DNA of 50,274 nt from the IMG/VR virus record IMGVR_UViG_3300046692_000219, positions 1-50,274 of that record. One strand, 5' to 3'. Positions 1-50,274 of this stretch are shown one piece after another (positions within the stretch are counted from its first letter, which is position 1; each line of letters starts with the position of its first letter). The DNA is from a virus. Under the pieces are notes generated by a model, which had not been told where the DNA came from, made no database searches, and worked only from the letters and a program-made list of their open reading frames with translations. The translations under genes were made by a program, and so were the position numbers.

Positions 1-33
1 CGGCAGTGGTCTCCCCCGAGTACTGCCGCTGTA

Positions 34-71
34 GGCCCCGATCGCATCTCCCCCCCGAGCCGATCGGGGCC
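34..71. repeat. Inverted repeat (hairpin) at left edge
   Basis: Arms GGCCCCGATCG (34-44) and CGATCGGGGCC (61-71) are exactly complementary and separated by 16 bases. Two more short hairpins lie nearby (arms at 2-7/22-27, and a GGGCGC-TTC-GCGCCC stem near 126-140). No T-run follows, so terminator function is unproven. I see no gene in 1-256; this is probably host intergenic DNA. Confidence 0.5.
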
Positions 72-256
72 GCCCCATTTCTGCACGCGCTACAGGCCCC
101 CTGTGCGCGAGTCCGACCCGTCGCGGGCGCTTCGCGCCCCTGCGATCAGCTCTCCGGAAAAAGTTGCACAGAGAAGGCATATTTGGGCTGCCCGTCTCGT
201 TAGCATCCGTTGTAGTTGAAAGCGGGACGAAAGAACGATCTTTGACGAAGGATGAA

Positions 257-412
257 ATGACCTGCCGCCGTCTGGTGGCCCGCCCCATGCCCTTTGCCCG
301 AGAAGACGGCTCGATACGAGAGGTGCTGGCGTACGGGTACCCCTGCGGTCAGCCCTCAGTGCCGGGGCATCCCGAGAGGTGTGCGGCTCACGTGCCGCTC
401 GGTACCTCCTAG
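257..412 (+). CDS. Small Cys/His protein, unknown function
   Basis: A 51-residue ORF starting at ATG 257, with a GAAGGA ribosome site 4 bases upstream. The C-terminal half has two cysteines and a histidine (YGYPCG, RCAAHV), which may bind metal. It ends just before a strong hairpin at 419-450. It lies left of the presumed attachment junction, so it is more likely a host gene than a phage gene. I do not recognise the family. An upstream extension of the frame exists but lacks a ribosome site. Confidence 0.4.
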   Translation: MTCRRLVARPMPFAREDGSIREVLAYGYPCGQPSVPGHPERCAAHVPLGTS

Positions 413-418
413 ACAGCA

Positions 419-450
419 CAGCGCCCCCGGCCATGGGCCGGGGGCGTCTG
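419..450. terminator. Bidirectional intrinsic terminator
   Basis: The stem GCGCCCCCGGCC / GGCCGGGGGCGTC has an ATG loop and sits between two convergent small genes (ending at 412 and 461), so it could serve both. Confidence 0.6.
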
Positions 451-460
451 AGTTGCTGGA

Positions 461-646
461 CTACGCGCCGTTCACCTTCACACGCACACTCGCACCGATC
501 CGCCGCGCAGAGGGCAGCGGGCGGTACTCCGAGGGCTGCTCCCGCCTCTGCGGTCGCGGGGCCCCATCGATGGCTCGTAGGGCCTGCTTCCGCTCGGTGT
601 CAGACATGGACGCAAGGACGTCTGCTACGCGCTTCAGCTCGTCCAT
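461..646 (-). CDS. Small basic protein, unknown function
   Basis: A 61-residue ORF whose ATG lies one base after the TGA of the preceding metallo-beta-lactamase-fold gene, so the two are probably translationally coupled. The N-terminal half is predicted helical (KRVADVLASMSDTERKQALR) and the C-terminal half is basic and proline-rich. No family recognised. It lies left of the inferred attL, so it is probably a host gene whose promoter has been cut away by prophage insertion. Confidence 0.45.
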   Translation of the reverse strand: MDELKRVADVLASMSDTERKQALRAIDGAPRPQRREQPSEYRPLPSARRIGASVRVKVNGA

Positions 647-647
647 G

Positions 648-1004
648 TCAGACCTCGCCCACAAGGTCGAGGTCGCCTTCAGATGCTTCCGGTACGGCCT
701 TCGCAGGGATCTCCGGGACGGGCCACTCGTGCTCGACCAGGCCGCCGAGTCCACGCCACCAGGGGGCAGTGGGCAGCTCTCCAGCGGGCTCGAAAGGCTG
801 GCCAGGGATGGGGAGAGCGACGGCCTGACCGACGGCATCGGCAGCGGCCTTCGTCCACTCGCCAGGCTCGGCCCAAGGGTGCATGGACAGGTTGAAGGTG
901 CCCCAGTGGATCGGCATGAGGACACCGCTCGCCTGCTGTCCTTGCAGGTCAAGGTGCGATTGGACGCCCTGAGCAGGGTTCATATGAATGTCAGGCCAGA
1001 AGCC
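648..1004 (-). pseudogene. C-terminal fragment of an MBL-fold metallohydrolase, interrupted at attL
   Basis: The frame contains signatures of the C-terminal part of UlaG/NAPE-PLD-like metallo-beta-lactamase-fold hydrolases: WPDIHMNPAQG, LMPIHWGTFNLSMHPWAEP, and a closing ELPTAPWWR. The IHWGTF histidine belongs to the metal site in that family. Similarity stops upstream of about position 1001; the continuing frame to 1121 (HTQHTPVPG and beyond) no longer looks like the family, and the catalytic HxHxDH part is absent. I infer that the intact gene was split by serine-integrase insertion, with the 5' part expected at attR outside this window. A phage-borne fragment is the alternative. Confidence 0.6.
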
Positions 1005-1020
1005 CGGAACTGGTGTATGT
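1000..1020. other. Inferred attL crossover region
   Basis: This is where similarity to the interrupted metallohydrolase gene ends, about 180-200 bases upstream of the integrase. Serine-integrase att sites normally adjoin the integrase gene and have a two-base core, which cannot be fixed from one junction alone. The location is an inference. Confidence 0.45.
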
Positions 1021-1026
1021 TGCGTG

Positions 1027-1159
1027 TGGTTCTTGGGCCAGATCCACTCGGCCTGTAGAAGACGTGCCCGGCGCACTGCATGTGGATGTAGGTCCAGATC
1101 CACACGTAGTGAGGAGGTCACAGACCGTCACGTGGCGGTGGTCTCGCACCCAAGAACCA
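1027..1159. repeat. 11-bp inverted repeat and 10-bp direct repeats in the att-int interval
   Basis: TGGTTCTTGGG at 1027-1037 is perfectly complementary to CCCAAGAACCA at 1149-1159. Between and beside them CCAGATCCAC occurs at 1038-1047 and again at 1094-1103. The interval has no convincing gene. It may hold integrase arm or recombination-directionality-factor contacts, or control of int. Confidence 0.6.
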
Positions 1160-1163
1160 ACTT

Positions 1164-1180
1164 CCCTCGAAACAACTTTT
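1164..1180 (-). promoter_or_regulatory. Repeated regulatory element, copy 1 (TTGTTT type)
   Basis: CCCTCGAAACAACTTTT on the plus strand, ending 16 bases before the integrase GTG, so a bound protein would cover the int leader. Read on the minus strand there is no -10 box 16-18 bases beyond TTGTTT. It faces against int transcription, like all other copies in the window. Confidence 0.65.
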
Positions 1181-1196
1181 GAGTTAGGTTGGCCAA

Positions 1197-2765
1197 GTGC
1201 AAGAGATCGAGTGGTCCCCCGCTGAGCTGCGGGAACTGGAAGACCTGCGGCAGCGAGAAGCGCTCCTCCCGGCCGATGCTCCGCGTGCGCTTCTCTCCAT
1301 CCGTCTGTCGGTTCTGACCGACGAGACGACCTCCCCCGTCCGGCAGGAACTAGACCTCCGCCGCTTCTCGCTCAACCGCGGATGCCGCATCGCTGGCGTG
1401 GCGAGGGACCTGAACGTGTCGGCGACGAAGGTTCCGCCGTGGAAGCGCCCGGAGCTGGGCGACTGGATCAACAACCGCGCCCCCGAGTTCGACCAGATCC
1501 TCTTCTGGAAGCTGGACCGCTTCGTTCGGCGTATCTCCGACCTGCACCTGATGATCGAGTGGTGCAAGGAGTACAGCAAGATCCTTGCTGCCGATAAGGA
1601 CCCGATCGACCTCGACAGCGCCTACGGCGAAATGATGGTCACGATGATCGCCGGTATGGCGCGCATCGAGGCCGCCAACACTGGCGTCCGCCTGGAATCG
1701 CTCTGGAAGTACGCGCGCACTACGGACCGATGGGTGATCGGCAAGCCGGTCTACGGCTACACGACGGAAGAGACCCCGGAGGGCCGGAAACTCGTCGTCC
1801 ACCCGTTCAACAAGCGGGTCCTGAAGTGGATCTACGCCATGCTCATGCGCGGTCGGTCCATGTACAAGATCACTCAGATAGTGAACCGGGCCGGGGTGCC
1901 GGCCCCCAACGGTGGCAAGTGGTACGCGAGGAACCTGACGTCGATCCTGACTAACCCAGCCTTGAAGGGCCTGCGAGTCATTCGACCGCCCAAGGCGAAG
2001 ACCAAGGAAATCTCCCGGATCGTCTACGGCACGGATGGGCAGCCCATAAGGCTCGCTCCACCGGTCTTCACGGACGAAGAATTTGATCAGATTCAGGAGC
2101 GCCTGAAGGCCAACGCCAAGCACGGCCGGAAGGACTCGAAGGGGAAGAAGCTGTCCCTGTTCCTGGGCGTGATCAAGTGCGGGAACTGCGGTGCCAACAT
2201 GTACAAGCACGTCTCGAAGAGGAAGCGCCCAGATGGCAGCGAAAGGTTGTACCCGAAGCTGCGTTGCTCGTCGTACACCAAGGACCCCTGCGGCGCTCCG
2301 GTCTTTGATCCGGAGGAGATGTACGGCGCACTCGCCGATACGGTCCTTGATCAGTTGGGCGACTTCGAAGTGGTCCACCGTGAGTACGCCCGAGGTGCCG
2401 AGAACCTGGCCCGCGTCAACGAGCTACAGGCGTCGATCAAGCACTACATGGATGGGCTCGCCCCTGGCGGTTCCTTCGCGGTGGGTGGCTTCATCCAGAA
2501 GCAGGCCCAGGAAGCCCTACAGAAGTTGGGTGCCGAACTGGAAACCATCGACCCTGAGACGACTCAGGACAGGTGGCACTACAAGACGATGGGTGTCACC
2601 TACCGGGAGCACTGGTCGAAGGTGGGTACGGACCAGATGGAGAAGGACTTGGTCCGAGGCGGTATCACGTTCCTGGTGTATCGCGATCACTGTGACCTGC
2701 TCATCCCTGATGACGTGAAACAGCGATTGGTCGTCAAGGACGACTACTTCAAGAAGAAGCTGTAA
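1197..2765 (+). CDS. int: Large serine integrase
   Basis: A 522-residue site-specific recombinase that would integrate the phage by attP x attB recombination and excise it with a directionality factor. The N-terminal resolvase domain (about 30-170) carries SIRLSVLTDETTSPVRQ, with R36, catalytic S38 and R49 in the RxS...RQ pattern. The recombinase domain follows (about 180-290). A zinc ribbon has CGNC near 328-331 and CSSYTKDPC near 356-364. A helical, coiled-coil-like segment follows (about 390-450). The start is GTG with a weak AGG-type ribosome site, just after a copy of the repeated element. The length is normal for the family. Monocistronic, followed by a strong terminator. Confidence 0.95.
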   Translation: MQEIEWSPAELRELEDLRQREALLPADAPRALLSIRLSVLTDETTSPVRQELDLRRFSLNRGCRIAGVARDLNVSATKVPPWKRPELGDWINNRAPEFDQILFWKLDRFVRRISDLHLMIEWCKEYSKILAADKDPIDLDSAYGEMMVTMIAGMARIEAANTGVRLESLWKYARTTDRWVIGKPVYGYTTEETPEGRKLVVHPFNKRVLKWIYAMLMRGRSMYKITQIVNRAGVPAPNGGKWYARNLTSILTNPALKGLRVIRPPKAKTKEISRIVYGTDGQPIRLAPPVFTDEEFDQIQERLKANAKHGRKDSKGKKLSLFLGVIKCGNCGANMYKHVSKRKRPDGSERLYPKLRCSSYTKDPCGAPVFDPEEMYGALADTVLDQLGDFEVVHREYARGAENLARVNELQASIKHYMDGLAPGGSFAVGGFIQKQAQEALQKLGAELETIDPETTQDRWHYKTMGVTYREHWSKVGTDQMEKDLVRGGITFLVYRDHCDLLIPDDVKQRLVVKDDYFKKKL

Positions 2766-2772
2766 CGACGAT

Positions 2773-2800
2773 GGGCCCCGCCTCACGGCGGGGCCCTTCT
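2773..2800. terminator. Bidirectional terminator between int and the early operon
   Basis: GGGCCCCGCC (2773-2782), a TCAC loop, then GGCGGGGCCC (2787-2796), followed by TTCTCGTTT. It ends int and, on the other strand, probably the long leftward early operon whose last gene stops at 2804. Confidence 0.85.
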
Positions 2801-2803
2801 CGT

Positions 2804-2902
2804 TTAGCGCTCTACGACCTTGACCAACTCACGGTCGCCGGTCGGGCTGACCTTGTAGACGTACACCTTCACTGGAACCCCTCGAAGCAACTTATTGGTC
2901 AT
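2804..2902 (-). CDS. 32-residue protein at the end of the early operon
   Basis: ATG at 2902 overlaps the TGA of the dCMP deaminase gene in an ATGA junction, and the frame closes with TAA at 2804. The product begins MTNKLLRG and has a short beta-strand-like middle (VKVYVYKVS). Codons 2-8 are formed by a copy of the repeated regulatory element, so the site lies inside the gene. No family recognised. Coupling, and its position between gene and terminator, support it being real. Confidence 0.5.
   Translation of the reverse strand: MTNKLLRGVPVKVYVYKVSPTGDRELVKVVER
2878..2898 (-). promoter_or_regulatory. Repeated regulatory element, copy 2 (TTGCTT type, intragenic)
   Basis: Begins CCCCTCGAAGCAACTTATTG on the plus strand. 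It lies inside the 32-residue ORF at the very end of the early operon. Minus-strand TTGCTT is followed only by a poor -10 (GTGTAC region), so a promoter role is doubtful. A roadblock or repressor site is possible. Confidence 0.6.
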
Positions 2903-3324
2903 GAATGAATGAACTGGGGCGGCGTCCCGTACCAGCCCGCCGAGTCACCGGAGTCCCACACCACGCGTGTGATGCCCACACCGGTGATCAGCTTCGAGCA
3001 GTCGCCACAGGGCTTGAACGTGACGTACAGCGTGGCTCCGGGCCTGTCCTCGGGACGGCTCCAGAGGATCGCGTTCCATTCGGCGTGGTACTCGATGCAG
3101 CCTTCGTACGAGGACCCGGCTGGGGCGTCTCCAGCGCAGCGTTCACACTCCCCCGCCAGGCAGCTCTTACCGCCTGGCGCTGAGCCGTTGTAGCCGGTGC
3201 TGACGATGCGATGGTCACGGCTCACCAGGACGGCACCCACCTGCTTCCGCAGGCAGTCACCGCGGGCCGCCACAGCCTTCGCGATGCCGAGGAAGTACGC
3301 ATCCCAGTCAGGCCGCTTTATCAA
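2899..3324 (-). CDS. Deoxycytidylate deaminase (dCMP deaminase)
   Basis: A 141-residue zinc enzyme converting dCMP to dUMP, the substrate for the ThyX encoded upstream in the same operon. The active-site motif is YHAEWNAI (zinc-binding His and proton-shuttle Glu), and PCGDC supplies the two zinc cysteines. A second cysteine group (CLAGECERC) matches the extra zinc site of phage-type dCMP deaminases. The length is typical. Its ATG lies inside the end of the gene before it (17-base overlap), and its stop overlaps the next start. Together with ThyX and the reductase it would raise dTTP during lytic replication. Confidence 0.92.
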   Translation of the reverse strand: MIKRPDWDAYFLGIAKAVAARGDCLRKQVGAVLVSRDHRIVSTGYNGSAPGGKSCLAGECERCAGDAPAGSSYEGCIEYHAEWNAILWSRPEDRPGATLYVTFKPCGDCSKLITGVGITRVVWDSGDSAGWYGTPPQFIHS

Positions 3325-3487
3325 GAGGCTCCCCCGTCATCGGGTGCACTTCGAAGACCTCGATGTTCGAGGCTTCCGCCTCTTCCAGCAGCCTCACTCG
3401 TGTCTGTGCGGCCCCTACGTCGTAGCTGCACACGGAGGTGATGTCTCGGCCCGTGTCGTCGGTCCAACGGACCTTGTACGACCTCAC
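3308..3487 (-). CDS. 59-residue protein of unknown function
   Basis: The start is GTG 3487, overlapping the TGA of the lipoprotein gene (GTGA junction). The product begins with a strand-rich piece (RSYKVRWTDDTGRD), followed by a helix (VRLLEEAEASNIEVFEV). No known domain seen. Its 3' end overlaps the deaminase start, so its translation is coupled to that of the deaminase. Confidence 0.65.
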   Translation of the reverse strand: MRSYKVRWTDDTGRDITSVCSYDVGAAQTRVRLLEEAEASNIEVFEVHPMTGEPLDKAA

Positions 3488-3678
3488 TTCGTCGGCTCCT
3501 CGTACTTGTCGCAGGTGTCCACGGGCATCCACGTGATGTAAGGCTGCCCCTGGGCGTTGACCATGGTTATGGGCATGAGGTCGGTGTGCGACTGGAGGCA
3601 CTTCCGGTCGTCCGTCTCACACCCCGTGAGGGCCATCACCGTGAAGGTGATGACCGCTGCAAGGGCGAGGTACCTCAC
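3484..3678 (-). CDS. Predicted small lipoprotein
   Basis: 64 residues starting GTG (GTGA overlap with the preceding gene). It has a short N-region, a hydrophobic stretch (YLALAAVITFTVMA) and the lipobox LTGC, so it should be lipidated at C20 and anchored outside the membrane. The mature part has two further cysteines and no recognised domain. Phage lipoproteins sometimes block superinfection, but that is only a possibility here. Its place inside an early operon of DNA-metabolism genes is unusual. Confidence 0.7.
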   Translation of the reverse strand: MRYLALAAVITFTVMALTGCETDDRKCLQSHTDLMPITMVNAQGQPYITWMPVDTCDKYEEPTK

Positions 3679-3944
3679 TCGTCGCCCCCGTCCACGTCGG
3701 AGTGCGGGCCGCCCTCAACCACGATCGGCGGGTGCATCTCGCGGTCCCAGTACTCGGCGGCGAACGCCTTCGCCAGATCGGACGGCACCCCTTCGGCGAC
3801 TGCGCTGCGGTAGACCAGGCCGGCGACCCCCGCCACGTTCACAGCCACGGAGGCCCGCTTTTCCATCAGAGCCTCATTGAACTGGCTCTCCAGGTCGTTG
3901 AAGAAGGACTGGAAGGGGTTGCCGTTCGTCTCGTTCTCGTTCAT
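3675..3944 (-). CDS. 89-residue protein of unknown function
   Basis: ATG 3944 is preferred over ATG 3950. It overlaps the upstream TGA as ATGA and lies 6 bases from a GGAGAG ribosome site. The product has an acidic Asn-rich start, an amphipathic helix (FQSFFNDLESQFNEALMEKR) and an acidic tail (DVDGGDE). Alternation of helix and alanine/valine-rich sequence suggests a small helical protein. No family recognised. Confidence 0.65.
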   Translation of the reverse strand: MNENETNGNPFQSFFNDLESQFNEALMEKRASVAVNVAGVAGLVYRSAVAEGVPSDLAKAFAAEYWDREMHPPIVVEGGPHSDVDGGDE

Positions 3945-4063
3945 TCGCATCTCTCCGCGTCGTTGTCCTCTGCGCATTCAGCACACAGGCCGGTTTCTAC
4001 GTCGTTCAGGTCGAAAAGCCCTACGGACTCATGGTTTTGGCACCATTCGCAGTCCTCGGTCAC
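3941..4063 (-). CDS. Small zinc-ribbon protein (start uncertain)
   Basis: Two CxxC pairs (CEWC and CAEC) spaced about 20 residues apart indicate a zinc ribbon. The stop overlaps the next start (ATGA). The start is unclear: GTG 4063 is conventional, but the only strong ribosome site, AGGAGG at 4086-4091 over the polymerase stop codon, lies 4 bases from an in-frame CTG at 4081, which would give a 46-residue product. No function can be assigned. Confidence 0.55.
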   Translation of the reverse strand: MTEDCEWCQNHESVGLFDLNDVETGLCAECAEDNDAERCE

Positions 4064-4089
4064 CTCGAAGTCGTCGTACAGTCGTCCTC

Positions 4090-5913
4090 CTAGTGCTTGC
4101 TGTCTTCCAGTTCCAGGACGGAACCCCAAGAACGTTCACCGATCTCGCCATCCGCAGGGACCATGAGGCCCTTGAAGACGAACTCCATGATTCGGGCCGC
4201 CCTCTCGGTCAGTTCCTTCGCCTTGTCCTTCGGGAAGGAGAAGACAATCTCGTCGTGGATCGGCAGCCGCATGTACGGCGTGAATCCCGCTCGGTCCAGT
4301 TCGATAAGGGCTCGGGCCGTGATGTCCCGTGCCGAACTTTGGATGTAGTAGTTGAGGGCCGCATAGGCACGGTCGCGGTCGACAGGGAGACGCCGGCCGG
4401 TCGCGGTGTAGACGTAACCGGTACGCCGCGCTTCCTTCTGTAGCTTCTCCGAGAAAGCCTTGACTCCGACGTACGTGTCCCAGAACGCCTTAACTGCCCG
4501 CTTGGCGTCGGACTCCTCAATGCCCCACTGAGAAGAGACAGCACCCCAGCCACCACCGAAACAGACGGTGAAGTTGGTTCCCTTACCCGCCTTTCGCTTG
4601 GGATGCTTGTCAGCTCCCTCGGGCATGGGCCCGAATGCAGCGATGGCAGTCAGGTTGTGCAGGTCTTCGTCTCGGCGGAATGCGTCGAGCATCACCGGAT
4701 CACCGGAGGCCGCAGCCATTACGCGCAGTTCCATGTTTCCGAAGTCGATCGACGCGGAGACGTGGCCTTCCTCCGCAAGGAAGCAATGCCGCACGTAGCC
4801 GTCCCCTGCGGGGAACGTCTGTGCCGGGATGGAGCCGGTAATACTCATCCTCGCCGTTCGGGCTTGGATTGAATTGATACTGGCCCGCACCCGACCCTGG
4901 CTATCCCGGCCGTTAAGGGCGTTCTCGAACCATGTCTTTCTCCACTTCTGCGCCTTGGTGGCCTTCTTGACTGCTTCGGCAAGCGGGTGATCGATGGAGT
5001 CGAGCACTTCGGCGTCCATCGCAAGGTTGCCCTTGGCGGTCCGCTTCTTCAGCTTGAAGCCGAGCTTCTGGAAAGCGGCTACGAGCTGCTGATTGGAGTT
5101 GACGTTCTCAACCCACTGCTTAGCGAACTCGACCCACTTGATTTCCTCTGCCTTCAACTCGGCGACACGCCTTGTGGCGTACGCCTCGTCAACCAGGTAT
5201 CCGGTACGCTCCAGCTTCGCCGTAACGTGGGCCAGGCGGTGTTCCCAGCCGATCAGGCCCCGCTTCTTTGAGCGGGCCGGCACCATGGCGTAGAGGATGT
5301 GGAAGAGCCGGAAGGCGATCACCGGGTCCATACCCGCATACAGAAGGAATTCGAGGTCGAACGTCTTGACGATCGGCCAAATGTCTTCCTTCTTGACCTT
5401 GTACCGCTTGGCTATCTCCCGCATCGAACCCTTGACCTCTTCGGCCAACTTGAGGTCGATGTAGTGCTTCGTCAGCTCTTCGAGTTTGAGGCCGGGACCG
5501 CCTTCCTTGACGGCCCGAGGGTCGACCAGGTGGGCGAGGATCTTGGTGTCGAGCAGCTTGGGCGCGATCTCTTCCAGGGGGATGCCGAGGCAGGCTTCGA
5601 ACACGTGCTGATCGAAGGTGCCGTTGTGGGCTATGAGCACCTTCGCCCTGCGTACGGCCCAGATGGCAGCCGCTACGAACTCGGGGTTGTACTCGACGGG
5701 GAGCACCCAGGATTCGTGTGCGTTGCCGAACTGGACGTGTCGCACGCGGAAGCCTCGGTCGGCATCCCACCAGTTGAGGCCCGTGGTTTCCGTGTCCCAT
5801 CCGAGGGCGGGATTGGCTTCCACGAAGTCGATGAAGCGGTCAAGGTCCCAAGGCGTCTCGCAGACATTGATCTGTACTGTCTGACGCTTGATCGTGTAGG
5901 AGAGTTTGAGCAT
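4090..5913 (-). CDS. Family A DNA polymerase (Pol I type) with 3'-5' exonuclease
   Basis: A 607-residue replicative polymerase. The proofreading domain shows DTETTGL (D40, E42), HNGTFDQ (N97, D101) and YAGMD (Y192, D196). The polymerase domain shows motif A SIDFGNMELR (D390, E395), motif B RKAGKGTNFTVCFG (R440, K444, F448) and motif C PIHDEIVF (H553, D554, E555). The 5'-3' exonuclease domain of bacterial Pol I is absent, as in many actinophage enzymes. F452 occupies the usual motif B tyrosine position. Motif A has G and N where SQ is typical. It lies in the early operon; its stop codon overlaps the ribosome site of the next gene. Confidence 0.95.
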   Translation of the reverse strand: MLKLSYTIKRQTVQINVCETPWDLDRFIDFVEANPALGWDTETTGLNWWDADRGFRVRHVQFGNAHESWVLPVEYNPEFVAAAIWAVRRAKVLIAHNGTFDQHVFEACLGIPLEEIAPKLLDTKILAHLVDPRAVKEGGPGLKLEELTKHYIDLKLAEEVKGSMREIAKRYKVKKEDIWPIVKTFDLEFLLYAGMDPVIAFRLFHILYAMVPARSKKRGLIGWEHRLAHVTAKLERTGYLVDEAYATRRVAELKAEEIKWVEFAKQWVENVNSNQQLVAAFQKLGFKLKKRTAKGNLAMDAEVLDSIDHPLAEAVKKATKAQKWRKTWFENALNGRDSQGRVRASINSIQARTARMSITGSIPAQTFPAGDGYVRHCFLAEEGHVSASIDFGNMELRVMAAASGDPVMLDAFRRDEDLHNLTAIAAFGPMPEGADKHPKRKAGKGTNFTVCFGGGWGAVSSQWGIEESDAKRAVKAFWDTYVGVKAFSEKLQKEARRTGYVYTATGRRLPVDRDRAYAALNYYIQSSARDITARALIELDRAGFTPYMRLPIHDEIVFSFPKDKAKELTERAARIMEFVFKGLMVPADGEIGERSWGSVLELEDSKH

Positions 5914-5929
5914 CGGGACCTTTCCGCCT

Positions 5930-6016
5930 CTACAGGCGCAGCGTCATGAGTACGTAGGTGAGGACCGAACCGGCAGAGATGCCGAGAATGAACGAGATGA
6001 AAGCCGTAGCGGCCAT
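5930..6016 (-). CDS. 28-residue single-span membrane peptide
   Basis: ATG 6016 overlaps the preceding TGA in a TGATG junction. Nearly the whole product is hydrophobic (FISFILGISAGSVLTYVLM), ending in a basic residue, so it should be a single transmembrane span. Overlap coupling and lack of other coding potential support it. It closely resembles in size and position another 28-residue membrane peptide at 6406-6492. Function unknown. Confidence 0.55.
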   Translation of the reverse strand: MAATAFISFILGISAGSVLTYVLMTLRL

Positions 6017-6225
6017 CAGTCCCCCGTGTGGAATTCGAGGGCCGCGGAAAGGTCGAAGTAGAGCGTTGCGGCGGCCCCGAGGCTGATGTGGACCTGTTCC
6101 GTGCTGGAGTAGCCATCAGCACGGAATGTCGCCGATAGGGTGATGGTTTCCTGGCCCTTGCTGTTCACAGTGGGCCGCGCGCCGGCCTCCTCGAACAGGA
6201 CTGCTCGGTTGCGCTCAAGAGCCAT
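6016..6225 (-). CDS. 69-residue protein of unknown function
   Basis: Starts at ATG 6225 with a GAGGTGG ribosome site and overlaps the 3' end of the preceding gene by 11 bases. The product reads as beta-strand rich (ETITLSATFRADGY, TEQVHISLGAAATLYFDL) with an acidic C-terminus. No recognised family or catalytic motif. Confidence 0.65.
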   Translation of the reverse strand: MALERNRAVLFEEAGARPTVNSKGQETITLSATFRADGYSSTEQVHISLGAAATLYFDLSAALEFHTGD

Positions 6226-6406
6226 TGGAAACCACCTCGTACGTCACGGAAACGAGGTCGTCTTCGTAGGCGTCGGGGTAGTCGAGCCAGTTGTTCACGT
6301 CCTCGTCCAACTTGGCCATGGCCTCGATGGAATGGGCGTGCTCTCCGTAGTGCTCGGCGTCAGGCTCGTACTCGAAGACGACGGTCACGCGGATGATGTC
6401 TGCCAT
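6215..6406 (-). CDS. 63-residue acidic protein of unknown function
   Basis: ATG 6406 overlaps the TAA of the preceding membrane-peptide gene (TAATG) and has a GGAGTG ribosome site. The product starts with a beta strand (IIRVTVVFEYEPD), then an acidic helix with aromatic residues (NNWLDYPDAYEDDLVSV). Strong acidity could suggest DNA mimicry, but nothing specific supports that. Confidence 0.65.
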   Translation of the reverse strand: MADIIRVTVVFEYEPDAEHYGEHAHSIEAMAKLDEDVNNWLDYPDAYEDDLVSVTYEVVSNGS

Positions 6407-6492
6407 TACTTCACTCCAAAGGAACGGATGATGATGCGGGCGATGAGGTAGCCGACTACGAATCCGGCAGCGTGCTGTAGGAAGTCGCTCAC
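6406..6492 (-). CDS. 28-residue membrane peptide
   Basis: GTG 6492 overlaps the previous TGA (GTGA), and the TAA overlaps the next ATG (TAATG). The sequence has a short polar head (SDFLQH), a hydrophobic span (AAGFVVGYLIARIII) and a basic tail, as expected of a single-pass inner-membrane peptide. It is the second such 28-residue peptide in this operon. No function known. Confidence 0.55.
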   Translation of the reverse strand: MSDFLQHAAGFVVGYLIARIIIRSFGVK

Positions 6493-6599
6493 TTCTGCAT
6501 GTTCTTTCGGGCCGCACGGAGAAGGGCGCTGAGCAGTAGGCCGGCCCCTACGACCAGGCCCACGAGAAAGACGGAGAACAGATCCGCGGAGTCATACAT
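6489..6599 (-). CDS. 36-residue membrane peptide
   Basis: The start is ATG 6599 (MYDSADLF), overlapping the end of the upstream zinc protein gene by 8 bases. The central span FSVFLVGLVVGAGLLLSALL is a clear transmembrane helix followed by a basic cytoplasmic-type tail (RAARK). It is the third consecutive very small membrane or acidic product. A role in the cell envelope or superinfection control is possible but unsupported. Confidence 0.6.
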   Translation of the reverse strand: MYDSADLFSVFLVGLVVGAGLLLSALLRAARKNMQK

Positions 6600-6777
6600 T
6601 CGAGGGCTCCTTACACACGTGGTCTCGGGCTGCCTGTACGAGGTCAGCCAGGGAGACTTGGTTTTCTTCGCAGCAGGCACAGCCGCCAGCGGCGATTTCT
6701 CCACCGCAGAGAAGGCAGGAGACTTCAACTCCGCCGTTATCCCAGCCGTAGACGAGAACGTTGCCGAGATTCGTCAA
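6592..6777 (-). CDS. 61-residue zinc-ribbon-like protein
   Basis: The TTG 6777 start is chosen because it overlaps the preceding stop (TTGA). CLLC and CACC, spaced about ten residues apart, form a plausible zinc knuckle, followed by a helix (VSLADLVQAARDHV). No family recognised. It belongs to the chain of overlapping genes between thyX and the polymerase. Confidence 0.6.
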   Translation of the reverse strand: MTNLGNVLVYGWDNGGVEVSCLLCGGEIAAGGCACCEENQVSLADLVQAARDHVCKEPSNV

Positions 6778-6908
6778 CGGTGCATCAGACACCGGGCGGG
6801 CGTCTCGGCTGCCTTGGCGTACTTCCAGAGGCCACAGGGAGCCTGGAACCATGCGTACTGACTCAGCCCCAGGGCGAGCACCAGGACCATGGCGGCGAGT
6901 ATCTTCAC
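6774..6908 (-). CDS. 44-residue secreted or membrane-anchored peptide
   Basis: GTG 6908 overlaps the thyX stop (GTGA), and its TGA overlaps the next TTG. The N-terminus KILAAMVLVLALGLSQYAWF is a signal-peptide or anchor sequence. The short exposed part has two cysteines (PCGLW, ARCLM) that could form a disulfide. No known family. Evidence is the frame, coupling at both ends and the signal sequence. Confidence 0.55.
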   Translation of the reverse strand: MKILAAMVLVLALGLSQYAWFQAPCGLWKYAKAAETPARCLMHR

Positions 6909-7612
6909 GGGGCGACCCTTCCGTGCTTGTCGAATGCGGCTGCGGTGTACGGCATGCGGTCCCGGAGGTGGCTTTCCATTTGGTCGGCAACCATCTGGAT
7001 TTCGAGCTGGGGACCGGACGGGAAGCGGGCGTTCTCGCGCTTCGTGCGGAGGCTCAGGAAGTGCATGAGGCTCCGGGCGTTACACGTGGCGTAGAACGAC
7101 GTGTAGATGTTCACGGGGAGCACCATGCGGGCGACTTCGCGTGCCACTTCGAGATCCAGCAGCCGCTTGTATGTGCCGTATGCCTCGGTGCTGATCCGCT
7201 TCAGGTCGCCGCTTACGGCCATCCATTGCTTGTAGGTGCCGAGGGAGAATTCGTAGGCACCAGGCTTGCCGGTCTGCCGCAGGGGCCGGCCGTCTGCCGG
7301 GACGTAGAAAACGCCCTGCAACTCCTTGTAGCGGCCTGATTCCTCGTTATAGCTCCACCCAGCCCTGTGCCTGAAGAATTCGCGGGCAACGAAGATCGGG
7401 GCTTCGATGTAGAACGTGAACGAGTTGTGCTCGAAAGGGCTGCCGTGACGGTCACGCATCAGGTAGTTGATGAGCGGTTCGGCGGGCTTGTTCAGGTCGA
7501 GTCCGTCAGCGCCCATCGTGGATACGCGGGCTGCGTAGGCGACATCGAAGTCCTTGGCATCGGCCTTCATCAGGTCGACGTACATGTCACTGCGGAAGGT
7601 GACCTCAGTCAT
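6905..7612 (-). CDS. thyX: Flavin-dependent thymidylate synthase
   Basis: 235 residues making dTMP from dUMP with FAD, NADPH and methylene-tetrahydrofolate. The ThyX signature is RHRAGWSYNEESGRY at 81-95 (RHRx7S). The start ATG 7612 follows a GGAGAG ribosome site; an upstream in-frame Met would run into the regulatory element. The length is normal. It is the first gene of an overlapping block, with a terminator (7680-7701) and a copy of the repeated element (7655-7675) immediately upstream, so it may begin its own regulated unit. It works with the dCMP deaminase and reductase of the same arm. Confidence 0.95.
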   Translation of the reverse strand: MTEVTFRSDMYVDLMKADAKDFDVAYAARVSTMGADGLDLNKPAEPLINYLMRDRHGSPFEHNSFTFYIEAPIFVAREFFRHRAGWSYNEESGRYKELQGVFYVPADGRPLRQTGKPGAYEFSLGTYKQWMAVSGDLKRISTEAYGTYKRLLDLEVAREVARMVLPVNIYTSFYATCNARSLMHFLSLRTKRENARFPSGPQLEIQMVADQMESHLRDRMPYTAAAFDKHGRVAP

Positions 7613-7654
7613 GACTCTCCGGGAAAGGGAGGGGGCCAGGCCGGTAACCCAGCC

Positions 7655-7675
7655 CCCTCGAAACAACTTTTAGGG
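7655..7675 (-). promoter_or_regulatory. Repeated regulatory element, copy 3 (TTGTTT type)
   Basis: Begins CCCTCGAAACAACTTTTAGG, a full match, 43 bases upstream of the thyX ATG and directly after the terminator of the preceding gene. No TANNNT -10 lies 16-18 bases beyond TTGTTT on the minus strand. Either an unusual promoter starts here or the site is a transcription-blocking operator. Confidence 0.7.
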
Positions 7676-7679
7676 GAAG

Positions 7680-7701
7680 AAAAAAGGCCCTACTTGGCCT
7701 T
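7680..7701 (-). terminator. Intrinsic terminator overlapping a stop codon
   Basis: On the minus strand AAGGCC-AAGTAG-GGCCTT is followed by a run of T. The TAG stop of the upstream gene lies in the loop. Confidence 0.7.
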
Positions 7702-8205
7702 GAAGCTGCCGTCCTTCTGTCGCCACAGCGGCTCGCACTGGTCGCTCTTCTCGCGCGCCTGGCAGAACAGGGCCGCCCAGGTGCCCTTCTCGACCAGCTT
7801 CCGGCCGTGCTGGCAGTCATCGTCGGCGGGACCGTCCGACCCCTTGTTCACGACTCGACCGTTCTCGAACTTCTTCGGGGCGCTCCCACCCGCCTTCGCG
7901 GCGGGGGTGTTCAACTCCGTGTTGAACGCCTGGATCTTGGATGCCCGCTCCAGCAGGCCCTTCAGCGAGGTGCCCTCGTTCTCCAGCAGCTCGGCCATCT
8001 CGGACACGGAACCGGCCCGCAGGACCAGAAGCGACGCGTCGTAGCCGCTGCCTCCCTTGAAGGACAGGGTGACGTTCTCGGGGGCAGCAGTGGCGGTAGC
8101 GGCAGGAGTGGTCATAGGCGTCTCCGTTGAAGTGGTGGCGGTATCGGTGGGGGCCGGCGGCTCGTCCCACGGGGATCGATCATCGAAAGGATCGGGATAG
8201 CTCAA
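7690..8205 (-). CDS. Early protein between thyX and reductase, possible zinc binder
   Basis: 171 residues. The first 45 are low-complexity Pro/Thr/Ala, probably disordered. A compact region follows (VTLSFKGGSGYDASLLVLR at 45-63, then helices). The C-terminal part has C, H, C and C in an arrangement (DDDCQHGRK, ALFCQAREKSDQCEPLWRQ) suggestive of a metal site. Position next to replication genes and the flexible acidic start would suit a single-stranded-DNA-binding protein, but I cannot confirm an OB fold. Two copies of the regulatory element lie just upstream. Confidence 0.75.
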   Translation of the reverse strand: MSYPDPFDDRSPWDEPPAPTDTATTSTETPMTTPAATATAAPENVTLSFKGGSGYDASLLVLRAGSVSEMAELLENEGTSLKGLLERASKIQAFNTELNTPAAKAGGSAPKKFENGRVVNKGSDGPADDDCQHGRKLVEKGTWAALFCQAREKSDQCEPLWRQKDGSFKAK

Positions 8206-8240
8206 GTCGTTTTCCTCTCTCTTCCCTCTGTCTTCATTTT

Positions 8241-8274
8241 CCCTCGAAACAACCCCTCAAAGCAACTTTTGGGG
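8241..8274 (-). promoter_or_regulatory. Repeated regulatory element, copies 4 and 5 (tandem)
   Basis: CCCTCGAAACAAC (8241-8253, lacking the T-run) abuts a second copy beginning CCCCTCAAAGCAACTTTTGG (8253-8274). Both face the same way and lie 36-69 bases upstream of the ATG at 8205. No clear -10 is seen at 17-18 bases from either. Tandem placement suggests cooperative or stronger binding. Confidence 0.7.
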
Positions 8275-8295
8275 CAGTGAAAGGGATCACATTGG

Positions 8296-10302
8296 CTAGA
8301 TGGGGCATGCGCCAGAGGCGCAAATTTCGTCGTACGAGGTGTCAGAAACCTCTATCCCGAGGGCAGTTGCCTGCCTGCGGTATTCCTCTTCGGTGATCCG
8401 CTCGTACGGAGCCTGGGCACGGCTCAGCTCGGGGAAGATCGTGCTTCCCTTCAGCTCGGGCATGTAGTCCAGCAGGACACCCATGACGTCCTCCTGGTCG
8501 TACTTGGACGGGTCGACGGAGGCCGTATAGGACACCGCCTGGTCCGCCCATACGCGCTGGTAGAGGGCCTGTACCGAGAGCATCTGCTCAAGGGTGAGCT
8601 GTCCCGCATGCTCGACGTAGGACGGGTCCAAGACCTGGTCCACCAAGGGGTCCTTCGTCGGGATGGTGACGACCATGGTGTTCGCCGCGTAGATGCACGG
8701 CTCTACCTGGTAGCCCTTCTGCCTGTACTCCTCGACCTTCTTTGCCTCTTCGGGCTCCAGCATGGAGAACCGAATACGGCGGTTGAAGAACGTCGCGAAC
8801 GGTGCGTGAATGCCCTCACCCGACGCGCCGGCCACCTTCGAAGTGGTGCCGGTAGGGGCGACCACCCGCGACTTGATCGGGACCGGGATGCGCATGATGT
8901 TGGCGTACTCACGCGCCGCATCGTCCACGACTTCCGCGAACCAGCGAAGGTCCGTCTCCACGCTGAAGTCGTCAGCGGCCTCCGAGTACTTGATTCCCTG
9001 CTTGGCCAGGAAATCGGCGAAGCCCAGGTGCCCCACACCGATGCGCCGGTACCGCGCGATGGCTGCCGCGGATTTGGGGTCCTCCACCGGAGCACATGTG
9101 GCACGGATCAGGTACCTGGTGATGAGCCGGTGGGCTTGTTCCAGGCCCCCGTGATCGGTCAGGCCGGACCGGTCCACGAAGGCACCCAGGTTGACCGAGC
9201 CGAGGTTGCACGGCTCCCACGGGGTCAGGGTCGCTTCGCCACACGGGTTGGTGGTGAAGGTGCCGTCGACCTCACCCACTGCGGTCAGGCTGCTGTTCCA
9301 GAAGCCCGGCTCGCCGTTGGAGAGTGCGCCTTCGGCAAGGTGCGCGAGTACCTGAGTGGCCTTGTAGTCACCTGCCTTCGCCTTCTCGATGAAGTCGTTG
9401 TCAATCTCGACGCTGATGTTGGTGGTCCAGTGCTGAGTCATGTCGGCCTTGGACGCCAGGAACAGTTCGATCTGTCCGTCAGCCCAATGCATGATCGACA
9501 TTCGCGCCGACCGGCGAACACCACCCGACACGATGCACCTGGCGATCTCGTGATCGATCGACATAGCGTCCATGCCCGACAGCGGCCAGCCCGCCGCGTC
9601 GTTGAGGATTGCCCCCACGTTGATCAGTAGCTCTGCGAACGGCTGGGGGCCGCTCGCGGTGCCTCCGAACGACTTGAGGGGGGCACCCTTCTGCCGGACT
9701 CGGGACACGTCGTACACGCGGTTCTCGTGCCGCACGTCGGTGCGGTGTGCGGTCCGGATCAGGTCGGACAGAGCGTCTGCCCATCCCTGCCGGGAGTCCT
9801 CTACCGCGTAGGCACCAGCCCACGTGTAGGCGTACTCGGTGGAGATCAGACCGGCTTCCACCATGTCGAGGTAATCGGGATGCGAGGGGTCGCACACGAT
9901 GTGGACGCGCAGAGCGTTTTCGACGGTCGGGAAGTCGTGCAGGTAGCGGTTCGAGTAGTTGGACCCGACACCGCCTCCTTCAGCGAGGCGGAGCAGAGTG
10001 AATGAGAAGTGCTCCTCGGGCTTGCTGGCATCCCAGCCAGCGGCCCAGCAGTTGTTCAGGGCGTAGTCGTTTACGCCGCTCGACTTCAGGTGCCGGCCTG
10101 CGGGCAGCAGCTTGAAGGTTTCGATCAGCTCGACCAAGGCGTCACGCTCGCCCGCCTCGATGTAGCGGGGGGCGACGAGGGCCAGGTTCCCGTCCACTAC
10201 GCGGCGAACGGTCTCGGGCCAGGTCTCCAGGCTGCCGTCAGGCTTCTCGCGTCGGTAGGTGCGTTCGTAGACGGTCTGGGCGGTCTCAGTAGGAAACGTC
10301 AT
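8296..10302 (-). CDS. Adenosylcobalamin-dependent ribonucleoside-triphosphate reductase (class II, monomeric)
   Basis: 668 residues reducing ribonucleotides to deoxyribonucleotides with a B12-generated thiyl radical. Five key cysteines align by spacing with the Lactobacillus enzyme: C85 (LNNCW), C353 and E355 (NPCGE), C364 (EPCNLGSVNL), and the C-terminal relay pair C661 and C666 (CASGACPI). The 11- and 5-residue spacings match. It needs no oxygen or second subunit but does need host cobalamin, which fits Streptomyces. The ribosome site is GAAAGG. It sits in the early operon and supplies substrates for the phage polymerase. Confidence 0.93.
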   Translation of the reverse strand: MTFPTETAQTVYERTYRREKPDGSLETWPETVRRVVDGNLALVAPRYIEAGERDALVELIETFKLLPAGRHLKSSGVNDYALNNCWAAGWDASKPEEHFSFTLLRLAEGGGVGSNYSNRYLHDFPTVENALRVHIVCDPSHPDYLDMVEAGLISTEYAYTWAGAYAVEDSRQGWADALSDLIRTAHRTDVRHENRVYDVSRVRQKGAPLKSFGGTASGPQPFAELLINVGAILNDAAGWPLSGMDAMSIDHEIARCIVSGGVRRSARMSIMHWADGQIELFLASKADMTQHWTTNISVEIDNDFIEKAKAGDYKATQVLAHLAEGALSNGEPGFWNSSLTAVGEVDGTFTTNPCGEATLTPWEPCNLGSVNLGAFVDRSGLTDHGGLEQAHRLITRYLIRATCAPVEDPKSAAAIARYRRIGVGHLGFADFLAKQGIKYSEAADDFSVETDLRWFAEVVDDAAREYANIMRIPVPIKSRVVAPTGTTSKVAGASGEGIHAPFATFFNRRIRFSMLEPEEAKKVEEYRQKGYQVEPCIYAANTMVVTIPTKDPLVDQVLDPSYVEHAGQLTLEQMLSVQALYQRVWADQAVSYTASVDPSKYDQEDVMGVLLDYMPELKGSTIFPELSRAQAPYERITEEEYRRQATALGIEVSDTSYDEICASGACPI

Positions 10303-10311
10303 GCGTGCCTT

Positions 10312-10518
10312 TCAGAAGGAGAGGTTGTTTCGGTGCTTCGCGGCCTGGGCCTCGTACAGGACGCTGGTCAGGCCGTTGAGGTCGGCGGGGGTGAGGTTGA
10401 ATTCCGCGGTGCCCTCTTCGGTCGCCACCAGGACGTACGTCAGGCTCTCGGGCCCGTCGTCGTAGACGACCGTGATCTCTACGTTGGCTTCGGCGTAGTG
10501 CTTGCGGGTCTCGATCAT
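10312..10518 (-). CDS. 68-residue protein of unknown function
   Basis: The start ATG 10518 overlaps the TGA of the sigma-like gene (ATGA). The product is a small alpha/beta-type protein (VEITVVYDDGPESLTYVLVA, then a helix ADLNGLTSVLYEAQAAK). It lies immediately upstream of the reductase, whose ribosome site follows its stop. No family recognised. Confidence 0.65.
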   Translation of the reverse strand: MIETRKHYAEANVEITVVYDDGPESLTYVLVATEEGTAEFNLTPADLNGLTSVLYEAQAAKHRNNLSF

Positions 10519-11075
10519 GCGGCGGCCTTTCCGGTGCGCAGGTGGCTGTTCATGGCGATGGCAAGGGCGTCCACGGCGCGGTAGGACATCTTGCGTTCGG
10601 CGTCGTCCTTGGGAGGCAGGCCGTAAATGAAGACCCGCGTGAGGACGTCTCGGTAGCGGTCGGTCAGCTTGCGCATGGAGGCGGAGGCGTCCAGCCGGGC
10701 CGACATGATGTTGTCGGTGATCCGGCACTTGGTCAGGTCGTCCTTCTTGCCGATGAGAGAGGAGACTTCCTCGTCGGTGTAGATGAACGTGCGGAGCGCG
10801 TTACGGGCCTCCTCGGGCGTGTAGTAGTACTGCCCGTCCAAGAGGTCCCGCTGATTCTGTTCCTTGGACGCGTACTGCTTGGAGACTCGCCAGGCCACCT
10901 TCCGAAGGAACTCGTCGTCGTCCTGGCGCTTGGCGATGTAGGACGCCTGCTCGACCATGTGGACCAAGATTTCCTGCTGGACATCTTCGGCCTCAACGAC
11001 CGGCCACTTCAGCGCCATTTCCTTGGCGACCTTCTGTGCGATGTCGTTGATGTGGTCCCAGTTGAGGTCAGTCAC
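10515..11075 (-). CDS. Sigma-factor-like DNA-binding protein
   Basis: 186 residues. The N-terminal third resembles sigma-70 region 2 of ECF-size factors (AEDVQQEILVHMV, FLRKVAWRVSKQYASKEQNQ). A C-terminal helical part (LTDRYRDVLTRVFIYGLPP ... MSYRAVDALAIAMNSHL) could be region 4. The linker holds a charged, poorly conserved insert. If genuine, it could redirect host RNA polymerase to phage promoters. It starts directly after the metallophosphatase stop. Similarity is by pattern only; a divergent HTH protein with no sigma function is possible. Confidence 0.6.
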   Translation of the reverse strand: MTDLNWDHINDIAQKVAKEMALKWPVVEAEDVQQEILVHMVEQASYIAKRQDDDEFLRKVAWRVSKQYASKEQNQRDLLDGQYYYTPEEARNALRTFIYTDEEVSSLIGKKDDLTKCRITDNIMSARLDASASMRKLTDRYRDVLTRVFIYGLPPKDDAERKMSYRAVDALAIAMNSHLRTGKAAA

Positions 11076-11879
11076 TTACGCCGCCTTCGCAAACTTGCCG
11101 TTGTTCCCGCGCTTGATCTCGCCGAATCGCTCGCCCTCGACCACGAACGAACCGTCATCCTCGACCGGGATTGCGTGAGGGGTCGCGGCGTACTTTCCGG
11201 CGTAGAAGAGGCCAAAGCCTCTCTGCCAGTTGGCCGGACCGTTCTTGAGGTATCCGGCCTTCCTCACGTCCATGAGGTGTCCGACCTCGAAGCCGTAGAT
11301 CGTCTTCAGCCTTCCTCCGAACCCGTGGGACTCAGGGGAAACGGCCAGCCGGTGAGTGTGGCCCATGACCAGGGACACGCCTGCCTTCTTTGCCTTCATG
11401 GCCGCGGTGCGTCCGGCGACCTGGTTCAGGCCGGGCGACTCGTGCCCGTGAATGGCCACCCAGCCGGGGGCGAAGGGGTAGTACGGCTCCACCAGTTCGG
11501 CCCCGAAGCCGTCGAAGTCCAGCAGGCTTTCGAAGCGGTAATGGACGTCGTCAGCGGCCAGAGCCGGGGCGTTCTTCTCCAGGTACTTTTCCGGCCGCTC
11601 ATCGTGGTTGCCCTTGAGGATCTTCAGCGGGCCGTCGTACACGGCACGGAGCGGTGCCATGAAGTTGACCTTGGCGTACTCAGAGTCTCGGATGACTCCC
11701 CCGGCGAACTCGTACCGCGTGCCGGCCGTCCAGCGGGACGGGGCCGGGTAGTCGACCAGGTCTCCGATCTGGATTACCTCGTCGGGCTTGTAGTCGCCGA
11801 TGAAGTTGATGATGTTGCGCACGGCGCGCTTGTCCTCGTAGGGCATCTGCGTGTCAGAGATGACGACTATTCGCTTCAC
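11076..11879 (-). CDS. Calcineurin-like metallophosphoesterase
   Basis: 267 residues with the five metal-binding blocks of the superfamily: ISDTQMP (D9; the usual DxH His is replaced by Gln), IGDLVD, GNHDE, IHGHE and GHTHR. It would hydrolyse a phosphoester bound by two metals; the substrate is unknown. The start GTG 11879 overlaps the stop of the DUF3310 gene. In L5-like phages a related phosphoesterase sits at the same point between reductase and primase, suggesting a DNA or nucleotide substrate. Confidence 0.88.
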   Translation of the reverse strand: MKRIVVISDTQMPYEDKRAVRNIINFIGDYKPDEVIQIGDLVDYPAPSRWTAGTRYEFAGGVIRDSEYAKVNFMAPLRAVYDGPLKILKGNHDERPEKYLEKNAPALAADDVHYRFESLLDFDGFGAELVEPYYPFAPGWVAIHGHESPGLNQVAGRTAAMKAKKAGVSLVMGHTHRLAVSPESHGFGGRLKTIYGFEVGHLMDVRKAGYLKNGPANWQRGFGLFYAGKYAATPHAIPVEDDGSFVVEGERFGEIKRGNNGKFAKAA

Positions 11880-12355
11880 TGGCTTTCCTCCGCCTCAAGC
11901 TGCTTGATTTCGTAGTCGACGTACCAGCGGGCCTTTTTCAGGTCCTCGACCGTGCGGCCCTTGAAGTCGGCACGGAACAGGTACTTGAGTGCGTTGCCTC
12001 GGACGAATCCGAAGTTCTTGGTGATGTCGATGACTTCGAGTCCGCCCGGAAGCCACGTGTAGTGAGCCGGGTGGTTCACCGCATCGTTTTCCCTCGAAAC
12101 AACTTCTTGGGCAGAAGAAAGGTCGGCCGTGGCCAACAGGAACTCGCTTTCGTGCATCAGCTCTTCGTCCGTGAAGCAGAGCGCTCCGCCGTCCTCGAAC
12201 TGGACCTCATAGGGGTACGGCAGGCTCTCTGCGTCGTAGACCGTCTCGACGGTGCCGACGCGGTTGGCGTACAGGCCGGCCGCGATGTCAGAGGGGGTGC
12301 ACGACGCTGGGGCGGCGATAACGACTCGATCCCCCACCTTGAAGCGCAGACTCAC
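11876..12355 (-). CDS. KOW/SH3-like domain fused to a DUF3310 domain
   Basis: 159 residues. Positions 1-68 look like a small SH3/KOW barrel (RFKVGDRVVIAAP ... NRVGTVETVYDAE ... YEVQFEDGGALCF). After a polar linker (about 70-90), residues 91-155 match DUF3310, a domain found in many phage nucleotide kinase or replication-associated proteins (VNHPAHYTWLPGGLEVIDI, ALKYLFRADFKG, EDLKKARWYVDYEI). The DNA coding for the linker contains a copy of the repeated regulatory element. The start GTG overlaps the preceding TGA. Biochemical activity of DUF3310 is unknown to me. Confidence 0.8.
   Translation of the reverse strand: MSLRFKVGDRVVIAAPASCTPSDIAAGLYANRVGTVETVYDAESLPYPYEVQFEDGGALCFTDEELMHESEFLLATADLSSAQEVVSRENDAVNHPAHYTWLPGGLEVIDITKNFGFVRGNALKYLFRADFKGRTVEDLKKARWYVDYEIKQLEAEESQ
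12091..12111 (-). promoter_or_regulatory. Repeated regulatory element, copy 6 (TTGTTT type, intragenic)
   Basis: Begins CCCTCGAAACAACTTCTTGG, in the same orientation as the others, wholly inside the DUF3310 fusion gene in the sequence for its linker (AQEVVSREN). No -10 follows on the minus strand, so it cannot be a normal promoter. It is the best single example of a site placed within a transcription unit. Confidence 0.65.
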
Positions 12356-12546
12356 GCGGTGACCTCCTCCAGCTCGTCATCCCGGAACCAGGCCCCGATC
12401 TGCCATTCGTCGTCGTCCAGGACAACGGAGGTGGCCTCGAACCAGTCGGCGTAGTTCACGGCCTGGATCGTGCCGAGCCAGCCGCCCAGCTCATCGATCT
12501 CGTCCTTGACTCGGACTCGCGTTCCCGGCTCCCACTTGCTGATCAC
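12352..12546 (-). CDS. Small SH3/KOW-like protein
   Basis: 64 residues from GTG 12546, overlapping the primase stop, and itself overlapping the next GTG. The fold pattern WEPGTRVRVKDEIDELGGWLGTIQAV resembles the N-terminal barrel of the next gene, suggesting duplication of an SH3/KOW-like module. The C-terminus is strongly acidic. No specific function. Confidence 0.65.
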   Translation of the reverse strand: MISKWEPGTRVRVKDEIDELGGWLGTIQAVNYADWFEATSVVLDDDEWQIGAWFRDDELEEVTA

Positions 12547-13211
12547 AGGCCCAGCCTCTTTCGGTACTCGCTCACACCATGGGTGTGAATGAATGAATTG
12601 ATGTCGTGTCCGTCCCCAAGGACGATGACCTTGCCGTTGGGCATTTCCGCAGCCCGCTTGTCTGCTGCGGCGATTCCCGGTTCGTCGTCGTCGGCGATGA
12701 TGAAGACCACCTCGAAGCCGACGAAGGCAGGGTCGAAGTACGGCAGCCATGCGGATGTGCCTTGGGTGCCAGCACAGGGGACGTCAGCCAGCTCGGACGC
12801 CTCAGCGTCGAACTCGCCCTCGCTCAGGGCGATGTATGGCGTCGGCTTGATCAGCGCCGCCGTGTTGTAGAGGCGCGGATGGTCACCTGGCAGGCTCCGA
12901 TACTTCCCGTGGCCCTGGTGCTGTTCCTTGCGGGTCGGGGCGTAGTACTGGCCGTTCTCGTCCTTCACGCACTCGTCGGCGATGCATCGATAGCGGATGG
13001 TGGCTACCGCGTGCTCTCCGCCTGCGGGCCGGAAGTAGGGGATGGCCAGCATTCCCGTCATCCGTTCGTCACCAGTTCTCGCCGAACCGACGTACCCGAT
13101 TCCGAACCGGCTCGCTGCTTCCCCCAAACCGCGGGCGTTCATGTACGCCTCGGCCGGGCTCCCCGCGAACTGACTGAAGTACTCCTTGGCCGCCTCCACT
13201 GAATCGGCCAT
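12543..13211 (-). CDS. DNA primase, TOPRIM domain part
   Basis: 222 residues from ATG 13211 (AGGA ribosome site 8 bases upstream). It contains TOPRIM motifs: the glutamate of ALSEGEFDA and the DxD of FIIADDDEPG, which bind catalytic metal in DnaG-type primases. The central RKEQHQGHGKYRSLPGDHPRL resembles the DnaG RNA-polymerase region. It lacks the N-terminal zinc domain, which is present in the overlapping upstream frame (13069-13461). The two could be separate polypeptides or one protein joined by a +1 shift near 13215-13225. It ends in a GTG overlap with the next gene. Confidence 0.85.
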   Translation of the reverse strand: MADSVEAAKEYFSQFAGSPAEAYMNARGLGEAASRFGIGYVGSARTGDERMTGMLAIPYFRPAGGEHAVATIRYRCIADECVKDENGQYYAPTRKEQHQGHGKYRSLPGDHPRLYNTAALIKPTPYIALSEGEFDAEASELADVPCAGTQGTSAWLPYFDPAFVGFEVVFIIADDDEPGIAAADKRAAEMPNGKVIVLGDGHDINSFIHTHGVSEYRKRLGL

Positions 13212-13461
13212 CTGCAAATTCCTGGGCCTGCTTGAAGCCACAGCCTTCCTCTCGCATGATCACGTCCAAGCTGTCTTCCCTGACATCACAGGCAAAGCAG
13301 CTCCAGCGCTGCTTGTCCGTGCTGACGGATGCGCTCGGATTGGATTCGTTGTGCGCCGGGAGTGGGCACAGAATCTTCTGCCAGCCGCCACGGGGCTGGA
13401 CTTGCACTCCGTAGTAGTGGTTCAGGACTTCACTGATCGGAGGCTTGGGGCTGTCGCTCAT
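13069..13461 (-). CDS. DNA primase, zinc-binding (CHC2-type) domain part
   Basis: The ORF starts at ATG 13461 (GAGGAAG ribosome site). Residues about 10-80 form the primase zinc module: ILCPLPAHNESNPSAS and WSCFACDVREDSLDVIM, giving C-H-C-C ligands. From about 13210 on, the frame overlaps the TOPRIM ORF for some 140 bases and codes for an Arg/Gly-rich tail with no similarity (GRFSGGGQG and so on), which probably is not the natural end. Moving from this frame to the TOPRIM frame needs +1. It is either a programmed shift, a two-protein primase, or an indel. Confidence 0.7.
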   Translation of the reverse strand: MSDSPKPPISEVLNHYYGVQVQPRGGWQKILCPLPAHNESNPSASVSTDKQRWSCFACDVREDSLDVIMREEGCGFKQAQEFADGRFSGGGQGVLQSVRGEPGRGVHERPRFGGSSEPVRNRVRRFGENW

Positions 13462-13570
13462 CTTCGATCTTCCTCGTGATGACGGGAAAGTCGTAGCGCC
13501 GGTAGGAGTCGATGTAAGACTTGTTGTTTCCACGCCATTCACGGGCGTCCACATTGATGCCGTTGGGCAT
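13430..13570 (-). CDS. 46-residue protein of unknown function
   Basis: ATG 13570 overlaps the TAA of the endonuclease VII gene (TAATG). Its 3' end overlaps the primase zinc-domain start by 32 bases. The product is polar, with NVDAREWRGNNKSYIDSYR and a charged C-terminus. No known domain. Tight coupling and the otherwise empty stretch support it. Confidence 0.5.
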   Translation of the reverse strand: MPNGINVDAREWRGNNKSYIDSYRRYDFPVITRKIEDERQPQASDQ

Positions 13571-13995
13571 TACGCGTCCTTGTCGTACGTGTACCTCGGG
13601 CCCAGAACTCGCCAGGCCGGGTAGTTTTCGAGGTAATCGGCTGCTCGCCTGAGCACTTCGGGCCTGTCTCGTGCGCCTCGGGCCAAGAGCTGACCGTTAC
13701 AGCGCTGGCAGAGGAGTCCTCGAATAGCCTCGGTCTTGTGGCAGTGGTCTACGGCGAGGTTTGTGCGCCGGGTCTCCTGGCAGATCGCGCAGCGTCCGCC
13801 CTGGGCCTCGAAGAGGGTCTGGTAGTCCTCGTTCGTGAGGCTGTAGGTGGCCTGTAGGCGGGCGTTCCGGCTTGCGGTTCGCCTGGTTGCCTTTCGGCAG
13901 GTGCTACAGACCTTCCCTCGCGGAGTAAAGAACTTCTCTGCCCTGTTCTTCGCGCACTTCTCGCACTGGCGGTATCCCTTGCGAGGTTCAGCCAC
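13570..13995 (-). CDS. Endonuclease VII-type Holliday-junction resolvase
   Basis: 141 residues from GTG 13995, overlapping the preceding gene by 8 bases. Two zinc pairs (CEKC and CSTC at the N-terminus; CAIC and CQRC around the core) frame the His-Me nuclease motif LAVDHCHKTEAIRGLLCQRCN, typical of recombination endonuclease VII. In this fold the DHCH histidine acts as base, with a metal held by nearby residues. It resolves branched replication and recombination DNA before packaging. An extra N-terminal cysteine module (about 10-40) precedes the usual domain. Confidence 0.9.
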   Translation of the reverse strand: MAEPRKGYRQCEKCAKNRAEKFFTPRGKVCSTCRKATRRTASRNARLQATYSLTNEDYQTLFEAQGGRCAICQETRRTNLAVDHCHKTEAIRGLLCQRCNGQLLARGARDRPEVLRRAADYLENYPAWRVLGPRYTYDKDA

Positions 13996-14335
13996 GCCGA
14001 AGGGTCGCCTCAAGACGAAGCTGCATCTTCATGTCGTAGAGACCGTCTGCGAGGTCCCGCAGGTAATCGAGAGGAACGACTTGCCAGGTACGTCCCTGGG
14101 CCGTCGGAAGGGAGATCGCGGCGACGTGAATTCCGCGGCCTCCGTGCCGGACGAGGTCTCGGGCCAGGCTCCGGAGGTTGAATCGGCGGCGGTCCTTGAC
14201 CTGAAGGACGACAGCCACCACGCCCCCGCCGGCCGCCGCTACTTCCATGGCAGAGATATCGGGCTGCTCTTCGAGGAGAACGTCAACGATCTCCTTCTCG
14301 ATGGTGTAACCGACGCCCGTGTAATTCTGCTTCAT
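13988..14335 (-). CDS. Unrecognised early protein, possible nuclease-like fold
   Basis: 115 residues from ATG 14335. It follows a promoter (-10 at 14358-14363) and has an excellent GGAGGGG ribosome site. The pattern helix (TIEKEIVDVLLEE), strands (VVAVVLQVKD) and basic stretch (RRRFNLRSLARDLVRHGG) is compatible with a restriction-endonuclease-like or resolvase fold, with the QVK as a weak echo of (D/E)xK. I do not claim it. It is the first gene of a leftward unit that includes endonuclease VII and primase. Confidence 0.7.
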   Translation of the reverse strand: MKQNYTGVGYTIEKEIVDVLLEEQPDISAMEVAAAGGGVVAVVLQVKDRRRFNLRSLARDLVRHGGRGIHVAAISLPTAQGRTWQVVPLDYLRDLADGLYDMKMQLRLEATLRRG

Positions 14336-14357
14336 GTGGTTTCCCCTCCTACTTCTT

Positions 14358-14395
14358 AGCTTACGCGCTTCGACCCCTCGAAGCAACTTTTAGGG
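14358..14395 (-). promoter_or_regulatory. Leftward promoter with repeated element, copy 7 (TTGCTT type)
   Basis: The element (14374-14395) supplies -35 TTGCTT (plus positions 14381-14386). Exactly 17 bases on is -10 TAAGCT (14358-14363), giving a start about 15-20 bases before the ATG at 14335. The hexamers and spacing are those of a sigma-70-like housekeeping promoter. A protein bound at the element would cover the -35 box. Confidence 0.75.
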
Positions 14396-14401
14396 TGTGA
14401 C

Positions 14402-15217
14402 TTAGAACTCTTCGTCAATATCCGTAAGGCGCATGTTGGTCCGGTTGAAGTCGTACGACGAGAAAGTCTCGCCACTCGCATCCACCAGGCCCTCACGGTT
14501 CTTGACGGCACTCACATGGAGAATCGTGCTGTCCATGCCGTCGACTTCCTTGTGAATGGTGAGGATCAGCGAAGGCACGCGGCCGATCTTCCCCTTCACG
14601 CCGGAAAGCGGAATGGGCTTCAGGCCGTCCGAGTGCTCACCGGTCACGTGGTGCAGCGACAGGACATGAGCCTTGGTCTCCCGCGCCATGTCGCTCATGT
14701 ACTCGCACATGGCTTCCAGGCCGAAGGTGAAGCCCTCCGCGTCTGCGGACGCTCCCCCGTCGACGTTCGTGATGTTGTCCACCACGATGAGATGCGGGTA
14801 GCAGCCGAACACCTCGTGATAGGCGGACAGGTCGCGTTCGATGTCCAAGGGGGTTGGCCGGGCGTTGTAGTTGAACCTGACCCACCAGCGCTGACCTAGG
14901 GCCGAGTAGTACTCGCCGAAGTCGTCCACGATCAGCTTCCGCTTGATCGTCTTGACGCTCTCGCCGGTGATGATGGCCGTGGCCCTGGAAAGCTGCGTGG
15001 CAGCTCCGGAGTCGGCACTGAAGTACAGGCACGGCAGGTTGCCGTACATCGCGAGGTTCAGAGCGAAGAGGCTCTTGCCCGTACCAGGTCCCGCGGCTAT
15101 GAGGCTGAACTCACCTCTGCGGAACTCGACTTCGTGGCGCTGTAGCCCCTTGAAGGGGCTCGGAAGCGGCTCGCCGGCCGCCCCCTTCACTCCGACGCTC
15201 TGTGCGAGCGAGTACAT
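14402..15217 (-). CDS. DnaB-like (RecA-fold) replicative helicase/ATPase
   Basis: 271 residues. Walker A is AAGPGTGKSL (41-50). The Walker B-like motif LIVVDNITNVDG lies near 140. VLSLHHVTGEHSDG resembles the DnaB/KaiC sensor (H4) region. An N-terminal DnaB domain is missing, so this is the core ATPase alone, as in other actinophages of this organisation. It would unwind DNA at the phage fork with the encoded primase and polymerase. Start ATG 15217 with a GGGAGG ribosome site. Its leader contains a regulatory element, a terminator hairpin and, further upstream, a promoter. Confidence 0.85.
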   Translation of the reverse strand: MYSLAQSVGVKGAAGEPLPSPFKGLQRHEVEFRRGEFSLIAAGPGTGKSLFALNLAMYGNLPCLYFSADSGAATQLSRATAIITGESVKTIKRKLIVDDFGEYYSALGQRWWVRFNYNARPTPLDIERDLSAYHEVFGCYPHLIVVDNITNVDGGASADAEGFTFGLEAMCEYMSDMARETKAHVLSLHHVTGEHSDGLKPIPLSGVKGKIGRVPSLILTIHKEVDGMDSTILHVSAVKNREGLVDASGETFSSYDFNRTNMRLTDIDEEF

Positions 15218-15250
15218 CAGTCACCCTCCCTTGAGGGGCCGGAATCCCGA

Positions 15251-15273
15251 CCCCTCGAAACAACTTTTACGGG
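15251..15273 (-). promoter_or_regulatory. Repeated regulatory element, copy 8 (TTGTTT type)
   Basis: Begins CCCCTCGAAACAACTTTTAC, 34 bases upstream of the helicase ATG and just downstream (in transcription order) of a terminator hairpin. No -10 is present at the expected distance. Confidence 0.7.
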
Positions 15274-15274
15274 T

Positions 15275-15299
15275 AAAAACAAGCCCGTTCACCGGGCCT
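15275..15299 (-). terminator. Terminator in the helicase leader
   Basis: On the minus strand GCCCGG-TGAA-CGGGC is followed by TTGTTTTTA. It lies after the nuclease gene but also after the promoter at 15313-15341, whose transcripts would meet it within about 30 bases. Confidence 0.7.
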
Positions 15300-15312
15300 C
15301 TTTCCTACTCTC

Positions 15313-15350
15313 AGCTTACCTCGGGGTTCCCCTCGAAGCAACTTTATCGG
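15313..15350 (-). promoter_or_regulatory. Leftward promoter with repeated element, copy 9 (TTGCTT type)
   Basis: The element at 15329-15350 gives -35 TTGCTT (15336-15341). Its -10 TAAGCT is at 15313-15318, spacing 17. The 12 bases beyond the -10 resemble those at the 14358 promoter (TAAGCT then AGA and GTAGGA). The site overlaps the stop codon of the Cas4-like gene. Confidence 0.75.
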
Positions 15351-16126
15351 CGTGAAAAAGAGCAGGCATGTCGCACGTCACAAAAACGGCAGCCAAAGCC
15401 AGGGCTCGCCGGGAAGTCGCCCCGCTTCACTCCCGCATCCATGGCGGCGTACCTCTCTCCCACTTGCTCTTCCGTGATCTCGTGCAGCTTCACAACACGA
15501 GACAGGTTCCCGTTCTTCGCCAGGTACCAATCCCCTGTATTCACAGGGACGTTGAAGACCTTCTCCATTGCCACCTTGTAAGTCTCAAGCTGGAACTTGG
15601 ACTTGGTGGTGCCGGTCTTGAGGTCCCGTACCCGCAGCGAATCGTCAGGCTCGAACACCAACTGGTCGATGTACCCGCGGACTTGAATGCCGCCGATCTC
15701 CGTCTTGAAGTACAGCTCCAGCGCGTCATCCCCGCTGGGCGTCATCCAGATTTCGGGCTGCTTCTCCTGGGCCCACTCCACATACCTGCGCGTGTGCTCC
15801 TGGCCCAGGACGTACCGGCGCTCGATGTCCTCGCCTCCGGTGCCGTTGGCGGACAGCCACCGGTCCGTGTTCGGCTCCTTGTCCAGGGCCTTGTTCACCA
15901 GGGCGCTGTACTGGTCGGAGAAGAGCTGTACGGCCTCGTCGGTGCTCATGGTCCGCTTCGATCGCTCCACGGCCTCAGCGGCGCTGTGGAAGGCCGTGCC
16001 GTGTGCCGACCAGGCGGCCGGTACGGGCACTACTCGTTCAACGCGCTGGAGGTAGAACCGCCAGGCGCACTCTTCGTACTGCTGAGTCTGAGAGACGCTT
16101 CGGGGCTGAGTAGCGATGTCGGTCAA
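15344..16126 (-). CDS. Cas4/RecB-family exonuclease
   Basis: 260 residues from TTG 16126, overlapping the preceding TGA (TTGA). It has PD-(D/E)xK nuclease motifs: GYIDQLVF (Asp), RVRDLKTGT (D and K) and the QLETYKVAM helix. Four cysteines typical of the Cas4/AddB iron-sulfur cluster are present: C20 (YEECAWRFY) and C246, C249, C255 (CRFCDVRHAC). It should be a single-strand-specific exonuclease used in phage recombination. The same gene lies upstream of the helicase in L5-like phages. It is not evidence for CRISPR; no array is present. Confidence 0.9.
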   Translation of the reverse strand: MTDIATQPRSVSQTQQYEECAWRFYLQRVERVVPVPAAWSAHGTAFHSAAEAVERSKRTMSTDEAVQLFSDQYSALVNKALDKEPNTDRWLSANGTGGEDIERRYVLGQEHTRRYVEWAQEKQPEIWMTPSGDDALELYFKTEIGGIQVRGYIDQLVFEPDDSLRVRDLKTGTTKSKFQLETYKVAMEKVFNVPVNTGDWYLAKNGNLSRVVKLHEITEEQVGERYAAMDAGVKRGDFPASPGFGCRFCDVRHACSFSRR

Positions 16127-16485
16127 CGGGCCACCTTCGGGCAGAGTCGGACGTACGTGTGGTTGGGGCTGCTCGGGAAGAGCGGGTGAGGGAACTGGTT
16201 CTCCTGTCGCTCGATCGTGATGTCGATGAGGCGAACGCCGTAGTCCCTCCACACCCTCTCCTCAAGGTCGACCAGGTCTTGGATCTCCCGGTCGGAGAGG
16301 TTGTCTCCGTAGGCGATGTCCCAGTACTCGCCAACGGGGTTCGCGATGCTGTGGACGATGAGCAAATTTGTGTCCTGAGTGATCCGCGTGCGGATCGTCT
16401 TGCTGGACTCGATCTCGTCCAGCACGGCCAACCGGCTTGTCACCTGCATGTCAGGTGAAGCGAGGCGCACCGCGGTACCGACCAT
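16123..16485 (-). CDS. First gene of the helicase/Cas4 unit, unknown function
   Basis: 120 residues. ATG 16485 is chosen over GTG 16491 because it lies 5 bases from GGGAG. The product has strand-rich beginnings (AVRLASPDMQVTSRLAVLDE) and an acidic middle (LSDREIQDLVDLEERVWRDYG). Not recognised. The gene follows the divergent-looking control gap 16492-16828 and couples by TTGA to the Cas4-like gene. Confidence 0.7.
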   Translation of the reverse strand: MVGTAVRLASPDMQVTSRLAVLDEIESSKTIRTRITQDTNLLIVHSIANPVGEYWDIAYGDNLSDREIQDLVDLEERVWRDYGVRLIDITIERQENQFPHPLFPSSPNHTYVRLCPKVAR

Positions 16486-16564
16486 GATCACTCCCTAGTT
16501 CGGTCGCAACCCGTCCCCTGCGTTGCGATCGCAAGCATGAGCCTATGGCAACACAACGTTGAAA

Positions 16565-16585
16565 CCCCTCGAAACAACTGTGACG
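16565..16585 (-). promoter_or_regulatory. Repeated regulatory element, copy 10 (TTGTTT type)
   Basis: Begins CCCCTCGAAACAACTGTGAC, 80 bases upstream of ATG 16485. The distal T-run is degraded. Seventeen bases past TTGTTT is GTGTTG, a poor -10. Confidence 0.65.
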
Positions 16586-16704
16586 TGGGCCACTTACTGG
16601 CGGTTACACGTTTGCCTTGACCTGCACTGTTACGCAGCCGTTACCTAAGCCGTACAACCCTTTGTGAAGAGGCCCTTCAGACTACGTTCGAATCTAGTTC
16701 GAAA

Positions 16705-16731
16705 AAACGAAAGGCCCCGCAATGCGGGGCC
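16705..16731 (-). terminator. Terminator of the repressor candidate gene
   Basis: GGCCCCGC-ATT-GCGGGGCC on the minus strand is followed by TTTCGTTTTTTC, about 100 bases after the gene stop, so the gene appears to be transcribed alone. Confidence 0.75.
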
Positions 16732-16828
16732 CTGGGCTGAGATGATCTAGTTGTCCGGTTCGCAAGTGCTTCAAGGCTCCTTCACCCGAAGTTCACTTCC
16801 GGTTTGCTGGTTCCTACCTGTGCGGTGA

Positions 16829-17326
16829 TCACTCAGACGGCACGTCAGGTAGTCGGAAGTGCTTCAGATCGGCCAGGGGCGGAGCACCCTTCTCATAGGG
16901 GTAGCGGACCACCAGGCGATCGTCACGGGGCTCCCGTGGCTCGAAGGCCCAGGGCTTCTCCCTCTCTGTGTCGTAGGAGAGGACCACGTTCTTCTCACGT
17001 ACGCGCTTCTCGAAGTTCAGGGCGTCGCGCCGCTGCCGGTCCGACAGCTCTCTGTCCCCGAGCCTGACCCGTAGCCAGAGCCGTAGGGACTGGATGGGGA
17101 ACATGGCGTGATGGGAGCCGGCCTCCTGGGTGGCGTGGACCCGCCACACCTTGGCGATCTCTGCACTGGCGTCGTTGGAGAACGGCCGACGCTCCAGCCC
17201 GAGCTTCTGGAACCTCTTGTTCACGGCCTGCGGCGTGACCCCGTACTTCTCAGCGATCTCCCGGTTGTTCATCCGTCCCATAACGAACAACCTGGTCATC
17301 TCGGCATCGCTGGGCAGCTTGGTCAT
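16829..17326 (-). CDS. HTH protein, probable immunity repressor
   Basis: 165 residues. A helix-turn-helix lies at about 18-42 (MNNREIAEKYGVTPQAVNKRF), followed by a mixed alpha/beta C-terminal part rich in Arg and aromatic residues. ATG 17326 is preferred over an upstream in-frame start because of GAGGA 8 bases upstream. It has its own promoter carrying a copy of the repeated element and its own terminator, and sits at the upstream end of the early arm, where L5-like phages keep their repressor. An asymmetric site without dyad symmetry fits a protein that binds as a monomer, as the L5 repressor does. Repressor identity is inferred from context. Confidence 0.65.
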   Translation of the reverse strand: MTKLPSDAEMTRLFVMGRMNNREIAEKYGVTPQAVNKRFQKLGLERRPFSNDASAEIAKVWRVHATQEAGSHHAMFPIQSLRLWLRVRLGDRELSDRQRRDALNFEKRVREKNVVLSYDTEREKPWAFEPREPRDDRLVVRYPYEKGAPPLADLKHFRLPDVPSE

Positions 17327-17363
17327 GGGCCATCCTCGGTCATGGTTTGTTGATCTTGGCGGG

Positions 17364-17401
17364 AGCATACAGACTCTGTACCCCTCGAAGCAACTCGGGG
17401 G
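17364..17401 (-). promoter_or_regulatory. Promoter of repressor candidate with repeated element, copy 11 (TTGCTT type)
   Basis: -35 TTGCTT (17388-17393), 18-base spacer, -10 TATGCT (17364-17369); the ATG is 38 bases further on. The element begins CCCCTCGAAGCAACTCGGGG, conserved at the -35 side but not in the distal T-run. Binding here would give autoregulation. Confidence 0.75.
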
Positions 17402-17771
17402 GCCAATGCGGGAGCAAACTCACTAGCAACGGTGTGAACTGGATCTCACTTCAGCAATCCCTTTCCTCTACCTACTACCAGGGACACATACATCATTAGT
17501 GAGAGAGCGAGTGAAACGAGCGAACGAACAGACAAAATGATCTGAGTTACCTGTGTGTAGTTCAAGAATTACTGTTGAAAACTTCAGCAACAGCGTTTCC
17601 GAAGCTATTGAGTGGTCTAGACCTAGTAGCGACCAGGTCTCTTTGAACTTCCTCCTGTTGATCCCTTCGTAGAGGGCCTGTGGGCCTTCCGAAGGTGTGG
17701 TCCTGGAGGACGGCCCCGGCTGCCAGACAAGTAACCGGCCGGGGCCCATAACTTGCAGCCATGGAGGGCCC
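17402..17771. other. Non-coding gap before the late region; candidate cos or promoter zone
   Basis: No supported gene. The stretch 17430-17640 is visibly more AT-rich than its surroundings. It contains repeated GAGCGA/AACGAGCGAAC motifs near 17505-17530 and an inverted repeat AGACCT/AGGTCT near 17620-17640. Arms GGCCCCGGC (17712-17720) and GCCGGGGCC (17738-17746) form another. A possible rightward promoter is TTACCT (17547-17552), 17 bases, TACTGT (17570-17575). Position between the two arms and before HNH/terminase genes suits a cohesive end. Confidence 0.45.
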
Positions 17772-18095
17772 GTGCCGAGAGCCAAGAGCATCTGTCTACG
17801 AGACGGCTGCACCTCCGTGACTGTGAAGGATGGGCGCTGCGCGTCTCACCAGGTTCGCCGGGGTTGGGACAGGGTCTCTGCCCGTAACCGGAGTCGGCCT
17901 GGTGACTGGTCAACCCGGCGAGCGAAGACGCTGGCCAGGGACCGCTTTCAGTGTCGCAAATGTCGCTCAAGATCGGACCTTGAGATAGACCACATTCGTC
18001 CGATCGCCAAGGGCGGCACATGGGAGCTGGACAACCTCTGGACCCTTTGCCGTCCATGTCATCGTCAGAAGACATACGGCGAGGACCGCCAATAA
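17772..18095 (+). CDS. HNH endonuclease next to terminase
   Basis: 107 residues from GTG 17772, 4 bases after GGAGGG. An N-terminal cysteine group (ICLRDGC, GRCASH) precedes the HNH core CRKCRSRSDLEIDHIRP, then NLWTLCRPCHRQKT, with zinc pairs CxxC on both sides and D-H as the catalytic pair. HNH proteins beside terminase are common in cos-type phages with HK97-like packaging, where they nick or support terminase cleavage. It is the first late gene and precedes the tRNAs. Confidence 0.88.
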   Translation: MPRAKSICLRDGCTSVTVKDGRCASHQVRRGWDRVSARNRSRPGDWSTRRAKTLARDRFQCRKCRSRSDLEIDHIRPIAKGGTWELDNLWTLCRPCHRQKTYGEDRQ

Positions 18096-18106
18096 GTCTG
18101 ACTTAA

Positions 18107-18182
18107 TCTCTGATAGCTCAGTTGGCAGAGCAGCGGACTGTTAATCCGCGAGTCCCTGGTTCGAGTCCAGGTCGGGGAGCCA
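18107..18182 (+). tRNA. tRNA-Asn (GTT)
   Basis: A full cloverleaf: acceptor TCTCTGA pairing with TCGGGGA (two G-U pairs), D arm GCTC...GAGC, anticodon stem GCGGA/TCCGC with loop CTGTTAA (anticodon GTT), five-base variable loop, T arm CCTGG-TTCGAGT-CCAGG, discriminator G and encoded CCA. L5-like phages also carry tRNA-Asn near the left end. Confidence 0.9.
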
Positions 18183-18199
18183 TGCGGGTCGCACCCGCA
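18183..18199. repeat. Hairpin between the tRNA genes
   Basis: TGCGGGT-CGC-ACCCGCA, a perfect 7-bp stem directly after the tRNA-Asn CCA. It may act in processing or as a weak terminator. Confidence 0.5.
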
Positions 18200-18239
18200 G
18201 GCCCAGGGAACCGGTCGCGCGCAACCCGAACCCTGAGCG

Positions 18240-18312
18240 GTGCCCGTCGTCTAGTGGCCCAGGACTCCTCCCCTTCCGGGAGGCGACGCCGGTTCGAATC
18301 CGGTCGAGCACA
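18240..18312 (+). tRNA. tRNA-Glu-like gene with degenerate anticodon loop (possible pseudo-tRNA)
   Basis: Resembles actinobacterial tRNA-Glu: GTCGTCTAGTGG D-arm start, T arm GCCGG-TTCGAAT-CCGGT, acceptor GTGCCCG/CGAGCAC with one C-A mismatch. The anticodon stem CCTCC/GGAGG leaves loop CCTTCCG, giving TTC at 34-36 but C at position 33 instead of the near-universal T, and C at 37. CCA is not encoded (ACCG). It may be decayed, or used for something other than decoding. Confidence 0.6.
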
Positions 18313-18322
18313 CCGCCTTGCA

Positions 18323-18355
18323 GCCGTCCGCCCTCTGGGGCCGGGCGGCTTTTTT
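18323..18355 (+). terminator. Terminator after the tRNA cluster
   Basis: GCCGTCCG (18323-18330) pairs with CGGGCGGC (18342-18349) and is followed by six T. It would end the HNH/tRNA transcript, leaving the terminase operon to readthrough or its own promoter. Confidence 0.8.
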
Positions 18356-18380
18356 CATTCATTCACTCCGGAGGTTCGCC

Positions 18381-18560
18381 ATGTATGCCGTCGACTGCAA
18401 CGGCCACTGCGACGACTGCCCCTTCACCTGGTGCAGCACCGCGCCGGCCACCAGGCCGAGCAAGGCCCAGCAGCGCAAGGGATGGCGGCAGGACGCTCTT
18501 GAGGAGCTGGACGACCTTGCGGACCTCTATGGGGTCGATGCGGGTCAGGTGAGGCTCTGA
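18381..18560 (+). CDS. Small zinc-finger-like protein before terminase
   Basis: 59 residues from ATG 18381 with GGAGG 6 bases upstream. Four cysteines at 6, 10, 13 and 18 (DCNGHCDDCPFTWC) should bind zinc. The rest is a charged helix (QQRKGWRQDALEELDDLADLYG). Its stop overlaps the terminase small subunit start (TGATGA), so it may belong to the packaging complex. Not recognised further. Confidence 0.7.
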   Translation: MYAVDCNGHCDDCPFTWCSTAPATRPSKAQQRKGWRQDALEELDDLADLYGVDAGQVRL

Positions 18561-18985
18561 TGACACGAGGACCCAAGCCCAAGCCGAACGCCGTGCGACG
18601 CAACAAGCACGAGCACGCCCAGGAGCTGGAGGCGGCTGTCCAGCCGGGCCGGGAAATGCCCCGCGGCCTCGGGATCACCACAGCTGGGGGCAAGCGCTTC
18701 TGGCGCACCTGGTCCACGTCACCCCAGACGCAGGGGTGGACAGAGACGGACTGGACCGAGCTGGAGATCACCACGAAGTTGGTGGACGAGTTCTACCGGG
18801 GCGAACTGAAACTCGCCTCCGAAATCCGCATGCGTGTCGCCAAGTGGGGAGCCACGGTCGAGGACCGCTCCAGGCTGCGCATGAAGATCGATGACGAATC
18901 CGAGGAAACGCCCGGCAAGGCGGACTCGGACCTTTCTGTTTCTGACATGGACGAGGAGCTGTTCAAGCTGCTTAACGACGCATAG
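18560..18985 (+). CDS. Terminase small subunit (P27-like)
   Basis: 141 residues. The basic start (TRGPKPKPNAVRRNKH) and following segment match the P27/phage terminase small-subunit style. The helical middle (WTELEITTKLVDEFYRGELK) and acidic C-terminus (MDEELFKLLNDA) suit oligomerisation and large-subunit contact. It would recognise the packaging site and hand DNA to the large subunit encoded 13 bases downstream. Confidence 0.8.
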   Translation: MTRGPKPKPNAVRRNKHEHAQELEAAVQPGREMPRGLGITTAGGKRFWRTWSTSPQTQGWTETDWTELEITTKLVDEFYRGELKLASEIRMRVAKWGATVEDRSRLRMKIDDESEETPGKADSDLSVSDMDEELFKLLNDA

Positions 18986-18998
18986 GAGGTGATGTGGG

Positions 18999-20561
18999 AT
19001 GCCTCAGACGGGAAACATTCCGAAGGGCGTCCCACACCCGACTAGGAGTCTCGGCTACCAGATCATTCGGTGGGCCCAGAAGTACATTGTCCAGCCTGAC
19101 GGCGAGGACGCCGGCCAGCCTTGGAAGTTCACTCCTGAGCAATTGCGCTTCGTCCTTTGGATGTACGCGATTGATGAGAACGGCCGTTGGCTGTATCGCA
19201 CCGCGGCCCTTCGTAGGGCTAAGGGCTGGGGCAAGACACCGCTTCTCGCTGCACTCTGCATTGTCGAGTTCGTAGGCCCTGCCAGATTCTCTCACTTCGA
19301 TGAGAACGGCATGCCTGTCGGCAAGCGGGTGCCTCTGCCTCTGGTGCAGATCGCGGCTACCTCGTTGGATCAGACGGCTAACACCCGAGACATGATTCGC
19401 GGAATGCTCGCCGAGTCTCCTGCCGAGGCCGAGTACAACATCGAAATCGGCAAGGGCCTGATCCAGTTCAAGGACGGCCGGCCCGGACGCATTGAGCCGG
19501 TTACTTCGTCTTCTCGTGGATTGGAAGGTGCCCGGCCTACGTTTGTTGTGTGTGACGAGGTCCATCACTGGATTGAGTCGAACCAGGGCGTCTATGTCTG
19601 GGAAACGCTCGACCGAAACGTTCAGAAGACTGCGGGTGCCGGTTCTCGTCTGATCGAGACGACGAACGCCTACAACCCGAACGAGAACAGTATTGCCCAG
19701 CGGACGCATGAAGCCGTCCTCGGGACTGCCACACGCCTTCTCTACGACTGTGTGGAGGCAGAGAAGGACGTAGACCTCAAGGACCGCGAGGCGGTCATTG
19801 TGGCCATCATCGACGCCTACGGGGATTCCCATTGGGTCGACGTCGAGGGCATCGCTGATGCGATCCAGGACCCGCGTACTCCTGCCGCTGTCGCATACCG
19901 CTTCTACCTGAACAACATTCAGGAGAACGCAGACGGCTGGATGTCCAAGGACGAATGGGAGCTGTGCTTCCAGGACGACGATCCGATCCGTCCTGGTGAC
20001 CAGATCGCAATTGGCTTCGACGGATCGATCCGAGGCGACGCCACAGGTTTGGTGGGCTGCCGTCTTCGGGACGGCAAGTTGTTCCTGCTTCACCTTCAGG
20101 AGAACCCCAGGGACCCGAATCAGCCGGACTGGGAAGTGGATGTCCTCGCGGTGGAAGCCGCGGTGGCCAACGCTTTTCGTACGTATCAGGTCGAGTGGTT
20201 CTACGGTGACCCGCCTTACTGGCAGGAAGCCATTGGGCGCTGGTCGATCGAGTACGGCGATGACTACGTATTCGAGTACTGGACCAACAAGCCAACGCGG
20301 ATGGCGCAGGCCACGGAGCGATTCCGAACCGCAGCCATGGTCCAAGACCTCAAGCATGAGAACGACGCAGACATTTCCCGTCACGTGCTGAACGCGGTGA
20401 CCCGCGATGTCCCCCAGGGAACCTTGATCATCAAGGACTCTCCCCGTTCCAAGAAGAAGATCGACCTAGCGGTGTGCGCGATTCTCGCATTCGAGGCGAG
20501 GGCGGATGCCATCGCAGATGGGCGGCTGAAGAAACGACGATCCAGAGTGGTGGGTTTCTAG
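18999..20561 (+). CDS. Terminase large subunit
   Basis: 520 residues. The ATPase domain has a Walker A-like RRAKGWGKTPLLAA (about 68-81) and Walker B TFVVCDEVHHW (about 180-190). The nuclease domain begins with IGFDGSIRGDATGLVG (about 337-352), whose first Asp is a catalytic metal ligand, with further acidic positions WFYGDPPYW and DLAVCAIL. It powers DNA translocation and cuts genome ends. Ribosome site AGGAGGTGA. A second ATG at 18992 is out of frame. The stop abuts the portal ATG. Confidence 0.95.
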   Translation: MPQTGNIPKGVPHPTRSLGYQIIRWAQKYIVQPDGEDAGQPWKFTPEQLRFVLWMYAIDENGRWLYRTAALRRAKGWGKTPLLAALCIVEFVGPARFSHFDENGMPVGKRVPLPLVQIAATSLDQTANTRDMIRGMLAESPAEAEYNIEIGKGLIQFKDGRPGRIEPVTSSSRGLEGARPTFVVCDEVHHWIESNQGVYVWETLDRNVQKTAGAGSRLIETTNAYNPNENSIAQRTHEAVLGTATRLLYDCVEAEKDVDLKDREAVIVAIIDAYGDSHWVDVEGIADAIQDPRTPAAVAYRFYLNNIQENADGWMSKDEWELCFQDDDPIRPGDQIAIGFDGSIRGDATGLVGCRLRDGKLFLLHLQENPRDPNQPDWEVDVLAVEAAVANAFRTYQVEWFYGDPPYWQEAIGRWSIEYGDDYVFEYWTNKPTRMAQATERFRTAAMVQDLKHENDADISRHVLNAVTRDVPQGTLIIKDSPRSKKKIDLAVCAILAFEARADAIADGRLKKRRSRVVGF

Positions 20562-22022
20562 ATGAGCGAACCGGTTATTGCCTCTGTCCCGAGCAATCCT
20601 CTTCAGTGGCTTGAGTATCTGCACTCGAAGCTGCTGAGGCACCGGACAGGGTACCGGCGTCATTCCGCCTACTACGACGGAGAGCATCAGAAGTTGGTGT
20701 TCGCACAGGCGCGGCACCTCAACGAGTTCGGCCACATCTTCGAGAAGTGGCGGGACAACTTCTGCGGCCTGATCATCGACAGCGTCAACGAGCGCTTGGC
20801 CATCGACGGCTTCCGTATGACGGACGAGCCTGATGCGGACAAGGACGCTCGGGACATCTGGCAGCGGAACTTCCTCGATGCGGAGTCCAACGCTGGCCAC
20901 CTGGACGCGATGATCCACGGCACTGCCTTCGCTGTGGTGTGGGCCGATGCTGACGGCAAGCCAACGATCACGCTGGAGTCGGCAGAGAACGTCGTCGTGC
21001 AGTACAAGCCTGGCAGCCGTCGAGAGATCGAGGCCGCGGCGAAGTTCTACACGGATGACTGGGGCCGCCAGTGGTCGACTCTGTGGTTCGCCAACCGCGT
21101 CTACACCTTCCAGGCCGGCACGTTCGGCTGGGGCAATCCTTCGGCCGCCAAGTCGGTGAAGAACCCCCTGGGCGAAGTGCCTGTCGTTCCCCTGAACAAC
21201 AGGTCCCGCCTCACCGGTGAGCCTCTGTCGGACCTGACCACGGTCATCCCGCTTCAGGACGCGGTGAACAAGATCGTGTCTGACGCTCTCCTGGCGAGTG
21301 AGTATGCGGCCTGGCCGCAAAGGTATGTCACTGGCCTGGAAATCGTGGAGGACGACACTGGTAACCCGGTCGAGCCTTTCAAGATTGCCGTAGACAAGCT
21401 GCTTCAGGCTGAAGACCCGAACGTGAAGTTCGGCCAGTTCGAGGCAGCCGACCTGGGGAATTACGTCAAGCTGGCAGACATGCTCGTTCAGCACATGGCG
21501 AGCACGAGCCGTATCCCCTTCCACTACTTCCTGAACAACGGTGGTGTGGCTCCCTCCGGTGAGTCCATAACCGCCGCTGAGGCTGGTCTGATAGCCAAGA
21601 CTCGTGAACGCATGCTCCATTTCGGAGAGGGCTGGGAACGCGTAATGCGCCTGGCCTTCAAGGTAATGAAGGACAAGCGTGCAGAGGCTTGGAGTGCCGA
21701 GGTCATTTGGCGTGACCCTGAGAATCGGACCGAAAGCCAACACATGGATGCACTTCTGAAGCTGAAGATGATCGGTGTTCCGACAGATCAGCTTCTCTCC
21801 GATGCGGGTTACACACCGCAGCAGATCGCCCGCTTTAAGTCGATGCGGGAGGACGACGCCAAGGCCGCAATGGAACTGGCGAAGAAGTTCCCCGATCCGG
21901 CTCAGCAGGCCAACGAGCAGGCCGGCCAGCCTAGCTCGGATGTCCAGAAAGCTGCCGTCAAGCAGCCGCAGGGCAATTCTGGTAACGCAGCCCGCAAGGC
22001 TGTGAACCCGGTTAAGGGTTGA
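20562..22022 (+). CDS. Portal protein (SPP1 gp6-like)
   Basis: 486 residues immediately after terminase. N-terminal pattern HRTGYRRHSAYYDGEHQKL and RDNFCGLIIDSVNERLAIDGF matches the SPP1-type portal family. A long C-terminal helix rich in Lys/Ala/Gln (KAAMELAKKFPDPAQQANEQ) fits the portal crown/barrel. Twelve copies would form the DNA channel at one capsid vertex. A terminator follows. Confidence 0.92.
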   Translation: MSEPVIASVPSNPLQWLEYLHSKLLRHRTGYRRHSAYYDGEHQKLVFAQARHLNEFGHIFEKWRDNFCGLIIDSVNERLAIDGFRMTDEPDADKDARDIWQRNFLDAESNAGHLDAMIHGTAFAVVWADADGKPTITLESAENVVVQYKPGSRREIEAAAKFYTDDWGRQWSTLWFANRVYTFQAGTFGWGNPSAAKSVKNPLGEVPVVPLNNRSRLTGEPLSDLTTVIPLQDAVNKIVSDALLASEYAAWPQRYVTGLEIVEDDTGNPVEPFKIAVDKLLQAEDPNVKFGQFEAADLGNYVKLADMLVQHMASTSRIPFHYFLNNGGVAPSGESITAAEAGLIAKTRERMLHFGEGWERVMRLAFKVMKDKRAEAWSAEVIWRDPENRTESQHMDALLKLKMIGVPTDQLLSDAGYTPQQIARFKSMREDDAKAAMELAKKFPDPAQQANEQAGQPSSDVQKAAVKQPQGNSGNAARKAVNPVKG

Positions 22023-22046
22023 TCCCTTAATCCTTTTCATTACGCA

Positions 22047-22071
22047 GGCTCCCGCAATGGGGGCCTTTTTT
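22047..22071 (+). terminator. Terminator after portal gene
   Basis: GGCTCCC-GCAAT-GGGGGCC followed by seven T-rich bases. Probably partial, to set lower levels of terminase/portal than capsid. Confidence 0.75.
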
Positions 22072-22097
22072 GATGCACCGAAATGGATGGATCACGC

Positions 22098-22679
22098 ATG
22101 GACGAGAACACGCAGAACGCTGGCACCACTTCCACCGAGGGCGCTCCGACCGGCGAGGCCGGCACCCCTCAGACTCCGACGCTCGAAACACTTCAGGCGG
22201 AGGTCGACAAGTGGAAGTCCCTGTCCCGCACGAATGAGAAGCGGTGGCAGGACGCCTCTGCCGAGCGCGATGCGCTCAAGGAGTCCGGCATGACGGACGC
22301 AGAGAAGGCAATTGAGGCCGCTAAGGCTCAGGCCCGATCCGCGACCCTCGCCGAATACGGCACTCGGCTTGCTGACGCCGAGCTGCGTGCACAGGCCGCA
22401 AAGGCAGGTGTGGAGCTTCCTCCCGCCGAGTTCCTGAACCTGACGAAGTTCGTCGGTGAAGACGGCTCTGTGAATGCCGATGTGATCGGCACTTTCGTCT
22501 CGTCCCTCCCTAAGCCGGTCGCTGAGCCCGAATTCGATCAGGGCCTTGGCCTTGGTCGTCAGGGCGGGTCCGGAGTTCAGCAGCTCACCCGCGACGACCT
22601 TTCCAACATGTCCCCGCAGGAGATCAACGCTGCCCGCAAGGCGGGTCAGCTCGACGCCCTTATGCGAGGCGCAATCTGA
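22098..22679 (+). CDS. Capsid scaffolding protein
   Basis: 193 residues directly before the major capsid gene. The disordered Thr/Gly/Ala start is followed by a long charged coiled coil (LQAEVDKWKSLSRTNEKRWQ and onward to about 110) and a basic helix-containing C-terminus (NAARKAGQLDALMRG), the layout of phage scaffold proteins whose C-terminus binds coat. No protease gene or motif is visible. The start could be ATG 22083; ATG 22098 has the better GGATGG site. Confidence 0.85.
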   Translation: MDENTQNAGTTSTEGAPTGEAGTPQTPTLETLQAEVDKWKSLSRTNEKRWQDASAERDALKESGMTDAEKAIEAAKAQARSATLAEYGTRLADAELRAQAAKAGVELPPAEFLNLTKFVGEDGSVNADVIGTFVSSLPKPVAEPEFDQGLGLGRQGGSGVQQLTRDDLSNMSPQEINAARKAGQLDALMRGAI

Positions 22680-22698
22680 CAAACCCGTGAGGTAACCT

Positions 22699-23763
22699 AT
22701 GGCATTTCTTTCTCAGGCTGGCAATAACACTGGGGCCGGCCAGCTTCAGACCACGCAGGGCCAGTTCATTCCCGAGGTCTGGACTTCGCAGCTCATTGCG
22801 GACATCGAGGAAAACCTTATCCTCGGTGCTTCCCCCTTCACCAACCGGCAGTATGAGGGCGACTTCCGCCGTGAGGGCGACGTAGTCCGAATCCCGCACT
22901 TCGTTGACGGGACTGTCACTGACAAGGGCCTGGTGAAGGCGTACGGCGAGATCGGTACTGCCGACCACGCGGCCCTTGAGTACATGAAGATGACCGTCGC
23001 GAAGGGTTCCAGCTTCCACCTGGAGATCGACGCTCTTCACCAGCTCCAGACCAAGGGCGGCATCGACCTGATGTCCAACCTGGTGTCGCAGCGTGCGCGT
23101 CAGACCGCGCTTGCCATTGACGAGCTGGTTGCGCTGACCCTGCTCGCCGCTCTCCAGGGCAAGGACCTGAACGGCGCGGAGAACCGCACCGCCACTGTGT
23201 CCGGCCTCCCCGCGCTGGAGCTGGGCGCTATCTCGAAGGTCCAGGCGACCGACGTGGACGCCCCCGCTGCGGACAAGCTGTCCGTCTACGACTACGTGGT
23301 CAAGATGCTCGAAGTGCTCGACACTCGCAGCGCTCCGCAGGACCGGTACCTGTTCGTCTCCCCGCGCATGCGCTCTCTCCTCCTGCGGGACGAGAAGTTC
23401 ATCGACGCGTCGCAGCACGGCGGCGGCGGTTCGGTCGTGGCCTCCGGTCAGATCGGCTCCATTCTCGGCCTGCCGGTCGTGGTCGCGAACGCGCTGGGCA
23501 ACCACTCCCGGCCCAACTCGCCGGTCATCAAGAAGGGCAACGAGAAGTTCGGCAGCGTCGACCTGTTCATGGGCTCGACCTCCGCTGTCTCCGTCGTCGT
23601 GCCGTTCGCCGAGATGGCCGCGTACAACCCGGAGAAGTCCTTCACGTCGGCCGTGAAGTCCCGAGTCATCTACGACGCGAAGGTGTGCCGGCCTGAGCAG
23701 CTTCTCGTGGCTCAGGGTGTCGAGGCGGAGATCAACACTCACAACGCCCCGGCTGCTGGCTGA
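22699..23763 (+). CDS. Major capsid protein (HK97 fold)
   Basis: 354 residues, start ATG 22699 with GAGG 7 bases upstream. A flexible N-arm is followed by LIADIEENLILGASPFTNR and a long spine helix (HQLQTKGGIDLMSNLVSQRARQTALAIDE split over strands), and a P-domain-like segment with DRYLFVSPRMRSLLL, typical of HK97-type coat proteins. The position after scaffold and before connectors supports the call. It would form the icosahedral shell. Confidence 0.92.
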   Translation: MAFLSQAGNNTGAGQLQTTQGQFIPEVWTSQLIADIEENLILGASPFTNRQYEGDFRREGDVVRIPHFVDGTVTDKGLVKAYGEIGTADHAALEYMKMTVAKGSSFHLEIDALHQLQTKGGIDLMSNLVSQRARQTALAIDELVALTLLAALQGKDLNGAENRTATVSGLPALELGAISKVQATDVDAPAADKLSVYDYVVKMLEVLDTRSAPQDRYLFVSPRMRSLLLRDEKFIDASQHGGGGSVVASGQIGSILGLPVVVANALGNHSRPNSPVIKKGNEKFGSVDLFMGSTSAVSVVVPFAEMAAYNPEKSFTSAVKSRVIYDAKVCRPEQLLVAQGVEAEINTHNAPAAG

Positions 23764-23792
23764 TCTGACCTTCCCTAACTGAGGGGAGGGAC

Positions 23793-24146
23793 ATGGCCTT
23801 TGCCACCCCAGACGATGTGGCCGCCCGCCTTGGGCGGCCACTCGCTGAAGACGAAAAAACTCGAGTTTCGGCGTTCCTGGACGACGCGTCTGCGTTCGTC
23901 ACCGAGTACTGCAATGGCGCCTGGGACAGGACCACTCCCCCGGCCATCTTCAAGACGGTCGTGTGCGGTGAGGTCATCCGCTGGTTGTCCGTTGCCCCTG
24001 GCGTGATCTTGGAGCGCACTGGCGAGCTGGAGACCCAGTTCGGTCAGACGGCTTCCAATCAGGGCCTCTCTCGTGAGGCCACAGCAGCACTCCGCAAGTA
24101 CCGGCGCAAGGTCGGTTCACTCCCCCTTCGCCGCTACGACTGTTAG
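23793..24146 (+). CDS. Head-tail adaptor (connector) protein
   Basis: 117 residues, mostly helical. FATPDDVAARLGRPLAEDE and the pattern LDDASAFVTEYC...VVCGEVIRWL match gp15/HK97 gp6-like adaptors that form the ring under the portal. First of four small connector genes with tight spacing. Confidence 0.8.
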   Translation: MAFATPDDVAARLGRPLAEDEKTRVSAFLDDASAFVTEYCNGAWDRTTPPAIFKTVVCGEVIRWLSVAPGVILERTGELETQFGQTASNQGLSREATAALRKYRRKVGSLPLRRYDC

Positions 24147-24154
24147 GAGTCCGC

Positions 24155-24484
24155 ATGCCCCGTCACTTCACTGACTTCGTTGAGGTCTATCGCGCAGAAA
24201 TCGTTGCGGATGCCTACACGAAGAAGCGTGACTGGGACGACGCCGTGAAGGTGTGGGCCGGTTCGGCATCTGTCCAACCGGCCTCCACCACGGAGGCGGA
24301 CTCGCAGGCGCGAGAGACCACAGACATCCACATCACTGTCTTCCTGCCTCCCACAGCTGACGTCGACTCGACGGACCGGCTTGTGGTCGACGGCATCACA
24401 TACGAGGTGAGGTCCGAGCCACGCATCTGGCGTCAAGGCTCCCTCGCACACATCTACTTGAGAGCACGGAGGGTGAGGCGCTAA
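24155..24484 (+). CDS. Head closure (stopper) protein
   Basis: 109 residues, beta-rich (VEVYRAEIVADAYTKKRDWDD, TDIHITVFLPPTADVDSTD, VVDGITYEVRSEPRIW), typical of SPP1 gp16-like stoppers that seal the connector after packaging. The stop overlaps the next ATG (TAATG). Confidence 0.75.
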   Translation: MPRHFTDFVEVYRAEIVADAYTKKRDWDDAVKVWAGSASVQPASTTEADSQARETTDIHITVFLPPTADVDSTDRLVVDGITYEVRSEPRIWRQGSLAHIYLRARRVRR

Positions 24485-24834
24485 TGGCTGACGACGTCAA
24501 GTTCACCCTGCGCATGAACGCTGGTTGGGAGGAACACTTCCTCCTGAACGAGGAGACCCGCGACCTGGTGGCCCTCCGCACCGAGGACATCGCTGTGTTC
24601 GCCAGGGCACTGGCACCGCGGGCTCGCAACAAGCCGCACTGGAACACCATCCACAAGCACATCGAAGTGATGGTCACGGCCTACAAGGGCTGGTACGGCC
24701 AGGTGCTCATTGAGCCTGACCGCGACGTGCGGCACGCGATGCTGCAAGAGCGCGGTTACAAGGACCCTGCTGGCCACCGGCATCCGGGACGCTTCTACCT
24801 GAAGCGTGCCCTGGAGAGGGCGAGGGTTGAATGA
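24484..24834 (+). CDS. Head-tail connector/tail completion protein (HK97 gp10-like)
   Basis: 116 residues. A helix followed by ARALAPRARNKPHWNTIHKHI and YKGWYGQVLIEPD resembles HK97 gp10/neck proteins, which have a helix plus small sheet. It overlaps the next gene by 4 bases. The assignment rests mainly on gene order. Confidence 0.7.
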   Translation: MADDVKFTLRMNAGWEEHFLLNEETRDLVALRTEDIAVFARALAPRARNKPHWNTIHKHIEVMVTAYKGWYGQVLIEPDRDVRHAMLQERGYKDPAGHRHPGRFYLKRALERARVE

Positions 24835-25217
24835 AAGTAGATCCTGTCGACCTCGTGTGGCAGTACCTCAACACAGCCCCGTACATCCCCGAGGACGCGC
24901 CCACGGGCGACCTGGTGGGCCGCGAGGTCGGGGACACCACCATCTACCTCAGCCACTCCGGTGGCTTCCGCCTCGTACGGGACCGCATGGACCGTGCGGA
25001 CATCGAGTACGACGTGTTCCACCAGGAACGCGCCCAGGCAGCAAGCCTGGCCTATACCTGCCGTGAGCTGTTCCTAGAAGACCTGCCCGGCCAAATAATT
25101 GGCGACGTCGAGATCCTTGACGTTGTCGAGATTTCCTCTCCCCGGTACTACCCGGACTCGACTTCAGGCGAGCACGTCTACGGCGGGGAGATCACAGTTT
25201 TCTTCACTGAGAACTGA
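24831..25217 (+). CDS. Tail terminator protein
   Basis: 128 residues with the lambda gpU/SPP1 gp17-like pattern: helix (VDLVWQYLNTAPYI), strands (TIYLSHSGGFRLVRD), helix (QAASLAYTCRELFLEDL) and a closing strand (GGEITVFFTEN). It would cap the tail tube at its head end and join it to the connector. Followed by a terminator before the tube gene. Confidence 0.75.
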   Translation: MKVDPVDLVWQYLNTAPYIPEDAPTGDLVGREVGDTTIYLSHSGGFRLVRDRMDRADIEYDVFHQERAQAASLAYTCRELFLEDLPGQIIGDVEILDVVEISSPRYYPDSTSGEHVYGGEITVFFTEN

Positions 25218-25243
25218 TACCCCCCTGGCTTAGCCAGACCGAA

Positions 25244-25267
25244 GGGCCCCTTGTGGGGCCCTTTTTT
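25244..25267 (+). terminator. Terminator before major tail gene
   Basis: GGGCCCC-TTGT-GGGGCCC followed by six T. A smaller hairpin (CTGGCT/AGCCAG) lies at about 25225-25237. Confidence 0.85.
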
Positions 25268-25292
25268 GTTTCCCCGCTTGAGGAGTTCCTTT

Positions 25293-25892
25293 ATGGCGAA
25301 TGACGCTTCCAAGATCCGGTTCGCCCCTAACGGCGGACTGTTCATGGCCCCTTCCCCGACTGGTGGGGCGGGTGGCACGGTCCTTCCCGATGACGTAGGC
25401 GACGGTGGTAAGACCGCGCCGGCCGGTTACAAGTCTTTCGGCTATGTCGATGAGTCGGGTGTCACCATTACCCCGTCCATCGAGACGGACCCGGTGAATG
25501 CATGGCAGTCCGCGGTTCCCGTTCTCTACAACGTGAAGGGTGCCTCTTTCCAGATCAAGGCGACCCTGCTGGAGACCTCGAAGCTGACCACGGAGCTGTT
25601 CTACGGTGCTACGTGGGTCGAGGTTCTGTCGGACGACGCGACCCCTGTGCCGACCGGTATTTACCGGCTGGACCTTTCCAGCACTCCGGAGCTTTCCGAG
25701 CTTTCGATCGTCGTGGACTGGGCCCAGAAGGGCAAGAACTACCGCACGGTTATCCCGCGCGCCATGATCTCGGACCGAGGCGGTATCACGCTTCAGCGTA
25801 CCGAGGCCCAGAAGTACGAGCTGACCATTGACGCCCTGGACTACAACGGCGGCCTTGGCTACGTGCTCACGGACGAGGTCATGACTGCCTGA
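25293..25892 (+). CDS. Major tail (tube) protein
   Basis: 199 residues from ATG 25293 with GAGGAG upstream. The product is beta-rich with ANDASKIRFAPNGGLFMAP, GYVDESGVTITPSIETD and VPVLYNVKGASFQIKATLLE, a pattern common to actinophage tail tube subunits. It would form stacked hexamers around the tape measure. It is flanked by a terminator upstream and a hairpin downstream, which may help set its high expression. Confidence 0.9.
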   Translation: MANDASKIRFAPNGGLFMAPSPTGGAGGTVLPDDVGDGGKTAPAGYKSFGYVDESGVTITPSIETDPVNAWQSAVPVLYNVKGASFQIKATLLETSKLTTELFYGATWVEVLSDDATPVPTGIYRLDLSSTPELSELSIVVDWAQKGKNYRTVIPRAMISDRGGITLQRTEAQKYELTIDALDYNGGLGYVLTDEVMTA

Positions 25893-25917
25893 TTCGGGCT
25901 GTAAACGAATTGCCTCT

Positions 25918-25942
25918 GCCGGGGAGGGCGAAATTCCCCGGC
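25918..25942. terminator. Hairpin after major tail gene
   Basis: GCCGGGGA (25918-25925) and TTCCCCGGC (25934-25942) form a stable stem with no T-run. It is probably an mRNA-stabilising or partial termination structure. Confidence 0.5.
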
Positions 25943-25990
25943 CACTCTCTCTCACCCCACCCATGACCCCCCGTTTCCTTTGGAGTTCCC

Positions 25991-26284
25991 ATGGCTGCTG
26001 CCCGTAAGACCGCTGCCCCGAAGACCGCCCCCAAGACCGCCGCTGCGGAGGCCGAGGCGACCGAGCAGCCCACCAAGTTCACGTTCCTCGGTATCGACTT
26101 CGAGGTCCCGCCTGCCAAGAAGATTCCGCTGGAGCTGCTGTTCGCGGAAGACGAGCTGGACGCCGTGAAGATCATCGTCGGTGAGGACAAGTGGGCCGAG
26201 TTCCGTGCCAAGCGTCCGACGATCGGTGACTTCCAGGAACTTTCCGCCAAGGTCAACGAGGCGTCGGCCGGCTCGGGAAACTGA
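25991..26284 (+). CDS. Tail assembly chaperone, short form (gpG-like)
   Basis: 97 residues. A Lys/Ala/Thr-rich start precedes a compact domain (KFTFLGIDFEVPPAKKIPLE, AEFRAKRPTIGDFQELSAKV). It lies between tube and tape-measure genes, as lambda G does. Ribosomes not shifting stop at TGA 26282-26284. It binds the tape measure during tail assembly and is absent from the virion in known systems. Confidence 0.88.
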   Translation: MAAARKTAAPKTAPKTAAAEAEATEQPTKFTFLGIDFEVPPAKKIPLELLFAEDELDAVKIIVGEDKWAEFRAKRPTIGDFQELSAKVNEASAGSGN

Positions 26285-26694
26285 TAGCAACCGTTCACGT
26301 CATCAGGGAATACCCCGAAGAGCTGGAAGCGGACTTCCTGGAATTCTTCGGGGTTGATCTCCTCGACCTCTGGCGTGGGCGGTTGTCTCTGCGCAGGGTG
26401 CACCTGCTGATTAATTCACTCATGCACAAGGCTGGACGGTCCACGCTGCTCGCCACGATGGACGAGACAACGCAGTGGGGCTCCACTGAACACTTGCTCG
26501 CTCGCGTCTCGGACGCTTTGGAGCTGGGCAACTACCTCTTCCTCAAGGCCAACAGCAGCGAAAAGGACATCCCGCTGCCTGAGCCTCTTCCCCGTCCCGG
26601 CTCTTCCGAGCCGGTAAAGCCCAAGCCAGCCGAGCACGAATTCGCGTCCGGTGAGGAGCTGTCGAACTTCTTCACGCAGATGAGCAATCTTTAG
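25991..26694 (+). CDS. Tail assembly chaperone, frameshifted long form (gpGT-like)
   Basis: The heptamer G-GGA-AAC at 26275-26281 is in the correct zero frame, one codon before the short-form stop. A -1 slip there continues as LIATVHVIREYPEELEADF to 26694, giving about 234 residues. The T part has LLDLWRGRLSLRRVHLLIN and an acidic C-terminus. No ribosome site serves the T part on its own. This is the conserved lambda G/GT strategy. Confidence 0.88.
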
Positions 26695-26703
26695 GAGGCC
26701 GGT

Positions 26704-29700
26704 ATGGCGGCTACTGGTCGTGGACCTATCAAGGTTGGTTCCGGTTACATCGAGATCAACCCCCGGCTTTCCGAAGAGACGGTTCGGAAGTTCCGTACCG
26801 AGATCGCTCGGGAGATGGAGAAGGCCGGCCGTCAGGCTGGCAAGGAGTTCACGGCCGCCACCACCGAGGGCCTGAAGGGCATCGAGAAGGCTGTCCGCAC
26901 CGCTGCTGCGAAGGCGGGTGCAGCCGCAGAGGCCGAGGTCAAGGACTCTGCCGAGGTCATCGAGAAGATCGAAGCCGACCTCACCAAGCAGTACGGCGAG
27001 CAGGCCACCAAGCGCTTCCGTGAGCTGCGCAAGCTGGAGGAGAAGAAGCGCGCCCTGGTCGAGGAGACCAGCAAGGAGACTCAGGCCGCTCTCAGGGCCA
27101 CTCAGCGCCAGGAGACCGAGTCTCTGACCCAGGCCGCAAAGTCTCAGCAGCAGGCGATCACCCGTAAGGAGAAGGCGCAGGCCGAGTACGAGAAGTACGT
27201 ACGCGAGTCCAACGCCCGTATCGCCAAGCAGGAATCCGCGGAAGTCGCCGCCTCTGCAAAGCAGGTCGAGGCCGCCGAGAAGGAGAAGCAGAGGGCCAGG
27301 CGGCAGGCGCTTGAAGACGAAGCCCGTATGGATCGGGAGATCGCTGCTACTCAGGACCGTTTGGCCCGTGAGGAAGCCGCCCGAGTCCGTACGACGGAGC
27401 GGGAGAAGCGTGCGGAGCGTGAGCAGTCCGCCCGCATGGAGCGAGAGATTGAGTCCACTCGACTCCGCCTCGTTCGTGAGCACGAGAGGGCAATTCGCGA
27501 TGAGCTGCGGCGCACGCAGTTGCAGCGGAAGACCGAGCTGCAATCGCAGATCCGCGACACGATGGCGGCGCAGACTCAGCTTCGTCGGCAGATCACGGAT
27601 TACCAGCAGCACATTCGTGACACCGAGCGCAACACCACCGGTTCCATTACTCGTCTTCAGACGAAGTGGAAGGCTGTCGGTGGGAATATTGAGACGCTGG
27701 GCACGCACGCTGTTGAGGCCGGAAACCTCATTTCCACGAAGCTGCTTGCCCCTCTCGGCCTGGTGGCCGGCGCGCTGACGACTATCGGCATCAAGTCCGC
27801 CGATATGCGAATCCTCGGGCAGAAGGGTCTTACCGCTGCCGGGGTCGACAACAAGACTGCGGCCTCGGAAATGGCCAAGGTCCAGCAGTACGCGATTGAT
27901 ACTCCGTTCAGCGTTGACGTAATGCACGAGTATCAGATGAAGATGATTCGTTCGCTCGCTGCCGCTGACCCTGACTGGTACAAGAAGGGCACCAAGACTG
28001 AGGCCGCTAATCAGGCTGCGGGTAAGACCACTGACCTGATCATGGCTGTCGGCGACTCCATGGCACGGGCGGGAAACCTTGACCCGGCCATGTTCCAGCG
28101 CGCTATGTACGCCCTTGACCGCATGTCTGACACGGACAAGGCGAGCACGCGAAACATCAGCCAGCTTGTGAACGCGACGGGTATTCCCGCCCCCGAGCTG
28201 GCCCAGATGTTCGGCTTCAACAGTGCCGGTGATTTCTGGAAGGTTGTCGGTACTCCTGTCACCAAGGGTGGCGGTGTCTCCGGTAACGAGATGATGAACA
28301 ACCTTCTCCAGTACTGGGACCCGAGCTACTTCCAGAAGGGCAAGGACGGAAAGCCGCTCAAGGACAAGCACGGTCAGTTCATCGTCAACAACGACGGGCA
28401 CAACCCGACGGGTAGCGGTGGTTCCGCGGGCTACGGCAAGACGATGACTTCGGCCACCATCACCGGCCGAATTCAGCAGATGACCGAGGGGGCCACAAAC
28501 CGCCTCGGCAAGATGTTCGCCGAGCCTGGTAAGGACGGCCAGTACCAGTACACCAAGCTGGGCCAAGAGTTCATGGGCAAGGGCGGTGTCCTCGATGAGG
28601 TCGGGGGTATCGGAAAGTCCGCACTGAAGCAGCTCCCCGATCTGCTGATGATGTTCGCCCAGGAAATCAAGCGCATCACTGGCTGGATCAAGGACGTCGC
28701 CGATTTCCTCGCGGATCACCCCGCTATCAAGGACGCGGTTATCCAGGTCGCCAAGATCGGCGTTGTCGTCGCTCCCTTGCTTATCGGCCTTGGCCTGTTC
28801 GCTAAGACGATCGGCAAGCTGACGAAGGTCATGGCCGGTGGAGTCGACCTCTTCAAGGGGGCCGGAAAGGCTGCGGGTGGGCTCGCCAGGGGCGTTCGCG
28901 GTACCTACAGGACCGGTCGACAGGTGGCCGCTGGTGCTCGATCTGCTGCCCGTGGAGACGGCTACCTCAGCGGCTACGACAGCCGCAGGGACACCTACAC
29001 GGCCCGCAACGAGGACCGTGCCCGAGGGCGTCAGCGCTACGCCAATGCGAGCCGTGAGAACGGCGCTTTCCGCACGGCTGGACAGTACGGACGTCTGAGT
29101 GCCGCCCGTGTCACCGGATACGACTCGTTCGGGGACTGGCGGACCCGTAGCCGCAACCTGCGCTCGGACAACAACCACCTTGGTAACCAGGCACGTCGTG
29201 CCGCGAATCAGGGCCAGCTCTCCGAGGCTCAGCGTCTTCGGGATCAGCAGGAGACGAACCGGCAGAACTACCGGGACTCCCGGCGTGAGCGTCGACAGAC
29301 GGCCGCGGATCGCCTCCGTCCCACAGACAGCGTCGACCGCGCCAGCCAGAGCGGGTCAGGCATGCGCCAGGCCCGGACCGACATGCGGGCGATGGAAGAC
29401 CGTCTCGCTCAGCTCCGCGAGGAGCTGGCCAACGTCGGCCACCAGGTCCCCACTCAGGTGATCAACGCCCTGCACGGCCGGTCTGGTCAGAGCGTCGCCG
29501 CTGCGGCGAATGACGCCAGGGACAACGTGACCCACATCCGCACCGAGGGCCTGGAACCCCTCAACCGGACCAGCCTCAACCAGGTCGACCAGGAGATCGA
29601 CAAGGTTCGGCAGAGCGCCGCGAGGCTGATCACGGAACTGAAGAACGCTCAGACCGAGGTCACCCAGCTCGACGGCAAGAAGCTGGTTCAGTTCAAGGTC

Positions 29701-31860
29701 ACTGTCGACGGTGCCCACGGCACGGTCACTGACCTGAAGAACAAGGTCGATGACACGGCTCACTCGGTGGTCGTCCTCAACGGCAAGAAGCTGGACGCCC
29801 TGAAGGGCGAGTTCAACCACGTCCACGACGCTGCCGAGAAGGGCTACACCAAGATCGGCATGGGAACCGGCGGCGGTTCCCTCGCCGGTCGCGTGGGTCT
29901 GCTCAACGGACGCTCCCTCAGCGGCCTCAAGTCGCAGTTCGACAAGGTTCACGACGCGGCTGAGCGAGTCTTCGAAAAGGTCGGACAGGGTACGGGCGGT
30001 GGCTCGGTGGCCGGCCGTATCGGGCTGCTCAATGGGCGAAGTCTGAAGGACATCAAGGGTCAGTTCGAGAAGCTGACTTCGGCCGCAGACGACACGTACA
30101 ACAAGGTCGGACAGGGCACGGGTAGCACGTCCCTTGCTGGTCGTATCGGCCTGCTGAACGGTCGCAGCCTGAAGGACGTCAAGAGCCAGGTAGACCACCT
30201 GAAGACGTCGCTTGACCTGGCGCACACTGCGGCCAACCACCTGGACACGTCGCTGGACAACATCGCCAATCACAAGAGCGGCGGTTCGTCGGGTGGCAAG
30301 GGCAAGACGCCGAAGAAGCCCTACACGGGCGGCATCATCACCGGCCAGGGCAACTTGGCGCACTTCGCTACGGGTGGTGTCCTGCCGGGCTACTCGCCTG
30401 GCGTCGACTCCGTTCCGGCGATCCTGTCGCCTGGTGAAGCGATCCTGCGCCCCGAGGTCACGGCCCAGCTCGGTGCCCCGCTGATTCATCACTGGAATGC
30501 GATGGCCCGTAAGGGTCAGCTCTCCCGCTTCGCGGGTGGTGGCATTGTCGGCCGCTTCGGCGTCGACAAGATCATTGATCTGATCCACAACCAGAATGTC
30601 TGGCCCGACGCATCTGCGGCTATCAACACGATGGCATTCGATGCAACGTCGGTCCCTCTGGGCGGTGACATCCAGTCGGGAATGCTGGGGGCCGGCCAGA
30701 GTTCCGGCCGCTTCATCGGTTCCGATATGGCGAGCAAGTTCGACGGCATCTACAACTTCGTGACGGAGGATTCCTGGAAGTTCCTGAAGCGACTGCCCAC
30801 GGTTGTGGGTCAGATCGTCGGCATTATCGGTGGCGCGTTCGCACCGACTCTCGGCGACTACTTCCATGACGATGTCTGGAAGGGCAACGGAAACATTCTG
30901 GAGCGAGGCGAAAGGTTCCTCGGGGACACGTTCTCAACGCATACCCTGACGAGCGTTTTCGATGACCTCTTCGGAGGCGTCTGGGATTCCGTGAAGTCGC
31001 TTGTCGGTGGTGCCAAGGATCTGATAACCGATCCGGTCGGCTCCGTGACGAAGACGGTCGATGCACTGTGGGAAGTCGGCACTGGTGAAATCAATCAGAT
31101 AGTCGACATGGTCAAGGCCGTTAAGTCATTCGCGCAGTCCCCCAAGGACTATGCAATGACCGTCCTCGGCGACGTCTACGAGACAGGAAAGGAAGCCCTT
31201 CCGAACACGAAGGGTCTCTTCGACTTCTCCAAGGACGACAAGGTTGATGCCAAGAAGCCGTCGGATATCGCCGATAAGTACTCGCTGGATGCCCCGCCCG
31301 GTAAGGGAGTCCAGAGGTGGAAGCCCAGCGTTCAGCGCGTGCTGAGTCAACTGGGCCTGTCTCAGAGCTATACGGATCTGGTCCTACACCGAATCCAGGT
31401 TGAGTCTGGCGGTAACCCGCTGGCCATCAACAATTGGGACAGCAACGCCAAGGCCGGCTACCCGTCTCAGGGCCTTATGCAGACAATTCCGCAGACCTTT
31501 GCGGCGTATGCCGGCCCGTACAAGAAGCTGGGGATCACGAACGGACTGGCCAGCATCTATGCGGGCCTGAACTATGCGGTTCACCGTTACGGATCGGGAT
31601 GGCCGCAGGCCCTTTCCGGGGTCAAGGGCTACTGGACTGGCACCGCTTCGGCTTCGCCTGGTCTCGCCCTCGTCGGCGAGCGTGGACCCGAGCTGATCAA
31701 TTTCAGCGGAGGTGAGCGGGTCTACAACGACCAGGACACCGCTGGGATTCTCGGCGGAAAGAAGTACGAAATCCACATCCACGAGGCCAAGTCCGAGAAC
31801 ACCACTCAGTCCGTGCTTCGTGCGATGCAGTACGCGGAGGCGCTTTACGGAGGTCTCTAA
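26704..31860 (+). CDS. Tape measure protein with C-terminal transglycosylase domain
   Basis: 1718 residues; fixes tail length and probably enters the envelope with DNA. Residues about 20-330 are charged coiled coil. LAPLGLVAGALTTIGIKSAD (about 345-370) and VVVAPLLIGLGLFAKTIGKL (about 684-705) are hydrophobic spans. Four GRxGLLNGRSL-type repeats lie at about 1060-1165. The C-terminal SLT domain at about 1550-1645 has QVESGGNP (Glu near 1567), SQGLMQTIPQTF and YAGLNYAVHRYG, so it may cut peptidoglycan on entry. The last 60 residues (LALVGERGPELINF) resemble other tape-measure ends. Confidence 0.95.
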   Translation: MAATGRGPIKVGSGYIEINPRLSEETVRKFRTEIAREMEKAGRQAGKEFTAATTEGLKGIEKAVRTAAAKAGAAAEAEVKDSAEVIEKIEADLTKQYGEQATKRFRELRKLEEKKRALVEETSKETQAALRATQRQETESLTQAAKSQQQAITRKEKAQAEYEKYVRESNARIAKQESAEVAASAKQVEAAEKEKQRARRQALEDEARMDREIAATQDRLAREEAARVRTTEREKRAEREQSARMEREIESTRLRLVREHERAIRDELRRTQLQRKTELQSQIRDTMAAQTQLRRQITDYQQHIRDTERNTTGSITRLQTKWKAVGGNIETLGTHAVEAGNLISTKLLAPLGLVAGALTTIGIKSADMRILGQKGLTAAGVDNKTAASEMAKVQQYAIDTPFSVDVMHEYQMKMIRSLAAADPDWYKKGTKTEAANQAAGKTTDLIMAVGDSMARAGNLDPAMFQRAMYALDRMSDTDKASTRNISQLVNATGIPAPELAQMFGFNSAGDFWKVVGTPVTKGGGVSGNEMMNNLLQYWDPSYFQKGKDGKPLKDKHGQFIVNNDGHNPTGSGGSAGYGKTMTSATITGRIQQMTEGATNRLGKMFAEPGKDGQYQYTKLGQEFMGKGGVLDEVGGIGKSALKQLPDLLMMFAQEIKRITGWIKDVADFLADHPAIKDAVIQVAKIGVVVAPLLIGLGLFAKTIGKLTKVMAGGVDLFKGAGKAAGGLARGVRGTYRTGRQVAAGARSAARGDGYLSGYDSRRDTYTARNEDRARGRQRYANASRENGAFRTAGQYGRLSAARVTGYDSFGDWRTRSRNLRSDNNHLGNQARRAANQGQLSEAQRLRDQQETNRQNYRDSRRERRQTAADRLRPTDSVDRASQSGSGMRQARTDMRAMEDRLAQLREELANVGHQVPTQVINALHGRSGQSVAAAANDARDNVTHIRTEGLEPLNRTSLNQVDQEIDKVRQSAARLITELKNAQTEVTQLDGKKLVQFKVTVDGAHGTVTDLKNKVDDTAHSVVVLNGKKLDALKGEFNHVHDAAEKGYTKIGMGTGGGSLAGRVGLLNGRSLSGLKSQFDKVHDAAERVFEKVGQGTGGGSVAGRIGLLNGRSLKDIKGQFEKLTSAADDTYNKVGQGTGSTSLAGRIGLLNGRSLKDVKSQVDHLKTSLDLAHTAANHLDTSLDNIANHKSGGSSGGKGKTPKKPYTGGIITGQGNLAHFATGGVLPGYSPGVDSVPAILSPGEAILRPEVTAQLGAPLIHHWNAMARKGQLSRFAGGGIVGRFGVDKIIDLIHNQNVWPDASAAINTMAFDATSVPLGGDIQSGMLGAGQSSGRFIGSDMASKFDGIYNFVTEDSWKFLKRLPTVVGQIVGIIGGAFAPTLGDYFHDDVWKGNGNILERGERFLGDTFSTHTLTSVFDDLFGGVWDSVKSLVGGAKDLITDPVGSVTKTVDALWEVGTGEINQIVDMVKAVKSFAQSPKDYAMTVLGDVYETGKEALPNTKGLFDFSKDDKVDAKKPSDIADKYSLDAPPGKGVQRWKPSVQRVLSQLGLSQSYTDLVLHRIQVESGGNPLAINNWDSNAKAGYPSQGLMQTIPQTFAAYAGPYKKLGITNGLASIYAGLNYAVHRYGSGWPQALSGVKGYWTGTASASPGLALVGERGPELINFSGGERVYNDQDTAGILGGKKYEIHIHEAKSENTTQSVLRAMQYAEALYGGL

Positions 31861-31876
31861 TCGTTAGGAGTGTGCT

Positions 31877-32875
31877 ATGCCGATTCCCGCCGTATCACCG
31901 GCAGTACTGAGGGATAACCGAAGTTTTGCAGGCCCTCAACCTCCGGATCGCGTCGTATGGCAGCGCACCTTCGTGTCGATCACAGGGAACAACGGTGAGG
32001 GGGAAGAGATCCCCCTCACCGGATTCCCCAGTGGTGCTTGGCCGAGCATATTCATGCTCCCTGGTGCTACGGGCCTCGATTCTCCGCCGATGGAGCTGCA
32101 CTCGGATGACAGTCCGAACCTCGACGGTGGAATGTTCCGAGGTGCCAGGGCCACACAGCGCGAAATAATGATCCCTGTCTTCATTCACGGAATCGACCGC
32201 AGGTCAGTACGCAGGCTTAAGCGTCAGCTCATCAACTCACTCAACCCGAAGCGCGGGTATTGCGTGCTGAAGTTTGTCGAGTCGAGCGGCGAGCCGCGGT
32301 ACCTGTACTGCTACTACAAGTCCGGGCTGGAAGGCAGTGAGGCCACGGACCAGGCCGGTTTCACATGGGTGAAGTACGGAATCCAGCTCACGGCCTTTGA
32401 CCCTTGGTTCTACTCGGACCAGGTGACGGCCGACAACTGGACGTTCGAGGCCGCTAAGCCGTTCTTCAACGACGGTGGAACCTTCCTGCCGCCCAGCCTC
32501 TCTGAGGGCCTGCCCTCGGAAACCATCGTGAATGTCACCAATCCCGGAGACATCGAAGCATGGCCCATCTGGCAAATCACCGGGCCCGTCAAGCAACTGA
32601 CACTGACCAACGAGTTCGGGGAATCCTTCCAGATCGGTCCCGCAGGCACCGGAGCGGATGTAATTCCGACTGGGCGAACGCTCATCGTGGACTCTCGTCC
32701 CGGATACAAGACGCTCAAGGACGACTTGGGAACGAACTATTACCCGCTGCTCGCACCTAATCCGGTGCTGTGGAACATTCCGCCTGGTGACTCGCTGGTT
32801 GATGTGGAACTGGTGGCGGGCAGTGGGCCGGCCTCCATCTCTCTTTCATTCAATCCGCGCTACGAAAGCTACTGA
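31877..32875 (+). CDS. Distal tail protein (Dit-like)
   Basis: 332 residues directly after the tape measure, as Dit genes are. The N-terminal half resembles phage tail-family hubs (EIMIPVFIHGIDRRSVRRLKRQ style, then SGEPRYLYCYYKSGLEG and FTWVKYGIQLTAFDPWFYSD). The C-terminal half is beta-rich and may be a galectin-like insertion. It would form the hexameric ring linking tube to tail tip. Confidence 0.85.
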   Translation: MPIPAVSPAVLRDNRSFAGPQPPDRVVWQRTFVSITGNNGEGEEIPLTGFPSGAWPSIFMLPGATGLDSPPMELHSDDSPNLDGGMFRGARATQREIMIPVFIHGIDRRSVRRLKRQLINSLNPKRGYCVLKFVESSGEPRYLYCYYKSGLEGSEATDQAGFTWVKYGIQLTAFDPWFYSDQVTADNWTFEAAKPFFNDGGTFLPPSLSEGLPSETIVNVTNPGDIEAWPIWQITGPVKQLTLTNEFGESFQIGPAGTGADVIPTGRTLIVDSRPGYKTLKDDLGTNYYPLLAPNPVLWNIPPGDSLVDVELVAGSGPASISLSFNPRYESY

Positions 32876-32878
32876 TCT

Positions 32879-34108
32879 ATGGGTTATCGAATCGAGGTGC
32901 GGGACCGAGACCTCAACCGGGTGGGCGAGATCGACACATGGATGAAGCTGGACCTGGTGGTGCGCTACTGCCAGGCCGGCTCATGGACGCTGCTCATCAA
33001 GGCCGGTACGCCGCAGGCAGACCTATTGCAGAAGGGCGGCGGCGTCGCGATCTACCAGGACGGCGTGGACAAGCCGATCCTGACCGGCCCCATCGAGTCC
33101 TTCCAGCACTACTGGACGGTGGAGCAGCACACCGAGGCAGGCTCGCTGTACGTCGGTGGCCCGTGTGACAACAAGCTGGCCTACCAGAGGCTTGCGTTCC
33201 CCAACCCGGCGAAGGCCATCGATCAGCAGTACTCGGGAGTGGCCACACGAACGGTGTCAGGGAAGGCCGGTACGGCTCTCTGGCAGGAGTTGTCGTCGGC
33301 CCTGGGCCCCGCTGCCCTGGTGGACCGTCGAGCAGCGGGTGTCGTCTTCCCGAGCGTCCCCAACCTTGGTGGCCAGGTGGACGACTCACTTCGGTTCGAT
33401 GTCCTGGGGACCAAGTTCGAAGAGTGGATCGACACGAAGAGCACCGGCTATCGGTTCGTGTACGACCCCAACCTGAAGAAGATCGTCCTGGACGTGTTCA
33501 GCCCCCAGGACCGTTCCGCGGATGTCCGCTTCTCTCGGGAGCTGGGCAACCTGCGCGAGTACATCTGGACCCTGTCCGCTCCCTCGACCACCCGAGCCAT
33601 CGTGGCTTGCCAGGGTGACGGAGCCGAGCGGTACGTGTACCAGAAGATCAACGCGGATGCGGAAGCCGAGTGGGGCACGATCCGCGAGACCTTCATCGAC
33701 CGGCGAGACCTGGGCCTGAAGACGAACCCCAGCACCGGTCAGCCCATGAAGGCGACCACGGACATGACCGACGCCGACTTCAATTCGGCCAAGGCTGCTG
33801 TGATCGATGCCGCGGATTCCGCCCTTTCTGATGGTGCACCAAACGGCAACTTCCAGATTTACCCGATTGACACCCCGCAGATTCAGTTCGGCCGGGATTA
33901 CTTCGTGGGCGACATTGTGACCGTTGTCGCTGACGGTACCGAGTACAGCGACCTTGTTCGTGAAGTTGATATCACGGTTGAGGACGGCGGTAAGACCCTT
34001 TCCGTTTCCCCGAAGATCGGCGAACAGGGCACCGGTAACCCCTTGAACCTTTACAAGACCGTATTCGAGATGCGCGAGAAGCTGAGGAAGCTAGAAACGA
34101 GGATGTAA
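32879..34108 (+). CDS. Tail tip hub protein (Gp37-like / Tal N-terminal type)
   Basis: 409 residues. The start pattern YRIEVRDRDLNRVGEIDTW, LVVRYCQAGSWTLLI and PILTGPIESF matches the ReqiPepy6 Gp37-like family common in actinophages, a baseplate hub. The C-terminal LNLYKTVFEMREKLRKLE forms a short coiled coil. Its stop codon overlaps the next start. It probably forms a trimer closing the tube. Confidence 0.82.
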   Translation: MGYRIEVRDRDLNRVGEIDTWMKLDLVVRYCQAGSWTLLIKAGTPQADLLQKGGGVAIYQDGVDKPILTGPIESFQHYWTVEQHTEAGSLYVGGPCDNKLAYQRLAFPNPAKAIDQQYSGVATRTVSGKAGTALWQELSSALGPAALVDRRAAGVVFPSVPNLGGQVDDSLRFDVLGTKFEEWIDTKSTGYRFVYDPNLKKIVLDVFSPQDRSADVRFSRELGNLREYIWTLSAPSTTRAIVACQGDGAERYVYQKINADAEAEWGTIRETFIDRRDLGLKTNPSTGQPMKATTDMTDADFNSAKAAVIDAADSALSDGAPNGNFQIYPIDTPQIQFGRDYFVGDIVTVVADGTEYSDLVREVDITVEDGGKTLSVSPKIGEQGTGNPLNLYKTVFEMREKLRKLETRM

Positions 34109-35166
34109 TGGCAGAACTTAGTTATCCGTTCTCAGCCGCCAACGGGGCCGGCGGCTCCAATACGGTCTCCCAGGCACAGTGGCAAAAGATGGCGCAGATG
34201 TGGGGAGGCGACCGGATCGACAGGCGTCTCACCGCGTCCTCGTACGACTCGGCCGACCTGCCCTTCTACACCACCACGTCCAGCCGCACTGTGGTCGTCA
34301 ACGCTGGCCGGGCCTGGGTCGGAGGCTTCTACTACGAGCTGACCGGCACCAAGTCCCTGACCATCGCAGACAACACCTCGTCGTACGCCCGCATCGACAT
34401 CATCGTCATACGCGCCGACTTGGCTGCCGGGTCCGCGAACCTCGCTGTGATCCAGGGCCAGCCCGCGGCTACCCCCATCGCTCCGCAGCCCACACGTTCC
34501 CTCGGGGGCAACTGGGACATGGTGCTGCACGAGGTTGCCGTGCCGAAGAGCAACGCAGCGATCTCCGTCAGCTCACGCCTGATGTTCGACATGCCGCCTC
34601 GCATCGAGTCGCCCTGGAACACGGACCTGACGGCCCCCTACGTACAGTCCGGCACCTTCCTGTACGACATGGACGTCAACCGCAACTCGACGCAGACGGA
34701 GTCCTTCAAGGGCCGTGACGGGTTCATGAACGCCCGGACCCTGGGCAAGGCGTACTCGTACACGCCCAGCATGTTCAACGGCAAGACTTCGCCAGGCGTC
34801 CGTAAGGGTCGTTACCGGTGGATCGCCCCGAACACGGTCCAGTTCTCAGCGCAGTTCGACGCCTACGAGGACACGGGTGTTGTGGTCTCGGGCAGTAACA
34901 CCTACCTCGGTGTGACGCTCCCTGTGCCTGCGAACGGCGCGATGCGCCAGGTGCTCACGGGGGTCATCTCGAACCCCAACAACGGCGGGAACATGCCGAA
35001 CCTCATGCAGGTCACTGCACTCGCAGGTGACGGCAATTCGAACCTCGCCCTCTACACGCAGAACTGGACGAACCTTGCTCAGGCCCTCGATGGTCTGAGG
35101 GCGCTTCCTGCCGGATCGAAGCTGTACCTCTCTGGCTCGTACGAAGCGAATGAATTCAACGAGTAA
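34108..35166 (+). CDS. Minor tail protein
   Basis: 352 residues. The N-terminal part (YPFSAANGAGGSNTVSQAQW, then GRAWVGGFYYELTG and SSYARIDIIVIRADLAAGSA) is typical of actinophage minor tail proteins that attach to the hub. The C-terminal part is beta-rich and of unknown fold (RWIAPNTVQFSAQFDAYEDT). Likely a baseplate or adhesin component. Confidence 0.75.
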   Translation: MAELSYPFSAANGAGGSNTVSQAQWQKMAQMWGGDRIDRRLTASSYDSADLPFYTTTSSRTVVVNAGRAWVGGFYYELTGTKSLTIADNTSSYARIDIIVIRADLAAGSANLAVIQGQPAATPIAPQPTRSLGGNWDMVLHEVAVPKSNAAISVSSRLMFDMPPRIESPWNTDLTAPYVQSGTFLYDMDVNRNSTQTESFKGRDGFMNARTLGKAYSYTPSMFNGKTSPGVRKGRYRWIAPNTVQFSAQFDAYEDTGVVVSGSNTYLGVTLPVPANGAMRQVLTGVISNPNNGGNMPNLMQVTALAGDGNSNLALYTQNWTNLAQALDGLRALPAGSKLYLSGSYEANEFNE

Positions 35167-35245
35167 CCCAACCCATTCAGTATGACGTCGGCCCCCGGAA
35201 TTCCCGGCAGGGCCATTCTTTATGCCCTGATTCAGGAGGTGCCGA

Positions 35246-36772
35246 GTGGCACGAAATCTCTTTGGTGGCTCTGCCGCTGACGTTGCCGAGGATGTGAACG
35301 GTGCCCGAGTCCCCAACGCGACTGGTACCGCGTGGGACGGCCCGACCAGTGGGGCAAACCAGATCGTTGACCTGACGGACTCAGACGGTGCCCCCATCTC
35401 GTCCCTGGCCGCTGACGCGAACGGCTTCCTCCCGACCTTTTACGGCCCCGATGGAGTCGAGCGTCTGTGGGTCGACTTCGGAGGCGGGAAGGTCGCACTC
35501 ACCTCGGTCACCATCGGCGAGCGGTTCGAAGCGCACCTGGTTGCCAGTGACCCGCACGGGACCAGGGCGTATGTCGACGCGAACTTCGTCAGCAACACCG
35601 CTGCCTCGTGGGTGAAGTCACCCAACTCCGTGGCTGCCAGCGCCAAGGGTGTCTACGTCCCGAGTGGCTGGGGCGAGTTCTGGCGGCCGAAGCGGGAGGC
35701 CGCGAAGCAGGGGTCCGGCAAGGCGAACGTGGCTGTCTTCGGAGGCAGCTCGGCTGTCGGCTTCTACGCCTCGAACCTCCGCACGAAGTCTTGGCCGGGT
35801 GTCCTGGCGACCTCCCTTCAGGCCACATGCGGTGACGGCGGTACAGGCTTCCACTCGGCCCTCTTCAGCGCACAGGGCATCTCCGGTTCGGATGCTGCGG
35901 CTATCACCCAGTGGACCGCCTCTGGCGGCCTGGTGACCCAGACGGGCACCTGGAACATCGGTGGCTATCAGATGGGTCCGGGCTGGGGCTACCTGTACGC
36001 CAACACCAACGGCGCGACGCTCACCTTCACAGTCCGCGGCTCGACGGTCGGCATCTACACCCTGAGTGCTGACGGTGCTCACTCGCCCTGGTCGTACTCG
36101 ATCGATGGTGCTGCGGCTGTTGCCGTCACGGACACCGCGACGAGCGGCCTGGCCGTCCGCAAGACCACGGTGACGGGCCTCTCTGCTGCCACGCACACGG
36201 TGAAGCTGACGCACACCGGCACCGCTTCGCAGTACCTCTCGGTATTCGGTGTCTCGGGTGAGAACGCAACGGGGACCGTGGTGAACAACTTCGGTCGCCG
36301 GAACGGATTCGCCACCCACTACACCGCGACTGGGCGTCTGGACTGGAATGGCGGGCCGCAGTACCCGTGCGATCTGGCCGTATACATGGTCAGCCCCGAG
36401 GACGTAATGAACGGTGTCTCGGCTGACGCTTGGGCGTCCACTGTTCGACAGCACCTCGCGTACATCCGCGATGGCGGTTCGCTGACTGGTGCCACGGACA
36501 TTGTCATTGCCCTCCCCCACATCGGGACGGCTGACTTCTCGAACAACCGCTATCAGGACTACGTGGACCGTGCTCACGGCCTGGCGCTCTCCTTCGAGGC
36601 CGCGCTAGTCGACGTGTGGAGCATCGGCCGTAACTCCTGGAACTACTTCAACTCGCAGGGATTCTGGGCCAACCCGGCTGCTCCGGGCGCGGTCGGTACT
36701 GACTCCGTGCACCTTTCCGATGCCGGTAACTCCTACGTCGCAGGAGTAATCAACACGCTCCTTCAGAGCTGA
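35246..36772 (+). CDS. Tail protein with SGNH/GDSL-type hydrolase domain
   Basis: 508 residues from a GTG with AGGAGG upstream. Residues 1-100 are a virion-attachment-like domain (ARNLFGGSAADVAEDVNGAR). From about 150 a hydrolase starts with VAVFGGSSAVGFYAS, where the serine stands for GDS block I. Block V is TDSVHLSDAGNSYV near the C-terminus, giving the Asp-His pair. A beta-rich insert (about 235-345) lies between. It may deacylate surface glycans or teichoic acids during adsorption. Substrate unknown. Confidence 0.8.
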   Translation: MARNLFGGSAADVAEDVNGARVPNATGTAWDGPTSGANQIVDLTDSDGAPISSLAADANGFLPTFYGPDGVERLWVDFGGGKVALTSVTIGERFEAHLVASDPHGTRAYVDANFVSNTAASWVKSPNSVAASAKGVYVPSGWGEFWRPKREAAKQGSGKANVAVFGGSSAVGFYASNLRTKSWPGVLATSLQATCGDGGTGFHSALFSAQGISGSDAAAITQWTASGGLVTQTGTWNIGGYQMGPGWGYLYANTNGATLTFTVRGSTVGIYTLSADGAHSPWSYSIDGAAAVAVTDTATSGLAVRKTTVTGLSAATHTVKLTHTGTASQYLSVFGVSGENATGTVVNNFGRRNGFATHYTATGRLDWNGGPQYPCDLAVYMVSPEDVMNGVSADAWASTVRQHLAYIRDGGSLTGATDIVIALPHIGTADFSNNRYQDYVDRAHGLALSFEAALVDVWSIGRNSWNYFNSQGFWANPAAPGAVGTDSVHLSDAGNSYVAGVINTLLQS

Positions 36773-36785
36773 CTAGGAGGAATCA

Positions 36786-37766
36786 ATGGCTATCTCGCTC
36801 ATGGCGCAGGTTATCGCTGTGGCCAAGTCGCAGATCGGTTATCGAGAGGGGTACACCGAAGGCGGCTGGACCAATGCCGAGAAGTACGCTTCGGAAGTTC
36901 CCGGCCTTGGCTGGGCTCAGGGGCAGTCCTGGTGTGCCGTCTTCACTTCGTGGGTTGCAATGCGCGCGGGTTGCGCATCGCTCTTCCCTCGTACCGCTGA
37001 CTGCTCTGCTGCCGTTACCTGGTTCAACTCGGCCGGCCGCTGGTCCTGGTACCCCGCTATCGGTGCTCAGGTCATGTACGGCACTTCGGGCCAGGATCAC
37101 ACTGGGATCGTTTACGCCTACGACTCGACTTACATATGGACGATCGAAGCGAACACCTCGGATAACGGCACTTCCGAGGGTGACGGCGTGTATTTCCGTA
37201 AGCGCAAGCGTTCCGATGCCAATGTTTACGGATACGGTCTCCCGGCGTACCCCGAAGGCATCATCACGTCTGAGGTCGCAAAGAAGGGCGTCTCCGGATA
37301 CACGTACGCGGTCTCGCACATGGGCCCTGGGCCGGCCGAACTGCGGCCGGGTGGGCTGATGACGAACAACCTGGTCACGGACACGCTGAGCGTTGACGGT
37401 GCGGCCCACGCGGGCCGTGTGTTCGTCCAGCAGAACGACTCCTCGACGGTGGCTCTTGAGGTTGTGGGTGCCACCTCGACAGCTCCTTCCATCGTCCGAT
37501 TCAAGGACGCTGACGGCAATATCGTTTTCGAGATCACGGGTGCTGGTGCTCAGATCACCAATTCGATCGCCTACCTGACTAAGGCTCTCCAGCTCGGTAG
37601 CACGACCGCGGATCTCGGTGGTAGCGCTGGTGCGGTCATCAGCATGAAGAACGCGACGACCGCCCCGACCACCAATCCGAGTGGCGGCGGAATCCTGTTC
37701 GTCTCCGGTGGCGCACTGAAGTACCGGGGTTCGAGCGGAACCGTCACGACTATCGCACCTGCGTAA
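36786..37766 (+). CDS. CHAP-domain protein fused to tail-fibre-like C-terminus
   Basis: 326 residues. The N-terminal CHAP peptidase/amidase (about 1-165) has catalytic Cys in GQSWCAVFTSW, His in DHTGIVYAY and a downstream polar residue (TIEANTS). The C-terminal part (about 185-326) looks like a structural module: LVTDTLSVDGAAHAGRVFVQ, and repeats of aliphatic strands. It is therefore better seen as a tail-associated lysin than as the endolysin. The CHAP domain is paralogous to that of the LysM lysin at 38109-38951. Confidence 0.82.
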   Translation: MAISLMAQVIAVAKSQIGYREGYTEGGWTNAEKYASEVPGLGWAQGQSWCAVFTSWVAMRAGCASLFPRTADCSAAVTWFNSAGRWSWYPAIGAQVMYGTSGQDHTGIVYAYDSTYIWTIEANTSDNGTSEGDGVYFRKRKRSDANVYGYGLPAYPEGIITSEVAKKGVSGYTYAVSHMGPGPAELRPGGLMTNNLVTDTLSVDGAAHAGRVFVQQNDSSTVALEVVGATSTAPSIVRFKDADGNIVFEITGAGAQITNSIAYLTKALQLGSTTADLGGSAGAVISMKNATTAPTTNPSGGGILFVSGGALKYRGSSGTVTTIAPA

Positions 37767-37778
37767 TGGGAGTCAGCC

Positions 37779-38042
37779 ATGGGCCCTAAGAGCATCATCG
37801 ATTACGCGGGTCTCGTATCGGCTGTTGCTGCCGCCCTGATCATTGTCAGGGCGGCTTGGCAGACCAATACCGCGAAGGTCTGGAAGGAAGAGGCGGAGGC
37901 CCAGCGCGCCCGCGCCGACCGCCTTCAGAACGACATGAATGAAATCAAGGAGAGGCTGACTCGAATCGAGGCCGAGAACGCTCGGCTTATCGAGCTGCTG
38001 ACTGCACTTGATCCTGAACGAATAAATTCGCTGCGCCGCTGA
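37779..38042 (+). CDS. Membrane-anchored coiled-coil protein (possible holin/lysis accessory)
   Basis: 87 residues. A short head and one transmembrane helix (IDYAGLVSAVAAALIIVRAAW) are followed by a long charged coiled coil (RADRLQNDMNEIKERLTRIE). It lies between two CHAP lysins and before a terminator. This topology is common among phage proteins annotated as holins or lysis accessories (hemolysin XhlA-like). Whether it forms holes is unknown. Confidence 0.7.
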   Translation: MGPKSIIDYAGLVSAVAAALIIVRAAWQTNTAKVWKEEAEAQRARADRLQNDMNEIKERLTRIEAENARLIELLTALDPERINSLRR

Positions 38043-38061
38043 AGGCGAGCAGAAGACGAGT

Positions 38062-38089
38062 AGCCCGGCCATGTGGTCCGGGCTTTTTT
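38062..38089 (+). terminator. Terminator before the endolysin gene
   Basis: AGCCCGG (38062-38068) and CCGGGCT (38078-38084) followed by TTTTT. The endolysin ribosome site begins just beyond it. Confidence 0.8.
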
Positions 38090-38108
38090 GATGCCCAGAG
38101 GAGACGAC

Positions 38109-38951
38109 ATGGCAAGTGAGGCTGCGAAGGTACTGAGTATCGCGAAGGCCGAGAAGGGATACAAGGAAGGCTTCTCGAACGGCCATTGGAACAACCACGA
38201 GAAGTACGCCGATCAGGTCCCCGGAATGTCGTGGGTGAGTGCGGGCGAGTACCCCTGGTGCGCCCTCTTCGTTTCGTGGGTGGCGCTCAAGGCTGGAGTC
38301 GCTGACCTGTTCCCGCGTTCCGCGTCCTGCGCCTATGGCGTGAACTGGTTCCGACAGAAGGGCCGGTTCTCCGAGTACCCGGCTATCGGCAGTCAGGTCT
38401 TTTTCGGCAAGGACGGTGGGACGCACACCGGGATTTGCGTTGGCTTCGATGCCGACACGATCACGACCGTGGAAGGTAATACGAACACCGATGGTTCGCC
38501 CGAAGGTAACGGGGTGTATGTGCGGACGCGTAAGCGTCGGGACGCGAACACCTACGGGTACGGCCTGCCGCAGTACGCGGAAGGCATCACGACCGCTGAC
38601 CCTGCGCTGAAGGGCAAGGCCGGGTTCCACTACGCCGCGAAGGCGTCGGCTCCGGTGACCAGCTCGACCGCAGCACACGCCAAGCCCAGCACCTCGAAGA
38701 CCAAGACGGTGACGGTGAAGGCGGGTCAGACGCTCGGCCTGATCGCTGCCAGTGCGGGTGTGTCCCTTGCTGCTGTCCTCGGCCTGAACCCTGGGATCAA
38801 GGACGCCAACGTGATCCAGCCGGGCCAGAAGGTGACCGTGCCGGCCTCCACGCCGAAGGCCAGCTCGACGCCGAAGGCGACTACCAAGCCCAAGTCCACT
38901 GACAAGGCGAAGGCGACTGCCAAGGCATCGGCCAAGTCTTCCTGCAAGTGA
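38109..38951 (+). CDS. Endolysin: CHAP domain plus LysM wall-binding domain
   Basis: 280 residues from ATG 38109 (GAGGAG ribosome site). The CHAP domain (about 1-165) carries EYPWCALFVSW (catalytic Cys) and GTHTGICVGF (His). A LysM domain follows at about 198-246 (VTVKAGQTLGLIAASAGVSL ... IQPGQKVTVPA). The end is a Thr/Lys/Ser-rich repeat tail. CHAP cuts peptide bonds or the amide bond in peptidoglycan, and LysM binds its glycan. Release through the nearby holins would lyse the cell. Confidence 0.92.
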   Translation: MASEAAKVLSIAKAEKGYKEGFSNGHWNNHEKYADQVPGMSWVSAGEYPWCALFVSWVALKAGVADLFPRSASCAYGVNWFRQKGRFSEYPAIGSQVFFGKDGGTHTGICVGFDADTITTVEGNTNTDGSPEGNGVYVRTRKRRDANTYGYGLPQYAEGITTADPALKGKAGFHYAAKASAPVTSSTAAHAKPSTSKTKTVTVKAGQTLGLIAASAGVSLAAVLGLNPGIKDANVIQPGQKVTVPASTPKASSTPKATTKPKSTDKAKATAKASAKSSCK

Positions 38952-38974
38952 CCCTTTCCTGACTGGAGTTGCGA

Positions 38975-39274
38975 ATGAATGAATTCATCTCGAAGCACGC
39001 TGTCCGCATCGTCGGTATCGCTGCGGCGGCTGTGCCGCTGGCCGCGTTCCTCTTCCCTGACATCCCGTGGGAGGGCCTTGTGGCCACTGCCGCGGCTCTG
39101 TTCGGTGTGAGTGAGGTTGCCCAGCGACACGAGAACACCAAGACTGCTGCCGCGCTGGCCGCGCCGTCCCCCTGGGACCGTGCTGCGGCTGCGCAGAGGG
39201 CCCTTGAGGCCATCGCAGCGGAGAAGACGGCCGACGCGCCGGCCGACCAGGCGAGTACGCCTGCCCAGTACTGA
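38975..39274 (+). CDS. Holin
   Basis: 99 residues from ATG 38975 (GGAG 6 bases upstream; an earlier in-frame TTG is less likely). Two hydrophobic spans (VGIAAAAVPLAAFLFP and EGLVATAAALFGVSEVA) precede a charged Ala-rich cytoplasmic tail. Position directly after the endolysin and two-span topology support a holin that permeabilises the membrane. Last gene of the late operon, followed by a strong terminator. Confidence 0.78.
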   Translation: MNEFISKHAVRIVGIAAAAVPLAAFLFPDIPWEGLVATAAALFGVSEVAQRHENTKTAAALAAPSPWDRAAAAQRALEAIAAEKTADAPADQASTPAQY

Positions 39275-39312
39275 GGCGGAGGGGTCCGCTTCGGAGTGAG
39301 AGAATGAAATAA

Positions 39313-39332
39313 TGTCCATGTCAAAGTGGACA
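39313..39332. repeat. Inverted repeat upstream of terminator
   Basis: TGTCCA-TGTCAAAG-TGGACA, a 6-bp palindrome between the holin stop and the terminator. Possible operator or part of an extended hairpin. Confidence 0.4.
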
Positions 39333-39335
39333 AAT

Positions 39336-39373
39336 AAAAAAGGCCCACCCCCGTTTTGGGGGTGGGCCTTTTT
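39336..39373. terminator. Strong bidirectional terminator at the late/right-arm boundary
   Basis: A 16-bp stem AAAAAGGCCCACCCCC / GGGGGTGGGCCTTTTT with a short loop, giving T-runs on both strands. It ends the rightward late operon and the leftward right arm. Confidence 0.95.
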
Positions 39374-39389
39374 CTCGTTCTCTCGCAGG

Positions 39390-39665
39390 TCAGTCCTTGC
39401 CGACGTTGCGAGCGTCGCCGTCGAGGTCAACGGCATTGGAGCAGCCGTCCGGGTCTTCCGGGTGGTTGTCCGCACACCACTTCTCGACCGCGTTCATGCA
39501 GTCCACCATTGAGTTGCGCGTCATGGTGTCGAAGTGGTGAGCGCAGGAAGGCGGCCCGTCGCTGCTGTTGAACCTGACGACGCCAATGACACCCAGGACG
39601 ACGAAGACGCAGACGAAGAAGATCGTCAAGCGCTTCCGGCCGTACCGCTCGGTGATCGTTTGCAT
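39390..39665 (-). CDS. Membrane-anchored Cys-rich extracytoplasmic protein
   Basis: 91 residues. A basic head (RYGRKR) and a single N-terminal span (IFFVCVFVVLGVIGVV) are followed by an acidic outside domain with four cysteines (SCAHHF, VDCMNAVEKWCADNHP, GCSNAV), enough for two disulfides. A possible -10 TATGAT lies upstream near 39700 without a good -35. It may be expressed in the lysogen; surface-located products of this kind can act in exclusion, which is conjecture. Confidence 0.7.
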   Translation of the reverse strand: MQTITERYGRKRLTIFFVCVFVVLGVIGVVRFNSSDGPPSCAHHFDTMTRNSMVDCMNAVEKWCADNHPEDPDGCSNAVDLDGDARNVGKD

Positions 39666-39729
39666 TTAGATGTACCCCCCACAGGTCCGTTCGTCGCGTG
39701 ATCATATGTGGTTGATCCCTGAACGAGAA

Positions 39730-39754
39730 GCGGGGGCCGCGTGACGACCCCCGC
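39730..39754 (-). terminator. Terminator after the 39768-40247 gene
   Basis: GCGGGGG (39730-39736) and CCCCCGC (39748-39754) form a stable stem with an 11-base loop, without a strong T-run on the minus strand. Confidence 0.55.
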
Positions 39755-39767
39755 CCTGACCTGCGTG

Positions 39768-40247
39768 TTAGAACTTGCCGTTGGACAGGGTCTCGGCGTC
39801 CTTGTCGTACACGGTCACCAAGCCGTTGTCGCTCGACTTGCCCCGGCTCTTCTGCCAGTCAGCGAAGGCGGAAGCGATCAGCTTGCCGTCGTTGCCGTGC
39901 GGGCCGAACATCCCGCCCGAGTAGTCGGTGTAGACATCGGCCGTGTCCAGGATGTTGGTGATGTTGTCCCCGCCCTGGACCTTCGTGACGTGCTTGACCG
40001 CAGCAGCCTCGTTCGGAAGGCCGTGCTTGGTCACGTAGTCGATGAACTGCTTCTCGACCGACTTCGGGGCCGCCTTCGGCTTGGCCTTGTGGGTGGCCTT
40101 CGGCTTGTCGGCCGTCTTCGGCTTGGCCGACTGGACCACCGCGGGCTTGTCCGCCTTCGGCTTGGAGGAGTCGTCGTTACCGCCCGCAACAGCGCCGATA
40201 ACGACCAGGGCGACGATGCCGCCAGCGATCCACTTGCCCTTGCTCAT
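39768..40247 (-). CDS. Signal-anchored Lys/Pro-rich exported protein
   Basis: 159 residues from ATG 40247. MSKGKWIAGGIVALVVIGAV is a signal anchor. Then comes a Lys/Ala/Pro linker (about 30-75, SKPKADKPAVVQSAKPKTAD) like a wall-spanning segment, and a globular C-terminal domain (KQFIDYVTKHGLPNEAAAVK, TADVYTDYSGGMFGPHGNDG). Terminators on both sides make it a one-gene unit, so it may be expressed independently of the lytic programme. An exclusion or host-surface role is possible. Confidence 0.75.
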   Translation of the reverse strand: MSKGKWIAGGIVALVVIGAVAGGNDDSSKPKADKPAVVQSAKPKTADKPKATHKAKPKAAPKSVEKQFIDYVTKHGLPNEAAAVKHVTKVQGGDNITNILDTADVYTDYSGGMFGPHGNDGKLIASAFADWQKSRGKSSDNGLVTVYDKDAETLSNGKF

Positions 40248-40303
40248 GATGTCTCTGTCTCCATACTCGAGTTTTTTTGTTGGTCGGACGCGGGTCCGAC
40301 TTG

Positions 40304-40319
40304 GTGGCGCTCTCGCCAC
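40304..40319. repeat. Palindrome in leader of the exported-protein gene
   Basis: GTGGCG-CTCT-CGCCAC. A second stem, GTCGGAC / GTCCGAC, lies beside it at about 40283-40300, followed by A-rich sequence on the minus strand. Tandem hairpins in a 5' leader could be regulatory. Confidence 0.5.
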
Positions 40320-40340
40320 TCGGCCTCCTTTCGGGCATGG

Positions 40341-40373
40341 CAAAGGCCCCCGGCCGGCGTGCGTCCGGGGGCC
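40341..40373 (-). terminator. Terminator before the exported-protein gene
   Basis: GGCCCCCGG (40345-40353) and CCGGGGGCC (40365-40373); on the minus strand the stem is followed by TTTG. It ends the 40390-43665 transcription unit. Confidence 0.75.
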
Positions 40374-40389
40374 CGTATTCAGTGCGAGG

Positions 40390-40476
40390 TCAGTCCTTCC
40401 AGACCCCGTCTCGCCACTTCATAGCCAGAGACGAGTAACGCCCCTGCACGAGTCGTGAGGGGCGCTTCTGGGGCAT
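40390..40476 (-). CDS. 28-residue basic peptide (doubtful)
   Basis: A frame from ATG 40476 coding a basic, Trp-containing peptide (SRLVQGRYSSLAMKWRDG). It has no purine-rich ribosome site, but it fills the space between the preceding gene and a terminator. It could be chance. Confidence 0.3.
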   Translation of the reverse strand: MPQKRPSRLVQGRYSSLAMKWRDGVWKD

Positions 40477-40493
40477 GAGGAGAGGAGACAAGG

Positions 40494-41951
40494 TCACGCC
40501 CCGACCGGGCGGAACATGGTGTAGTCGGCGCTCAGCCAACCGATCACACGGCGTCGTGCGTTGTCCCACACCTTGAATCCCCCCGTCTCGTCCCTCTCCC
40601 CGAGCCACCCTTCGAAGAGCACGCCAGACCGGATCGGCTTCCGGGGCGCGATGTACTCCTCTTCCTCCTGGTCGTCGTCCACCAGGCCCTCATTCCGCAG
40701 CTCGGGCGCAACCGAGTAGTCGGGCCGTCCGTCGGCCAGCTCGACCAGCGGCGGCATGGCCGCCACCTCTTCCTCAGTGGCACGGACCGCCCAGATTTTC
40801 GACGCGCTGTGCACCTCGTCAACGATCTCGTTCGTGTCGACGTCGACCAGCTTGTTGATCCCGTTCCGGGCCTCATGCCACCGGACACGGACCATGCGAG
40901 CGTCCTTGGACGGCTTGCGCTTCGCGGGGCCGCCGTAGAGGAAGTAGACGGGGGTGTTTCCCCAGTTCACGAAGTCCATCATCTTGTGCTTCTGCCACTC
41001 GACAGCGGGCTTCTCGTCCTGGTCCTGGTGCTCGTTGTCCTCGACCCGAGAGGGGCCGTGTCCGAGCGTCTTGGGCCTCTCTGCCGCTGCGTTCTCGTAG
41101 TGGTCAGCAGGCATCGGGGCCCACCAGATACGCGACTGAAGGCGCATGGTGTCCACCAGCTCGTTCGTCTCCAGGTCGGTCAGCGCGTACGCTCCGCTCT
41201 CCGTGTAACCGATCCGGACCTTCCGAGCCTGGCGCGGGCCGGTGCTGTTCTTCCCGCCCTTGCCCCCGTACACGAACACGGCCGAAGACACCGCGTTCCG
41301 CACCTCGGTTTCCTGCCACTCGATCCCGTTCGGGTCGCTGGTCAGCAGCTCGACCGATCCCGAGTCCGCGAACATCGTGACCCAGGTCGACCGGTCGGCC
41401 GGGTCCGTCCCCTTCTCGCCGACGAACACCCGCCACCCCTTTGTAGAGGTGCCGTTGCGCTGGGCCTTGACCTCCTTCGCCCCCCACAGCAGGAAGCCGA
41501 CTCGGGTCACCGCGTGCCCTCGGGTGTCGTATCCGGAGGCGGTCACGTAGTCGCCAAACGAGACGCCGGCCACCATGTCCTTGAGGTCATTCGCCATGTC
41601 TTCCTCTTCCCAATTGATAGAGCGGGCCCGGCCAACGTCCTGGTTGTCCATGAGGATTCGCAGGCTCGGGATTTCAAGTCGTTGGGTGCATGCGTCGCAG
41701 TCGCAGGCATGTCCTACGCACTGCGCACAGTCGATTACGTCGCACAAGCGGTCCGGCCCGTACCCGTCTCCTCGGTTGTAGGAGAAGGGGTAAAGGACGT
41801 GCTCTCGCTCGTACCGGTGGCCGTGCGCCACCGGGAACCCAGGGCACGAGGCAACAGAAAGCCGGGCCGACTCCTTCGTCAGGAATGCGGCCCGGCAAGC
41901 GGTGCACTGCAAGCGCCCCTCGGGGTGCGCTCTCAGGTTGTGATCACTCAA
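40494..41951 (-). CDS. Large right-arm protein with Cys-rich N-terminus, unknown function
   Basis: About 485 residues if started at TTG 41951, which overlaps the preceding gene by 8 bases. The first 118 residues contain several metal-ligand groups (LQCTACRAAF, CDVIDCAQCVGHACDCDACT). A second possible start, ATG 41597 with AGGAAG, would give a 367-residue form without this part. The main body has two similar halves, each with WxxxxNxx(L/I)xDxxTNExVD-type segments (ALTDLETNELVDTM and KLVDVDTNEIVDEV), suggesting an internal duplication. No known family. Confidence 0.65.
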   Translation of the reverse strand: MSDHNLRAHPEGRLQCTACRAAFLTKESARLSVASCPGFPVAHGHRYEREHVLYPFSYNRGDGYGPDRLCDVIDCAQCVGHACDCDACTQRLEIPSLRILMDNQDVGRARSINWEEEDMANDLKDMVAGVSFGDYVTASGYDTRGHAVTRVGFLLWGAKEVKAQRNGTSTKGWRVFVGEKGTDPADRSTWVTMFADSGSVELLTSDPNGIEWQETEVRNAVSSAVFVYGGKGGKNSTGPRQARKVRIGYTESGAYALTDLETNELVDTMRLQSRIWWAPMPADHYENAAAERPKTLGHGPSRVEDNEHQDQDEKPAVEWQKHKMMDFVNWGNTPVYFLYGGPAKRKPSKDARMVRVRWHEARNGINKLVDVDTNEIVDEVHSASKIWAVRATEEEVAAMPPLVELADGRPDYSVAPELRNEGLVDDDQEEEEYIAPRKPIRSGVLFEGWLGERDETGGFKVWDNARRRVIGWLSADYTMFRPVGA

Positions 41952-42219
41952 CCCAGACTTCCGTCTCACTCACGATCCGGATACGGCTAGCGTCGCCCCC
42001 GGCCGCCCGTAGGGCAGTAGCCATGACGGCCGGGTGGACTCGAAGCGTCTTGATCGGACCACTGCGGGACCGGGCCTTGCGCCTGGTGGACGCCGCCCGG
42101 CGTTCCTTCCTGGCACGGCGAGCGTCCTTCTCCGCCTGGTCCAGGCGTTCCCACTCTTCAGCGGCTCGCTGGGCAGGAGTGGAGAACTGCTTTGCCCGCT
42201 TGGGCTCGATCATGTGCAC
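41944..42219 (-). CDS. Highly basic helical protein
   Basis: 91 residues from GTG 42219 (or ATG 42213). The middle is a long Arg/Lys/Ala helix (QAEKDARRARKERRAAST, then RRKARSRSGPIK), with a small alpha/beta C-terminus (LRVHPAVMATALRAAGG, IRIVSETEVWVE). It would bind nucleic acid. It lies between the DUF3987 gene and the large Cys-rich gene, and is probably in their operon. Confidence 0.65.
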   Translation of the reverse strand: MHMIEPKRAKQFSTPAQRAAEEWERLDQAEKDARRARKERRAASTRRKARSRSGPIKTLRVHPAVMATALRAAGGDASRIRIVSETEVWVE

Positions 42220-42225
42220 TCAGTC

Positions 42226-43665
42226 CTAGAAGAGGGCGGCCAGTGATTCCTTCAGCGGGTCCACGGTGGGAGCCTTCGCGGGAACGGTGCTCTTCTTCGC
42301 TCCCGCCCTGCTCACCTTCACCGGCTGGTCGGAGGTGCCGACGACCGAAAGGCGAGGCTTAGTATCCGTCTTCCGCTTAGTCGTCTTCTCAACCACTTTA
42401 CGTGCAGTCTTTACGGCCGACCTCGCCTCCGCTTCCGGCTTCGGCTCCACGGGCGTGACCTCCTCCGCCTCGACCTCGACCAGGCGGTAGACCGTGGCGG
42501 GGCGGCCTCGGCCGGCCGTCCTCTCCGTGGTCACTTCCACGTCCGGCATGTCGGCAACCAAAGCCTTGAGGCTCGCAGCTGTAACCCGCGTGCCCAGCGA
42601 CCGCAGGAGAAGCGTCGAGGTGGCCTCGCCGCCGTACATCTCCAGCTTCTCGCGGATCATGTCGGGGACCGTCTTGACTGCCTTCTGCGAAGCGGTCGAC
42701 GCGTCCATAACCAGCTTCTCGACACTGGCCATGGAGTAGGAGACGAAAGCCCAGGCAGCCTCAAGAGCCTTCCGGTTGATCTTCGTCTTCTTCTCGGCGG
42801 CCGTGAATACAGCAGCGACACGCGCCACCTGTTCGGCCGACCGCTCCATGTAGCAGGACAGGTGCTCGGGCATCTCCGCCATGCGGTCCTCGATGATGGC
42901 CCGCAGCTCGTCATAGCGACGCCCCGCGTCGGCCGAGAACGAGATCACCCGCTGCTCTCGCAGTGCCCAGTGATAGGCGTCCGACAGAGCCTTCGTCTCC
43001 CCGATCTTGGCCTTGTGGTTGTACGGGAGCATCTTCGAGCGTTCCACCAGGACGGGAAGGTACCTGTTGAAGCTGCCGCCCAGGGCCTCGGTCGCCGATA
43101 CGTACTTCGCCCACTCACCAGGCGTGATGTGTGCGTGCATACCCAGCAGGGGCCGCGGTACCTCCTGAATCCCCTTCTTGGTGGTGTTCGAGATCGGGGC
43201 CCCGTCCCATGCGGAACGGAGCTGCTGACTGAAGGTGGGGCAGCGGCGCGACCGCTTCAGTACGGACGACCACTCCTCCTCCACGATCAGCGCCCGACCG
43301 TCCTGCCCCATCTCCGAGCGAGGCGAGTCCATCTCCAGCGTGTAAAGCATGTTCACCAGGGACGGCCCGGAGGTGACACCCGCGTATGTACGGGAGTGCA
43401 TGAATCCACCGATAGACGGGGCCAGGATGCGGTCAGCCGTCCGCTTCGCGGTGCCCTTCCGACCAAGCGCACTCTTGCCGACAAGGACCGTCCACAGGAC
43501 GGCCGGCCTGCCCCCTTCCATGATGACTCGGCCATTCAGGGCCGACGAGAACACGGCCAGCGTGGACGCAAGCACGCCTATCGGGTCCGCCTCCGTGTGC
43601 GGCATCGCATTGGTCACGGCCTCCCCGATCGGGCCGTACTTCATGGACTCGAAAGCCTTCGACAT
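42226..43665 (-). CDS. DUF3987-type P-loop ATPase (primase/helicase-associated)
   Basis: 479 residues. Residues about 20-400 resemble DUF3987 proteins: TVLVGKSALGRKGTAKRTAD as a P-loop-like region (about 57-76), ALIVEEEWSSVLKRS as a Walker B-like acid pair, and FNRYLPVLVERSKMLP. It has a winged-helix-like part (LLRSLGTRVTAASLKALVAD) and a basic, disordered C-terminal tail (KKSTVPAKAPT). DUF3987 is usually the helicase half of primase-polymerase helicases; no primase-polymerase gene is beside it. It lies far from the main replication module, which already has a helicase. Confidence 0.75.
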   Translation of the reverse strand: MSKAFESMKYGPIGEAVTNAMPHTEADPIGVLASTLAVFSSALNGRVIMEGGRPAVLWTVLVGKSALGRKGTAKRTADRILAPSIGGFMHSRTYAGVTSGPSLVNMLYTLEMDSPRSEMGQDGRALIVEEEWSSVLKRSRRCPTFSQQLRSAWDGAPISNTTKKGIQEVPRPLLGMHAHITPGEWAKYVSATEALGGSFNRYLPVLVERSKMLPYNHKAKIGETKALSDAYHWALREQRVISFSADAGRRYDELRAIIEDRMAEMPEHLSCYMERSAEQVARVAAVFTAAEKKTKINRKALEAAWAFVSYSMASVEKLVMDASTASQKAVKTVPDMIREKLEMYGGEATSTLLLRSLGTRVTAASLKALVADMPDVEVTTERTAGRGRPATVYRLVEVEAEEVTPVEPKPEAEARSAVKTARKVVEKTTKRKTDTKPRLSVVGTSDQPVKVSRAGAKKSTVPAKAPTVDPLKESLAALF

Positions 43666-43681
43666 GTGGGGTATCCCTTCC

Positions 43682-43867
43682 TTACGCGCTCTGCGCAGTC
43701 GTCATTTCAGCGGTGAACAGGGCCTCGAAGTAGGCGCGGAACTTCTCTCCGTGCGTGCCGCACAGGTCGTAGGAATCCCCGGCTACCTCAAGCGTTGTGT
43801 TCGCGTCCTGCTCTTCGCCTTTCTTGGCGCAGGCATCGCAGTGCACGACCGTGACCATCTTTCTCAC
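43682..43867 (-). CDS. Small zinc protein with Lsr2 N-domain-like pattern
   Basis: 61 residues. GTG 43867 is preferred over TTG 43873 because GGGGAGG lies 6 bases upstream. VTVVHCDACAKKGEEQ and YDLCGTHGEKFRAYFEALF give a CxxC...CxxH zinc site on a strand-strand-helix frame like the Lsr2 oligomerisation domain (strand, TTLEVAGDSYDL, helix). It has no DNA-binding half. A separate Lsr2-like DNA-binding protein lies at 44753-45091. The similarity is weak. Confidence 0.6.
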   Translation of the reverse strand: MRKMVTVVHCDACAKKGEEQDANTTLEVAGDSYDLCGTHGEKFRAYFEALFTAEMTTAQSA

Positions 43868-43902
43868 GCTCAACCTCCCCTTGTCCGAGCGTCCATAGCA
43901 AA

Positions 43903-43929
43903 GGCCGGGGCAACGTCAATGCCCCGGCC
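43903..43929 (-). promoter_or_regulatory. Stem-loop with conserved loop, copy A; -35-like TTGACG
   Basis: GGCCGGGGC-AACGTCAAT-GCCCCGGCC. On the minus strand the loop reads TTGACG; 16 bases on is TATGGA (43892-43897). It can serve as terminator for the upstream unit and as promoter for the gene at 43867. Confidence 0.6.
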
Positions 43930-43946
43930 CTCACTAAAGGCTCTCG

Positions 43947-44129
43947 CTACCAACCGTTCTGCGGATGAATGGCCAGCCGACCAGACGGAACCGTGACCAC
44001 CTGATTCCGTCCGGCCTTCCGGACCTTGTAACGCCCGTCCGGCTTCCGCCTCTTGACGCGTCCGGCCGTCAATACCGTGCCGTCCTCGCGCAGGATGTAG
44101 ACGTAATCGCCTTCCTGGTAGGTGGTCAT
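43947..44129 (-). CDS. 60-residue SH3/KOW-like protein
   Basis: ATG 44129 overlaps the preceding TGA (ATGA). YQEGDYVYILREDGTVLTAG and RVKRRKPDGRYKV give a small barrel of alternating strands, like KOW/Tudor-type nucleic-acid-binding folds; basic throughout. Third such barrel in the window. Function unknown. Confidence 0.65.
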   Translation of the reverse strand: MTTYQEGDYVYILREDGTVLTAGRVKRRKPDGRYKVRKAGRNQVVTVPSGRLAIHPQNGW

Positions 44130-44494
44130 CCGTAGATCACCTCACCGAGCGTCGCCACCTGCATTACCTGATCTGCCGAGTCCGCATCGAAGTCCACGTG
44201 GTCGGGGCCGTCCTTCAGGAAGGCCACGCATTCCTGGTAGGTGTACTGGGACACGTACTTGGAAACTCGACCGTCGGCTATCCGCTGCATGGCACCCAAC
44301 AGGATGTCGTGCGACGCGACCATTTCGAGCGGCGGCCCGTCCTTGTACGGGTCCTCGACGGGGACAATGACACTCCAGTAGTCGGGAGCGTCGCCGCGCT
44401 GGTCCCATTCGGCGCGGACGACTCCCCACCAGGAGTACATGTCGAAAGACGCACCGAAGATGTGGTCGTAGGTGTCCTGCGGAGTGATGTTCAA
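44126..44494 (-). CDS. 122-residue protein of unknown function
   Basis: The start is TTG 44494, 6-7 bases after AGAAAGGCAC, the ribosome-site type shared by many right-arm genes. The product has aromatic-rich N-terminal part (YDHIFGASFDMYSWWGVVRA) and an acidic C-terminus (FDADSADQVMQVATLGE). No family recognised. Confidence 0.65.
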   Translation of the reverse strand: MNITPQDTYDHIFGASFDMYSWWGVVRAEWDQRGDAPDYWSVIVPVEDPYKDGPPLEMVASHDILLGAMQRIADGRVSKYVSQYTYQECVAFLKDGPDHVDFDADSADQVMQVATLGEVIYG

Positions 44495-44513
44495 GGGTGT
44501 GCCTTTCTGTGGT

Positions 44514-44756
44514 TCAGACGAGAACGGGGAGACCGACGACCAGGGCGCGGGCGTCGTTGAACGTGGTCGTCACGGTTCGCACGAACAGTTCCGCGACCGC
44601 AGCCGGGTCGGCGTAGATGTCGGCCGCCGTGTGGCAGTCCTCGTAAAGCTGCCTCAGCACCTCGAAGCGCTCTTCCATGTCATCGATCCAGGCGGCGACC
44701 GCCGCGCGGTCTGCCAGTACCTCGGACTCCTCTGCGTACCGCTTCATAAGGCTCAC
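44514..44756 (-). CDS. 80-residue helical protein of unknown function
   Basis: GTG 44756 is chosen: it overlaps the Lsr2-like gene stop (TGTGA) and lies 4 bases from GGAGG; ATG 44747 is too far. Predicted largely alpha-helical (VLADRAAVAAWIDDMEERF, LYEDCHTAADIYADP), ending hydrophobic. No recognised domain. Confidence 0.65.
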   Translation of the reverse strand: MSLMKRYAEESEVLADRAAVAAWIDDMEERFEVLRQLYEDCHTAADIYADPAAVAELFVRTVTTTFNDARALVVGLPVLV

Positions 44757-45091
44757 AGTTCCTCCCCTATCGCTTCCTGATATGCCGACCAGACACGCGC
44801 CGGTATCCGGCCCCGCGTGCCCACGAAGAATCCGTTCTCGCGGCCCCACTCACGGGCCTTGCGCATGTGTTCTTTCATTCGCCAACGGCGCTCTTGCGCA
44901 GCCTTCGCGCGCTCCCACATCTCCGCCGACTGGCGTTGCCGCTCGGCCTCTTGAGCGTCCCGAGCGTCATCCCTCGGCTTGTACGCGACGTAAAAGCGGA
45001 TCTCAGGCGGAGTCACGGGCCCGGAATCGTCCGCGTCCCGCATTCCCTTGCGGACCATGTAGGCCCGTACGTCTTCGTGGTCGACTTCCAA
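44753..45091 (-). CDS. Lsr2-like DNA-binding domain protein
   Basis: 112 residues from TTG 45091, just after GGAAGGGAG. The C-terminal third (REWGRENGFFVGTRGRIPARVWSAY, split here as two motifs: REWGRENGFFV and RGRIPARVWSAY) matches the Lsr2 DNA-binding domain. Its RGR inserts into the minor groove of AT-rich DNA. The middle is a charged helix (about 42-78). The N-terminus differs from Lsr2. A phage Lsr2-type protein might compete with the host silencer, or compact or shield phage DNA. Confidence 0.75.
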   Translation of the reverse strand: MEVDHEDVRAYMVRKGMRDADDSGPVTPPEIRFYVAYKPRDDARDAQEAERQRQSAEMWERAKAAQERRWRMKEHMRKAREWGRENGFFVGTRGRIPARVWSAYQEAIGEEL

Positions 45092-45118
45092 CCGCTCTCC
45101 CTTCCCAGTGGCCAGCAC

Positions 45119-45148
45119 CACCCCCAAGCCGGCGAGCCCTTGGGGGTG
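45119..45148 (-). terminator. Terminator between small-gene units
   Basis: CACCCCCAAG (45119-45128) and CTTGGGGGTG (45139-45148), a perfect 10-bp stem with a 10-base loop; no long T-run. Confidence 0.65.
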
Positions 45149-45158
45149 ACACAAGCGA

Positions 45159-45539
45159 CTAGGCGAGGGCCTTTTCCAGGGCGGGCACGTAGGGGTCCGG
45201 GCGGTACCAGCCGTCCGCCTTCGCGCGGTCGCAAGCGTCCTGGTAGAAGCCCCGTATGCACTCGCGGCAGACGTAGACCAGGCCAAGACCGACCATGTTG
45301 TAAGCGGGCCCGCGGCCGGTCGCGCACGTCTCGCACAGACCGCCCCCGGCCGTGTGCTTGAAGCTGACGATGTGCCGGTCGGTGTCCGTGTTGCGGAGCA
45401 CCACGAAGGCGTGAGGACGTTCGGCCGCATCCTTATAGGCGGCCTTCCAGTCCTCCCCGTATTCGCCCACCAACTTCATTGCACAGAACTTGTCGTGACT
45501 GTCGCTCTCACAGGTGTGCACGTCGTACGACCAGGGCAT
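45159..45539 (-). CDS. 126-residue Cys-rich protein
   Basis: ATG 45539 overlaps the upstream TAA (TAATG). Cysteines cluster as LCETCATG and YVCRECIRGFY, consistent with a zinc site, with two further ones near the N-terminus (HTCESD, KFCAMK). No family recognised. It forms an overlapping pair with the next zinc protein. Confidence 0.65.
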   Translation of the reverse strand: MPWSYDVHTCESDSHDKFCAMKLVGEYGEDWKAAYKDAAERPHAFVVLRNTDTDRHIVSFKHTAGGGLCETCATGRGPAYNMVGLGLVYVCRECIRGFYQDACDRAKADGWYRPDPYVPALEKALA

Positions 45540-45844
45540 TACAGGCTCTCCTTAGAGGGGTTGGCATCGAACAGGGCCGCGTATTGGGTGGACAGGATCA
45601 CGAGTAGTTCCGCCCGGCCTTCGGCCATCAGGACCATGGGGTTAAGGGCATCGGATTCCATCCGACCGACCACGTGAGCGGCGAGCCGTCCGGGGTGGCG
45701 AGCGTCGACCAGCTCTGCGCACTCGTAACACGCCTGCCACCGGCCGTCATCGAGCTGCATTGCGCCCCCAATGGAAGGCATGAAGCCCATGGGGATCACG
45801 TAGATGAATGCGGGAACACTGCCCGTGCAGAAGTCACACAGCAA
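45539..45844 (-). CDS. 101-residue zinc-ribbon protein
   Basis: The start is TTG 45844, overlapping the preceding gene by 11 bases, with GAGGCGG upstream. CDFC at the very N-terminus and CYEC near residue 40 form a split zinc ribbon. The C-terminal half is helical (VVGRMESDALNPMVLMAEGR). No function assigned. Confidence 0.65.
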   Translation of the reverse strand: MLCDFCTGSVPAFIYVIPMGFMPSIGGAMQLDDGRWQACYECAELVDARHPGRLAAHVVGRMESDALNPMVLMAEGRAELLVILSTQYAALFDANPSKESL

Positions 45845-46037
45845 CGGCTACCGCCTCACGAATTCGCGTCACGCTGGAAACCTCGCGGTCCCAAATGCCT
45901 ATCCCGTACTCCGCGTCAGCATCGTCCGCCGCGCAATACATCTCGTCAGCGATCTCCCTCGCTTCGACGCGGTCCTCGGCCTCTACCTCGATCTCGTAAT
46001 AGGTCGTCTCGGCCAGCTTCACTCGGAATTTGGGCAT
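45834..46037 (-). CDS. 67-residue protein of unknown function
   Basis: ATG 46037 with GAGGAAAG upstream. KFRVKLAETTYYEIEVEAED then a helix (VEAREIADEMYC) is a pattern of small DpnD/PcfM-like phage proteins, though I am not certain of the family. Acidic and short; overlaps the next gene. Confidence 0.6.
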   Translation of the reverse strand: MPKFRVKLAETTYYEIEVEAEDRVEAREIADEMYCAADDADAEYGIGIWDREVSSVTRIREAVAVAV

Positions 46038-46056
46038 GCGTCTTTCCTCTCTCGGG

Positions 46057-46266
46057 TTATCGGCAGACGCCACAGCGGCGCAGGTGATCGTTCAGGCGAC
46101 GGGCCATCGAGCGTTTAGCGCCCAGCTCCCACGTGGCCGCAGAACGGGCCACCTGGTCATTGGTGTTGAGCGTCGCCGTGCCGTGCAGGTTCGTGACCTC
46201 ATGTGCGAACTCGGCCGCTATGCGCTCGTATTTGGCACAGCGGAAGCGGGTAAGGGTGGTGCTCAC
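46057..46266 (-). CDS. 69-residue basic protein, unknown function
   Basis: GTG 46266 with a GAAAGGCGC ribosome site. Helical and basic, closing with LRRCGVCR, one CxxC pair, plus one Cys earlier. A hairpin (GGCCGGG/CCCGGCC near 46304-46320) lies upstream. Not recognised. Confidence 0.6.
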   Translation of the reverse strand: MSTTLTRFRCAKYERIAAEFAHEVTNLHGTATLNTNDQVARSAATWELGAKRSMARRLNDHLRRCGVCR

Positions 46267-46338
46267 GTTCGCGCCTTTCTGTTCGGGTGGGTATGGAAAC
46301 GGCCGGGCACTGGCCCGGCCGCAACCAAACTCAACCGC

Positions 46339-46635
46339 TCAGACCCGAGCCTTGACCGCGTATCCCTCAAGGACCGCGACCGAATACCACAGTTCCTCGG
46401 CCGTCACTTCATCGAACTCGGCACCCTTGGGAATCTCCGCGAGGAAACCGGCGTACATGTGCCACGCCTCGCACTTCGCGTCCTCAAGCGCGGCCATCTT
46501 GTTCGGTGCCTTCACTTGGACCGACACCCCATCAAGGGAGCCGTCCGACCAGTCAAGGACCACCGTGTACCAGCCGGAGTCATCCTTGACGTATCCGAAG
46601 CGAGCGAGGAAACGGGAAAGCAGGGTGGGGCGCAT
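46339..46635 (-). CDS. 98-residue protein of unknown function
   Basis: ATG 46635, 6 bases after AGAAAGGCACA. RFGYVKDDSGWYTVVLDW and a following helix (APNKMAALEDAKCEAW) suggest a compact alpha/beta fold. Preceded by copy B of the conserved stem-loop. No family recognised. Confidence 0.65.
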   Translation of the reverse strand: MRPTLLSRFLARFGYVKDDSGWYTVVLDWSDGSLDGVSVQVKAPNKMAALEDAKCEAWHMYAGFLAEIPKGAEFDEVTAEELWYSVAVLEGYAVKARV

Positions 46636-46664
46636 GTCTTGTGCCTTTCTGGGGGCATGAAAAA

Positions 46665-46690
46665 GGCCGGGTCCGCGTCAATGGCCCGGC
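46665..46690 (-). promoter_or_regulatory. Stem-loop with conserved loop, copy B
   Basis: Stem GCCGGG/CCCGGC with GCGTCAAT in the loop. TTGACG on the minus strand has no good -10 here, but T-run TTTTT follows, so this copy looks more like a terminator. Confidence 0.55.
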
Positions 46691-46717
46691 GTGAATGTGA
46701 GAGGGAAGGGGCGAGCG

Positions 46718-47272
46718 TCAGCCGTTGCTCAGCACGTAGAACGAGGCACCGGAGGGGCCGCGAACCTCGACCGTGTAGACCCCGCCACCGTTGATGTCGT
46801 CGTGTGCCATGGACTCGGCGACCGCGTCCAGGTGGGCGGCGATGTCCTCCGGGATGTCCGAGCGTCCCTCGAACATCTCGGCATGGTGGGCTGCGACCGC
46901 CCGCAGCTCGGTGCTCTCGTCGTACTCGCCCAAGAGGCGGTCAGAGATCAGGTCGGGGATGTCTTCGAGGTCGTGACCGTCGTCCAGGAAGTGAGACACG
47001 AGGACGGCCGGCTTGTCCCTCAACAGGGATGCCAGCGCGGACACCCGCTCGAACGACTCCCACTCCCCCAGCTCGATACCGTCGAACTCGTCGTAGTCAT
47101 GGATGGCCCATCCCTCGGCCGTCTCCCCGTACTTCCGGGCAGTCGGCGACGCGGCCAACATGGCGTTGACCTCTTCCTGTATGGCGTCCGGTTCCTGGTC
47201 GGCATCGATCCATTCGCCGTGCAGCTCGCCGTGGTTGTAGTCAGTCAGGCTCGCTACGTAGATACGCGGCAT
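46718..47272 (-). CDS. ArdA-like antirestriction protein
   Basis: 184 residues. The start PRIYVASLTDYNHGELHGEW(IDA) is the ArdA signature, and WAIHDYDEFDGIELGEW matches the conserved segment that follows. The protein is strongly acidic (DLEDIPDLISDRLLGEYDE), as expected of an ArdA that mimics bent B-DNA and blocks type I restriction enzymes. The C-terminal 40 residues (GGVYTVEVRGPSGASFYVL) look like an added strand-rich tail. It would protect incoming phage DNA. Hairpin near 47320-47346 lies upstream. Confidence 0.85.
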   Translation of the reverse strand: MPRIYVASLTDYNHGELHGEWIDADQEPDAIQEEVNAMLAASPTARKYGETAEGWAIHDYDEFDGIELGEWESFERVSALASLLRDKPAVLVSHFLDDGHDLEDIPDLISDRLLGEYDESTELRAVAAHHAEMFEGRSDIPEDIAAHLDAVAESMAHDDINGGGVYTVEVRGPSGASFYVLSNG

Positions 47273-47373
47273 GGGTGTGTCCCTTCGTTGGGTGTGTGGT
47301 GCGTCCGGTGATGAGTGAGGCCCCCGACCGAAGCCGTTCGGGGGCCAGGCACACGACCGGCCAGCGGTGTGCG

Positions 47374-47589
47374 TTACGCGCCGCGTACGGCGCTCTCATG
47401 TGCCTTTATGAAGGCGACCGCCTCACGCTTGGTGAAGAACCAAGCGCGGTTACTGGTCGGCAGCCATTCGGCGACGACGTACCGCACTTTCATGCGCGTC
47501 TGCCGGGTGAGGCTGAACGGCTGTGTCCCGTAGCCGTGGTGGCCGTTCTCTGTGCGAATGACGACCTCACGGCCGAATGCGTCACGCAT
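47374..47589 (-). CDS. 71-residue basic protein, unknown function
   Basis: ATG 47589 after GGAAAGGC. MRDAFGREVVIRTENGHHGY begins a strand-rich product, then RAWFFTKREAVAFIKAHES forms a helix. The latter resembles the helix of small phage proteins that act on host enzymes, but nothing specific can be said. Confidence 0.6.
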   Translation of the reverse strand: MRDAFGREVVIRTENGHHGYGTQPFSLTRQTRMKVRYVVAEWLPTSNRAWFFTKREAVAFIKAHESAVRGA

Positions 47590-47611
47590 GGGTGAGCCTT
47601 TCCAGGGGGTG

Positions 47612-47749
47612 TCAGCGGGTGTAGCGGCGCTTCCAGAGGTTCAGCTCAACGAACACGGGCGGCAGCCCGTAAGAGGCCGCGTAGGTGACCGCTTCCGCGT
47701 AGTCGTTGAAGCGTCGGTGCCAGCCCGGACCGATGTGTGCGACGTACAT
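47612..47749 (-). CDS. 45-residue protein of unknown function
   Basis: Frame from ATG 47749 to TGA 47612. Product MYVAHIGPGWHRRFNDYAEA then ASYGLPPVFVELNLWKRRY, with a plausible beta-alpha-beta arrangement. Weak GAGAG ribosome site 8 bases upstream. It fills the gap between neighbours spaced 11 and 22 bases away. Confidence 0.5.
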   Translation of the reverse strand: MYVAHIGPGWHRRFNDYAEAVTYAASYGLPPVFVELNLWKRRYTR

Positions 47750-47760
47750 AAGGGCGTCTC

Positions 47761-48003
47761 TCAATCCAGGTAGAGGGATTCGGGGTGCGTCGACCGCAGG
47801 TGTTCGAAGTGCAGCCGCAGCACGGCGTCAGAGCGCGACCAGGGGAAGAGCGGGACGTGACCGTTCAACAGGTCGGCAACGTCCAGCCGTACGGGGCGCG
47901 GCGGGAACGCGTAGACGTGTTCCGGGCCGGGGCCGAGTCCGAGCAGTAGGCCGGACGGCTCGCCGCACTCGGCCACCATCCACAGAGCGTCAGTGAGTCG
48001 CAC
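47761..48003 (-). CDS. 80-residue protein of unknown function
   Basis: GTG 48003 overlaps the 3' end of the preceding gene by 14 bases. A first helix (LTDALWMVAECGEP) is followed by LLGLGPGPEHVYAFPPRPV and a C-terminal helix. No recognised family. Confidence 0.6.
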   Translation of the reverse strand: MRLTDALWMVAECGEPSGLLLGLGPGPEHVYAFPPRPVRLDVADLLNGHVPLFPWSRSDAVLRLHFEHLRSTHPESLYLD

Positions 48004-48268
48004 TGGCAGACTCCCGCTCGTTGTTGGAGGCGATCAGCTCGGCCAACAGGTCACGGGCCGCTATCGCGTCGTTGGGAATCTGCACGACCACCGGGACGTC
48101 AAAGGACGTGACCGGGTCACGGAACCGCGCTACGTCCAGCCATGGGCCGTCAACGAACGCAGCCGCGCTGCGCATGTGGGGAAACTCGATGTCCGTCAGT
48201 TCCTTGCACTGCCCGTGCAAGGTCCCGCCGTACATGGGCAGGATGCGGGATAGCTGAGTGAGCGTCAC
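47990..48268 (-). CDS. 92-residue protein of unknown function
   Basis: GTG 48268 after GAAAGGCAG. Product has strands in the middle (VPVVVQIPNDAIAARDLLAE) and an acidic C-terminus; one Cys. Coupled by overlap to the next gene. Not recognised. Confidence 0.6.
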   Translation of the reverse strand: MTLTQLSRILPMYGGTLHGQCKELTDIEFPHMRSAAAFVDGPWLDVARFRDPVTSFDVPVVVQIPNDAIAARDLLAELIASNNERESASATH

Positions 48269-48292
48269 GGGACTGCCTTTCAGGTAGGGGTG

Positions 48293-48493
48293 TCAGTGCG
48301 TCTCGGCAAGCCAGGAACAAGCGGGGGCGAATCCCATATCGCAGTCGTCCTGCTTTGAGTCCGCGAAACCGTCATTCCACGTGGACACGTGGTCTGTCTT
48401 GGGTGCCGTGTCGGCACTGGCGGCCGTAGCGTGACCGGCCAGGAATAGGGCGACCGCAGCAGCGGCACCCGCGATGAATGCACGAACGCGCAT
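48293..48493 (-). CDS. 66-residue secreted protein
   Basis: N-terminal signal peptide (RVRAFIAGAAAAVALFLAG, cleavage likely after ATAASA), leaving about 40 acidic residues with two cysteines (DDCDMGFAPACSW) that could form a disulfide. It has its own upstream control region with stem-loop copy C and a copy of the repeated element, so may be expressed in the lysogen. Function unknown. Confidence 0.65.
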   Translation of the reverse strand: MRVRAFIAGAAAAVALFLAGHATAASADTAPKTDHVSTWNDGFADSKQDDCDMGFAPACSWLAETH

Positions 48494-48531
48494 TGCGGCT
48501 CCAGGTGTTGTGTAGGTGACCGGACATGGCC

Positions 48532-48558
48532 GGACCCGGCAGCGTCAATGCCGGGTCC
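48532..48558 (-). promoter_or_regulatory. Stem-loop with conserved loop, copy C
   Basis: GGACCCGGC-AGCGTCAAT-GCCGGGTCC, perfect 9-bp stem. Loop reads TTGACG on the minus strand, but no TANNNT follows at 16-18 bases. Lies between the promoter-like element at 48558-48594 and the gene at 48493. Confidence 0.6.
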
Positions 48559-48594
48559 GACTAAGAGCGTCCACCCCTCACAGCAACCTTTAGG
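48558..48594 (-). promoter_or_regulatory. Repeated regulatory element, copy 12, promoter-like
   Basis: The element (48574-48594, beginning CCCCTCACAGCAACCTTTAG) gives -35 TTGCTG (48581-48586) with TAGTCG (48558-48563) 17 bases on. It overlaps the end of the gene at 48590 and would direct transcription to 48493. Confidence 0.55.
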
Positions 48595-49297
48595 CGACGA
48601 ACATAAACACGGTTGTCTGTCCGGCCGCCTGAATTTCGTCGTGCCACTTCCGGGCAGTGATCAGCGCCATGACCGCGCGCTCTTCCCGACCGATCTCCCG
48701 GTCGTCCTGGCAGTAAGGGCAGTGCCATTCCGTCATGTCCGGCGTGATGTCGCCCGACTCCACACCATCCCGGAACACGTCCGAGCATTCGTGAGACGAC
48801 ACGTAGCAGCCGCAATCCCGGCCCGCATTGCACGTGTAGTCGTCCGGGTGGTTTTCCTCCTCCTCCAGCTCATTGGCGCGCTCTTCGTTCAGCCATCCGT
48901 AAGAGGCCAACGCCCCTTCGATGTCCCGCACTACCGCCGCAACCGCTTCGTTGTCCGCATCGAACACGTACGTTTCGCCGGGCCCGTACGCCCAACCCAT
49001 GCCGTCGTCCGCAGCGTTCAACGCGTCCTCGATTGCCTCCGCATTCGAGGCACCCTGCGCCCAACGGGACGTGTCGTATCCGTAATAGCGCTGGTCGGTG
49101 GACGATGCGGCCGGAGACAGGTTGTCCATGATCAGGCCAATGGACTTCCAGCCGTTCTCTTCGGCCGTGTCCTCGAATGCCCAGAGGTTGTGTGTGTAGG
49201 ACTGGCGGGCGTAGTCGTGAACGTCATCCGTGCAACGGATATCCGGGCCGGTGAACTTGTGGTCAACGGACGGGTCAACGGGCAGGAGAGTAAGCAT
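48590..49297 (-). CDS. 235-residue acidic protein with central cysteine cluster
   Basis: ATG 49297 after GAAAGGCACA. Strongly acidic (NELEEEENHPDDYTCN and others). It has a Cys group (YTCNAGRDCGCYVSSHEC, then WHCPYCQDD), likely one or two zinc sites at about 150-200. The N-terminal half alternates Trp/Tyr and Asp/Glu. A DNA-mimic or ArdA-like antirestriction role is conceivable given its charge and neighbourhood, but no motif supports it. Confidence 0.65.
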   Translation of the reverse strand: MLTLLPVDPSVDHKFTGPDIRCTDDVHDYARQSYTHNLWAFEDTAEENGWKSIGLIMDNLSPAASSTDQRYYGYDTSRWAQGASNAEAIEDALNAADDGMGWAYGPGETYVFDADNEAVAAVVRDIEGALASYGWLNEERANELEEEENHPDDYTCNAGRDCGCYVSSHECSDVFRDGVESGDITPDMTEWHCPYCQDDREIGREERAVMALITARKWHDEIQAAGQTTVFMFVA

Positions 49298-49352
49298 GGT
49301 TGTGCCTTTCAGGCGTAGGGGTGTGACTGGTCGAATGACCAGGTATGGCCAC

Positions 49353-49377
49353 CCCCCGGCAGCGTCAATGCCAGGGG
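49353..49377 (-). promoter_or_regulatory. Stem-loop with conserved loop, copy D; -35-like TTGACG
   Basis: CCCCCGGC-AGCGTCAAT-GCCAGGGG. TTGACG on the minus strand (49363-49368) is followed 17 bases on by TACCTG (49340-49345), a moderate promoter for the gene at 49297. Confidence 0.55.
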
Positions 49378-49395
49378 ATGACCAAACCCGTTCAG

Positions 49396-49417
49396 GCTCC
49401 CACAACAACTTTTAGGG
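49396..49417 (-). promoter_or_regulatory. Repeated regulatory element, diverged copy 13
   Basis: GCTCCCACAACAACTTTTAG keeps the CAACTTTTAG half but has lost CCCTCGA. It lies 99 bases upstream of the ATG at 49297 and 19 bases from stem-loop copy D. No -10. Confidence 0.5.
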
Positions 49418-49422
49418 CATGG

Positions 49423-49743
49423 CTATGCCGGGAATTCGTCCGCCCGCATCTCACATGCCCAGCACCACCGGGCATCCCGGCAGCACTCCCGTTCACGGGT
49501 CACGTAGCCAGCGGGTATGAGCGTCCATCCCTGCGTGTTGGCATTGATGCCCTTACGGAAGAGGTCGACCAACAGGCGGGACTTAGCGCCCCGTTCCGTC
49601 GTGGCCACGACGTCGAGGGTTTCGAGCGGGTTGCCCTCACGGTCGAACACGTCGACCGTCCACACCCTCTGTTCGTACGTGTGCTGGCCACGCTTCACAA
49701 TGCAGCCGCAGGCAGCCTTACGGGTGTTCTGTGCAGTGCGCAT
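49423..49743 (-). CDS. 106-residue Cys-rich protein
   Basis: ATG 49743. A N-terminal CGC motif (KAACGCIVKRG) and C-terminal RECCRDARWCWACEM suggest a zinc site closing a small sheet (YEQRVWTVDVFDREGNPLET). The basic middle (TTERGAKSRLLVDLFRKG) may contact nucleic acid. Not recognised. Its ATG overlaps the TAA of the secreted-protein gene upstream. Confidence 0.6.
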   Translation of the reverse strand: MRTAQNTRKAACGCIVKRGQHTYEQRVWTVDVFDREGNPLETLDVVATTERGAKSRLLVDLFRKGINANTQGWTLIPAGYVTRERECCRDARWCWACEMRADEFPA

Positions 49744-50024
49744 TACTTCCCCTTAACGAGCGAAACGCAGCCGGTACGGACGTAGTGAATCTGCGCCTTA
49801 ACCGAGCGCTTGTGTCCGTCGTCGTACGTGTCCGAAACCATGTCCCGGTACCAGAGCCGACCCTCACGAGTGGCGTTCAACTTGACGCACGGCCGGTAGT
49901 GCTTTGTACCCGCAATCACCTGACTGCGGTACGACGGCCGGTGATGGGTGGTGGCGTGCGCTTCCTGCGCAGTCACCCCGAGCGTCAGCAGTGCCAGCAT
50001 TCCCACAATCACACGCTTACGCAT
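49743..50024 (-). CDS. 93-residue secreted basic protein
   Basis: ATG 50024. A signal peptide (RKRVIVGMLALLTLGVTAQE, cleavage near AHA) is followed by a basic mature part with two cysteines (YRPCVKLNATREGRLWYRDM, RTGCVSLV). It resembles small secreted actinobacterial proteins of unknown function. Its placement beside phage genes suggests a lysogenic-conversion or morphogenesis-neutral role, not shown. Confidence 0.65.
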   Translation of the reverse strand: MRKRVIVGMLALLTLGVTAQEAHATTHHRPSYRSQVIAGTKHYRPCVKLNATREGRLWYRDMVSDTYDDGHKRSVKAQIHYVRTGCVSLVKGK

Positions 50025-50082
50025 GCTTACTCCATTCGGTTGTGCTCACTACTGCGCCGCCGTTTAGCGGTCGCATGGGGAA

Positions 50083-50135
50083 CCGTGCGGGGAGTGACCC
50101 GCGCACGGCTCTTACAGGGTCGTGCAAGCGCCCTG
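50083..50135. repeat. Two hairpins in the leader before the secreted-protein gene
   Basis: CCGTGCG (50083-50089) pairs with CGCACGG (50102-50108). CAGGG (near 50115) pairs with CCCTG (near 50131). The interval 50025-50216 has no gene I can support. It could end the upstream transcript. Confidence 0.5.
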
Positions 50136-50216
50136 TGTCGCAAGCGGTTTACAACCCGAAGGCATTCATCCCGCAGTGCCTCACACGTTTAAGGCCGTGA
50201 CCAGTAGAGGCGAGTA

Positions 50217-50274
50217 TCAGTCGCCCCATACGTCGCACGCCGGACACGTGGTGTCGGCATAGGTAATGCTGGCC
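50217..50274 (-). CDS. 3' end of a gene running off the window
   Basis: Last 18 codons of a minus-strand frame, closing ITYADTTCPACDVWGD then TGA at 50217-50219. The CPAC pair suggests a zinc ribbon. Start and family lie outside the window. Confidence 0.45.
   Translation of the reverse strand, partial: ASITYADTTCPACDVWGD

Follow-up and report, generated by a model that had tools for sequence, protein, structure and literature searches.

The gene at positions 16829 to 17326 on the minus strand of the window, the 50,274-bp virus record that was analysed at its full length, very probably codes for the repressor by which a temperate Streptomyces-type phage maintains lysogeny and immunity, a repressor of the kind known from L5 and TipsytheTRex that acts via one-way sites. 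The original prediction, which had read the gene as a candidate immunity repressor, is supported by homology with the repressors of cluster A phages over nearly the full length of the protein. Both cluster A phages and R4-like Streptomyces phages are known to carry repressor-stoperator systems (PMC10276819); the system itself is not new, and what the window repressor adds is an apparently undescribed site specificity. A search for the sites of this phage group among open-licence papers found no description of them.

The repressor gene and its place in the genome

The features that define the repressor gene and its surroundings are as follows.

16829..17326, minus strand: predicted immunity repressor gene, 165 aa (ORF call with profile and fold matches)
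17388..17393, minus strand: -35 box TTGCTT of the repressor promoter, inside a copy of the repeat
17364..17369, minus strand: -10 box of this promoter, TATGCT, kept in relatives
16711..16733, minus strand: intrinsic terminator of the repressor gene, a 10-bp hairpin with the tail TCGTTTTTTC
1197..2765, plus strand: serine integrase, 522 aa, intact and free of internal stops
18560-18985: small terminase, a gene separate from that of the repressor

The open reading frame was present as first described, with its N-terminal HTH at residues 7-41. Its start at 17326 is preceded by a GAGGA ribosome site, and the same start is conserved in relatives; an alternative in-frame ATG at 17368 falls within the predicted -10 box. 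The promoter, TTGCTT-18-TATGCT, is a consensus-level call that was not reported by a strict sigma-70 scan; its -35/-10 pair is kept in relatives, with changes in the spacer. The repeat that had been placed over the -35 box was recovered there as a perfect 14-mer at 17382-17395 covering TTGCTT, and the proposed terminator as a 10-pair hairpin at 16733-16711. The stem of the latter is conserved in all relatives examined, with a weaker T-run in those of 82% identity; a terminator pattern scan found 2 against 1.1 expected, which is weak evidence taken alone. Given its own promoter with the repeat and its own hairpin terminator, the repressor gene stands as a separate unit, with the divergent HNH/tRNA/terminase genes on one side and the early operon on the other, and its claimed separation from the lytic early operon is borne out to the extent that this consensus-level promoter and the terminator are present. 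Between rep and the HNH gene, at about 17475-17525, lies a block of approximately 45 bp, GGACACATACATCATTAGTGAGAGAGCGAGTGAAACGAGCGAAC (plus strand), which is invariant in relatives with diverging flanks and part of which, CGTTCGCTCGTTTCACTCGCTCTCTCA, is present in Ponzi too; it may act as a rightward promoter or in some other control. On the other side of the repressor gene, the early-operon leader (16490-16545) is nearly invariant among relatives and contains the palindrome TTGCGATCGCAA.

The intact serine integrase, which shares 48% identity with its phiScoe2 counterpart and 47% with that of phage Joe, identifies the phage as temperate by gene content. The gene order rep-hypothetical-Cas4/RecB exonuclease-DnaB-endonuclease VII-primase-RNR-ThyX-DNA polymerase agrees with that of the A2 phage RedRock, the cluster A genome used for synteny, and synteny was also observed with Ibantik, Ponzi, and Success. 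The RedRock synteny supports the L5-like position attributed earlier to the repressor, with one difference: rep is here the first early gene, opening the early arm at a divergent junction with the HNH/tRNA/terminase genes, and does not lie within a longer arm. Between the HNH endonuclease gene and that for the small terminase are genes for tRNA-Asn and tRNA-Glu (18107-18314, plus strand), and in Success this place is occupied by eight tRNAs.

It is very unlikely that the protein is instead a Cro-like or timing regulator of early genes, binding the repeats in lytic growth while another gene sets immunity. The repressor gene does sit right at the early/structural junction, and the early gene at 10515-11075 (minus strand), a possible second regulator by its sigma factor-like match (PHROG 354, E 3.8e-24), points to more than one regulator in this phage. 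However, in cluster A phages there is one repressor and no sign of a Cro analogue (PMC6550527), homologues whose function has been tested act as immunity repressors (PMC9283540), and the gene, with a promoter and terminator of its own, stands apart from the lytic early operon.

The one-way repeat in the window and in related phages

At no more than two mismatches, the repeat AGTTGYTTCGAGGG occurs in 11 copies against 0.74 expected, a number reached in 0 of 100 shuffles. All 11 copies are on the minus strand and span positions 1164-17395, the region of leftward early genes. Judged by ORF context, all appear to be intergenic, outside confident coding regions, the least certain being the copy at 12091, which needs a downstream codon as the gene start. 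A -10 box follows at 17-18 bp for three sites (17382, 15330, and 14375), whose promoters are kept in relatives, and for none of the others. The sites, with two degenerate ones, are listed below.

17382..17395, minus strand: predicted autoregulatory operator AGTTGCTTCGAGGG, a perfect copy over the -35 box of the repressor promoter
16566..16579, minus strand: predicted repressor site AGTTGTTTCGAGGG, ahead of the early operon (from gene 16123-16491 on)
15330..15343, minus strand: probable operator, TTGCTT-17-TAAGCT, at an internal promoter before dnaB
15252..15265, minus strand: probable stoperator before dnaB, lacking a -10 box
14375..14388, minus strand: probable operator, TTGCTT-17-TAAGCT, downstream of dnaB
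12091..12104, minus strand: probable stoperator (repeat search and ORF context)
8254..8267, minus strand: predicted repressor site with one mismatch, the upstream partner in a tandem pair after the RNR gene
8241..8254, minus strand: predicted repressor site with one mismatch, the downstream partner in the same pair
7655..7668, minus strand: probable stoperator before thyX
2879..2892, minus strand: predicted repressor site between the minus-strand ORF 2899-3324 and the integrase
1164..1177, minus strand: predicted repressor site between the integrase and the leftmost minus-strand ORF
48575..48588, minus strand: degenerate site with three mismatches, where the relative G001 has a one-mismatch site
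49397..49410, minus strand: degenerate site with three mismatches, where G001 has a perfect site

A division of the sites into operators (C-variants, GTTGCTT) and stoperators (T-variants) was considered and rejected; every site with a -10 box is of the C type, but several C-type sites have none. Tandem sites start 12-13 bp apart, both in the window (8241-8267) and in G001 (13973/13986, 21444/21456, and 25683/25695), a spacing smaller than the roughly 20 bp that one monomer should need. Comparison with the 54.7-kb G001 suggests that the window record is without roughly 4 kb at its ends; the missing ends would include the equivalents of G001 sites 25683/25695 and 26265 (G001 region 21444-27957).

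Each related phage group has its own repeat, tracking its repressor: AGTTGYTTCGRGGG in G001, the repressor of which is 82% identical; GTTGAWTCGAGAC in the relatives L036, L049, L050, and L051; GTTGWCACGAGAC in Ibantik and L048; AGTTGCCTCCTGGG in Success; ACTTGAAACTGTCA, with 3 perfect copies, in Ponzi; and CTTGACANNCACC in the A2 mycobacteriophages. A generic search for top repeats gave only GC-rich noise in the whole window, Ponzi, Success, R4, RedRock, and L048, and the site types for those genomes were taken from 11-mer counts, from intergenic gaps (Ponzi), or from near relatives (L052 for RedRock and Ibantik for L048); for R4, no site type was recovered. When five site types were counted across genomes, each was nearly confined to its own group and lay mostly on the strand of the repressor, giving a block-diagonal pattern. 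TTG stands at the upstream end in all site types and the downstream half is variable; relatives keep their sites at the same places, with CGAGGG changed to CGGGGG at several of those in G001. In most groups a site is found upstream of rep, at 53-81 bp in the window clade, Ponzi, and A2 and near 113 bp in the L036 and Ibantik groups. This rep-proximal site is imperfect in G001 (3 mismatches), L036, Ibantik, and Ponzi, and in Success no convincing site was seen near rep.

These distributions bear on a further explanation, to which we give a very slight chance, namely that some other protein recognises the repeats, or that they are simply -35 elements of early promoters, the adjacent HTH gene being unrelated to them. 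The TTG in every site does resemble a -35 core and three sites are followed by a -10 box at 17-18 bp, but conservation over 14 bp extends far past a -35 box, most sites are without a -10 box, and the site sequence shifts with the repressor family across phages. With the repeats taken as sites of the repressor, the perfect copy in its own promoter makes it most likely that the protein represses its own synthesis, negative autoregulation being the simplest reading. Such autorepression may be neither strong nor general, since the rep-proximal site is degenerate in G001 and no convincing one was seen in Success.

The repressor protein and its proposed mode of action

The best PHROG matches of the protein are 3929 and 357, both 'transcriptional repressor'; the former is the family of the phage R4 repressor and the latter that of the cluster A repressors. 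Relatives identified by tblastn were Ibantik gp55 (40% identical), which was deposited as 'immunity repressor', Ponzi gp38 (37%), Success gp38 (33%), and the R4 repressor (29%), together with many cluster A repressors, and none were found in 84,980 bacterial/archaeal genomes. The profile comparison with cluster A repressors that had been proposed as a check revealed near full-length homology: hmmsearch with a profile of ten window-type repressors matched that of TipsytheTRex (7r6r) at E 5.5e-13 over residues 10-149, and hhalign against nine A2-type repressors gave E 1.8e-15 over 128 columns. The homology spans both the HTH and the C-terminal Stoperator domain. There is next to no chance that this is an HTH protein with another role, be it a small terminase, a homing-endonuclease fragment, or a sporulation regulator (close similarity to a small-terminase or sporulation-regulator family having been named beforehand as telling against a repressor), because the matches to small terminase and HNH families are weaker and confined to the N-terminal HTH (PHROG 1206 covers residues 13-46 only, E 0.001), as are the weak ones to sporulation and sigma regulators, the C-terminal domain matches repressor families only, and a separate small terminase is encoded at 18560-18985.

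An AlphaFold model (pLDDT 83), built from 16 diverse sequences including those of cluster A and with no templates, comprises the HTH at residues 7-41, a bridge helix at 49-60, and a Stoperator-type domain from 72 to about 145, with two long helices (72-88 and 96-111) and a C-terminal strand region; a model from six near-identical sequences only (pLDDT 57) was set aside. By Foldseek, 7r6r was the only significant fold match (E 4.2e-6), and matches to Mos1, GcrA, and Lrp were rejected with their coverage limited to the HTH. Structural comparison of the model with 7r6r gave Z 12.8 over 153 residues (next row, Z 6.1) with an rmsd of 6.5, which suggests a different domain angle. The base-reading residues R45, W50, K81, and R108 of the TipsytheTRex repressor, which determine specificity for the L5 site, align with P32, K37, H73, and D101; they are not conserved, and the positions vary among window-type relatives. 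By these differences the window repressor would fall outside the GGTGGMTGTCAAG (L5-site) specificity group and within the wider family, and they fit its predicted recognition of a different site.

The L5 repressor blocks both initiation and elongation at its sites (PMC9283540, PMC6550527). In the TipsytheTRex model, it is the HTH that polymerase encounters first, and of the two domains the Stoperator domain varies more (PMC9283540); in cluster A the same end of the site (TGTCAAG, in the opposite-strand reading) is invariant while the other positions follow immune specificity (PMC5559632). By analogy, we infer that the HTH of the window repressor reads GTTG and its Stoperator domain CGAGGG. A single monomer would thereby read the asymmetric AGTTGYTTCGAGGG with two domains, a mode of binding that the modelled two-domain fold fits, the HTH taking the conserved GTTG end, first met by RNA polymerase, and the Stoperator domain the variable CGAGGG one. 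Initiation would be blocked at the three sites that form -35 boxes, in the repressor's own promoter, before dnaB, and after dnaB, and elongating polymerase would be stopped at the other sites, which lie in early-gene gaps and are oriented with transcription. Together, the two blocks would silence the early arm of the prophage. Immunity, autorepression, and the elongation block are proposed on the basis of homology and layout.

Comparison with known repressor-stoperator systems

With this assignment, an uncultured phage group gains a proposed lysogeny switch and a predicted operator code, from which immunity groups among these phages should be predictable from sequence. The series of repressor/site pairs also offers a test of specificity change in a system of one protein and many sites, studied so far mainly in mycobacteriophages. 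We suggest, with somewhat less than even confidence, that the L5-type repressors of these Streptomyces-type phages make up a natural series covering at least five distinct site specificities. Across the series, the TTG end, to which the HTH would bind, would stay constant, and the remaining half would diverge in step with the Stoperator domain that reads it; G001, with its 82% identical repressor and one base changed at several sites, may show an immunity change partway.

Among the known systems, the stoperator system of R4 was described by Smith et al. 2013, as cited in PMC10276819. R4 gp29 belongs to the same repressor family by profile (PHROG 3929), and R4 shares the Streptomyces host group and a serine integrase; gp29 is, however, just 29% identical, and the window repeat was not found in the R4 stretch searched. 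Ibantik gp55, Ponzi gp38, and Success gp38 are encoded at the same location, with the early arm on one side and the HNH/terminase genes on the other, and like the window each of these phages has its own one-way repeats, but none of their sites (GTTGWCACGAGAC, ACTTGAAACTGTCA, and AGTTGCCTCCTGGG, respectively) is present in the window. With TipsytheTRex and L5 (A2), the window has in common the two-domain fold, asymmetric one-way sites with an upstream TTG end, a site before rep, and the gene order rep-hyp-Cas4 exonuclease-DnaB. It differs from them in the sequence of the site (GTTGYTTCGAGGG as opposed to CTTGACANNCACC), in the number of sites (about 11 compared to 20-30), in the confinement of its good sites to the early arm, and in its base-reading residues. 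Finally, rep in the window is the first early gene and has its own terminator, whereas the early arm of RedRock extends past rep.
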